From Ricordea florida (Eukaryota > Cnidaria > Anthozoa > Corallimorpharia > Ricordeidae): a stretch of 64,000 nt of DNA. Positions 1-64,000 of this stretch are shown here, piece by piece. The notes below the pieces were generated by a model that was not told the DNA's origin, searched no databases, and was given only the letters and a program-made list of their open reading frames with translations. Position numbers and translations under genes: made by a program. Where the stretch lies: positions 33,431,947-33,495,946 of the forward strand of contig OX453276.1 in assembly GCA_949710005.1 (NCBI GenBank), given 5' to 3'. Position 1 is the first letter of the stretch. Each line of letters starts with the position of its first letter.

Positions 1-1533
1 CCTTGAGCTGGATGTCTTGTTGTTGGCTGATGTCTTCGAGAACTTCAGAGATGTTTGTAGGAAGAACTACGACTTGGACCCAGCTTGGTACTAGTTGGTA
101 CACCGCAATACTACACTGCACCTGGATTGGCGTGGGATGCGGCCCTGAAAATGACCAATGTGAGTTTGGAACTTTTGAATGACCCTGACATGCTTCTCAT
201 GATTGAGAAAGGTATTCGAGGGGGTATCTCCATGATCTCCACTAGGTATGGTAAAGCCAACAATCCATACATGAAAGATTATGACCCATCATTACCAACA
301 AAGTACATCACATATCTGGATGCAAACGGTTTGTACGGAATAGCAATGAGTAAACCTTTACCAACACATGAATTTCGATGGTTGACTGAAGAAGAGCTTG
401 TATTGAAGTGGAAAGATCTACCATGTATACTAGAGGTTAATCTAATGTACCCAAAGCACCTTCACAAACTGCATAATGACTATCCATTGGCACCAGAGAG
501 AGTTACGGTAAATGGTGTGGATAAGCTAATTCCAAACCTAAGGCACAAACGAAAATACATTGTTCACCACGAGACGCTGAAACAATATTTGAGTCTCGGG
601 CTAAACGTCTACAAGATACATAGAGGCATAACATTCAAAGAGTCCGCGTGGCTGAAGCCCTATATCGACTTGAATACCGAACTAAGGACTAAAGCAACAA
701 ACGACTTCGAGAAGGATTTCTTCAAGTTGATGAACAACTCAGTCTTTGGGAAAACTATGGAGAACGTAAGGAACAGGGTGGACGTTCGTTTGGTTACTGA
801 TGAGTCAAAAGCCAAGAAGTTGGTATCGAAGCCGAATTACCACCACAGCACGATCTTTTGCGAGAATCTAGTTGCAGTACAAATGAAGAAGACAAAGTTG
901 GTGTTGGACAAACCCATTTACCTAGGCTTTTCAGTCCTGGAACTAAGCAAGACTATAATGTACGACTTCCACTATAACTACATCAAGCCCAAGTACGGTG
1001 GCAAGGCCAAGTTGTTATTTACAGACACTGATTCACTGGCATAGGAGGTGGAGACGGATGACTTCTACAAAGACATTAGCCCAGATGTGAGAGACCGGTT
1101 CGACACCAGCAACTACCCTGAAGATCATCAATCTGGCATTGAGGTGGGCGCGAACAAGAAAGTCGGGGGCATGTTCAAGGATGAAGCGGGTGGCCAACAG
1201 ATCATAGAATTAGTAGGTCTCCGGGCCAAGCTATATTCATATATGATGGATGAGGGAAAGGAGGAAAAGAAATGTAAGGGTGTGAAGAAAGCGGTCGTGA
1301 AAAAGAGCATAAGCTTCAATGACTACAAGGATTGCCTCTTCAATCAAAAATCACAGAGGAGGACGATGAATATCATCAGGAGTCACCTGCACGACGTGTA
1401 CACAGAGACTGTGAACAAGGTGGCACTATCATGCGAAGACGACAAAAGGGTGGTAAGGGAGGATGGGATACACACATATGCATATGGTCACTTTAGGACT
1501 CTAATTTCGGTAAAAAACTTAAGGATTTATTAA
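1..1533 (+). pseudogene. Type-B DNA polymerase of a Polinton/adintovirus-like element, C-terminal part, disrupted
   Basis: This is the C-terminal part of a family-B DNA polymerase of the protein-primed type carried by Polintons and adintoviruses; such enzymes copy the element's own linear DNA. Visible landmarks, in order: an Exo III-like stretch before position 91 (YxLD-type, LLADVF), motif A with DANGLYG at about 319-339, motif B with a lysine and an NSVFGKT core at about 724-756, and motif C with DTDS at 1024-1035. The gene enters from the left edge, so its N-terminal exonuclease/priming part is not visible. Two breaks are present. The frame changes at about 86-110, where a short extra segment repeats TTGGTAC, and an in-frame TAG lies at 1042-1044 just after motif C. 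The same frame then stays open to 1533. All other genes of the element read through, so loss of the polymerase looks recent. Family call is secure; pseudogene status rests on these two sites being genuine. Confidence 0.88.
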
Positions 1534-1559
1534 TACATATATAACTAGACAAAGTCGGT

Positions 1560-2390
1560 GTGGATTACGATTCAGAGGAAAATTATCACAGCCTAGTCGA
1601 TCATTTTCAGTCTATGTTCAAGAAAGCTGATGAGGAGGACGAACAGGTTTGTAAGCATGAAAGTGTGTATAGGGATAACACAGGGATTGTTCTTTGTAGT
1701 CTCTGTAAGACTGAACTAGAATCGATGGACTACTCTAAACGAGAATGGATGTACGACTTTTCAGCTAGTAGGTGTGATCTTCGCAGATCAAAACTAAAGG
1801 GAGTTCGTAATGTATTCGAGAGACATGACTTGAATGTGTCTTCTATGATGATCGATATCATAGAAGCCAAGTATCAAGATATTCTAAAGTTTAAGTGTAA
1901 AAATCGCAGTCAGATTCGTACGTCTTTGGTGGCTTCATGCTTGTTTTATACATACCAAGAATTTGGTGACTATCGTACGTTAGATTACATTAGAAATTTG
2001 TTTGGACTCAAGAAAAGAGCCATGACATGTGGTTTACAAATGTACTTGGAAGCATTCCCAGAGGTGAGAACCAACCACGTCACACCAGAGAAACTTATTC
2101 CCTGGATAATGAGAGTTACTGGGGTTGATGAATCTCATCAAAGACGTATTTTGTCCATTGTCAAGTACTTTGGAGCAACATCACAGATTCTTGAGCGCAG
2201 TACTAGCAGCATAATTGCAGCGAGTGTTGTCTTCTTTTACTTATGTATGAACCAGGAGTATAAAAATCAAATAGGTATGACAAAGAAGATCTTTGCCAGC
2301 AAAGTTAAAATTTCGGAGATCTCATTGATCAAGACAGTTCGCGAGATGGCTGACATCTCAATGTCACTTAAGTACTCTAGAAGGTGGTAA
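1560..2390 (+). CDS. TFIIB-like transcription initiation factor of the element
   Basis: Protein of about 276 residues with the layout of TFIIB. An N-terminal zinc ribbon has a CxH pair at residues 31-33 and a CxxC pair at 46-49. Two alpha-helical cyclin-like repeats follow, at roughly 85-170 and 185-270. Cellular TFIIB bridges TBP and RNA polymerase II; virus-encoded versions are known from nucleocytoplasmic large DNA viruses and would direct transcription of the element's own promoters (inference). No ATG precedes the zinc ribbon closely: the longest frame opens with GTG at 1560 and the first in-frame ATG is at 1614, which keeps the zinc ribbon. The start is therefore uncertain, or the original ATG has been lost. 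It lies 26 bases after the polymerase frame, and its 3' end overlaps the convergent integrase end at 2364-2390. Confidence 0.72.
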   Translation: MDYDSEENYHSLVDHFQSMFKKADEEDEQVCKHESVYRDNTGIVLCSLCKTELESMDYSKREWMYDFSASRCDLRRSKLKGVRNVFERHDLNVSSMMIDIIEAKYQDILKFKCKNRSQIRTSLVASCLFYTYQEFGDYRTLDYIRNLFGLKKRAMTCGLQMYLEAFPEVRTNHVTPEKLIPWIMRVTGVDESHQRRILSIVKYFGATSQILERSTSSIIAASVVFFYLCMNQEYKNQIGMTKKIFASKVKISEISLIKTVREMADISMSLKYSRRW

Positions 2391-3353
2391 TTCAGTATCA
2401 TCGGGAACAACTTGAAGTTCCTCGCGTACAAATCCTCGCTTTGATACTCCATCCAAATAATACACCACTGGCTGATCTGGTGAAATTACAGTTCTCGCTA
2501 TATCATAAACCTCAAGGCTCCATACAGGATCAGTGGCTCTTCGTTTATCACCACCTTCATCTTCACCGGGCGAATACAAATACCTAACCTCAACTCCCGG
2601 GGGTAATCTCTTCTCATTCAAGCCCACAGCTCTCTTGTATTCCATAGGTTTAACATCAATCTCTTTCAATTCCAACGCTTCATCGGGTTCTTTACCTGTG
2701 ATAAGTGTGGTTTCAGAATTCAAAGTCTTCATAATAGCGGGCAGCCTTTTCACCCAAACCCTGGACCTAACATCACTCACCATCTCCTGTGCATATTGAT
2801 GACTAAACAATTTCTCACCAATCGTTCTATTAGCCCTCTCTACAAAAGCCTGCGCCCGATGATTACCAGCTTTACTTCGCTGTATGTCTACTTGATGCTT
2901 ATTCATCAAGTGAGTGACATTACCCATGAATTCTCTACCGGGATCCACCATTAATGTCTTTGGCCACTTTAGCTTCCGAGCATAAATCCTCTCAAACGCC
3001 TTGGCCACTTCACCACTATCTTTCGAGGTCAGTGCCTCAGCATCCTTGTACCTAGAAGCGATATCAATCACAACCAGTGCATAGCGGTATGTTTTTCTTC
3101 TCACTGTATCGTGAGGAAGAAACAGCAAGTCCGCCTGATGAATTTGATTTGGCTTACCAACGACCCAATGTGGTCTAGGTATATACTTCGGGGGTGGAAG
3201 ATATATTTGCCATAATGATTGCTTCTCCAACCACTCTCTAGCAACACTTTCGGTCACTTTGGCCGCACTCGCCAACTTTGGTATGGCCGAGTATCCTTTC
3301 CAGTATCCATCAGTAGAGTAGTATAATCGACTTAAAACATCGTCACTAGACAT
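2364..3353 (-). CDS. Retroviral-type (rve) integrase of the Polinton-like element
   Basis: A 329-residue DDE integrase. The catalytic triad reads D75, D137 and E172, giving the D,D-35-E spacing typical of retroviral and Polinton integrases. The acidic residues sit in the contexts QADLLFL, MVDPGREF and FVERANR. The N-terminal 60 residues are helical, and the C-terminal region (about 270-320) has the Tyr/Leu-rich pattern ending near EELQVV that is usual for Polinton integrases. The enzyme would insert the linear element into host DNA and make short target duplications (family knowledge). It is transcribed leftwards, convergent with the TFIIB-like gene and divergent from the capsid gene at 3379, with only 25 bases between the two start codons. 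The frame is intact, with a normal ATG at 3353. Confidence 0.93.
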   Translation of the reverse strand: MSSDDVLSRLYYSTDGYWKGYSAIPKLASAAKVTESVAREWLEKQSLWQIYLPPPKYIPRPHWVVGKPNQIHQADLLFLPHDTVRRKTYRYALVVIDIASRYKDAEALTSKDSGEVAKAFERIYARKLKWPKTLMVDPGREFMGNVTHLMNKHQVDIQRSKAGNHRAQAFVERANRTIGEKLFSHQYAQEMVSDVRSRVWVKRLPAIMKTLNSETTLITGKEPDEALELKEIDVKPMEYKRAVGLNEKRLPPGVEVRYLYSPGEDEGGDKRRATDPVWSLEVYDIARTVISPDQPVVYYLDGVSKRGFVREELQVVPDDTELPPSRVLK

Positions 3354-3378
3354 TTACAACAACATTCAGTGCATTTAA
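3354..3378. promoter_or_regulatory. Very short divergent intergenic region between integrase and capsid genes
   Basis: Only 25 bases separate the start codons of the leftward integrase and the rightward capsid gene, so both promoters must lie here or inside the coding starts. The stretch is AT-rich and ends in TTTAAATG, where the start codon of the capsid gene forms part of the motif. TTTAAA or TTAAAG also precedes several other genes of the element, which makes it a candidate core promoter element. This is inference from position only. Confidence 0.35.
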
Positions 3379-4614
3379 ATGATTGAAATATCAGACATTC
3401 TTGATCCTAATCGTGTTACCAGGATGCGTAAAGGTTTGACGGCAGAGGCCTCATTAAATCGAATCACTCTAAATCCCTCATCAGCCAATCCTGGTGAGAC
3501 ATTATACATTGAAATACCAAAACTGACCGATAACCTGGTGATTGTGCCTGGCAGCGTGTACATCACTTTCGATATGAGTGTAACAGGCCACAAGAATAAC
3601 ACACTTGTCAATAACTTGGGAAGGAACCTCGTTTCACGATACAGGGTTCTATTCGGGGGTGAAATCATAGAGGACCTTAATAGGTTTGATTTATTCAAGA
3701 CTTATCACGATTTGTTTTTGTCAGAGACCGATCGCAATAACAGATTGAGACAAGGCATATCATCCGAGAATGTGAGGAAAATTAGAACCAATGCCGGTGA
3801 CAAAGTTAGCTCAAATGCAGCAGAAAATACTCTAGGTGCAGTCCATAACACCAGGTACGAAATACCATTGGACCACACAATACTGAAGGATCATGGAGTC
3901 TTCTATCCAAAAGCCTTACCACATCCACTCAAATTTGAAATAACTCTAGCTCCGGTTTCTGATGTCGTCGTTTACTCAAACGTTGAAACACCACCTGATT
4001 ACAAATTAACAAATATGGAGCTGGAGTATCATTGCATATCAAGTGACCGATTAGCCAGTCAAGCTATTGCCTCGTACCAGAATGGAAGGGTTTTCTTGTA
4101 TGAGAAGATACTTCTTCACAAAACGTTTCCAATCTCTGAGAACACTGATGGTGTGATTAATGAGCATATTAACGTGCCTAGGAAATCCATGACTGGCATA
4201 CTATGTATTTTCACAGCCCCATATGCAGCAGGTGTTAGGGACTCTGAGAGTTTTGTAAACCCAAAGATCACATCGGTTAGGATTGACAAAGATGGAGTAC
4301 CAAACAAACTTTATTCGAAAGGCATGATACCAACTGATTTATGGCAGGCTATAATTAAACGAGTTGGTATCGATGATTCCATCAAGGAGTCTGATTTCTA
4401 TACGAACAAGTTTGCTTTGTGGATCGATCTGAGGAGTTACCCCGACAATGATGTTCATGGGAACGGTTTGGAGCTAACTAGTACTCGGGATGGCATAAGA
4501 CTCGAGATTAACAGGGAGAAGAGAGGAGGCAGGGTTCTTACCTGCTACATGTTCGTGGTTGCTGACGCCGCTATGGAGATTATGAACTCAAATTTAAAAA
4601 AGATAGTGTACTAG
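3379..4614 (+). CDS. Putative double-jelly-roll major capsid protein
   Basis: A 411-residue protein rich in predicted beta strands with no membrane segment. I judge it the best major capsid candidate in the element. It lies directly upstream of the packaging ATPase, as capsid genes often do in these elements, and has a size compatible with small double-jelly-roll proteins. It shows two beta-rich halves (about 30-200 and 215-405). The first half ends near a PHPLKFEITL strand and the second has FALWIDLRSYP followed by a strand-rich C-terminus. Capsid proteins of this fold build the facets of icosahedral virions. No single diagnostic motif proves the fold; a structure prediction showing two stacked jelly rolls would. 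The gene is intact from ATG to stop, and 13 bases separate it from the next start codon, suggesting co-expression. Confidence 0.55.
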   Translation: MIEISDILDPNRVTRMRKGLTAEASLNRITLNPSSANPGETLYIEIPKLTDNLVIVPGSVYITFDMSVTGHKNNTLVNNLGRNLVSRYRVLFGGEIIEDLNRFDLFKTYHDLFLSETDRNNRLRQGISSENVRKIRTNAGDKVSSNAAENTLGAVHNTRYEIPLDHTILKDHGVFYPKALPHPLKFEITLAPVSDVVVYSNVETPPDYKLTNMELEYHCISSDRLASQAIASYQNGRVFLYEKILLHKTFPISENTDGVINEHINVPRKSMTGILCIFTAPYAAGVRDSESFVNPKITSVRIDKDGVPNKLYSKGMIPTDLWQAIIKRVGIDDSIKESDFYTNKFALWIDLRSYPDNDVHGNGLELTSTRDGIRLEINREKRGGRVLTCYMFVVADAAMEIMNSNLKKIVY

Positions 4615-4627
4615 ATATAATCGAAGG

Positions 4628-5257
4628 ATGAATGAGTTAGTGGATAAAATACCATTCAACTGTATCATTACGGGACCTACGAATTGTGGAAAGACTCAAT
4701 ACCTGGTGGACAAGCTTCGAGGACACTTTAGGGGCGTGTTCGACTATATTGTCTTGATTTGCCCCACTTATAGCCATAACAAGACTTACAGAGGCTTTGC
4801 AAAGGGGGACAAGAGATTTTGGGTACTCTCACCAGACTCTAGTGATGAGGACGAAATTGACTATTTGCTAACGCTTTGCTCAACGTTATTCTCGGGTGAG
4901 AACACACTCATAATACTGGACGATTGCGCTGTTTCGAAAGACTTGAAGAATCGGTCAAACAAATTCATCAATCTGGCGTTTTCCGGGAGGCACCTTGGCA
5001 TATCTGTGTGGGTTCTCACCCAACAGCTCACATCGATCTCGAAACCATTCCGAGAGAATGTCGCGTGTGTGGTATCGTTTTACAACCCGTCTGAAACCGC
5101 GATGAAAATGTTATTTGAGGAATATGGTGGTGCTTTGGATGTTAATAAACGCAAACGGTACAAGAAGCTACTCGAGAGTGAAAAATACGCCAGACTTTGC
5201 TTTTCACTGCGCCACCCGTTTGAAAAATACTTAGAGATACCCGCGTCTGGGGCATAA
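4628..5257 (+). CDS. A32/FtsK-HerA-type genome-packaging ATPase
   Basis: A 209-residue P-loop ATPase. Walker A is GPTNCGKT at residues 16-23 and Walker B is LIILDD at 94-99. A downstream VLTQQLTSI segment is typical of the HerA/A32 packaging branch, in which the glutamines act near the active site. Such enzymes pump the DNA genome into preformed capsids. The length agrees with the compact ATPases of Polintons and virophages. The gene follows the capsid candidate by 13 bases and ends 2 bases before the start of the next gene, so the three are probably one expression unit. The frame is intact with an ATG start. Confidence 0.9.
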   Translation: MNELVDKIPFNCIITGPTNCGKTQYLVDKLRGHFRGVFDYIVLICPTYSHNKTYRGFAKGDKRFWVLSPDSSDEDEIDYLLTLCSTLFSGENTLIILDDCAVSKDLKNRSNKFINLAFSGRHLGISVWVLTQQLTSISKPFRENVACVVSFYNPSETAMKMLFEEYGGALDVNKRKRYKKLLESEKYARLCFSLRHPFEKYLEIPASGA

Positions 5258-5259
5258 AC

Positions 5260-5859
5260 ATGGCTAACCCTGAAGATATATTGAACGGTGAAGCATCAGT
5301 TGGTGCAACACCATCACCAATCATTGATTTGGAGTCAAAGAGGGAATCTCTTTCAATCTTGGCGTGTCTGGGTTCAACGAAAGAATACACGGGTGTGGTT
5401 ATGGACCTCTCTGACACAACCAAACTATCGGATACGGATGTGGAGAAGTATTACAAAAGGTACCAAGTCGTGTCGGGCAAGAAGATTGCCGATGGCTTGG
5501 CGGACTCTTCTTTTCAATTGATAGCTAAGGCTGTAGATCGGGGTTTGAGAAATTACGGGAATATAGATGATAAAGACGCTCTTGTGAGAGATTGTAAGAA
5601 CGATGAATTGATAATGAAGGAGATCTCAAATATATCCGGGTCACTTGTACTCAAAGGTGGAAGACTCACGGCATTACTTTCGGCATTTATTCAATTTGCA
5701 AAGCACTTCAAGTTAAGAGAGTATGAATCCAACAGTGCTCCAACACAACTTGAGCAAGACCTAAGCACCACTCCAACACAACTTGAGCAAGACCTGAGCA
5801 CCACTCCAACACAACTTGAGCAAGACCTGAGCACCACTCCAACACAACTTGAGGACTAA
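5260..5859 (+). CDS. Unknown element protein with C-terminal 11-residue tandem repeats
   Basis: A 199-residue hydrophilic protein that I do not recognise. Residues 1-155 are mixed alpha/beta without membrane segments or obvious catalytic motifs. Residues 160-199 are three full copies plus a partial copy of an 11-residue unit, TPTQLEQDLST, encoded by nearly identical 33-bp repeats at 5737-5856. The repeats are acidic and glutamine-rich, would be extended or weakly helical, and probably arose by recent slippage. The start codon lies 3 bases after the ATPase stop, so the two are likely co-transcribed. A virion-associated or scaffold role is possible from the position next to capsid and ATPase genes, but nothing in the sequence proves it. 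Confidence 0.65.
   Translation: MANPEDILNGEASVGATPSPIIDLESKRESLSILACLGSTKEYTGVVMDLSDTTKLSDTDVEKYYKRYQVVSGKKIADGLADSSFQLIAKAVDRGLRNYGNIDDKDALVRDCKNDELIMKEISNISGSLVLKGGRLTALLSAFIQFAKHFKLREYESNSAPTQLEQDLSTTPTQLEQDLSTTPTQLEQDLSTTPTQLED
5737..5856 (+). repeat. 33-bp coding tandem repeat
   Basis: Three full units and one partial unit of 33 bp at the 3' end of the preceding gene. The units are almost identical (one C/T-type difference), which implies recent expansion, and each adds 11 residues in frame. Confidence 0.9.
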
Positions 5860-5919
5860 AGTGGATTCTATGAAAAGTGTCTTGAAGATTGGTTGTACCA
5901 TAAGCAAAAGCACAACAAA

Positions 5920-6477
5920 ATGCAACAACAAAACGAATTTGGGTTTCACGTATTTACCTTATATGGTGAGAATGACTCTGACTTTGAGAAGCTCTTCGAG
6001 AGAGTAAGGCCAGAGATTGTTAATGCCTTCGAGTTAGTCAACCCTACTTTCACAAGAGTTGAAGTTAATTTCAAGCGAGACCCGGATGAAGAACAATGTC
6101 AATACATAGTTGACCATTATGATGATGAGACTGACTCTGCAGATACTCTGATCACACGTACTGTGAAAGTTTTGAGATCGAGATTGAGATACAATTTCAG
6201 GGATGGACTTCAACCACGTTTTCATTATAGGTACAAGGACATCTACGATAGACGCTTTGATGAATCTATTGACCCCGAGGAGAGATTCAGAGCAATGGAC
6301 AATGGGGATTGGAATGGGAAAGAGGGTTTGGAAGATACTGGTCTGTATGGCCCTTTGGTCGAGATTTTCGTAGAAGATACGGAGTCTGAAGTTTCATACA
6401 TCACAATCAAGATGTATACAAGCACTACCATAAATCGGACTTCTACAGACGTCTGTGTGATGAACTTATGGCTATAG
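5920..6477 (+). CDS. Unknown element protein, possibly frameshifted near its 3' end
   Basis: A 185-residue protein from the first ATG at 5920; the frame is open from 5893 but without an upstream ATG. It is acidic, without membrane segments, and I do not recognise it. Its C-terminal 15-20 residues (after about 6415) are Thr/Ser-rich and look non-native. In the next frame, a stretch from about 6400 to 6557 encodes a well-formed helical tail with LCDELMAIAWHPDRVLDWC followed by an acidic segment. That Trp-His-Pro and Trp-Cys pattern is typical of C-termini of small proteins in large DNA viruses. Either a single-base indel near 6410-6420 displaced the true C-terminus, or a second small gene overlaps. 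A hairpin at 6578-6610 follows the longer reading, which favours 6557 as the original end. Confidence 0.55.
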   Translation: MQQQNEFGFHVFTLYGENDSDFEKLFERVRPEIVNAFELVNPTFTRVEVNFKRDPDEEQCQYIVDHYDDETDSADTLITRTVKVLRSRLRYNFRDGLQPRFHYRYKDIYDRRFDESIDPEERFRAMDNGDWNGKEGLEDTGLYGPLVEIFVEDTESEVSYITIKMYTSTTINRTSTDVCVMNLWL

Positions 6478-6577
6478 CGTGGCACCCCGATCGTGTATTG
6501 GACTGGTGTGTTGACCACGAGGAAAAGGAAGAGATGAAAGAGCGATGGGGTATGTAAGAACCACTTGAAACCATTGT

Positions 6578-6610
6578 AAGCCTCTTAGTAGAAGACCTAC
6601 TAAGAGGCTT
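6578..6610 (+). terminator. Perfect 14-bp intergenic hairpin
   Basis: Two 14-base arms (6578-6591 and 6597-6610) are exact reverse complements around the 5-base loop AAGAC. It lies between the 3' end of the 5920 gene and the next start codon and is followed at once by TTAAAG. A role in transcript 3'-end formation is inferred from its place, which recurs after other genes of the element. Confidence 0.75.
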
Positions 6611-6620
6611 AAAGATAGGT

Positions 6621-7550
6621 ATGTACTATGTCATAACCGAAAGGTACTTGTTGAACATGACTGATCCAATCTTCATTTCACTTGACTCTGATTTTGACTG
6701 GAACACCATCGTTGTTTCTGAACCCAAGAGGAACTCTTTCACCAAAGGCAGAAGTAAAGTACCAAACCAATGGGTTAGTTCATATGTTTATGTAGAAGGT
6801 CCAAACGGTGTGAAGCGAGCGATATTCATTGAATTATCCAAGCAATTCTTTTCGGGTATATCAGGGGTGTGGCAATTTGGAACCGACAAAGACAGTCGCA
6901 GACTTGAGAATTTGGAGGGGTTCCAAATTTCATACCCAATGACATCGATTGATACCATGGATTGCCCAACAACCGAAGAGAACAAGACTCGAGAAGCACT
7001 TGATAATGTAGTGAAGATCACATTGAACTCACTCAAAAAGTTTTGCTACAAACCAAAATCAGAGAGGTCAGTACCACCCGCAACCTTCAATGCATACACG
7101 ACTGCCAAGAGTGAAAATGATTGGTCTTTTGCTGTGAAGCCAATATACGATTACATAAACACCACAAACCAACAAACGGGTGAGAAGACAAAGGACAAAA
7201 ACAGTCCACAGCGTGCCTACCTCAAGTTCCTGACATGGGGTAAGGGTGATAAAATCCAATCCAGAACTTGTGTATACGGTCCAGATGATGAAATCGTTAA
7301 CCCACTTGAATACCTGTGGCAACCCGACAAGTATGTAAGCGGTTTTGGTCATCCTGTCATCCATTGGGATGGTATATTCTGGGGATCCCAAGGGCAGACC
7401 AGCTATGGCGCTTCAGCTCGTCTTCGTGTTTCTGAGATGAATTTCACTCCAAGTGATTACAACAACAAGACTCGTTTTCGTATGTTACCCTCAAACAAGG
7501 CACAAGAATCAGAATCAGGATCAGAAGATGAGATTGTGATAGAACACTGA
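6621..7550 (+). CDS. Unknown element protein, about 300 residues, possible single-stranded DNA-binding type
   Basis: A 309-residue soluble protein from ATG 6621; an alternative ATG at 6657 removes twelve residues and gives a more natural start (MTDPIFISL). It is beta-rich in its first 90 residues and again near 240-285, where it reads GHPVIHWDGIFWGSQGQT and then a predicted strand. The C-terminus is an acidic Ser/Glu tail of about 18 residues. A beta-rich core with an acidic tail suits virus single-stranded DNA-binding proteins, but I see no decisive motif, so that role is only a suggestion. It stands between two intergenic hairpins and so probably has its own transcript. Intact frame. Confidence 0.6.
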   Translation: MYYVITERYLLNMTDPIFISLDSDFDWNTIVVSEPKRNSFTKGRSKVPNQWVSSYVYVEGPNGVKRAIFIELSKQFFSGISGVWQFGTDKDSRRLENLEGFQISYPMTSIDTMDCPTTEENKTREALDNVVKITLNSLKKFCYKPKSERSVPPATFNAYTTAKSENDWSFAVKPIYDYINTTNQQTGEKTKDKNSPQRAYLKFLTWGKGDKIQSRTCVYGPDDEIVNPLEYLWQPDKYVSGFGHPVIHWDGIFWGSQGQTSYGASARLRVSEMNFTPSDYNNKTRFRMLPSNKAQESESGSEDEIVIEH

Positions 7551-7566
7551 ATAATTAAGACTTACT

Positions 7567-7593
7567 TCTCCTAATAGACACCCTATTAGGAGA
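7567..7593 (+). terminator. Intergenic hairpin, 11-bp stem
   Basis: Arms 7567-7577 and 7583-7593 pair perfectly (core CTCCTAATAG / CTATTAGGAG) around ACACC. It begins 16 bases after the stop of the preceding gene. A TTAAAG motif and the next start codon follow. It recurs almost unchanged 300 bases downstream. Confidence 0.75.
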
Positions 7594-7629
7594 GTTAAAG
7601 CTAAGTGATAATAGGGATACAAACATGGC
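7568..7629 (+). promoter_or_regulatory. Duplicated hairpin-plus-leader module, copy 1
   Basis: About 62 bases, from the hairpin through GTTAAAGC to the start codon of the next gene, are repeated with about 85-90 percent identity at 7868-7929. Both copies end in AAACATGGC. Two successive small genes therefore share one regulatory unit, combining a 3' signal for the gene before and a leader for the gene after. Confidence 0.65.
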
Positions 7630-7849
7630 CAACACAGGAGTTATTGATAGAGCGACTGTGAATGAATATTGTGAAGAGTACTGTAGAAATAATATAGATG
7701 AACAGTGTCGGGAAATAATACAAGAACGTAGAGATGAGGAAAGAATAGAGTTTGAGGAGTTCGTTATTAAAGCATCTTCATATTTGAAAGGTGCGATGGT
7801 CGGAATTGGATTATGTTGGTTGTATAACAAACGTCGTTGGTTTTGGTAG
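7625..7849 (+). CDS. Small membrane protein of the element
   Basis: A 74-residue protein with a very acidic and basic helical N-terminal part (residues 1-48, rich in Glu and Arg) and one hydrophobic segment near 53-68 (GAMVGIGLCWLY), followed by a short basic and aromatic tail. Single-pass tail-anchored topology is likely. Not recognised by name. It starts the block of small membrane proteins at 7625-10247 and carries the duplicated hairpin-leader module upstream. The initiator ATG is set by the shared AAACATGGC leader. Confidence 0.6.
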   Translation: MANTGVIDRATVNEYCEEYCRNNIDEQCREIIQERRDEERIEFEEFVIKASSYLKGAMVGIGLCWLYNKRRWFW

Positions 7850-7867
7850 ATGTTGGTTCAAAAAAAT

Positions 7868-7929
7868 CCCCTAATAGAAACCCTATTAGGAGATTTAAAG
7901 CTTAGTGATAACAGGGATGCAAACATGGC
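7868..7929 (+). promoter_or_regulatory. Duplicated hairpin-plus-leader module, copy 2
   Basis: Second copy of the module at 7568-7629. Its hairpin is slightly weaker: 8 perfect pairs (7870-7877 with 7883-7890) followed by a mismatch. It decides the start of the next gene at 7925, because the matching leader ends in AAACATGGC there rather than at the upstream in-frame ATG at 7850. Confidence 0.65.
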
Positions 7930-8200
7930 TGAGCAAACTGTTGAGCAAATCACAAGTGAACCCGCTGTCAAGGATAGAGTGAAGGATCCTAAGAAGGTGG
8001 AGGCCGGGAAGAAACTGGCCGACTACCACAAGAAGGCTAAGGAGGCATTGAAGGAAAAAGAGCAGCGGGATGCATTGATAGATAATCAGAAAGAAAAGGA
8101 GCAGCAGCAGCAGCAGGATGCATTGGTAAAAGAGGATGATGAAGGATCTTCATGGATGTTAATGCCTGGATACCCAGTCTATCCTTCGAGAATGTGTTAA
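7925..8200 (+). CDS. Small charged coiled-coil protein
   Basis: A 91-residue, highly charged, lysine- and glutamate-rich protein with a long predicted helix (residues 12-70) containing a polyglutamine run coded by CAG repeats at about 8101-8117. The frame is open from ATG 7850, but the duplicated leader points to ATG 7925. Its last 16 residues overlap in another frame the start of the next small gene, which begins with a membrane segment. A charged rod followed by a membrane anchor would make sense as one protein, so a frameshift (old mutation or programmed) at about 8150-8200 is possible. Function unknown. Confidence 0.55.
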   Translation: MAEQTVEQITSEPAVKDRVKDPKKVEAGKKLADYHKKAKEALKEKEQRDALIDNQKEKEQQQQQDALVKEDDEGSSWMLMPGYPVYPSRMC

Positions 8201-8373
8201 TAATCGGGTCCATAATAGGGATAACTGCTTATTCCTTATACACAGGATACAAAGACAGAATAGCCGACTTACGCGTACTTTCTATAACCTTCGGACCACC
8301 TCCTGTCAAGAACATGAATGAGGTCAGAAGCGCCCCAAACAGAGAAAATAGCTTAAATGATGAGTTGATGTAA
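8152..8373 (+). CDS. Small membrane protein overlapping the previous gene
   Basis: A 73-residue frame with one clear membrane segment at residues 13-31 (ENVLIIGSIIGITAYSLY) and a hydrophilic tail. It overlaps the preceding reading frame by 49 bases. It may be a separate small gene, or the displaced C-terminal part of the coiled-coil protein before it. No named family. Confidence 0.5.
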   Translation: MDVNAWIPSLSFENVLIIGSIIGITAYSLYTGYKDRIADLRVLSITFGPPPVKNMNEVRSAPNRENSLNDELM

Positions 8374-8381
8374 TACACAAA

Positions 8382-8606
8382 ATGTCAGAAAATAAGCTTG
8401 TAAAGACTGTTACAGATTCTGCAGTTCTCGTGGGGCTCGCTGCTGCTGTGGGTTATGTGGGTAAGAAGGCCTTGAAAGAATCGTTCATTGGCGATCCATC
8501 GTCCAATATCATGAATTATGGCAAATGGGTCGTTGTTTTGTCAGCGAGTATGTACCTCAAAACTTATTTAGAAGATCAAAAGATACTACCAAAAAGCTTT
8601 GAGTAA
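8382..8606 (+). CDS. Small membrane protein with two hydrophobic segments
   Basis: A 74-residue protein with two hydrophobic helices, at about 11-29 (VLVGLAAAVGYVG) and 46-60 (WVVVLSASMYL), joined by a short polar loop that contains a Gly-Asp-Pro-Ser turn. It starts 8 bases after the previous stop and its stop overlaps the next start in TAATG, so it belongs to a tight cluster. Probably a membrane component of the particle or of the infected cell; role unknown. Confidence 0.6.
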   Translation: MSENKLVKTVTDSAVLVGLAAAVGYVGKKALKESFIGDPSSNIMNYGKWVVVLSASMYLKTYLEDQKILPKSFE

Positions 8607-8803
8607 TGAGTACAGTGGAATTTGATCATACAAGATTCAAAGTGGCGTTGGATAGTCATATGGAGGACGAACCCATTTTGAGGGACTTCATAACTAAAGA
8701 TGATAATGGGTCCGTAATATCCTTAGACGAGAAAGGATTCGTTATGGCTGTACTCGATCATTTGAAGAACACTCCCAAGTTAGAACACTTCACGATTGAG
8801 TGA
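8606..8803 (+). CDS. Small acidic protein of the element
   Basis: A 65-residue acidic soluble protein with no membrane segment. Its start codon overlaps the stop of the preceding gene by one base (TAATG), a translational coupling pattern seen in compact genomes. Unrecognised. Its short length and intact frame between two well-supported genes are the main support. Confidence 0.5.
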   Translation: MSTVEFDHTRFKVALDSHMEDEPILRDFITKDDNGSVISLDEKGFVMAVLDHLKNTPKLEHFTIE

Positions 8804-8836
8804 AATGAATTAAGAAATCCTACAATAGATTGATAA

Positions 8837-9244
8837 ATGGCGACTATAGGGATTGTGTTTGTAGGTGCATTCGTCAATGCAGGTGCCCTCGGTCTTATGA
8901 GTTATATAACACATGTCCTCACTGGATCATCACCCGATGAACTCGAAAGGGAAAGGAAAAGGCATGATAAAGCAATGGAGAAGTACCAAAAAGATTACGC
9001 TGCGTTCGAAAAGAGGCGCTTGGCATATATTGACTTTATGAATAAGAGGAAGAGTGATGCTGACCAGGCATCTGAGAACATATCGAAGACGGATGAAGCG
9101 ATGAAATTGTACAATCAAATAGGCAATCCTCCTAAATTCTCTGACTATTACCGACCGAATGAAGACCAAAGAATGGCTCAGATGATCTATGTCGTAGTTG
9201 GGATGTTAATCCTGGTATATATATATAGCAAGTGGGTGCGATAA
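8837..9244 (+). CDS. Two-pass membrane protein with a central coiled coil
   Basis: A 135-residue protein: hydrophobic N-terminal segment (about 3-25), a long basic and acidic helix (35-85, ERERKRHDKAMEKYQKDY type), a conserved-looking FSDYYRPNEDQRMAQ motif near 103-117, and a second hydrophobic segment at 117-133. I recognise the overall type as one repeatedly found next to the other proteins of this block in cnidarian elements of this kind (from memory, not searched). It could span the membrane twice with the helix on one side, as expected for a virion membrane or spike-base protein. Intact frame. Confidence 0.62.
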   Translation: MATIGIVFVGAFVNAGALGLMSYITHVLTGSSPDELERERKRHDKAMEKYQKDYAAFEKRRLAYIDFMNKRKSDADQASENISKTDEAMKLYNQIGNPPKFSDYYRPNEDQRMAQMIYVVVGMLILVYIYSKWVR

Positions 9245-9260
9245 ATTAACTTAGAAGTTC

Positions 9261-9282
9261 CCATATTCGACATCAAATATGG
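9261..9282 (+). promoter_or_regulatory. Hairpin spanning the start codon of the next gene
   Basis: CCATATT (9261-9267) pairs exactly with AATATGG (9276-9282) across an 8-base loop. The 3' arm includes the ATG at 9279, so the structure could mark the 3' end of the previous gene or limit initiation at this start. Confidence 0.4.
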
Positions 9283-10247
9283 CAACTGCTTATCCTGAAG
9301 AAGAAGAAGAAGAAAATGATCCTTTCGGGTTGGGGGAAGAAAACAAACAAGAAGATCCTGATGATTTTGAAAATACCCCACTACTTGGTAGGCAGACCAC
9401 ACCAGACAAAGTCCTAGAAACATCCACGACTAAGGGTTCTAGACGTAAATCAGGGTATATTCAATTACCACGTGAAGATATAGAGATGGAGGTTATGGAA
9501 GGAAACAAAGATGAAGTCTGGACTAAGATTGTAGATAAATTCCCAAATGCCAAACCTAAGTTTCTTTTCAAATACGATGAATGGGGTAAAATCGTTGTTA
9601 AAATCACTGGCAGAGATCCAGACAGAAATGTATGGCATCAATTATTCGATGCGTATGGTGATGTGAACAAAGGATTACCCAAAACAATTACAAAAGAGCT
9701 AGGTCAAAGCGCGGAAGAAATTGTGGAAGCCAGTGATGGTGAGATAACTAAGAAAAAAGGGTTCGTTAGTAAATTGAAAGAGACGGTAAGATTCCATCGA
9801 GAAAAGGCATTGAAAACCCCGGAAGAAGTAAGTCAAATAGAGACTATCGAGGAACAAATTGTTGAACAAGAGCAAGAGATAGCTAACTTGGAGGGGGAGA
9901 ATGAGCAAATCCAGGAGCGAATGTCATTGCGAGATAGGGTGAAAGCGATCTTCAAGAAATATGGGTTCACGGTATTTGCCGTTGTGAGCGCCGTTGGTGT
10001 GGTAATTGGCGTTATCGTGTCTAATCTTTCCAAAGGCCTATCCAAATTGGGCAAAGGTGTGGGGGACGGGCTGAAGACCATCGGTAAGAAACTTGGTGAG
10101 ATATTGCCCGGTATGGTGGGGGCGATCGTGAGTTTCCTGTTCAAGACCGCTGGGGAGGTCATTTCATTCCTAGGGAAGAACGCTTGGCTATTGATCCTCG
10201 CTGTTGTAGTGTACTTTGTAGAGGAATTAAAGAAGAGGCGTCGTTGA
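9279..10247 (+). CDS. Membrane-anchored element protein with glycine-rich amphipathic C-terminal half
   Basis: A 322-residue protein in three parts. Residues 1-75 are a very acidic, probably disordered tail with a Glu run. Residues 75-215 are a soluble mixed region ending in a coiled coil rich in Gln and Glu (about 190-215). Residues 225-317 are hydrophobic and glycine-rich: a first segment FAVVSAVGVVIGVIV, repeated short GLxKLGKGVG motifs, then two more hydrophobic segments before a basic KKRRR end. The glycine and alanine pattern resembles membrane-active or membrane-fusion segments. I recognise this C-terminal type as common in cnidarian Polinton-like elements but know of no assigned function. 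Tightly followed by the penton candidate (6 bases). Confidence 0.62.
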   Translation: MATAYPEEEEEENDPFGLGEENKQEDPDDFENTPLLGRQTTPDKVLETSTTKGSRRKSGYIQLPREDIEMEVMEGNKDEVWTKIVDKFPNAKPKFLFKYDEWGKIVVKITGRDPDRNVWHQLFDAYGDVNKGLPKTITKELGQSAEEIVEASDGEITKKKGFVSKLKETVRFHREKALKTPEEVSQIETIEEQIVEQEQEIANLEGENEQIQERMSLRDRVKAIFKKYGFTVFAVVSAVGVVIGVIVSNLSKGLSKLGKGVGDGLKTIGKKLGEILPGMVGAIVSFLFKTAGEVISFLGKNAWLLILAVVVYFVEELKKRRR

Positions 10248-10253
10248 ATGTAA

Positions 10254-10886
10254 ATGTTGAGCGTTACCATGTACGAGTCTGAAACCAGGGTGTACTTGGA
10301 TCCTCCCCTGGACAAAGTTCGAGAGATACAACTCCTGGGTTGTAATATACCCAAACGATTGGTGAATTTCAAGGATCGCCAGGGCATACTCAATGAGGAA
10401 AATCGACCCCTCATAATAATCCAACCCGGTACATACTCTCTGCGTGGTATACACGCGATATTTCTCAATGATACGGATAAGGCTAAGCTATCGATCATTG
10501 AGACTGATACTGTTGACTATCTATACTCCAATAAGAACTCCAACATCAAACTTACGAGAGGACTGCAAGTTGCTCTAGGTTTACCTGAAGTCATAACTCC
10601 TGGTAAGATATACCCAGTAAATCTCCAAATCAAGGAGCCCCTGAAACTTATGTGCAGTCTAGTGAATAACCAGTCATCCTATATGAATAATGCTCGATAT
10701 ACAGGCCCTGTGAAGATCTCACCCTCACAACTCCTTGCCAACATACCATCACAGGATTATCCAGTCATTCCCGTTCATAAATCTAAAACACCCATAAATC
10801 ACTTCGATCTGAGCATCCTCGACAGTGAATGGAACAAATTGAATCTGAATGGGTCTCCAATCACCTTCAGTTTGAGATTCAGATAA
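10254..10886 (+). CDS. Putative penton-like minor capsid protein
   Basis: A 210-residue beta-rich protein without membrane segments. The C-terminal pattern (about 180-210), NHFDLSILDSEWNKLNLNG followed by a strand, resembles the end of the single jelly-roll penton or minor capsid proteins of Polintons, virophages and adintoviruses, where an Asn/Asp-rich turn precedes the last strand. Pentons occupy the capsid five-fold vertices. Position just after the membrane proteins and size both fit. No motif is diagnostic, so a fold prediction is the deciding check. The ATG at 10254 follows an upstream ATG-TAA minicistron at 10248-10253. Confidence 0.5.
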   Translation: MLSVTMYESETRVYLDPPLDKVREIQLLGCNIPKRLVNFKDRQGILNEENRPLIIIQPGTYSLRGIHAIFLNDTDKAKLSIIETDTVDYLYSNKNSNIKLTRGLQVALGLPEVITPGKIYPVNLQIKEPLKLMCSLVNNQSSYMNNARYTGPVKISPSQLLANIPSQDYPVIPVHKSKTPINHFDLSILDSEWNKLNLNGSPITFSLRFR

Positions 10887-10918
10887 CATTTAAAAGTACG
10901 TGAGATCCGTAACTAAAC

Positions 10919-11551
10919 ATGGGTGAGTACAAAGGAATCTATCCCAACTTGCCTGCGACGGCGCCTCCCCCTGATGGCGCTACTTTCAGATTACAACAAT
11001 GTTGTGACATTTTGAATAAGCTGAAGGCTGAATTGAATCACTACGAGATGGTACTCAAAAAGTACAATCGGTCCAAAGGCACGCTCATAAACGCAAGCTC
11101 GACCTGTGGTATCCTATCTTGTATTTTGGCGGCTGGTGGATTGGGTACATCTCTGAGTGGTGTGGGAATTGTGGTAGCTATACCCTTGGGAGTTACGAGT
11201 GGAATACTTGTTGGCGCATCCATAGCGTGTGAACAAATCTCCAAGAGCCTGGCAAAGAAAGCAGTCAAGCACCAAAGTACAGTTACGCTGGCCAAGGCCA
11301 AAATAAACACAATCGAGGACTTGGTGTCCAAGGCACTTCGCGATAATAAGATCTCTGACGAGGAGTTCTCCATGATAATCGAGGAGCTCAAGAAGTTTGA
11401 AAAGCTCAAGGCTGATATCCGACTCAAGGCTCAAAAAAATTCAGTGAAGGAGAGCGATCCTGTGGCACTGAGACAGAGTGTACGAGAAGAAATTCTCAAA
11501 GAACTCAAAAGAAGGGTCATAAACATAACTTATGAAAAGGTATCTTATTGA
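10919..11551 (+). CDS. Helical element protein with a hydrophobic glycine-rich core
   Basis: A 210-residue, almost wholly helical protein. The N-terminus is proline-rich, then a helix to about 55, then a glycine- and alanine-rich hydrophobic stretch (about 58-100, ILAAGGLGTSLSGVGIVVAIPLG), then charged helices with the sequence NKISDEEFSMIIEELKKFE. This layout recurs in cnidarian elements alongside the two neighbours on each side (recalled, not searched). The hydrophobic core could insert into a membrane. Function unknown. A TTTAAAAG sequence lies about 25 bases upstream of the ATG. Confidence 0.6.
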   Translation: MGEYKGIYPNLPATAPPPDGATFRLQQCCDILNKLKAELNHYEMVLKKYNRSKGTLINASSTCGILSCILAAGGLGTSLSGVGIVVAIPLGVTSGILVGASIACEQISKSLAKKAVKHQSTVTLAKAKINTIEDLVSKALRDNKISDEEFSMIIEELKKFEKLKADIRLKAQKNSVKESDPVALRQSVREEILKELKRRVINITYEKVSY

Positions 11552-11592
11552 GTTAAACACTAGAACCCTTCTACCCAAACACTGGATAGAAG

Positions 11593-13137
11593 ATGGGCTT
11601 ACTCAATGACTTTAGGAATAGGTATCCAAAGGCTGACCGTGACCAATTCGTATTTGTGACTGATCAATATGGAGGATACATTAGGTGGAAAGTTAATGGG
11701 ACAACAATTATGTCTTATGACGACCCCACTGGTAAGACATGGACTGAAGACCTATCACCCCGTTTGAAAAGACTACTCTGGTTAGATTTAGGATTGAATG
11801 ATAATGAATTGAGTTCATTCCCAAAGAGTTTGACCATGACCAATCGCTCGTACCCAATACCAGCCATTGACTTTGATGACTTCACAAGTGATACCACAAC
11901 CATGCTGACATCATTGGATATATACGTGTCCAATACGAAAAAGTTCACCGCTAAGATGCGTAACGTGTTCACATCACAAGTTGTCACGTTCAAATCTGGG
12001 AAGCAAGGCCGAAAGTGGTTGAACGCACCTGATATGAATTATTGGCCTCAACAGCTTAATTTTGCAGTATGGTGTGCAACCTCTGGATGTGGTATCAGCC
12101 CCTTTGAAAGTTTGAACTACCCCAAAGTGGTGGCTGGTTTCATAAAGTTTCATACATACTTCACCATAAGGCGAATACTGTATGAATTGAGTGTGCCTTT
12201 GCCTGATGAACAACCATTTTCCATAGCTAACAACCCTTACAGTAAGGTTGCTTACCAAAGATTATGCGCTGAATTCGGGATCGCCAATGATTCTGATTTC
12301 AGATGGAAAGGCGGGCGAAACCATGGTCTTGGTGATATATTCCTTGATTATGGAGCTGGTTACCATGGACGAGGTGGTGGATTTCAAAATGTTCATGTGA
12401 TTCGAAACTATGATGAAGATGCAAACCAATGGCCTGGTGATGGTGGTAAATTCTCAGATGATGGTGGTAAGAAGGAAAAAGGTAACTTCATCTCATTCAT
12501 TCGCAATGATGACTTTGCTGGGTACAAGTATGCTTGGTTCATTCCAACGAGTGGTTATGGGCTCACCAAGGCTGGGCTGGGTAGACTGAATCGATCTGCT
12601 GAGGCCTTCGTTTACTGTGTGTTGGGATCGCAAGTTAATACACGAAACTCGATTGTGGGCACGGGTGGCGGGGCAATTGAGACCCAACAAGAGTTCTTGG
12701 CTCTATTTGAAAGTAGTGTGATTGAGAACGATATATCAAGTTCAGTACAAAGGTACCAACTCGCAACTCAGGAAGCGAAGTTAAGATTGGATCTGGCAAT
12801 TGCACCTGGAGTTTGGCTAATGCCCAGTAATATGATCATAAATACGGAGAGTGTGGTTGGGTACAACAACAACCTAATGAAGGCTACAGGTGACATGAAG
12901 TTTGGAATCAACTCAAATGTAAACCTGGAGACCAAGACTGTAGGGATAAGCCATAACTTGGGCTCTTCGAAAGTTAAGCTACCACATGCAGCTGCTAGAA
13001 CTGAAGCTGTACAGGTGAAAACACCAATGATGGATGTTAAACCTGAAATCAAAGAGCCTGAAACCACACAACATGAAAATAATATGATTGCATTGATAAT
13101 CGTAGCTGGTGGACTGGCTTGGGCTTTGTTCCGTTGA
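11593..13137 (+). CDS. Large conserved element protein with C-terminal membrane anchor
   Basis: A 514-residue protein, the largest intact gene of the element. It is soluble for most of its length and ends in one hydrophobic segment (about 496-513, MIALIIVAGGLAWALF), so it is probably a type II or tail-anchored protein. Notable motifs: AVWCATSGCGIS near 158-169, a FHTYFTIRRILYEL helix, a Gly/His/Arg-rich loop near 252-275, and a YNNNLMKATGD segment. I recognise the family as one that recurs in cnidarian Polinton-like elements, with no function known to me. Size, single membrane anchor and virion-gene context suggest a surface or structural protein. Intact frame. Confidence 0.65.
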   Translation: MGLLNDFRNRYPKADRDQFVFVTDQYGGYIRWKVNGTTIMSYDDPTGKTWTEDLSPRLKRLLWLDLGLNDNELSSFPKSLTMTNRSYPIPAIDFDDFTSDTTTMLTSLDIYVSNTKKFTAKMRNVFTSQVVTFKSGKQGRKWLNAPDMNYWPQQLNFAVWCATSGCGISPFESLNYPKVVAGFIKFHTYFTIRRILYELSVPLPDEQPFSIANNPYSKVAYQRLCAEFGIANDSDFRWKGGRNHGLGDIFLDYGAGYHGRGGGFQNVHVIRNYDEDANQWPGDGGKFSDDGGKKEKGNFISFIRNDDFAGYKYAWFIPTSGYGLTKAGLGRLNRSAEAFVYCVLGSQVNTRNSIVGTGGGAIETQQEFLALFESSVIENDISSSVQRYQLATQEAKLRLDLAIAPGVWLMPSNMIINTESVVGYNNNLMKATGDMKFGINSNVNLETKTVGISHNLGSSKVKLPHAAARTEAVQVKTPMMDVKPEIKEPETTQHENNMIALIIVAGGLAWALFR

Positions 13138-13153
13138 TGGACTCGATATAATT

Positions 13154-13178
13154 TTTGTAACGTGGTTCGCGTTACAAA
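13154..13178. terminator. Hairpin between two convergent genes
   Basis: TTTGTAACG (13154-13162) and CGTTACAAA (13170-13178) pair perfectly over 9 bp around the loop TGGTTCG. It lies between the 3' ends of the 11593-13137 gene and the leftward zinc-knuckle gene, where a bidirectional 3'-end signal is expected. Confidence 0.7.
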
Positions 13179-13194
13179 GATGCACACTATATTA

Positions 13195-13617
13195 CTACAA
13201 CTTACTAAGATCGCGGCAATCTATACAACGATCTTTACGTTTGTAATGAACGCATATGCCCTTTCCCCCACACTCTTTACATCTGTACCTAGTTCTACCA
13301 TGAGAACATACTTGGGAACCCTTACAATCTTTGCAAGAGTACTTTACTCTACCATGAGTACATATACCCTTACCACCACACTCTTTGCAATATGCTTTCT
13401 GTCTTAGATGAGGGCATATTTGTGATCCCATACAATCCTTACACTGAACCTTACGCCTGCCATGGTTACATTTTCCTCCACCACTAACACTAGGTACCTC
13501 TTCAGGCATCCCCAGCGCCTCTAGTAACTCGTCTCGACGCATCTTGTAATATTTGACTATCTTACGCTCCTTGGCAATGGCGCGGAGCTCTTTGACAGTT
13601 TGATTTTGATTTGGCAT
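13195..13617 (-). CDS. SAP/Rho-N-like domain plus five zinc-knuckle repeats
   Basis: A 140-residue basic protein. Residues 7-36 form a helix-turn-helix of SAP or Rho-N type (TVKELRAIAKER ... RRDELLEAL), which commonly binds nucleic acid. From C50 on, five consecutive units with the pattern CxH, six residues, CxxC start at C50, C68, C86, C104 and C122, an exact period of 18 residues. Each unit can hold one zinc ion. Such repeats occur in proteins of large DNA viruses. A DNA- or RNA-binding role is likely. It is the last gene at the right end and is transcribed towards the element's interior, convergent with the preceding gene. ATG at 13617. Confidence 0.72.
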   Translation of the reverse strand: MPNQNQTVKELRAIAKERKIVKYYKMRRDELLEALGMPEEVPSVSGGGKCNHGRRKVQCKDCMGSQICPHLRQKAYCKECGGKGICTHGRVKYSCKDCKGSQVCSHGRTRYRCKECGGKGICVHYKRKDRCIDCRDLSKL

Positions 13618-13650
13618 GATGAGTGTTTAAATGTACAGTAACATTCCTTT

Positions 13651-13710
13651 AAGACGATAGGATCGATTTGGGATCCTGCACGAGTGCAGGATTTTCGTGT
13701 GTTTCGTCTT
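13651..13710. repeat. Nested palindrome near the right end of the element
   Basis: An outer pair AAGACGA (13651-13657) and TCGTCTT (13704-13710) encloses a perfect 9-bp hairpin ATCCTGCAC / GTGCAGGAT (13673-13681 and 13684-13692) with the two-base loop GA. It lies upstream of the zinc-knuckle gene start and just outside the last gene, where the terminal inverted repeat should begin. It may be part of that terminus or a promoter structure. Confidence 0.6.
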
Positions 13711-15218
13711 GAAGTGCTGTCCCAGAACTGTCACTTTGCTACTACTTTCTTGCATTTTTAGGATACATTTGCATATCGCAATCGATAACACAATACGGTA
13801 GAATGTGATTGTGAAAAGTTCTGATAAACATATCCAAAATAAGACGATTAATTATACTACCAACAACAAACGGAATAAGAATGACGTATCTATGGACAGA
13901 GTTTGTTTGCAAGAAACGCGTGATAAGTCGAAGTGTCTGGCGTGAAAAATAGATGTATCCATGGGCAGCGTTTGTTTACAATAAACGCTAAATTGAACTT
14001 AACAATTTACTGGCATCGCCAAAGATTAGGAAACGTTAAATGCCATATGTTTGATTAAGTCAAGCCAACAAAACATACTTGATTAACCTGGATTTTATTA
14101 GTCCGGGCGAATCGACTCTTGGTCCGGGCGAATCGACTCTTGGTCCGGGCGAATCGACTTTTTCTTCGGGCGAATCGACTCGGAAATCGGGCGAAACGTC
14201 TTCGGGCGAAAGGGTCATCGGGCGAAACGACCTGATACCGGACAAGACTACCTTTTGTTACACAACACCACCCAGCACTTCCAAATTTGAAGAATGTACT
14301 CATGGGGAAATTGCATTTAATTCAAAGCCAACCAATTCTTAGAGAAATATTTGAGGAACCTCTCCTATTATCATGTCGCAAAGGAAAATCTCTAAAACAT
14401 ATCCTGGTCAGAGCTTAACTCTGAAGACACACGATCATTTGGGAACAGCAGGAGTCGCGCAGGCCCGTCAACACGTTTTTACTTTCTGTGACAAAACCTC
14501 GCCTGACCCCATACCCACTGTTGTCCCAAACCTCGTATTTATACTTATTTCGTTATTTATAGTTCTGTGTTTAAGGATTTGGGGCGATTTTCTGTTGCAA
14601 ATTTCATCTGCATGTGGCTGCGCAAGCTCTCTTCATAACATGTTTTTGTGGCTTTATCTTCGTCACGATAGTTTCTTGACTTGTACACCGATTAGAACTC
14701 ACGTATCTCATTACTTATTGTATTTATATTTCATTTATTGACTTGTATTTGTAGTTCTGTCTTTTAGGATTTGGGCTCATTTTCCGCGGTTCCATCTTTT
14801 AGGACATGGGGTCATTTTCCGCGGTTCCGTCTTTAGGATTTGGGGTTATTTTCCGTGGCTCCGACATTTCGCCGTTCCGGCTTTTAGGATCTTCCCCTTC
14901 CGCGTTAGGTTTCCGATTTCAGCTTGTGGTTAGTGTGCATAGTATTTGCGATCACCTACGAGCTACAAATTTCTACAGCAAGTTTTATTGCTACGGTGCA
15001 TGCAGACCAAAGTAAGTTCCTATTTGTTTAATTTATCTTACTGTTTCTTCGCATTAAGCATTTATTTTACGCTTTAAGCTATTTACATAGTCGTTTCTTT
15101 AGTTTGTTTCTAGCTAGTGTTAAGTTCTTGTAGCAATGCATTATGCTTAGGTTAGTTCTCGTCCTATTTCGTTTTTAGTTCGAACCACTAAGTCACAATG
15201 TTACATCGCAAAGTAAAA
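13711..15218. other. Gene-free region right of the element, with minisatellites
   Basis: No convincing gene. It should contain the right terminal repeat of the Polinton-like element, but that cannot be delimited without the left end. At about 14101-14230 there is a short minisatellite, and from about 14567 to 14900 a decayed tandem repeat of about 40 bp (GGTTCCGTCTTTAGGATTTG type). The frame at 14373-14741 has no coding character. Confidence 0.5.
14101..14230. repeat. Minisatellite with GTCCGGGCGAATCGACT core
   Basis: Three nearly perfect 20-21-bp units (14101-14161) are followed by increasingly diverged units that keep the TCGGGCGAAWCG core up to about 14230. The gradient from perfect to degenerate copies suggests expansion from one side. 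Confidence 0.8.
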
Positions 15219-15387
15219 AAGTTCCAGGAATGATTTCTGCACAGGTCCCTACTTCATTATGCATGCTGTAGCCGTCGGTTTCGTTCTCAGAAAACAAGAA
15301 ATGTTTGCACGTGCACTTACCCAAGACAATTCAACTACAGCATGCATAATGAAGTAGGGACCTGTGCGGAAATCATTCCAAGTTCCA
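15219..15387. mobile_element. 153-bp MITE with 45-bp inverted repeats and 8-bp target duplication
   Basis: Arms 15227-15271 and 15335-15379 are near-perfect inverted repeats of 45 bp beginning GGAATGATTTC. The element (15227-15379) is flanked by identical 8-bp direct repeats AAGTTCCA at 15219-15226 and 15380-15387. An 8-bp target duplication suits hAT-, Merlin- or P-type transposases. The terminal bases are not the usual hAT CAG, so the superfamily stays open. The intact duplication implies a recent insertion. Confidence 0.88.
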
Positions 15388-16818
15388 CCGTTCGATTTCA
15401 AGCTATCTGTACAGTAATTATTCGTTGTAACCGTTTGCTGGATTCGAATTCATGCATCTCCGACTTCCTTGTCGACATTTTTAGCCACACGGGTAACCTT
15501 TCAACATAGTTGAGAGTTTGTTACTACTAATTTTTTTTTTATTGGACGTTTTGGTGTGTTGTAAAGCTGGCAATCTTACTCTATTTTTGTTCTTTCAATA
15601 TTTAGGAAGATTCCTTCACTGCTACAAACTGCGGCAATAAAACATATCGCATTTTTCTCCCAAATATACTATAAATCGAACACATTGGTCAGTTTGAAGA
15701 CTGGAAACGAGTTCGTGTTTAAAAATGCCGGATAATTTTTGTTGAATTGACTAAAGATTATTTTGTGATCATGAAAGGAAGTGCGTAGATCTCATTCAAA
15801 CCACAGCCAATCAGTTTAGAGATTATCAAGCGAAGTGTCGATAAGAGAACAGCTGAGTCTCCTTGTGCTGCGAAAGCCAGAAATTTCTTTGTTCCATGCT
15901 ATTGTCTTTAGTTTTTCCCATGTTTCCTCTCTAGATCTCACAGCAGCCGAGCTTGCATGTCACTCAGGTTGCATTGAAAGGTAGGTTTACCAAAGTTAGA
16001 GCGTAAATTCACTGAAATTTTACTTATTTAAGTACGCTCACAATTAAAATAAACCTCTTGGCGATCAGCTGGTAAAAGACTTGATTACAGATGAAAGAAA
16101 GCTTTTTCAATGTTACTTTACGATTTGTTCGCTTTTTTGTTTCGTCTATTGATTGAATGGGCTTCTCTCGGCAAAAACAGAAACATTCTATGATATATTT
16201 TACCTGAAACTAGAGGCTGTCTGACTATTTCCAATTCAATTTTTTTAAGCAAATACGATCATTTCAGCCGTTATAATTTTTTGAAGAGTACTCTATTTTT
16301 TGTTTTGTGTGTGTGTGTGTTAAAATACACATTCGTTTCAGTTCAAAGAGGAAAATAACAAGTTTTTCGGCGCTTTTGGGAAATTCGGCGTTCTGAAAAG
16401 AGAGATAAAAAATTGATATCCCGTGTGTGCTGTTGAGAGATACCGTTATTTTATATTAAACAGTCTAAATGTTTGAATAAAAGGTGAATTTTTTAAGCAT
16501 CTCTCAGGAAACTCTGAAAAAAGGAAATTCAAATTCTCTCAGTGATAAAATGCGAACTCTTGATCCAACGATCACTAGTTTGGACACTCGGCCTCTGCCA
16601 CTGAGCTATTGGAGGAGTTCACTGGAAAAAATTCATGGGACAAAGATCCTGCATACAGCTAGGAATAGGATATCAAGATATTGAGACTTATGTATCTTTT
16701 AGAGATCCTGGTGATAAACATACAATAACATTTTTCAACAATAGGAGCTAATTGATGAAAAAGAATTACATCTTCGAACAGTTTCTATTTATGTTAGAGT
16801 TTGGTTTCAAGAGTGAAG
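15388..16818. other. Region upstream of the gamma-carboxylase gene
   Basis: No coding frame. It presumably holds the promoter and any 5' non-coding exon of the gamma-carboxylase gene. A possible 5' exon ends at about 15979, where TTGAAAG is followed by GTAGGT. A (GT)n run lies near 16310 and a tRNA-like fragment on the minus strand at about 16550-16620. Confidence 0.4.
16550..16620 (-). repeat. Degenerate tRNA-like (SINE-type) fragment
   Basis: Read on the minus strand, TAGCTCAGTGGCAGAG matches a pol III A box and a GGATCAAGAGTTC segment is a decayed B box at the right distance. Stems are disrupted, so it is a relic rather than a tRNA gene. Confidence 0.5.
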
Positions 16819-19800
16819 ATGGATAAAAAGGCTGGAAAGAAATCAGAAGAAACTAACAAGTCACAAAGTCTGTGGAATAAAATGTTGCTGTACTTGACAT
16901 CACCTGAGGACCCATCCAACCTTGCTGTACTGAGAATTATGTTTGGTAAAGTATTCTCTTGAAATCATACTACAGAGCCACCTTATTTACAGTTTTACAC
17001 CAGTTTCTCCCTTGCCACTTGAAAGTTAACATTCTTTGTTGGAACCAGAATCAGCACAAAACCACCACTGACATTGAAAATGGTTCATAAAAAGTATTTC
17101 ACACTACCATTTTAAACTTGGGTTAAAAAGTGTTAAATCCAAGCTCCCCCAACTGGAGTTGAACCTATGACTTCCCAGTTTCTAGTCCTGACACTCTACC
17201 ACTGAGGTACATGTGTAGGAGACATGTGAAAGCAAGGCCATTAGATTATGTTCTGTTGGGACAAACATTCTCATACTGCTGGGATTTGTATGATGGTATG
17301 AGTTGGTCATGGAAATTTTGTCTTCATTATTTCATAATATCACTTTTGTTTATTACAGGAATTCTAATGATGATTGACATTCCTCAAGAGCGCGGCATGG
17401 TATCCATAGATCAATATTTTACCTCAGAAGTCTGCCACTTCCCATTGATTCATAGTCTTCGTCCGTTACCACTAGACTGGATGCATGTTGTTTACCTTGT
17501 AATGTTTCTCGGAGCTTTTGGAATCTCCATTGGTTTCATGTATCGTCTGAGCTGTCTGTTATTTGGAATACCTTACTGGTACATATTTCTATTGGAGAAA
17601 TCACGTTGGAACAACCATTCATATCTGTACGGCTTGATGTCACTTTTGTTGCTGTTGTGTGATGCCAACCGATATTGGTGAGAGTTCATGGTTGTTTAAT
17701 AAAATAATATTGATTTGGCTGGAGGCCAAATGTGTTTACCTGAAAGAAGCAACATACCAACATTTTGAGAAAGTAGTGTTTGCTTTAGTTATAAACAGGC
17801 TCACCACTTCAAAAGTTGCCACCTACTGGGACTTGTTGATAATCAAAAGCACCAGACATCTGCTAACGTTCTTGGTCAAATCTACCAGATATGCCTGGCT
17901 TCCTCCCTTACAGATTAACATTGATAGGTGCATAATGCCTATAGCTAACCACTGGGTATAGTTTAGATTTTAATTATGAGAACACTTTGTGTTGGGGATG
18001 TAAGGATCATTGCATCTAACTAGGGTAAGTCTGGAACTTATTTCTGTCTTGCTTTCTTGAAAGGTCTGTTGATGGATACCTTAATCCTAAACGAAGGAAT
18101 TCACATGTGCCCAAGTGGAACTACATCCTGCTGCGTTTTCAGGTAAATCCATATACATGCTCAATACTCTAACTTACTAATAATGAATTAATTAAATTAT
18201 TAATAATTAATATTCAATTATCAGAATTAATAATTTATATATGATTAACTAATCATAATTGCCAAAAACATTTTTGATGGCAAAAGGATATAATTTAACA
18301 ATATTTTTGTTTGTTTCATTCCTTAGATTTCCCTTGTCTACTTCTACGCTGGTTTAAAGAAACTTGACTTGGATTGGATGACAGGTTATTCCATGACAGG
18401 CCTTTCTCGCAAATGGGTGTTTGATCCTTTCCGCTTATTCTTGGATGATAAAACTATTGATCTTTTAATTGTCCATATTGGGGGATTGATGTTTGACTTG
18501 ACGGAAGGTTTTCTCCTTGTTTTTGACAAGACACGTCCCATCGGAATCCTGTTTGGTGTTATGTTCCATGGTATGAATTCCCAAATGTTTCATATTGGCA
18601 TGTTTCCCTACGCTATGTTGGCTACTTTACCGCTCTACTGTTCTACTAGCTGGCCAAAGAAGCTGTTTTCATGCCTGCCTAACTTATGGATCCTACCAAC
18701 ATCTGAGAAGCCTCAGACCAGCACAAACTGTGTGTATGTAGATTCAGAAAGTTGCAAAGAGGAAGACGAAAAAGAAAAGAAAGAAGGCGGATTATGTCAT
18801 AAACCTACATTCAAACATAAGGCTGTGCTGTTGACTGTACTTCTGTATGTGAGCACACAGTTGTTCCTGCCATATTCGCACTTTATAACAAAGGTATGTG
18901 ATTTTCATTTTCATTTTCTAATGATATAAATGAAAAAGTTACTCCATTGTGACTGGCTGAGAGCAGTGCAGTTCAAGTGTAACATCAGCACAAAAGCCTA
19001 ATACCAGTGCAAAAAGTGTAATGCCAGTGCAAAAAGTGTAACACCAGTGCAAAAAGGGTAACACCAGTGCAAAATGCGTAACACCAGTGCAAAAAGCGTA
19101 ATACCTGTGGCAACTGAGTGTAATACCAGTGCAAAAATGTTACGCTGTTCTTGTTTCTGATTGGCCACGAAAAGGTAGTCATTACGGTACAGACGCGGGA
19201 TGCTGTCTTGGGCATCTTACGTTTTTGACATAATCTGCCCGATGGGTGATTTTTCTGTGATTCGGAACATACTGATTGCGTGAAACAAACTCTCCCTCTA
19301 TCGACCATCTTTGTTTTCTGTAGGGATATAACGCCTGGACCCAAGGTCTGTACGGGTACTCATGGGACATGATGGTTCACTCCTGGAGTACGCAACATCT
19401 AAGAGTCAAAATAGTTGACCAGGTCACCAAAGAGGTTACATACATAAGGCCCAAGGTAAGACGTTCTGATGCTGCTGAAGTCGTAAAACATGCAAGTTAC
19501 CTTTCTATAGCAATTGTTACTAATCTCGCTATTTGATTGGCTAATTTACCGTTGTCGATAAGAGTCTAGACAACGCTGCTCGCGTCAATGTGTCACGCAA
19601 AGCAATAGCCAATCAGAAAAGCTCATTTTGGAGAATAAACCAATCAGATTGCGAGAAAGTTATAGACAACGCTTGCTCTTTCTTTGTGTCACGATCTTGG
19701 TCACGCTCTGAAAAAAAAAACGTGCTTTGATGTTTTTTAACGTGGCTATTGGGGTAAAAAATAAATCGATTGTGGTTTAGCGTTGTCTGTACTCTTATCG

Positions 19801-22052
19801 ACAACGAGTAAACCCCATTCGATTTGTTAACTGTCCTGTTACTTCCCTTAACTGCAATTTTCTTGACTGCAGTATTACAAAGGGGAGTCCCCTTAGCAGC
19901 CGTTGTTTTGCTTGTCATGCAACGCTCCTCGCCCCAGCACGTTGTGTGACGAGCCAGAGAACTGCTGCGAAGGAGGCTATACAATGGGAGACTGCAATGG
20001 TGATGTGTCAAAATGAGATTACGCACCAATTAATGAAAAAGCAGGACACGCGTTCCGATTTTGATTCAGAAGAAGTTGTGATAAACTGAAGTGGTTCTTT
20101 CTCGTTGTTTCTAGGTGTGGTTGAAAGAGTCACGGAAGTCCCGCTGGAGTTCCCACCCAGATATGATAAAACAGTACGTGGCTTGTGTAGCCGAGAAAAT
20201 CAAATCCTTCCCTGAATTGAACATTACTCAGCCTGCTATTTACCTTGACGTGTGGCGCTCAATGAACCAGCGGTTTCAGCAACGAATGGTAGATCCAAAT
20301 ATAGATATAGTTACCGCGCCTTGGTCGCCATTTGAGAAACCGCCCTGGATTCAGCCACTTCTAACTGAGCTGTCGCCTTGGCGAGAGAAGTTGGCGAAAA
20401 TCAATGAACAGCTGCGAGAGAAATCCAACTTCAGTAATGTGGTGTTTGTTGCGGATTTTCCTGGGCTTTTCTTGGAAAATTTCATCTCAGAAGAGTTGAA
20501 CACCTCGTTGACTTTGCTGCACGGTAAGTCTTTCATTCGTGCGTTTTTCGAAAGGCCCGAAACGTCTCGGGACCACATCGAGTATGTGTTGCTCAGAATT
20601 CGGAAAACTGTCCGTGAGCGAAAAGTTAATCCTTTGGGGCACTAAATCTACAAAACTGTTCTCATTATTGAAAAGAAGAAATTCTTGATTTCTGACAATG
20701 TTTGATGGGCAGAAAATTTGTTTCTCAACTACTATACTAATTATTGCGGCCTAAATCGGACTTAAGTTTCTTGAAAGACCCGAAAAATTTCGGCCGATTT
20801 CAGTTCAAATCGCGCGCCATCTTGACGAGCCAATCAGAACTCGTCGTAAACTTTGTGGCTGGTGTAAAAGCGCGGGAGTAGAGTAGTCATATATAGCGGA
20901 CGACGTTACATTAGTGCGTCAAAACTAAAGCAAAATATAACGTAACATTTTGATTTGCTAGACTTTCAAGAATCTTCTTGATATGTAAGTTCCTTCCCCT
21001 TGTCTTGCCGTAGGTAAAGTCGAAGTACAGTTTAACAACACAAACCACACTGTGGAAGTCGGTGAGAAAATCTTTGTGCCGTCCAATGACACGCATTTAG
21101 TGTTCACTGTGTCGCAGACCCCATCCTGTTGGATGTACATCTTCACCAACATGACCGAGTGGAACAACGAAACCATCAGGAACTGGATTCTACATCCGGG
21201 TGAGTATTTCTGCATATCTGCGTACTTTCTATGTAAGTGTTAGGTATGTGGAAGTAGTGACCGCTTCTCTGATTGATCGGTGAATAATCCTTCAAAGCGT
21301 CTTTAAGATGTGCAAGTGGAGATACTTTCAGGTGTGGGCCTCCTGTGGTATCAGTGATATGATGCTGGGGTCGGTTGTTCGAAGGCCGATTAGCACTAAC
21401 CCAGGGTTAAAAAATAATTTTAACCCGGGTTTCTTTTCCCCTTGTTAAAAGAATTTTCTCCGATATTTTTCTCTATTTTTTTTCAGAGCATACAATCATC
21501 AAATCGTATTCAAAAAGAATTATACCGAGTGTGCTTTTTTCAGCTCTCATATCTGTATTTAAATTTCGCACTAACCCTGGTCCAGCATCCCATCCAGGGG
21601 GGAGGGGAGGGGGAGTAATAATACTCCTAGATGCCTGTACTGTTTTACTCTCTCTATGTTTGCCATTGGAACTCTTGAAATCGAGAATTTACAATTAGTG
21701 GTTTTGTTTTTGTCTCTTATGAACAGAAACGTCTCCAACAAAACAAAAAAGAAGAGCAACATGGAAAAACACAACTCAAGTAGAAAAGTTCAAGATGTTT
21801 GTGTATGAGAAGTACTTTATCTTCACTCGTAGTTTTCTAAACGTGTATTACTCCGTGGTTCATTTAACATTTGGAACCGAACCACCCGAGGATTATGACG
21901 ACGAAGCGCACGAGACGGGAGACAACGAAGATCACGGTACCGCTGACAACGACGACACGAGCCAAGCGCAGGCGCCAGAGAAATCACGTGATGAGGGAAT
22001 AGAAAACGAGCGCTCATCACGTGCGCAAGATAAATTTAAACAGGAACTGTAG
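16819..22052 (+). CDS. GGCX: Vitamin K-dependent gamma-carboxylase, complete eight-exon gene
   Basis: Coding exons: 16819-16945, 17359-17677, 18064-18142, 18327-18893, 19324-19455, 20115-20523, 21014-21199, 21727-22052. Every junction has GT/AG ends and the phases agree, giving 714 residues (the human enzyme has 758). The enzyme sits in the ER membrane and carboxylates glutamates of secreted proteins using reduced vitamin K. Visible family signs are [14 protein letters not shown], the AGLKKLD segment whose second lysine (K187) matches by position human catalytic Lys218, and [17 protein letters not shown]68 and C432 probably correspond to the human Cys99-Cys450 disulfide (positions recalled, not aligned by program). 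Residues 1-340 hold the membrane segments, with an acidic, lysine-rich insertion ([14 protein letters not shown]) near 310. The C-terminal tail after about 660 is acidic and low-complexity. Convergent with the WDFY3-type gene. Confidence 0.93.
17145..17217 (-). repeat. tRNA-derived SINE fragment in carboxylase intron 1
   Basis: On the minus strand a 72-base stretch has a good A box (TACCTCAGTGGTAGAG) and B box (GGTTCAACTCC) but mismatched acceptor stems. Probably a SINE head. Confidence 0.55.
18985..19140. repeat. 20-bp minisatellite in carboxylase intron 4
   Basis: About seven units of TAACACCAGTGCAAAAAGTG, partly diverged. The same unit, with a related left flank (GAGAGCAGTGCAGTTC), occurs in reverse orientation at about 44130-44210, so it is the internal part of a dispersed element. 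Confidence 0.8.
19550..19806. mobile_element. MITE with 27-bp inverted repeats, copy in carboxylase intron 5
   Basis: Arms 19550-19576 and 19780-19806 (CGTTGTCGATAAGAGT type) are near-perfect inverted repeats. The interior matches a second copy at 29628-29878 in the other gene's introns, including the GTGTCACGATCTTGGTCACG segment. Confidence 0.8.
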
Positions 22053-22654
22053 ACCTTTCAGTGGATTGTGCGCATGTCGGCTTAATCTTAACTTTTTACA
22101 ATGGGACCCGCACAGAGGGTGTTTCATATGATTCGTAGTTTCAAATGTAGGGCAAGTAGAGGTTTGTCGCGTGAGATGAAAAAAAGAAAGAAGAAATATA
22201 TATGATTTATTTCATATATAATCACGTCGTAGGAAAAATCCTTTGAACAAAATTAAAGAGTGCTTAAATTGCTATGGTATGGCTAATTCGCCTCTGGTTT
22301 ATTGTGCCTCAAGCGTAATGTGTTTACTTACAAACTACCCGTTGCCCAACCATAGGTCGCCACTGTCAAGCTTTTGATTTCTTATATACAAAATATATTA
22401 GATACTATCACATCTGTGGCAATACTGACAGGCAGTCAGTGACAACTATACTGCAATGAGAGGTCTACTAGAAATGTTTCATAAGCACAGCAGACAGCTC
22501 AGCATAGTGTTTATTTGTGTTGTCAGTCTGGAGAGGGTATTACGGTCACCAACTTTTTTTACCATAAACAAACTGGTACATTAAAGTAAATCAGACCACA
22601 ACATGATACATTTGGGAAAAAGTGGAAACCATACTGATCACTTAAAAAACAGCA

Positions 22655-22920
22655 CTATGGTACAGCACAAAGAATGGTAACACTGCATGGTTTGATCCGC
22701 AGATGAAAACGTTAGAACCACACTACCACAGTACAGCACTGTTCAGTAGCTTTACAAAGAATTGTCACACTGCATGGTTTGATCCACAGATGAAAAATAT
22801 AGAACCACACTGTATAGTAAAACAAACAGTACCACAGTACAGTACTGTTCAGTAGCTTTACAAAGAATGGTCACACTGCATGGTTTGCTCCACAGATGAA
22901 AAAGTTAGAACCACGTCCTA
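22655..22920. repeat. Diverged tandem repeat, period about 90-105 bp
   Basis: Three copies of a unit containing CACTGCATGGTTTGATCC and ACAGATGAAAA, with ACCACAGTACAG spacers of unequal length. Confidence 0.7.
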
Positions 22921-23581
22921 TACGCTAAAACTACAGTAGTAAAATTACTTTTTCTTGACAAATTAAAAGAGATTTCTGGAAAATAAAAACTCCGTCTAGC
23001 ATTCCTTTTTAGTAAACAAATGACTAAGTTTTAAAGAAAAAACATTTTGATCCATTTCTTTTCTGAGGATAACAAAAGAATCGTAGATTTCACCTAATGC
23101 TAATGCGTAAAATATTCAGAAAAAGGTATGTTAAAAGCCTTTCTCTTTAACGAGTAGAAAATTACGAAAAACCATAATGGGCAACTGCAAAAAAGAAGAA
23201 TAATTGGGTTTACATCTCACTAGGACTCCCACGCGAAAGAGGCGGGTTCCGTCCGCGAATGGACGGCTTCTCGGACGGAACACGCGTTTTTTTGGCAGAA
23301 AAAAGTGTCAAAGAAATTGCGCAAACATCGCAGCGTTTTAAACCGTGTAATTTCACCTTTTTGTAATGAAACTTTTTCACGCAGCATCTAATTAACCTTT
23401 GAGTAAAACGGACACCGTTTGCGGTCTTCGGGACTGAGGTCTCACCTATTCCAGTATTATCGTCACAGAACACTCCTGGTTAAACTTGAGGATCGCCGTT
23501 CTATAACGAAAAGTACGCTTTGCATCCTAATTAAGAAGTAGCCAATGAGATTTGAGGTTTTAGCACGGTTGTGACTAGAAT

Positions 23582-23876
23582 GGATACTTCAAAATAAGGT
23601 GACACATTCGTGACACAAAAACAGTAAAGGTTATTTCAAAATAAGGCAAGCTGCTGATATGGTGTCACTAGTACGATATATGAAAGCGAACCATTTCGAG
23701 TCAGCGCTTAAACCTAATCACTACAGATCAGTGCCTAACCTAGCAGTTATTCTCTGCATAAACAGTGTTGTTTATCTGCCAAAGCTGGTTAACACCGAGA
23801 CTGTCGGGTGTTGCCATGTAAGATAACCTTCACTGTATATGTGTCCCGAAATGTCTCACCTAATTTTGAAGTATCC
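23582..23876. mobile_element. 295-bp MITE with 35-bp inverted repeats
   Basis: Ends GGATACTTCAAAATAAGGTG and its reverse complement at 23841-23876 match over about 35 bp. A related copy without the outermost ends lies at about 59822-60074, inside the gene array. Confidence 0.78.
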
Positions 23877-24075
23877 AATCCAGTCATGTGATAACCGTTG
23901 TAGCACTGTCATTTACGGTGGAAAAATAACAATGATAACACCCTCATAAAACCAACACGAATTGTTTTCCTTTGAGCTGCTCAGTGGCACTTGTTCTCTT
24001 GACCATAACTGGCTGTATAATCTCTTTGTAGACCCAGGTCTCTACACTCACGTCTTGGATGACTGTGACTGGGCG

Positions 24076-38831
<14,756 letters not shown>

Positions 38832-40430
38832 CTGAAAAACAAGTGGCATTAAACGAAAAATCAATCACTATTCTGACCTATCGAAACACATTCCCAAAGT
38901 CCAATGAGCAAATCAGAACGAAAATCAAATACATGAACTCAGCACTAAGCGCGGGAAAACGCGCGCGGGCCAGTGACTACGCGTTTTATTTTTACTTCTG
39001 ATTGGCTGACGCGAGATTCGTTAACCAATCACCAATCGAAGCAATGGAAAGCCAAAGCACAAGAAATTGGGATAATCAAACAAGTTGACAGAGTAAGTTA
39101 TATCACCGTAAGGTAAAAAAAGGGGAAGCAGGTATAACTTACTTGATCAACTCGTTTGATTATCCCAATTTCTTGTGTTTTAATTCCTCACAGACGAAGC
39201 ACCAGTTTCTTTAGAAACTACCCCCACGATAACTGCTACATTTACAGTCTGTTTACCAAATTAAAAACTGAAATAAAGTGCATGGATAACTATTTCTTCC
39301 CACGAACGTGTAAAACTGAAAAGCTCTTCCAGTAGAGCTAAGTAAGGCCAAACAACATTTTAAGTGTAATTTAAGAATTCATATTTTATTTCCATAATCA
39401 AGTGACTATCGAGCCTGATTGTGACAATTGCTATCTTTGTGAAAACTAGTGTAGCTTTTATTTTGTATTTTATAAACTTTAATTTATTATGTATTTTACC
39501 ATCTTAGAGTCGGTGTTTCATATTTCTAAGTAATCATTAGAGTATGGCTATCTAACTCCATTGATAGTCATTTTATTATATCTGATGCCACTATTTTTAT
39601 TACGCGAGATATAAGCAGTTTTATATAATATATCGAGATAACTAGGTGTCTTAAATGAGCGTATGGTTTACCTTACGCTAAGTTATTTGACACATTGATT
39701 GAGTTAGTCTTCTTCTTCTTACTTTCATATGCCGGGAAAATCCGTGACGATCGGCGATTTCACTACTTCCCGACAAAATCCCAGATTCTCTTCAGACGCC
39801 ATTCATGTTTGTGACTTGGGGAATTGGAGCAAAGCAATTTGATAAAATTAATTATTGGTAAAGGGTTAAAACTATTGCCTTCGTCTGCGCCAGTAAAAAT
39901 TCTCACAGAAATGAAATGATCACGGACCATCATCGAAATCTGGGTCTGATTCGGATTGATAGTTTTTTTTTTTGTATTTTATAACCTTACATTTATTGTC
40001 TGTTTTACCTTCTTAGAGACGATGTTTTATATTTATAAGTAATGACTGGAATTAGGGCTCATCCTCGGTGCAAAGCAATTTAGTAAATTACTGGTAGCGA
40101 GTTAGGACTATTTTATTTTTTATTTGGACGGGAAACAGTGAAATCCACGATCGTCTAGGATTTTCCCGACATTTCAAAACTGGGCTTCAGCAAACTCGAG
40201 GGGCATATCGCCTTAAACGATCAATTTAAAATCCTTAGCCCTTTTTTGTACCTGCACGAACCCTCCAAACATAACTAATCTCGTTTTTATTTGGTAGGTG
40301 CTATGCCTTAATCATAACCACATTGAGAGCGTGGTTCCTAAACCTAAAACTACGTCACCAGCAAACGCAACAAAGAGAGGAGTTGACGTCACAGTTGCGT
40401 CAGATATTACAAACCCGGAAAATTTTACCC
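38832..40430. other. Presumed WDFY3 intron, AT-rich
   Basis: No exon for the N-terminal half of the BEACH domain was recognised here. It holds a palindrome at 39057-39179 (ACAAGAAATTGGGATAATC arms), the same repeat that recurs in the gene array to the right. Confidence 0.4.
39057..39179. repeat. Palindromic repeat with ACAAGAAATTGGGATAATC arms
   Basis: Inverted arms of about 35 bp surround a CACCGTAAGGTAAAA core. Single arms of this family recur near 43016, 44480, 44850, 50910, 51197, 57325, 57807, 58170, 63449 and 63833. Confidence 0.78.
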
Positions 40431-40958
40431 CAGTCCTTCCCAACCTGGAGGTTATACATCTTGGGTAATGTGTTTCAAAGTTTAATTTATCTCACTGTTT
40501 TATCATATAAAACGATAGTGCTGATAATTATCATTATTATCATCATAATCATCGTTATCATTATTATTAGTAATATCATTAATATTAGTATGTGCACTTA
40601 GAATGCCCAGGAACCGGGGGCCAAACGAGCCCTAGCCCCACCCCCCTCCTAACCCTTATTTTTCTCCGCTCAGCGTGACCCGCCATGACCATCTCAGGGC
40701 CTGGAACAGGCTCTGAAGACGAGGACGTTACATGAGTAGTACAGAGCTCCGTATCTTGGTCATTCAAATAAAATAATTCACCGAACAAACAACACAAACA
40801 ATGCTCCAAGCCCAAAACAACAAAGTTCAACCAGTAAAGGTCGAATGTAATTATAGATTGAAGAGAACTGCGTTGTGCGGATGGAGTGTGGGGTTAGTGA
40901 GTAGTTCGGAACACCGATTTTTTGATAATTTGGCTCCCTCTGTCAATCATAGTAAAAA

Positions 40959-42563
40959 TTATCGGGTAAAAGGCATTTTACATGATTGATCTGAATGGTC
41001 AGGAAACCTTCCGTTTACAATGATTAGTAAATTAGTTGTCGCCCATACACTAATTGCTGCGGCGTTCATTATTGCTACCAGAACATGTCGCTTCCATCTT
41101 CGGCGCCAAACCGCCATGACAGGCATATTCTGGTAACGCGTCTCAATCGCTAACGAGATACCGGTGAAAAACCATTCGATGACAACTGGAACTGCAGTAG
41201 AAATGGCGAAGGGTAACAGAAGTTGTGTCAGGGATTGGTTCTTTAAAAAGATTAGTTTGTACAAGTAGAGATAACCGTTGACAGAAACCACCGCACTTGC
41301 TTCAAAGACCATGCTCAAGATGGCTGTGTCCGCGTTAAGTCTTTCCCGGCGCGGAGTACGGAAACTTCCCCAAGGTGCTGATTTCCTCTGGTAAATTTGA
41401 TGATAAACGTGATCTCTTATGACCATAGTGCTGCGCTCAATGACTTCCACGGCGCCATGAATAACACCAAGAATAGCGATAGATTTCAAATCATTAAGCT
41501 CCACTTGAAGGACCCGAAACATGACCGCTGCACCGCCGTACAGTGGCGCAAGTAGCACGAACGAAGTCCCCGGATGTGTGATGTTCCATAAATACTGCAC
41601 GCATATGCGAGAAATTGCTTTGAGTAAAACGCCAGTGATTGGAGCGAATACGGCGATAAGTAACTTTCCATTTTTGTCTTGCTTGTTGTATGCGGGGTAA
41701 ATGACATAAACCGATACGTACGTCACTACGAGTGACACGACATACGGTAACATGAACTGCAAGTAGAGTATAAACTGCTTCTTACCTCTTCTGGTATAAA
41801 AGTGTTTTGCAACAACATATCCTTGAACGCTAATGCACATTGTGAAAATAACATTTAGAGGAAATCTCTGCAATGGTGTTATTTTGGAGTGAGATATGCC
41901 AAAATACTGAAGCATCAAGCGATAAGCAGCATCTACGAAATAGAATCCAAAAGTTACCAGCAAAAGATATCGTCTTATTCCCTTTAACTGAAAAGATCTG
42001 AACAGAACTTGCCCGTTACCAAAGTACCAGACGTAAAGCATAGAACAAAACATGATATCAGACACCGTACGTATCCATTGCACTTTGACTGGAATTGGCT
42101 GTGTCGTAACGAATTCACAAGTATGTGTTGTTTTATACATCAAATATGCCACTGCAATGAAAATAGCGCCCACAAGAGAGGCTGTTAAAAGTGATATCTG
42201 CCCTCCGATGTACAAGGCATTCCAGACCGTGCGCAGAAACGACGGCCGAAGTTGTTTCCAAGCCATAGCGTTGGCATGCTCAGTTTCGGTATCCATGATG
42301 TCTTCATAATCGGTCTCATGAACTGAACACGCGTTTATCAGTCTGGGGCGAAATCTGTTAGAATCCAAACTTGTCGTTTCTTTGTCACTGTATTCCTGAT
42401 AAATAAACTGGTCCCACGGTTGAGAAAACCACTCCAAGCCGGTGTTAATCAAAGGGTCGAGCTCGCTCATTTCTGGTTCTTTGGGATCGTACAGATCCGT
42501 GACACTTCTCGTAAAGCTAAAGACGAGTCGACCAAACAACTCAACAACAGTTTCCCCGGGCAT
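40959..42563 (-). CDS. Multi-pass membrane protein of unknown family, array copy 1 (intact)
   Basis: A 534-residue protein from the ATG at 42563, which has A at -3; the frame is open about 16 codons further upstream but without an ATG. Residues 1-100 are soluble (MPGETVVELFGR; DPKEPEMSEL) and about ten hydrophobic segments fill the rest, with a basic loop KSAPWGSFRTPRRERLN between segments 8 and 9. No signal peptide. I do not recognise the family; transporter, receptor or lipid-related roles are all open. The gene has no introns in the coding part. It heads a four-copy tandem array on the minus strand. The stop codon differs between copies: here one extra Arg codon replaces the TGA of the others. 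Confidence 0.75.
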   Translation of the reverse strand: MPGETVVELFGRLVFSFTRSVTDLYDPKEPEMSELDPLINTGLEWFSQPWDQFIYQEYSDKETTSLDSNRFRPRLINACSVHETDYEDIMDTETEHANAMAWKQLRPSFLRTVWNALYIGGQISLLTASLVGAIFIAVAYLMYKTTHTCEFVTTQPIPVKVQWIRTVSDIMFCSMLYVWYFGNGQVLFRSFQLKGIRRYLLLVTFGFYFVDAAYRLMLQYFGISHSKITPLQRFPLNVIFTMCISVQGYVVAKHFYTRRGKKQFILYLQFMLPYVVSLVVTYVSVYVIYPAYNKQDKNGKLLIAVFAPITGVLLKAISRICVQYLWNITHPGTSFVLLAPLYGGAAVMFRVLQVELNDLKSIAILGVIHGAVEVIERSTMVIRDHVYHQIYQRKSAPWGSFRTPRRERLNADTAILSMVFEASAVVSVNGYLYLYKLIFLKNQSLTQLLLPFAISTAVPVVIEWFFTGISLAIETRYQNMPVMAVWRRRWKRHVLVAIMNAAAISVWATTNLLIIVNGRFPDHSDQSCKMPFTR

Positions 42564-43765
42564 CTTTCTGCTGAACAAATGTTGTTTCAATCCTCCAGTA
42601 CTATTAGCCACTACCCCTCGCGAATTTTGTGTGACACGTTGTGGAGATATTTTTCAAGAACAGTCAATTTGGAAGTTGCTGTTCAGGTGTTTTCGACCTT
42701 ACATTCGGAATTAAAAGATTATCTCCTCTGCGAATTCCTTTCCCAATTATTGTCGTAATCCTTGGATGCACTGTTTTTAATACCAGAGTTCACAGAAATA
42801 AGGCTATTTAACCTTACTCAGTTTGTTTATCACTTAAGCACTGTTTCAGCGAAACTGAATAAACCGAAAAAAATTAAAAGAAACAGCGGAAGAGGTGACC
42901 GTCCTCTCTTTTCGCTTTAGAATATGTAACACGAACATTTTTGTTTTGTAAGCTGAGCAAAACCAAGTAAAGTCAGCACCGGTAACTTTTATTGCAAGGC
43001 CAATGATTTAATGCAAGAAATTGGGATAATCAAGCAAGTTGATGAAGTTGTTGATACCACCGTAAGGTACAAGAGGGGGGTGCTGACGCTCCGAGCCTCA
43101 GCTGTTCGTCAAAGCGAAAGTTTCTTTGGAGACTACGCCACGATGATTTTATGACTGTGCTTCAACTTCTATTTCAACCGATATCGTTCACAATAAGAAG
43201 TTGACGCTGGGCCAAAATCCAAGAGACTGAAGATGCGTTATTTCTTCCGGCTTTATTGGTTTCGTGAAATAAGGTTTAAAAGTCTAAGGTTAATTCTTTA
43301 GTAAATATAACTAATCAAAGGCTCCTTCGAGCTGCCTCATGGTATGCGGTAATTATTCCATGAAGTGCTGTCCTTTCCCCAGACCACAAGGCGTTCATTC
43401 CGAATAGTTCGTTTTGTGCACTCTTGCTACGACTGATCGTTTACTCGTCGTCCAAATTGGAGACATCTTCACTTTTAAGACTTAAGACCCATTTCTTTCC
43501 CCTCGAGCATTATTAAAAACCGTGTTTTGATCAAAGATGGAGCGAAAGGAACGAAAACCCGCCTTCACAATCTTTTCGTCGGGCTCGACGCAACAGACGC
43601 CATTTTGTAAACAAGTGCTACCGCTTTGTCTCACCCCCTCTCCCCACATAGGTGAACATAGAACAATTGCACGACTTTGTGGACAACACCAAACCTAGTA
43701 GGGGAGACAGGTGAGAACCTGTTTAATTCACATTTAATGCGGATTTAATGCATAAGTTAGTAAAG

Positions 43766-43928
43766 GTAATCATACGGTTTCTAGTTCAAGTTGGAATTAA
43801 TTTGCACGAGTGAGTTTTTCAAAAAGCTGAAATTGCACGAGCCGCTTCGGCGATTGCAACTTCAGCTTTTTGAAAAACTCACAAGTGCAAATTAATTCCA
43901 AATTAAACGAGAAAAACCGTATGGTTAC
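43766..43928. mobile_element. 163-bp palindromic MITE
   Basis: Arms of about 75 bp beginning GTAATCATACGGTTT and including GGAATTAATTTGCAC and TTTTTCAAAAAGCTGAA are near-perfect inverted repeats around GAGCCGCTTCGGCG. Confidence 0.82.
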
Positions 43929-44129
43929 TTATTAATAATATAAACATGAAAAAATTCGCCTGGAGGAAGTGCCGAAAGATCTCATTGCGGAGAGGAAGTG
44001 AGCATTTGACGCGGATTTGACACTTTATTTACTGATTGGCTAATGAAGATCAGCTGATAACGCTACGAACTCAAAGCGGTTCGTTTAAAAATAAAGAATA
44101 TCATAATCCAGAATATCGATGCGCAATTT

Positions 44130-44210
44130 GCACTGGTGTTACACTTTTTGCACTAGTGTTGCACTTTTTGCACTGGTGTCACATCTGAACTGCACTGCTC
44201 TCAACCAATC
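44130..44210. repeat. Inverted copy of the 20-bp minisatellite element
   Basis: Three to four units of TTTTTGCACTGGTGTTACAC with a GAACTGCACTGCTCTCAACC flank, the reverse complement of the repeat at 18960-19140. Confidence 0.7.
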
Positions 44211-44879
44211 AGAATCGAGTAATCTCTTCATGTATATTATAAATTGTCTAACAGGAATGGAGCGACCAATCCAACCATCACTATACCTCATGGTATGACG
44301 TACATACCATGAGGTAAAAAGTGAAAGGAAGTTACCACGAGACGAGTTGGGAAGAAGAAATTATTTTTAATGGACGATGGTTTAGTTCGGTTGGTCATTT
44401 GTTTGATAGTTTGGTTAATTATAAGTTTCCTAGTTTAGTTGGTCACATGTTTGTTAGTCTGCTGGGTAATATGTTTGTTACACAAGAAATTGGGATAATC
44501 AAACAAGTTGATAAAGTTAAGAAACTACCCCACAATATATATTTGTTAGTTTGGTTAGATATATATCCTTGACTTCTTTGGTTATACTTTTGTTACACAA
44601 GAAATTGATAAGGTAATTTGTACCACCGTAAGTTAAAAGAGGGGGTGCTGACGTTTCCAGCGTTAGCCATTCGTCAGAGCGAATGAGAGGATTATGGGTT
44701 ATGTGCAATTTATATAGTGAGGTTTGGAGCTATGCTATTGGTGGAGCCATAGCAGCCTGTGGACGAGAGTAAATTAATTAAATGAATGAAAGAAACTACC
44801 CCACAATATATGTTTGTTAGTTTGGGGGGCTACATGTTTCTTACAAAAGAAACTGGGATAATCAAACAAGTTGATAAGT

Positions 44880-44897
44880 AATGGTAATACGACTGAA

Positions 44898-44928
<31 letters not shown>

Positions 44929-44990
44929 CGATTTGAAATTACGGGTACGATTATCCCTGAATTGTATGACACGAGGTCCGACTACCAATT
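44880..44990. repeat. Palindromic repeat, GACTGAATGGAGTACAATTC family
   Basis: Inverted arms GAATGGAGTACAATTCAGGG and TCCCTGAATTGTATGACACG. Recurs at 51228-51335, 58206-58311 and, partly, 63868-63942, always in the 5' flank of an array gene. Confidence 0.75.
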
Positions 44991-45271
44991 AATTGTGTCC
45001 ATATAACAAAATGAGAGAAACTCGGGAATTAGTTATGGTTAAATATAAGGGCACGTACGCTTCTTATCAATACATAATCAGCTAAAGTTCAACTGTGTAA
45101 AAAGTATTGTAATAAATGTCCAACGATTCGAACGCCAAGAATCTGAATCCGGAAATGGTTGTCATTTATAAAGTGCGTAGATCGACGACTGACACGATAT
45201 CCGATTACGAAGTGCGATTACCAAAACACTCATGAATTTAAGATTTAATATAGGGGCACGTACGCTTCTTA

Positions 45272-45772
45272 TTAATACACAAGACGATCTAAGATCGTAA
45301 GTCGGACAACAGGTAGACGTGCTGTGATGAGTGTTGACCACTTATGGTGCGGATTGGTCCAAAAAAGAAATGCTAAGGGTACCAAGGTCCTGGTTTCCAA
45401 CGTGGCATCTTTGTTGTCGTTTCCTCGAGTTTCATCGCGAGGCACCTTGTCTTTATCAGCAAAAGCTCTTCTGTCACTCTGTCCACATTTTCTGTTCACT
45501 GGTAACTCGTTTGATTTCCGGTTTGATTCTAGTGAGACATTCGCTAAATCATTTGATTCTTTCGCTATTTTCAGTTCGCGGAACGACCCGTTTCGAAGTA
45601 TACGCTCATTACACACGCCATCTTTTAGAGTGGGTCTACCGCGAACGGTTTGTGGGTCTGTATGTTTGAGCGTAGAAAAGATGACACCATTTGTTTTCAA
45701 CATATTCGCCATCGACTTCGACATCGTAGAAAGAAGTTTGCGCCCGTAGTACGTGTCTGCGGCATTCTCCAT
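45272..45772 (-). CDS. Uncharacterised 166-residue frame, possible first exon
   Basis: A basic, Ser/Arg/Asn-rich frame starting at an ATG in a strong context (G at -3 and +4). No membrane segment or domain recognised. It occurs once, between array units 1 and 2; the equivalent place in the other units lacks it. Two frames on the other strand are also long here because the stretch is less AT-rich, which weakens the case. The frame could be an isolated exon or chance. Confidence 0.25.
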   Translation of the reverse strand: MENAADTYYGRKLLSTMSKSMANMLKTNGVIFSTLKHTDPQTVRGRPTLKDGVCNERILRNGSFRELKIAKESNDLANVSLESNRKSNELPVNRKCGQSDRRAFADKDKVPRDETRGNDNKDATLETRTLVPLAFLFWTNPHHKWSTLITARLPVVRLTILDRLVY

Positions 45773-46248
45773 TGCACGTGACTGCGATTTGCGATGAAAC
45801 TCGAGGGTAAACCTATAGTCGGTTGCCCGACTAATAATCAGCTAAAAGGTCAACTTTCTATACTATACAAACTGTCCAACGGAATCTGAAACCGGAAATA
45901 GTTGCTATTTTACAAAGCGCGAAGATTGACAACTGACACGACATCACAGCTACTGCTAAACATACCCAAATAAGGTATAAGAAAATCTTAGAAGACCTCG
46001 TTGGCGAGAGATGCGACGGATCGAGTTTCACACACGCATTTTTAGCCCGTGAGCGCTCGTTATGGGTTCGGGGGATACGCTTGTCAGCCAATCATTTTGG
46101 CTAATTCAGGTAACCATAGAAACCATTGTATTTGCTCTTTTCATGCGTCTGGAACATGACTGGAAGAACGGCCAAATTGGTTTCTTTCATCGACTAGAAG
46201 TGAGTTTCAGCATATTTTCTAGTCTGCTTTATAGTTTTTCGAACCATT

Positions 46249-46660
46249 GTTTTTCGCATTTATCAGAGAACATTATCTTTGGAATACTCGATCCGAAACC
46301 ACCTGGTTTGTCAGACACAAAACGAAGGCGAAGCCTTTGCAGAATCGAAGACTCGATCATAAAGACTGATTTATCAGACACAAGCACGTGCAGGATTGAC
46401 AGACTCAATCCTAAAACCGCCACGCTTGCCAGACACAAACCGAAACCATTGCAGGGTTGAAAGACTCAATCCTTAAATCCTTGGTTTATTATTGTTTATC
46501 TTATTTTCCATTTATCATCAAATCGTTGTAATATGCATTATTATGTTGTGCTATTAAAAATATTGCGTTACTTAAGAGATAGTTTTGAAATATTTTTACC
46601 TTCCCACATTTCTCTCCATGATTTATTGTATGATTTGGCGCTCGAACAAAGAGCACATGA
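46249..46660. repeat. Single copy of the TTTATCAGAGAACATTATC sub-repeat
   Basis: About 0.4 kb with CATTTATCAGAGAACATTATC, CCACCTGGTTTGTCAGACAC and GATTTATTGTATGATTTGG. In the next unit the same segment is tandemly amplified (51843-53045). Confidence 0.7.
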
Positions 46661-47555
46661 AATAATCACGCCTCAGTAGAGATCAACATAAAGACAGAAG
46701 TTCAACCTTTGTAATCTGTTAAAACGGCTACAATTTCGAGACTGACTATCGAATTCAAGTGTAAACCAGTCGTAGGAAGAGAGTTCGTGGCTCAACACAA
46801 AGGACAAATCGAGACAGGATTCTTCCCGATGATTTCTTGTTAAAATTAAAAAAGAAAATATCCGACACCATTCCCCTAAATGTTACCGTTTTGCCACTGA
46901 TACAATCTACCAAGGTCACTAAATCTATCTAATTTTTGGTCATCGCAACGCAAAATGCTCACGAGTTTCCATAGGTTACCTTTGATTTTTTCGGCTTCTT
47001 AAAAAACTTCGTTCGAGCTGAACTTGAAAACTGCATGCAGTATAAGGTATTGAGAAAGTTCAGGTTTCATCAGAATCAATAGTGTACGGTCGTCAGCGAG
47101 GAATACTTGGGCTTCTTGCAAGTTCACCGATCTAATATTCTACTCTTGAAGAACTGGCTTAATTAGCTGATTGTGGCTTGAAGTAGTTCTGCATATTTAC
47201 TGTGCAGCTGTTAAAATGATGAACTGCAGAATCGTTGAGTGTACGAGTAACGGGCATTTGAGGTGGTGGATGAGACGCTTGATGAATAAAAAACCGAGCG
47301 CCTGTTTGTTCGGTGGACGAGAACGTAGCTGGACTGTTTGGCGGTACAAGAACTGCGTTTGCTAAAGTTAGAAGTGACGCTGAATTCGAGCTCGGTGGTG
47401 TACCTGACATTGTTGTTTTGGTGTGCGTTCTAGGATAGCCGCTTATTTATGATATGACAAAGTGCCCTTCTTTATTCTTCTTCAATCTCGACGTAGTCAT
47501 CGAGAAGGCTTTCCAGCCTGGAGGTCTTACATCTTGGGTAATGGTGCTGATAATC

Positions 47556-47587
<32 letters not shown>

Positions 47588-48071
47588 TATCATTATTAGA
47601 AGTATTTTTATTATTAGTATATGTATATGCTTAGGGGGCTAAGGAAACGGGATCAAAAAGATTTCCAACCAAACGCTCACCTTTTTTTTTCTCCGCTCAG
47701 CCTAACTTGTGCTTACTATCTAAGGGCTTGGAACAGGCTATGTAGACCAGAGATAGCGTTGACGAAGAAGTCGTGTACTTTTACGCAAACAAAATGCAAA
47801 AAAAATGCATCATCAAAATTTTAATGCGTCCCAGGAAGCAAGATGTTGACTTGAAGAACTAACTCCACTTACTGTGAATCTTGAATAGATTTCGTTGTTA
47901 AATTGACATGTATAAAACTTTCGAACAAAGCGAATTCAAATCGTGGCTGCCACATTGGATTTAACTGAAAAGGGGACTGGAGACGATTTACACATCCGGG
48001 AAACTTGAATGAACTCCCGCCATGTTTGGTCGTTGTTTCATCGATTGTGCCCACTTACAAGTACATGTAAT

Positions 48072-48406
48072 ATGGCAATGAACCGTGAAAAAAGACGAAG
48101 ACATAATCAGTTTTTAGACAAATGGCTGAAAGAGTTTGGATGGTTGCAAACAAGAGGCTCAGGCGATGAATTACTGATTATTTGTAAAGATTGCCCAAAC
48201 GCTGGAAAGAAGAACGCGTTCACGAGTGGACGCAAAAATTTCCGAAGATCGACGCTTGTTCGTCACATGAGTTAGGTGGATCACAAAAGTTCGGCAAAAG
48301 TGCTGCTAGCAAATTAGGGAGTGATGATTCAATGGTCAAGCAAATGCGAACAGCATATTGGCTTTGGCAAGAAGGGATACTTCCTAAAAGATTCAATTCA
48401 CTTTGA
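48072..48406 (+). pseudogene. hAT/TTF-type zinc-finger fragment, unit 2
   Basis: Frame 48072-48275 encodes KRRRHNQFLDKWLKEFGWL, then ICKDC and a GKKNAFTSGRKNF segment ending in a TLVRH: a TTF-type (BED-like) zinc finger as found at the N-terminus of some hAT transposases and ZNF862-like proteins. After RH the reading shifts frame. The other frame continues to 48406 with MVKQMRTAYWLWQEG, the segment that follows the finger in those proteins. The break makes this a remnant, probably of a transposase-derived gene carried along in the array unit. Confidence 0.6.
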
Positions 48407-48831
48407 ACAAGTAACAGTATGACAGTAATTTGCCAGTCACTCTTTCTCATAACAATAACAAAGAGAATTTCTTAGGGAAGGGTCACCAAGATATTGGGAC
48501 CCACCCAAAATGCTTGGGACCCCAATTTTATCCGACATGTGGGCCTGAGAACCCAGACTGAAAAATCCTAGTGTCATCTCCGGTAGAGGAGGAAGGTACG
48601 CCAGCCGTACAATGACTCCGTATCTTGGTCATTCAAAAAATAGAATTCACCGAACAAACAACACAAACAATGCTCCTAGCCCAAAACAACAAAGTTCAAC
48701 CAGTGGAGGTCAAATGAAATTATAGATTGAAAAGAACTGCGTTGTGCGGGTGGAGCGTGGGTTAAGTGAGAAATTCTGAACACCGATTTTTTTTATATTT
48801 TGGCTCCCTGTGTCCATCATAGTAAAAATTA

Positions 48832-50433
48832 TCAGGTAAAAGGCATTTTACATGATTGATCTGAATGGTCAGAAAACCTTCCGTTTACAATAATTAGTAA
48901 ATTAGTTGTCGCCCATACACTAATTGCTGTGGCGTTTATTATTGCTACCAGAACATGTCGCTTCCATCTTCGGCGCCAAACCACCATGACAGGCATATTC
49001 TGGTAACGCGTCTCAATAGCTAACGAGATGCCGGTGAAAAACCATTCGATGACAACTGGAACTGCAGTAGAAATGGCGAAGGGTAACAGCAGTTCTGTCA
49101 GGGATTGGTTCTTTAAAAAGATTAGTTTGTACAAGTAAAGATAACCGTTGACAGAAACCACCGCACTTGCTTCAAACACCATGCTCAAGATGGCCGTGTC
49201 CGCGTTAAGTCTTTCCCGGCGCGGAGTACGGAAACTTCCCCATGGTGCTGATTTCCTCTGGTAAATTTGATGCTAAACGTGATCTCTTATGACCATAGTG
49301 CTGCGCTCAATGACTTCCACGGCGCCGTGAATAACACCAAGAATAGCAATAGATTTCAAATCATCAAGATTCACTTGAAGGACCCGAAACATGACCGCTG
49401 CACCGCCGTACAGCGGCACAAGTAGCACGAACGAAGTTCCCGGATGTGTGATGTTCCACAAGTGCTGAACGCATATGCGAGAAATTGCTTTGAGTAAAAC
49501 GCCAGTGATTGGAGCGAACACGGCGATTAGTAACTTTCCATTTTTGTCTTGCTTGTTGTATGCGGGGTAAATGACATAAACCGAAACATATGACACTATG
49601 AGTGACACGACATACGGTAACATGAGCTGCAAGTAGAGTATAAACTGCTTCTTACCTCTTCTGGTATAAAAGTGTTTTGCAACGACATATCCTTGAACGC
49701 TAATGCACATTGTGAAAATAACATTTAGAGGAAATCTCTGCAATGGTGTTATTTTGGAGTGAGATATGCCAAAAAACTAAAGGGTCAAGCGATAAGCAGC
49801 ATCTATGAAATAGAATCCAAAGGTTGCCAATAAAAGATATCGCCTTATTCCCTTTAACTGAAAAGATCTGAACAGAACTTGCGCGTTACCAAAGTACCAC
49901 AGGTAAAGCACAGCAACAAACACAATATCAGACACCGTACGTATCCATTGCACTTTGACTGGAATTGGCTGTGTCATAACGAATTCACAAGCATGTGTTG
50001 TTTTATACATTAAATATGCCACTGCAATGAAAATAGCGCCCACAAAAGAGGCTGTTAAAAGTGATATCTGCCCTCCGATGTACAAGGCATTCCAGACCGT
50101 GCGCAGAAACGACGGCCGAAGTTGTTTCAGAGCCATTGCGTTGGCATGCTCAGTTTCGGTATCCATGATGTCTTCATAATCGGTCTCTTGAACTGAACAC
50201 GCGTTTATCAGTCTGGGGCGAAATCTGTTAGAATTCAAACTTGTCGTTTCTTTGTCACTGTATTCCTGATAAATAAACTGGTCCCACGGTTGAGCAAACC
50301 ACTCCAAGCCGGTGTTAATCAAAGGGTCGAGTTCGCTCATTTCTGGTTCTTTGGGATCGTACAGATCCGTGACACTTCTCGTAAAGCTGAAGACGAGTCG
50401 ACCAAACAACTCAACAAGAGTTTCCCCAGGCAT
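48832..50433 (-). pseudogene. Array copy 2 of the multi-pass membrane gene (two in-frame stops)
   Basis: Colinear with copy 3 over the whole length and almost identical, but with in-frame TAG codons at about 49777-49780 and 49271-49274. The stops split it into segments (50433-49777, 49743-49273, 49188-48832). No frameshift seen. Because copy 3 differs only at scattered sites, the damage is recent. Gene conversion from a broken copy, or assembly error in a collapsed repeat, are alternatives. Confidence 0.8.
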
Positions 50434-51842
50434 CTTTCTGCTGAACAAATGCTGTTTCAATCCTCCAATGTTATTAGCCACTACCCCTCGCGAACTTCAC
50501 TTGTGTGAGACGTTGTGGAGATTTTTTTCAGGAACAGTCGCTTTTCAAATTTCTGTTCTGGTGTTTTCGACCTTACATTCGGAATTAAAAAATTGTCTCC
50601 TCTGCGAATTCCTTTCCAAATTATTATCGTAATCCTTGGATGCACTGTGTTTAACACTAGAGTTCACAGAAATAAGGCTATTTAACCCTAGATAAATCCC
50701 TTAATGACTAATACTTAGGCAGTTTGTTAATCACCAAAGCACTTCTTGAGCGAAACTGAATAAATCAAAATCAAAAGAAACAGCGGAAGAGGTAACCGTC
50801 CCTCTTTTCACTTTAGAAAATGTAACAGAAATATTTTTGTTTTGTAAGCTGAGCGAAACCAAGTGAAGTCAATACCGTTAAATTTTAAGTTCAAGGCCGA
50901 TGATTTAATGCAAGAAATTGGGATAATCAAGCAAGTTGATGAAGTTGTTTATACCACCGTAAGGTACAAGAGGTAACGCGCAAGAGGTAACGCCGTGCTG
51001 ACGTTTCCAGCGTTAGCCATTTGTCAGAGCGAATGAGAGGATTATGGTTTATGTGCAATTAATATGGTGAGGTTTGGAGCTATGCTATAGGTGGAGCCAT
51101 AAAAGCGTGTGAACGAGAGAAAATTAATTAAATGAATGAGAGAAACTAACCCACAATATATGATTGTTAGTTTGGGGGGCTATATGTTTCTCACAAAAGA
51201 AACTGGGATAATCAAACAAGTTGATAAGTAATGGTAATAGGACTGAATGGAGTACAATTCAGGGAGTAATCAGGCGAGGGATTTGAAATTACGGGTACGA
51301 TTATCCCTGAATTGTATGACACGAGGTTTGACTACCAATTAATTGTGTCCATATAACAAAATGCGAGAAACTCGGGAATTAGTAATGGTTAAATATAAGG
51401 GCACGTACGCTTCTTATTAATACATAATCAGCTAAAAGGTCAACTTTCTATACTATACAACTGAACTGTCCAACGGAATCTGAAACCGGAAATAGTTTCT
51501 ATTTTACAAAGCGCGAAGATTGACAACTGACACGACATCACAGCTACTGCTAAACATACCCAAATAAGGTATAAGAAAATCTTAGAAGACCTCGTTGGCG
51601 AGAAATGCGACGGATCGAGTTTCACACACGCATTTTTAGCCCGTGAGCGCTCGTTATGGGTTCGGGGGTAACGCTTGTCAGCCAATCATTTTGGCTAATT
51701 CAGGTAACCATAGAAACCATTGTATTTGCTCTTTTCATGCGTCTGGAACATGACTGGAAGCACGGCCATATTGGTTTCTTTCATCGACTAGAAGTGAGTT
51801 TCAGCATATTTTCTAGTCTGCTTTATAGTTTTTCGAACCATT

Positions 51843-53045
51843 GTTTTTCGCATTTATCAGAGAACATTATCTTTGGAATACTCCATCCGAAACCATCTGG
51901 TATGTTAGACACAAAACAAAAGCGAAGCCTTTGTAGAATCAAAAACTCGATCCTAAAGACTGATTTATCATACACAAGCACGTGCAGGGTTGACAGACTC
52001 AATCTTAAAACTGCCAGGTTTGTCAGACACAAACCGAAACCATTGCAGGGTTGAAAGACTCAATCCTAAAATCCCTGGCTTGTTATTGTTTATCTTGTTT
52101 TCAATTTACCATCAAATCGTTGAAATATGCATTGTTATGTTGTGTTATTAAAAATGTATCGTTACTTAAGAGGTTGTTTTGAAATATTTTTACCTTCCCA
52201 CATTTCTCTGCATGATTTATTGTATAATTTGACCCTCGCACTAAGAGTAGATGTTATTTCGCATTTATCAGAGAACATTATCTTTTGAATACTCGGTCCG
52301 AAACCACCTGGTTTGTCAGACACAAACCGAAACCATTGCAGGGTTGAAAGACTCAATTCTAAAATCCCTGGTTTGTTATTATTTATATTGTTTTCAATTT
52401 ATCATAAAAATGTATCGTTACTTAAGAGGTTGTTTTGAAATATTTTTACCTTCCCACATTTCTCTCCATGATTTATTGTATAATTTGACCCTCGCACAAA
52501 GAGTAGATGTTATTTCGCATTTATCAGAGAACATTATCTTTTGAATACTCGATCCGAAACCACCTGGTTTGTCTGACACAAACCGAAACCATTGCAGGGT
52601 TGAAAGACTTAATCCTAAAATTCTTGGCTTGTTATTGTTTATCTTGTTTTCAATTTACCATCAAATCGTTGAAATATGCATTGTTATGTTGTGTTATTAA
52701 AAATGTATCGTTACTTAAGAGGTTGTTTTAAAATATTTTTACCTTCCCACATTTCTCTGCATGATTTATTGTATAATTTGACCCTCGCACAAAGAGATGT
52801 TATTTCGCATTTATCAGAGAACATTATCTTTTGAATACTCGATCCGAAACCACCTGGTTTGTCAGACACAAACCGAAACCATTGCAGGGTTGAAAGACTC
52901 AATTCTAAAATCCCTGGTTTGTTATTGTTTATATTGTTTTCAATTTATCATAAAAATGTATCGTTACTTAAGAGGTTGTTTTGAAATATTTTTTATCTTC
53001 CCACAGTTCTCTCCATGATTTATTGTATGATTTGGCTCTCGCACA
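51843..53045. repeat. Tandemly amplified sub-repeat in the array, four copies of about 250-400 bp
   Basis: Four successive copies of the segment with ATTTATCAGAGAACATTATC and TGATTTATTGTATAATTTG begin near 51846, 52253, 52509 and 52799. The unit downstream (58575-59010) has about two copies and the one upstream (46249) one, so copy number varies between array units. Confidence 0.82.
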
Positions 53046-53961
53046 AAGAGTACATGAAATAATCACGCCTCAGTAGAGATCAACATAAAGACAGAAGTTC
53101 AACCTTTGTAATCTGTTAAAACGGCCACAATTTCTAGACTGACTTTCGAATTCAAGTGTAAACCAGTCGTAGGAAGAGAGTTCGTGGCTCAACACAAAGG
53201 ACAAATCGAGACAGGATTCTTCCCGATGATTTCTTGGTAAAATCAGAAAAGAAAATATCCGACACCATTCCCCTAAATGTTACCGTTTTCCACTGATTCA
53301 ATTTACCAAGGTCTCTAAATTTATCTAATTTTTTGTCATCGCAACGCAAAATGCTCACGAGTTTCCATAGGTTACCTTTGATTTTTTCGGCTTCTTAAAA
53401 AACTTCGTTCGAGCTGAACTTGAAAACTACATGCGGTATAAGGTATTGAGAAAGTTTAGTTTTTCATCAGAATCAATGGCGTACGCTCGTTAACGTTTTC
53501 TGCGAGGAATACTTGGGCTTCTTGCGAGTTCACCGATCTAATATTCTACTCTTGAAGAACTGGCTTAATTAGCTGATTGTGGCCTGAAGTAGTTCTGTAT
53601 ATTTACTGTGCAGCTGTTAAAATGATGAACTGCAGAATCGTTGAGTGTACGAGTAACGGGCATTTGAGGTGGTGGATGAGACGCTTGATGAATAAAAAAC
53701 CGAGCGCCTGTTTGTTCGGTGGACGAGAACGTAGCTGGACTGTTTGGCGGTACAAGAACTGCGTTTGCTGAAGTTAGAAGTGACGCTGAATTCGAGCTCG
53801 GTGGTGTACCTGACATTGTTGTTTTGGTGTGCGTTCTAGGATAGCCGCTTATTTATTATATGACAAAGTGCCCTTCTTTATTCTTCTTCAATCTCGACGT
53901 AGTCATCGAGAAGGCTTTCCAGCCTGGAGGTCTTACATCTTGGGTAATAATGCTGATAATC

Positions 53962-53993
<32 letters not shown>

Positions 53994-54480
53994 CATTATC
54001 ATTATTAGAAGTATTTTTATTATTAGTATATGTATATGCTTAGGGGGCTAAGGAAACGGGATCAAAAAGATTTCCAACCAAACGCTCACCTTTTTTTTTC
54101 TCCGCTCAGCCTAACTTGTGCTTACTATCTAAGGGCTTGGAACAGGCTATGTAGAACAGAGATAGCGTTGACGCAGAAGTCGTGTACTTTTACGCAAACA
54201 AAATGCAAAAAAAATGCATCATCAAAATTTTAATGCGTCCCAGGAAGCAAGATGTTGACTTGAAGAACTAACTCCACTTACTGTGAATCTTGAATAGATT
54301 TCGTTGTTAAATTGACATGTATAAAACTTTCGAACAAAGCGAATTCAAATCGTGGCTGCCACATTGGATTTAACTGAAAAGGGGACTGGAGACGATTTAC
54401 ACATCCGGGAAACTTGAATGAACTCCCGCCATGTTTGGTCGTTGTTTCATCGATTGTGCCCACTTACAAGTACATGTAAT

Positions 54481-54815
54481 ATGGCAATGAACCGTGAAAA
54501 AAGACGAAGACATAATCAGTTTTTAGACAAATGGCTGAAAGAGTTTGGATGGTTGCAAACAAGAGGCTCAGGCGATGAATTACTGATTATTTGTAAAGAT
54601 TGCCCAAACGCTGGAAAGAAGAACGCGTTCACGAGTGGACGCAAAAATTTCCGAAGATCGACGCTTGTTCGTCACATGAGTTAGGTGGATCACAAAAGTT
54701 CGGCAAAAGTGCTGCTAGCAAATTAGGGAGTGATGATTCAATGGTCAAGCAAATGCGAACAGCATATTGGCTTTGGCAAGAAGGGATACTTCCTAAAAGA
54801 TTCAATTCACTTTGA
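54481..54815 (+). pseudogene. hAT/TTF-type zinc-finger fragment, unit 3
   Basis: Identical in layout and frameshift to the copy at 48072-48406, so the break predates the duplication of units 2 and 3. Confidence 0.6.
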
Positions 54816-55240
54816 ACAAGTAACAGTATGACAGTAATTTGCCAGTCACTCTTTCTCATAACAATAACAAAGAGAATTTCTTAGGGAAGGGTCACCAAGA
54901 TATTGGGACCCACCCAAAATGCTTGGGACCCCAATTTTATCCGACATGTGGGCCTGAGAACCCAGACTGAAAAATCCTAGTGTCATCTCCGGTAGAGGAG
55001 GAAGGTACGCAAGCCGTACAATGACTCCGTATCTTGGTCATTCAAAAAATAGAATTCACCGAACAAACAACACAAACAATGCTCCTAGCCCAAAACAACA
55101 GAGTTCAACCAGTGGAGGTCGAATGGAATTATAGATTGAAAAGAACTGCATTGTGCGGGTGGAGTGTGGGTTAAGTGAGAAATTCTGAACACCGATTTTT
55201 TTTATATTTTGGCTCCCTCTCTCCATAATAGTAAAAATTA

Positions 55241-56842
55241 TCAGGTAAAAGGCATTTTACATGATTGATCTGAATGGTCAGAAAACCTTCCGTTTACAAT
55301 AATTAGTAAATTAGTTGTCGCCCATACACTAATTGCTGTGGCGTTTATTATTGCTACCAGAACATGTCGCTTCCATCTTCGGCGCCAAACCACCATGACA
55401 GGCATATTCTGGTAACGCGTCTCAATAGCTAACGAGATGCCGGTGAAAAACCATTCGATGACAACTGGAACTGCAGTAGAAATGGCGAAGGGTAACAGCA
55501 GTTCTGTCAGGGATTGGTTCTTTAAAAAGATTAGTTTGTACAAGTAAAGATAACCGTTGACAGAAACCACCGCACTTGCTTCAAACACCATGCTCAAGAT
55601 GGCCGTGTCCGCGTTAAGTCTTTCCCGGCGCGGAGTACGGAAACTTCCCCATGGTGCTGATTTCCTCTGGTAAATTTGATGATAAACGTGATCTCTTATG
55701 ACCATAGTGCTGCGCTCAATGACTTCCACGGCGCCGTGAATAACACCAAGAATAGCAATAGATTTCAAATCATCAAGATTCACTTGAAGGACCCGAAACA
55801 TGACCGCTGCACCGCCGTACAGCGGCACAAGTAGCACGAACGAAGTTCCCGGATGTGTGATGTTCGACAAGTGCTGAACGCATATGCGAGAAATTGCTTT
55901 GAGTAAAACGCCGGTGATTGGAGCGAACACGGCGATTAGTAACTTCCCATTTTTGTCTTGCTTGTTGTATGCGGGGTAAATGACATAAACCGATACATAC
56001 GTCACTATGAGTGGCACGACATACGGTAACATGAGCTGCAAGTAGAGTATAAACTGCTTCTTACCTCTTCTGGTATAAAAGTGTTTTGCAACGACATATC
56101 CTTGAACGCTAATGCACATTGTGAAAATAACATTTAGAGGAAATCTCTGCAATGGTGTTATTTTGGAGTGAGATATGCCAAAAAACTGAAGGGTCAAGCG
56201 ATAAGCAGCATCTATGAAATAGAATCCAAAGGTTGCCAATAAAAGATATCGCCTTATTCCCTTTAACTGAAAAGATCTGAACAGAACTTGCGCGTTACCA
56301 AAGTACCACAGGTAAAGCACAGCAACAAACACAATATCAGACACCGCACGTATCCATTGCACTTTGACTGGAATTGGCTGTGTCGTAACGAATTCACAAG
56401 CATGTGTTGTTTTATACATTAAATATGCCACTGCAATGAAAATAGCGCCCACAAAAGAGGCTGTTAAAAGCGATATCTGCCCTCCGATGTACAAGGCATT
56501 CCAGACCGTGCGCAGAAACGACGGCCGAAGTTGTTTCCAAGCCATAGCGTTGGCATGCTCAGTTTCGGTATCCATGATGTCTTCATAATCGGTCTCTTGA
56601 ACTGAACACGCGTTTATCAGTCTGGGGCGAAATCTGTTAGAATTCAAACTTGTCGTTTCTTTGTCACTGTATTCCTGATAAATAAACTGGTCCCACGGTT
56701 GAGCAAACCACTCCAAGCCGGTGTTAATCAAAGGGTCGAGTTCGCTCATTTCTGGTTCTTTGGGATCGTACAGATCCGTGACACTTCTCGTAAAGCTGAA
56801 GACGAGTCGACCAAACAACTCAACAAGAGTTTCCCCAGGCAT
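55241..56842 (-). CDS. Multi-pass membrane protein of unknown family, array copy 3 (intact)
   Basis: A full-length 533-residue frame from ATG 56842 to TGA 55241. Differs from copy 1 at scattered residues over the whole length, including the loop before membrane segment 1 and segments 2-3, and lacks copy 1's terminal Arg. An in-frame TGA lies shortly upstream of the open frame, so translation must start at this ATG or after an upstream splice. Hydrophobic profile, basic inner loop and soluble N-terminus are the same as in copy 1. Together with copy 1 it is a candidate functional gene. Confidence 0.75.
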   Translation of the reverse strand: MPGETLVELFGRLVFSFTRSVTDLYDPKEPEMSELDPLINTGLEWFAQPWDQFIYQEYSDKETTSLNSNRFRPRLINACSVQETDYEDIMDTETEHANAMAWKQLRPSFLRTVWNALYIGGQISLLTASFVGAIFIAVAYLMYKTTHACEFVTTQPIPVKVQWIRAVSDIVFVAVLYLWYFGNAQVLFRSFQLKGIRRYLLLATFGFYFIDAAYRLTLQFFGISHSKITPLQRFPLNVIFTMCISVQGYVVAKHFYTRRGKKQFILYLQLMLPYVVPLIVTYVSVYVIYPAYNKQDKNGKLLIAVFAPITGVLLKAISRICVQHLSNITHPGTSFVLLVPLYGGAAVMFRVLQVNLDDLKSIAILGVIHGAVEVIERSTMVIRDHVYHQIYQRKSAPWGSFRTPRRERLNADTAILSMVFEASAVVSVNGYLYLYKLIFLKNQSLTELLLPFAISTAVPVVIEWFFTGISLAIETRYQNMPVMVVWRRRWKRHVLVAIINATAISVWATTNLLIIVNGRFSDHSDQSCKMPFT

Positions 56843-57369
56843 CTTTCTGCTGAACAAATGCTGTTTCAATCCTCCAATGTTATTAGCCACTACCCCTCGC
56901 GAACTTCACTTGTGTGAGACGTTGTGGAGATTTTTTTCAGGAACAGTCGCTTTTCAAATTTCTGTTCTGGTGTTTTCGACCTTACATTCGGAATTAAAAA
57001 ATTGTCTCCTCTGCGAATTCCTTTCCAAATTATTATCGTAATCCTTGGATGCACTGTGTTTAACACTAGAGTTCACAGAAATAAGGCTATTTAACCCTAG
57101 ATAAATCCCTTAATGACTAATACTTAGGCAGTTTGTTAATCACCAAAGCACTTCTTGAGCGAAACTGAATAAATCAAAATCAAAAGAAACAGCGGAAGAG
57201 GTAACCGTCCCTCTTTTCACTTTAGAAAATGTAACAGAAATATTTTTGTTTTGTAAGCTGAGCGAAACCAAGTGAAGTCAATACCGTTAAATTTTAAGTT
57301 CAAGGCCGATGATTTAATGCAAGAAATTGGGATAATCAAGCAAGTTGATGAAGTTGTTTATACCACCGT

Positions 57370-58574
57370 AAGGTACAAGAGGGGGGTGCTGACGCTCCGA
57401 GCCTCAGCTGTTCGTCAAAGCAAAAGTTTCTTTGGAGACTACGCCACGATGATTTTATGACTGTGCTTCAACTTCTATTTTAACCGATACCGTTCACAAT
57501 AAGACGTTCACGCTGGGCCGAAATACAAGAGACTAAAGATGTGTTATTTCTTATATTTGTTTCGTGAAAAAAGGTTTAAAATCCTTGGATTCATTCTTTA
57601 GTAAATGTAACTAAAAAGTGAAACAAAGTTACCACGAGACGAATTGGGAAGAAGAAATTATTTTTAGTAGATGATGGTTTAGTTTGGTTGGTCATTTGTT
57701 TGATACTTTGATTGATTATAAGTTTCCTAGTTTGGTTAGTTATATGTTCTTAGTTTGGTTGGTTACATGCATGTTTCTTAGTCTGCTGGGTTATATGTTT
57801 GTTACACAAGAAACTGGGATAATCAAACAAGTTGATAAAGTTAAGAAACTACCCCCACAATATATATTTGTTAGTTTGGTTAGATATATATCCTTGACTT
57901 CTTTGGTTATACTTTTGTTACACAAGAAATTGATAAGGTAATTTGTACCACCGTAAGTTAAAAGAAGGGGTGCTGACGTTTCCAGCGTTAGCCATTTGTC
58001 AGAGCGAATGAGAGGATTATGGTTTATGTGCAATTAATATGGTGAGGTTTGGAGCTATGCTATAGGTGGAGCCATAAAAGCGTGTGAACGAGAGAAAATT
58101 AATTAAATGAATGAGAGAAACTAACCCACAATATATGATTGTTAGTTTGGGGGGCTATATGTTTCTCACAAAAGAAACTGGGATAATCAAACAAGTTGAT
58201 AAGTAATGGTAATAGGACTGAATGGAGTACAATTCAGGGAGTAATCAGGCGAGGGATTTGAAATTACGGGTACGATTATCCCTGAATTGTATGACACGAG
58301 GTTTGACTACCAATTAATTGTGTCCGTATAACAAAATGCGAGAAACTCGGGAATTAGTAATGGTTAAATATAAGGGCACGTACGCTTCTTATTAATACAT
58401 AATCAGCTAAAAGGTCAACTTTCTATACTATACAACTGAACTGTCCAACGGAATCTGAAACCGGAAATAGTTTCTATTTTACAAAGCGCGAAGATTGACA
58501 ACTGACACGACATCACAGCTACTGCTAAACATACCCAAATAAGGTATAAGAAAATCTTAGAAGACCTCGTTGGC
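57370..58574. other. 5' flank of array copy 3
   Basis: Repeat-rich: GTTTGGTTGGTCATTTG-type simple stretches, ACAAGAAACTGGGATAATC repeats, the TTTCCAGCGTTAGCC repeat and the GACTGAATGGAG palindrome. No supported gene. Confidence 0.45.
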
Positions 58575-59010
58575 TTGTTATTGTTTATCTTGTTTTCAAT
58601 TTATCATCAAATCGTTGAAATATGCATTGTTATGTTGTGTTATTAAAAATGTATCGTTACTTAAGAGGTTGTTTTGAAATATTTTTACCTTCCCACATTT
58701 CTCTCCATGATTTATTGTATAATTTGGCCCTCGCACAAAGAGTAGATGTTATTTCGCAATTTATCAGAGAACATTATCTTTGGAATACTCGATCCGAAAC
58801 CACCTGGTTTGTCAGACACAAACCAAACCCATTGTAGGGTTGAAAGACTCAATCCTAAAATCCCTGGTTTGTTATTGTTTATATTGTTTTCAATTTATCA
58901 TAAAAATGGATCGTTACTTAAGAGGTTGTTTTGAAATATTTTTACCTTCCCACATTTCTCTCCATGATTTATTGTATGATTTGGCTCTCGCACAAAGAGT
59001 ACATGAAATA
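58575..59010. repeat. Sub-repeat of the array, about two copies
   Basis: Same sub-repeat as at 51843-53045. The left border at 58575 joins GACCTCGTTGG directly to the sub-repeat, so the segment present at 46000-46240 in unit 2 is deleted here. Confidence 0.7.
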
Positions 59011-59646
59011 ATCACGCCTCAGTAGAGATCAACATAAAGACAGAAGTTCAACCGTCTTTGTAATCTGTTAAAACGGCTACAATTTCTAGACTGACTTTCG
59101 AATTCAAGTGTAAACCAGTCGTAGGAAGAAAGTTCGTGGCTCAACACAAAGGACAAATCGAGACAGGATTCTTCCCGATGATTTCTTGGTAAAATCAGAA
59201 AAGAAAATATCCGACACCATTCCCCTTACTGTTACCGTTTTCCACTGAAACAATCTACCAAGGTCACTAAATATATCTAATTTTTTGTCATCGCAACGCA
59301 AAATGCTCACGAGTTTCCATAGGTTACCTTTGATTTTTTCGGCTTCTTAAAAAACTTCGTTCGAGCTGAACTTGAAAACTACATGCGGTATAAAGTATTG
59401 AGAAAGTTTAGTTTTTCATCAGAATCAATGACGTACGCTCGTTAACGTTTTCTGCGAGGAATACTTGGGCTTCTTGCGAGTTCACCGATCTAATATTCTA
59501 CTCTAGAAGAACTGGCTTAATTAGCTGACTGTGGCCTGAAGTAGTTCTGTATATTTACTGTGCAGCTGTTGAAATGATGAACTGCAGAATCATTGAGTGT
59601 ACGAGTAACGGGCATTTGAGGTGGTGGATGAGACGCCTGATGAATA

Positions 59647-60074
59647 AATCAAACTAGGACTATGGTGAACTCGTGGATATGTTTATAAAACAGAGAAAAA
59701 AGAAATAATTTAAAAATTAACGAGGTGTTTTTTCAGAGTTGTGACTGAATAAACTTGAAGATAATTTTAATAATCTATAACCACAACATAAAAGTGACCA
59801 GCGAGCTGAGTAGCTTTTCGAAATAAACATACAGTGAGACATTGATATGGCGTCACCATAATAATTTGTATGAAAGCTGACCATTTCGAGTCAGCACTAA
59901 AACCCTAATCAGTATCGATCAGTGTCTAACCCAGCAGTTATTCTCTCCGTAAACAGTTTTGTTTGTCTGGCAAAGCTGGTCAACAGACAGTGCCATGTAA
60001 TATGACCAAAATATGTGTCTCGCCTTATTTTGTGATAACCTTTGTTGTATATGTATCACAAAATGTCTCACCTT
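59647..60074. repeat. Insertion or replacement in array unit 4 containing a copy of the 23582 MITE
   Basis: The unit-4 sequence leaves homology with unit 3 after GATGAATAAA and returns at TTGACGCAGAAGTCG. The foreign segment includes, at 59822-60074, a diverged copy of the MITE at 23582-23876. Confidence 0.65.
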
Positions 60075-60372
60075 GACGCAGAAGTCGTATACTTTTACGC
60101 AAACAAAATTCAAAAAAAATGCATCATCAAAATTTTAATGCGTCCCAGGAAGCAAGATGTTGACTTGAAGAACTAACTCCACTTACTGTGAATCTTGAAT
60201 AGATTTCGTTGTTAAATTAACATGTATAAAACTTTCGAACAAAGCGAATTTAAATCGTGCCGCCATATTGGATTTAACTGAAAAGGGGACTGGAGACGAT
60301 TTACACATCCGGGAAACTTGAATGAACTCCCGCCATGTTTGGTCGTTGTTTCATCGATTGTGCCCACTTACA

Positions 60373-60701
60373 ATGAACCGTGAAAAGGGACGAAGACATA
60401 ATCAGTTTTTAGACAAATGGCTGAAAGAGTTTGGATGGTTGCAAACAGGAGGCTCAGGCGATGAATTACTGATGATTTGTAAAGATTGCACAAACGCTGG
60501 AAAGAAGAACGTGTTCACGAGTGGATGCAAAAATTTCCAAAGATCGGCGCTTGTTCGTCACATGAGTTAGGTGGATCACAAAAGTTCGGCAAAAGTGCTG
60601 CTAGCAAATTAGGGAGTGATGATTCAATGGTCAAGCAAATGCGAACAGCATATTGGTTTCGCAAGAAGAGATGCCTCCTAAAAGGATTCACTTCACTTTG
60701 A
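60373..60701 (+). pseudogene. hAT/TTF-type zinc-finger fragment, unit 4
   Basis: A more diverged copy of the fragment at 48072-48406 with the same frame break after the finger. A short deletion removes part of the 5' flank. Confidence 0.55.
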
Positions 60702-61097
60702 ACAAGTAACAGTATGGCAGTAATTTGCCAGTCACTCTTACTCATAACAATAACAAAGAGAATTTCTTAGGGAAGGGTCATCAAGATATTGGGACCCACC
60801 GACATGTGGGCCTGAGGACCAAGACTGAAAAATCCTAGTGTCATCTCCGGTAGAGGAGGAAGGTACGCAAGTCATACAATGACTCCGTATCTTGGTCATT
60901 CAAAAAATAAAATTCACCGAACAAACAACACAAACAATGCTCCTAGCCCAAAACAACAAAGTTCAACCAGTGGAGGTCGAATGAAATTATAGAGTGAAAA
61001 GAACTGCGTTGTGCGAGTGGAGTATGGGGTAAGTAAGTAATTCTGAACACCGATTTTTTGATATTTTGGCTCCCTCTGTCCATCATAGTAAAAATTA

Positions 61098-62699
61098 TCA
61101 GGTAAAAGGCATTTTACATGATTGATCTGAATGGTCAGAAAACCTTCCGTTTACAATAATTAGTAAATTAGTTGCCGTCCATACACTAATTGCTGTGGCG
61201 TTCATTATTGCTACCAGAACATGTCACTTCCATCTTCGGCGCCAAACCGCCATGACAGGCATATTCTGGTAACGCGTCTCAATTGCTAACGAGATGCCGG
61301 TGAAAAACCATTCGATGACAACTGGAACGGCAGTAGAAATGGCGAAGGGTAACAGCAGTTCTGTCAGGGATTGGTTCTTTAAAAAGATTAGTTTGTACAA
61401 GTAAAGATAACCGTTGACAGAAACCACCGCACTTGCTTCAAACACCATGCTCAAGATGGCCGTGTCCGCGTTAAGTCTTTCCCGGCGCGGAGTACGGAAA
61501 CTTCCCCATGGTGCTGATTTCCTCTGGTAAATTTGATGATAAACGTGATCTCTTATGACCATAGTGCTGCGCTCAATGACTTCCACGGCGCCGTGAATAA
61601 CACCAAGAATAGCGATAGATTTCAAATCATTAAGCTCCACTTGAAGGACCCGAAACATGACCGCTGCACCGCCGTACAGCGGCGCAAGTAGCACGAACGA
61701 AGTCCCCGGATGTGTGATGTTCCACAAGTGCTGAACGCATATGCGAGAAATTGCTTTGAGTAAAACGCCAGTGATTGGAGCGAATACGGCGATTAGTAAC
61801 TTTCCATTTTTGTCTTGCTTGTTGTATGCGGGGTAAATGACATAAATTGATACATATGCTAGTATGAGCGACACGACATACGGTAACATGAACTGCAAGT
61901 AGAGTATAAACTGCTTCTTACCTCTTCTAGTATAAAAGTGTTTTGCAACAACATATCCTTGAACGCTGATGCACATGGTGAAATTGACAAAAAGAGGAAT
62001 TTTCTGCAATAGTGTTATTTTAGAGTGAGATATGCCAAAAAACTGAAGCGTCAAGCGATAAGCAGCATCTATGAAATAGAATCCAAAGGTTGCCAACAAA
62101 AGGTATCGCCTTATTCCCTTTAACTGAAAAGATCTGAACAGAACTTGCGCGTTACCAAAGTACCAGACGTAAAGCACAGAACAAAGCACAATATCAGACA
62201 CCGTACGTATCCATTGCACTTTGACTGGAATTGGCTGTGTCATAACGAATTCACAAGTGTGTTTTGTTTTATACATTAAATATGCCACTGCAATGAAAAT
62301 AGCGCCCACAAAAGAGGCTGTTAAAAGCGATATCTGCCCTCCGATGTACAAGGCATTCCAGACCGTGCGCAGAAACGACGGCCGAAGTTGTTTCCAAGCC
62401 ATTGCGTTGGCATGCTCAGTTTCGGTATCCATGATGTCTTCATAATCGGTCTCATGAACTGAGCACGCGTTTATCAGTCTGGGGCGAAATCTGTTAGAAT
62501 TCAAACTTGTCGTTTCTTTGTCACTGTATTCCTGATAAATAAACTGGTCCCACGGTTGAGAAAACCACTCCAAGCCGGTGTTAATCAAAGGGTCGAGTTC
62601 GCTCATTTCTGGTTCTTTGGGATCGTACAGATCCGTGACACTTCTCGTAAAGCTGAAGACGAGTCGACCAAACAACTCAACAACAGTTTCCCCAGGCAT
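61098..62699 (-). pseudogene. Array copy 4 of the multi-pass membrane gene (premature stop)
   Basis: Open from ATG 62699 to a TGA at 61224-61226, where the other copies have an Arg codon after RRRWK. Homology continues in frame to about 61098. The last membrane segment (about 42 residues) would be lost. Residues near 240-250 are also locally different (LLQKIPLFVNF). A shortened protein could still be made, so pseudogene status is probable, not certain. Confidence 0.7.
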
Positions 62700-62911
62700 C
62701 TTTCTGCTGAACAAATGTTGTTTCAATCCTCCAGTACTATTAGCCACTGCCCCTCGCGAACTTCACTTGTGTGACACGTTGTGGAGATTTTTTTCAAGAA
62801 CAGTTGCTTTCGAAGTTGCTGTTCTAGTGTTTTCGATCTTACATTCGGAATTAAAAATTTGTCTCCTCTGCGAATTCCTTTGCCAATCACCGTTGTAATC
62901 CTTGGATGCAC

Positions 62912-63884
62912 TGTGCTTAATACTAGAGATCACAGAAATAGTGCTATTTAACCTTAGATAGATCCCTCAATGACCAATACTTAGGCAGTTTGTTAATCAC
63001 TAAAGCACTGTTTCAGCGAAACTGAATATACCGAAACAATTTAAAAGGAACAGCGGAAGAGATAACCGTCCTCCCTTTTCGCTTTAGAAAATGTAGGAGC
63101 AATATTCTTGTTTCGTAAGCTGAACAAAACCAAGTGAAGCCGATTATTTTTCGATTGTGTTTCGACTCCTATTTCAATCCATTCCGTTCAGAATAAGAAG
63201 TTGACGCTGTGCCAAATCCCAAGAGACTGTAGATGCGTTATTTCTTCCGGCTTATTCGTATCGTGAAATAAGGTTCGAAATCTTTGGGTTAATTCTTTAG
63301 TAAATATAACTAAGAAGTGAAACGAAGCTACCACGAGACGAGTTGGGAAGACGAAATTATTTTTAATGGACGATGGTTTTGTTTGGTTAGTTATATGTTC
63401 TTAGTTTAGTTGGTCACATGTTTGTTAGTCTGCTGGGTTATATGTTTGTTACACAAGAAATTGGGATAATCAAACAAGTTGATAAAGTTTAGAAACTACC
63501 CCCACAATATATATTTGTTAGTTTGGTTAGATATATATCCTTGACTTCTTTGGTTATACTTTTGTTACACAAAAAATTGATACACAAAAAATTGATCTTT
63601 TACCTTACTACCGTAAGGTAAAAGAGGAGGGTGCTGACGTTTCCAGCGTTAGCCATTCGTCAGAGCGAATGAGAGGATTATGGGTTACGTGCAATTTATA
63701 TAGTGAGGTTTGGAGCTATGCTATTGGTGGAGCCATAGCAGCCTGTGAACGAGAGTAAATTAATTAAATGAATGAAAGAAACTACCCCACAATATATGTT
63801 TGTTAGTTTGGGGGGCTATATGTTTCTTACACAAAAAAACTGGGATAATTAAACAAGTTGATAAGTAATGGTAATAGGACTGAA

Positions 63885-63915
<31 letters not shown>

Positions 63916-64000
63916 GGATTTGAAATTACGGGTACGATTACAAGCATGTCCAGCCCTGGCCATGAAATCCAGAGTTTCTTCACTTCTTACTTAGTTACAC
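62912..64000. other. 5' flank of array copy 4 to the window end
   Basis: Same repeat families as the other units (GGTCACATGTTTGTTAGTC simple stretches, ACAAGAAATTGGGATAATC, TTTCCAGCGTTAGCC, partial GACTGAATGGAG palindrome at 63868-63942). After about 63942 the sequence leaves array homology. No gene seen. Confidence 0.45.

Follow-up and report, generated by a model that had tools for sequence, protein, structure and literature searches.

A Polinton/Maverick element carrying a TFIIB gene of the giant-virus type

Polintons are regarded as ancestors of a number of eukaryotic DNA virus groups and, to our knowledge, hardly anything is known about their transcription. The window analyzed here, a stretch of 64,000 nucleotides, raises the question of whether such an element can carry a transcription factor of its own, and what that factor would do there. 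A preliminary description had placed a nearly intact Polinton- or adintovirus-like element with a TFIIB-like gene at positions 1 to 13711. A Polinton is indeed present, but its left end lies outside the window: positions 1 to 13746 are the right 13.7 kb of an integrated 16.2-kb Polinton/Maverick. The full element spans 16,219 bp, of which 2,473 bp precede window base 1, and it ends on the right at 13746. We located the two termini by comparing L069, the stretch that precedes the window on its left, with the right side of the window. The right terminal inverted repeat (277 bp) differs by 4 mismatches from the left repeat (L069:3028-3304), and the 6-bp target duplication TTCTTG flanks both termini, with its right copy at 13747-13752. 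The termini of the element are AGTAGTAG...CTACTACT, i.e., ends of the (AGT)2...(ACT)2 type. The features given for vertebrate Mavericks in PMC8097293 include (AG)3- or (AGT)2-type ends and 6-bp duplications; here, inverted repeats with (AGT)2-type ends were found together with the 6-bp duplication, as expected for a Polinton/Maverick. The terminal repeats have diverged by 1.4%, which suggests that the insertion is fairly recent. Judged by eye, the frames of the window outside the element presumably belong to animal genes, and the host is most likely an animal. The features of the element within the window are as follows.

151..1044, plus strand: fragment of a broken DNA polymerase gene (PHROG DNA polymerase, E 3.6e-4)
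1171..1533, plus strand: further 3' polymerase fragment, assigned by position only (no family match above cut-off)
1614..2390, plus strand: TFIIB, giant-virus type (the frame opens before 1560)
2364..3353, minus strand: integrase, rve (Pfam rve, E 1.8e-7; PHROG transposase, E 2.6e-8)
3354..3378: 25-bp interval separating the divergent integrase and capsid genes, including part of the TTTAAA site at 3374-3379
3379..4614, plus strand: major capsid protein, double jelly roll (PF16903, E 1.6e-5)
4628..5257, plus strand: packaging ATPase, A32 type (Pox_A32, E 1e-12)
5260-5859, 5920-6477, 6621-7550, 7625-7849, 7925-8200, 8606-8803 and 8837-9244, plus strand: open frames, function not assigned
9279..10247, plus strand: open frame (no Pfam match above cut-off)
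10254..10886, plus strand: penton candidate of the preliminary description (no Pfam or PHROG match; the Polinton penton is a single jelly roll)
10919..11551, plus strand: open frame (no Pfam match above cut-off)
11593..13137, plus strand: 514-residue protein (no Pfam match)
13195..13617, minus strand: Rho_N (SAP-like) protein with Cys/His repeats (PF07498, E 5.8e-7)
13470..13746: right terminal inverted repeat

The first part of the Rho_N gene sits inside the terminal repeat, and an identical start is found at L069:3148.

The integrase, the packaging ATPase and the capsid fold of the 3379 protein, all proposed from the letters of the window, were borne out. With the integrase, the rve match scored 31.8 bits, 0.8 bit below the Pfam cut-off of 32.6, and PHROG transposase families matched as well. 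The ATPase and the capsid both exceeded the Pfam cut-offs. A search of the PDB with the capsid sequence returned nothing; its predicted fold resembles giant-virus capsids more closely than the adenovirus hexon, and an Adintovirus sp. protein ranked 15th among the viral fold matches. The label "adintovirus-like" is therefore not supported. According to PMC11071296, adintoviruses are recognized by a hexon and a PolB detectable by BLASTp, an OTU domain in PolB and a chromodomain in the integrase. No Pfam match to an OTU domain or a chromodomain was obtained in the element, PolB having been searched in pieces only. Similarly, the adenovirus-type protease, present in 74% of Polintons (PMC4028283), had no Pfam match in the 16 frames scanned, a set outside which some small frames lie.

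The polymerase had been described as broken, and it is: the gene is disrupted by frame changes and a stop, with its left part lying in L069 as two overlapping frames and its right part in the window as two pieces. Where Polintons have a protein-primed PolB, one match points to a polymerase here, that of the piece 151-1041 to a phage DNA polymerase family of PHROG; no Pfam polymerase model and no PDB polymerase matched the pieces. We take the motifs of 151..1044 to have the look of a DNA polymerase. All other genes had been called open. This holds for the other listed frames, in the sense that they are open rather than necessarily full-length, but the TFIIB copy of the window has no ATG where its relatives start. 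Its first ATG comes 18 codons later, at 1614, so that a shorter protein would be made, if any.

To the single TFIIB sequence no Pfam family matched, and the PDB search gave chance matches only; identity was settled by iterated alignment. The predicted fold and the iterated profile confirm that the protein proposed to begin at 1560 is a TFIIB, with an N-terminal zinc ribbon followed by two cyclin repeats. The ribbon, with four Cys/His ligands, aligns with TFIIB in the family profile and is poorly modelled in the predicted structure. The B-reader/linker segment (EWR...DPSR) found in relatives is partly missing from the Polinton proteins.

The TFIIB of the element is akin to that of giant viruses. 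In a comparison with predicted viral structures, the TFIIB of Marseillevirus LCMAC102 ranked first (38% identity, E 3.4e-17), followed by that of Marseillevirus marseillevirus (23% identity). LCMAC102 is one Marseille-like contig of 395,459 nt, according to PMC6401483. The element protein falls in a largely unnamed metagenomic family, and it shares 30-49% identity with those relatives whose alignment spans three quarters or more of its length. A host origin was also considered; identity to human TFIIB in a structural alignment is 12%, against 38% to the giant-virus protein and 30-49% within the family, and this origin was rejected.

Two trees, both midpoint-rooted, were built, a quick one with 110 relatives and a careful one with 48. 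In both, the Polinton rows formed a single, fully supported group. The careful tree nested them, via a series of forks most of which are supported, in a group of 23 rows (99/95); the branching order inside was less resolved in the quick tree. The longest contig in the 23-row group is 40.5 kb, whereas in the adjoining 12-row group there are contigs as long as 418 and 534 kb. These sizes hint that the gene is carried by small viruses as well as giant viruses. The trees would fit a single transfer linking giant and small viruses, in either direction, since midpoint rooting does not show which way the gene moved. No relative with a readable genomic context was found in viral contigs, genome contigs or phage records; among database relatives there were two pairs of TFIIB and capsid, with contigs of equal size within each pair (15,382 and 15,823).

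Is TFIIB an accident of this one copy, or a regular gene of the lineage? In the genome (537.8 Mb, 48 contigs), at least 147 TFIIB matches were scored out of 276 candidates, 139 of them without an internal stop; apart from the window copy itself, they share 79-97% identity with that copy. For the capsid, at least 101 matches were scored among 6140 first-look candidates, and 94 of these matches lack a stop. Linkage was read in 60 of the 100 other capsid copies, each with 1.9 kb upstream (ranks 2-21 plus 40 further down). TFIIB was present in 57 of these stretches, and in 50 it was at least 90% open. For one of the three remaining stretches, a TFIIB match lies on the same strand ∼8.5 kb upstream, a distance that an insertion could account for; for the other two, none was present among the TFIIB matches listed. 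An ATG was present at the relatives' start in 44 of the 48 copies with a short start word, and in three others it was shifted by a few codons.

The ratio dN/dS, obtained by codon counting, was 0.55 for TFIIB (1585 pairs), 0.12 for the integrase (1828 pairs) and 0.18 for the capsid (1830 pairs), from pairs that are not independent and a sample that, being drawn from capsid matches, is biased to intact elements. All 51 rows that cover the four zinc ligands (50 copies and the window, with 7 rows uncovered) retain them. Together, these two results indicate that selection keeps the gene. Furthermore, with a median pairwise dS of 0.12 and 5.6% of point changes leading to a stop, ∼2.6 stops per copy would be expected under neutrality, whereas only 8 of the 147 matches contain any stop. 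We conclude that TFIIB is under purifying selection, which is weak and less strict than that on the integrase or the capsid, and that it is most likely a standing gene of this Polinton lineage.

What would a Polinton do with a TFIIB? Taking the evidence as a whole, we consider it probable that the protein serves the element's own transcription. The preliminary description had suggested such control, as in large DNA viruses; its factual part, a real TFIIB akin to theirs, holds, and self-control is a reasonable reading of it. TFIIB would be made when the element is active, would bind TBP and A/T-rich start sites (TTTAAA words upstream of starts), and would recruit an RNA polymerase to the element genes. 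The simplest partner would be host Pol II, given that no RNA polymerase gene was recognized in the element; no TBP was recognized there either. Part of the B-reader linker being missing, the function of the protein may differ from that of other TFIIBs. The word TTTAAA occurs five times in the window part of the element, in all cases at most 45 nt upstream of a start, but it was picked after looking, and its frequency is lower in the element than in the flanks. The commonest shared 6-mer, ATTTAA, is present in 6 of 17 upstream windows, a number reached in 3 of 1000 random sets (four of the starts are 1 base off). The same idea about the role of TFIIB is put forward in PMC12085832 for an algal giant virus that encodes both TFIIB and TBP, and according to PMC11464507 a virophage increases the TFIIB expression of its giant host. 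Points that speak against own transcription are the lack of a recognized TBP or RNA polymerase in the element, the dN/dS of TFIIB, far above those of integrase and capsid, the partly missing linker, the poorly modelled ribbon, the window copy lacking the relatives' start codon, and the scarcity of TTTAAA relative to the flanks. The selected TFIIB suggests that the lineage controls its own start sites and gene expression.

An alternative is that the RNA polymerase comes from elsewhere: a co-infecting marseillevirus-like virus would transcribe the element, in the style of giant viruses and much as helper viruses serve virophages, with mRNAs ending in hairpins. The kinship of the TFIIB to that of a marseillevirus favors this, and so does the placement of the following hairpins.

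6577..6611: hairpin, 15-bp stem, 20 nt past the stop of a small frame noted only post hoc
7567..7593: hairpin, 11-bp stem, 17 nt past the stop of 6621-7550
7870..7890: hairpin, 8-bp stem, 21 nt past the stop of 7625-7849; duplicate of the 7567 hairpin
13154..13178: hairpin, 9-bp stem, 17 nt away from each stop of two convergent genes

Of nine hairpins with a stem of at least 8 bp in the 13.7 kb of the element, these four begin 17-21 nt past stop codons, which was equalled in 2 of 20,000 random placements, although three of the stops used are uncertain or come from broken genes. A single duplicated stretch contains both the 7567 and the 7870 hairpin, which are not independent. The hairpin core of this stretch was found in 8 of 10 other copies read, one of which has a 16-bp stem with an outer pair changed on both sides. 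A longer form of the 13154 hairpin was present in 3 of 8 right-end stretches, some of which end short of the site. In Marseilleviridae, palindromes follow stop codons and mRNAs are polyadenylated in such hairpins, with polyadenylation inside the hairpin demonstrated for one transcript, as reported in PMC5413956; the mRNAs of Mimiviridae likewise end in hairpins (PMC4402537). The hairpins past stops are thus reminiscent of Marseilleviridae mRNA ends.

Transcription by a giant-virus polymerase is nevertheless unlikely in our judgement. The element lacks AAATATTT, the promoter word of marseilleviruses; among the four hairpins, one follows the post hoc frame and two are duplicates of each other; and hairpin density in the element (0.66/kb) is little higher than that of the flanks, with 21 in 50.3 kb (0.42/kb). 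We know of no giant virus of this host, which also counts against it. A broader proposal, that this is an animal Polinton lineage with a miniature giant-virus expression kit (TFIIB, start signals and hairpins), possibly expressed in a marseillevirus-like factory, seems to us rather doubtful; were it true, the element would be a partner of the virophage kind, resident in an animal genome.

The shortened TFIIB could also act as a decoy that sequesters host TBP or Pol II and so damps host transcription or defence. The missing part of the linker and the relaxed selection would agree with this, but the zinc ligands and both cyclin repeats, which an active factor needs, are retained, and we regard a decoy as improbable. 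That TFIIB is a functionless dead passenger or captured host gene, as the broken polymerase and absent start codon of the window copy might suggest, is very improbable in view of the few stops among its copies at the observed dS and its far greater identity to giant-virus than to human TFIIB.

We return to the preferred reading, in which TFIIB serves the element itself. A Polinton family that has well over 100 copies in this one genome and keeps a giant-virus-type TFIIB under selection offers a handle on Polinton transcription, and a shared transcription gene connects small and giant viruses. Hairpins past stops make mRNA processing of the giant-virus kind a directly testable question. In the open-licence full-text literature, as far as its texts were accessible, we found no Polinton described as having a TFIIB, and none is mentioned in the available parts of PMC10120064, PMC8097293 and PMC6431247. 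Polintons, their capsids and giant-virus TFIIBs are already known; within that partly accessible literature, a Polinton carrying TFIIB is apparently new.

The element resembles Polintons/Mavericks in its integrase, packaging ATPase, VP54-like capsid, polymerase remnant, (AGT)2-type inverted repeats and 6-bp duplication. It differs from reported Polintons in having TFIIB, and in that no adenovirus-type protease was found in the frames scanned. Like adintoviruses and "meldviruses", it has Polinton-type genes in an animal, and some meldviruses combine such genes with giant-virus-like virion proteins (PMC11071296). Unlike adintoviruses, its capsid is closer to giant-virus capsids than to the adenovirus hexon. 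In fold and sequence its TFIIB is like that of Marseillevirus LCMAC102 and other giant viruses, but the setting is unlike theirs: a 16-kb element, no recognized RNA polymerase and a linker that is partly missing. Virophages such as mavirus and Sputnik depend on the transcription factors of their helper; this lineage, in contrast, encodes a TFIIB of its own.

Both terminal repeats of the element encode the same start of a Rho_N (SAP-like) protein. Because this start is shared, one Rho_N (SAP-like) domain opens both the leftmost frame and the rightmost gene (L069 denotes the stretch to the left of the window):

L069:3148-4167, plus strand, leftmost frame of the element, on the polymerase side
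13195-13617, minus strand, Rho_N (SAP-like) protein, rightmost gene of the element

The frame adjoining the polymerase start (L069:4122-5498) gave a match to Endonuclease_7 (PF02945; E 2.6e-5, over the cut-off). Within the protein encoded at 5260-5859, the 11-residue repeated tail is specified by a tandem repeat with a 33-bp unit (5738-5853, 3.5 copies).

Outside the element, each flank carries one member of an inverted copy pair (13953-14232 and L069:1653-1933), and the two are 92% identical across 284 columns. The right-flank member is accompanied by a tandem repeat of the CGGGCGAATCGACTC type.

The major capsid protein is 61% identical to the capsid protein of the database cluster P0082, whose members include one on a contig of 1.2 Mb, the largest. 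Since P0082 represents 4,980 member sequences, related elements are very numerous somewhere.

Elsewhere in the window, a long frame is present in four near-identical copies, one of which is split by stops into three pieces:

40959-42653, minus strand
48832-50496, minus strand
55241-56905, minus strand
61224-62762, minus strand

Its product looks like a membrane protein. By eye, the frames 17163-18929 and 31605-32650 resemble vitamin-K-dependent carboxylase exons and a LINE reverse transcriptase, respectively.

Finally, hairpins were observed 17-21 nt 3′ of stop codons, one of them common to two converging genes:

6577-6611
7567-7593
7870-7890
13154-13178

By analogy, these hairpins may possibly serve as mRNA-end signals, like those of giant viruses.
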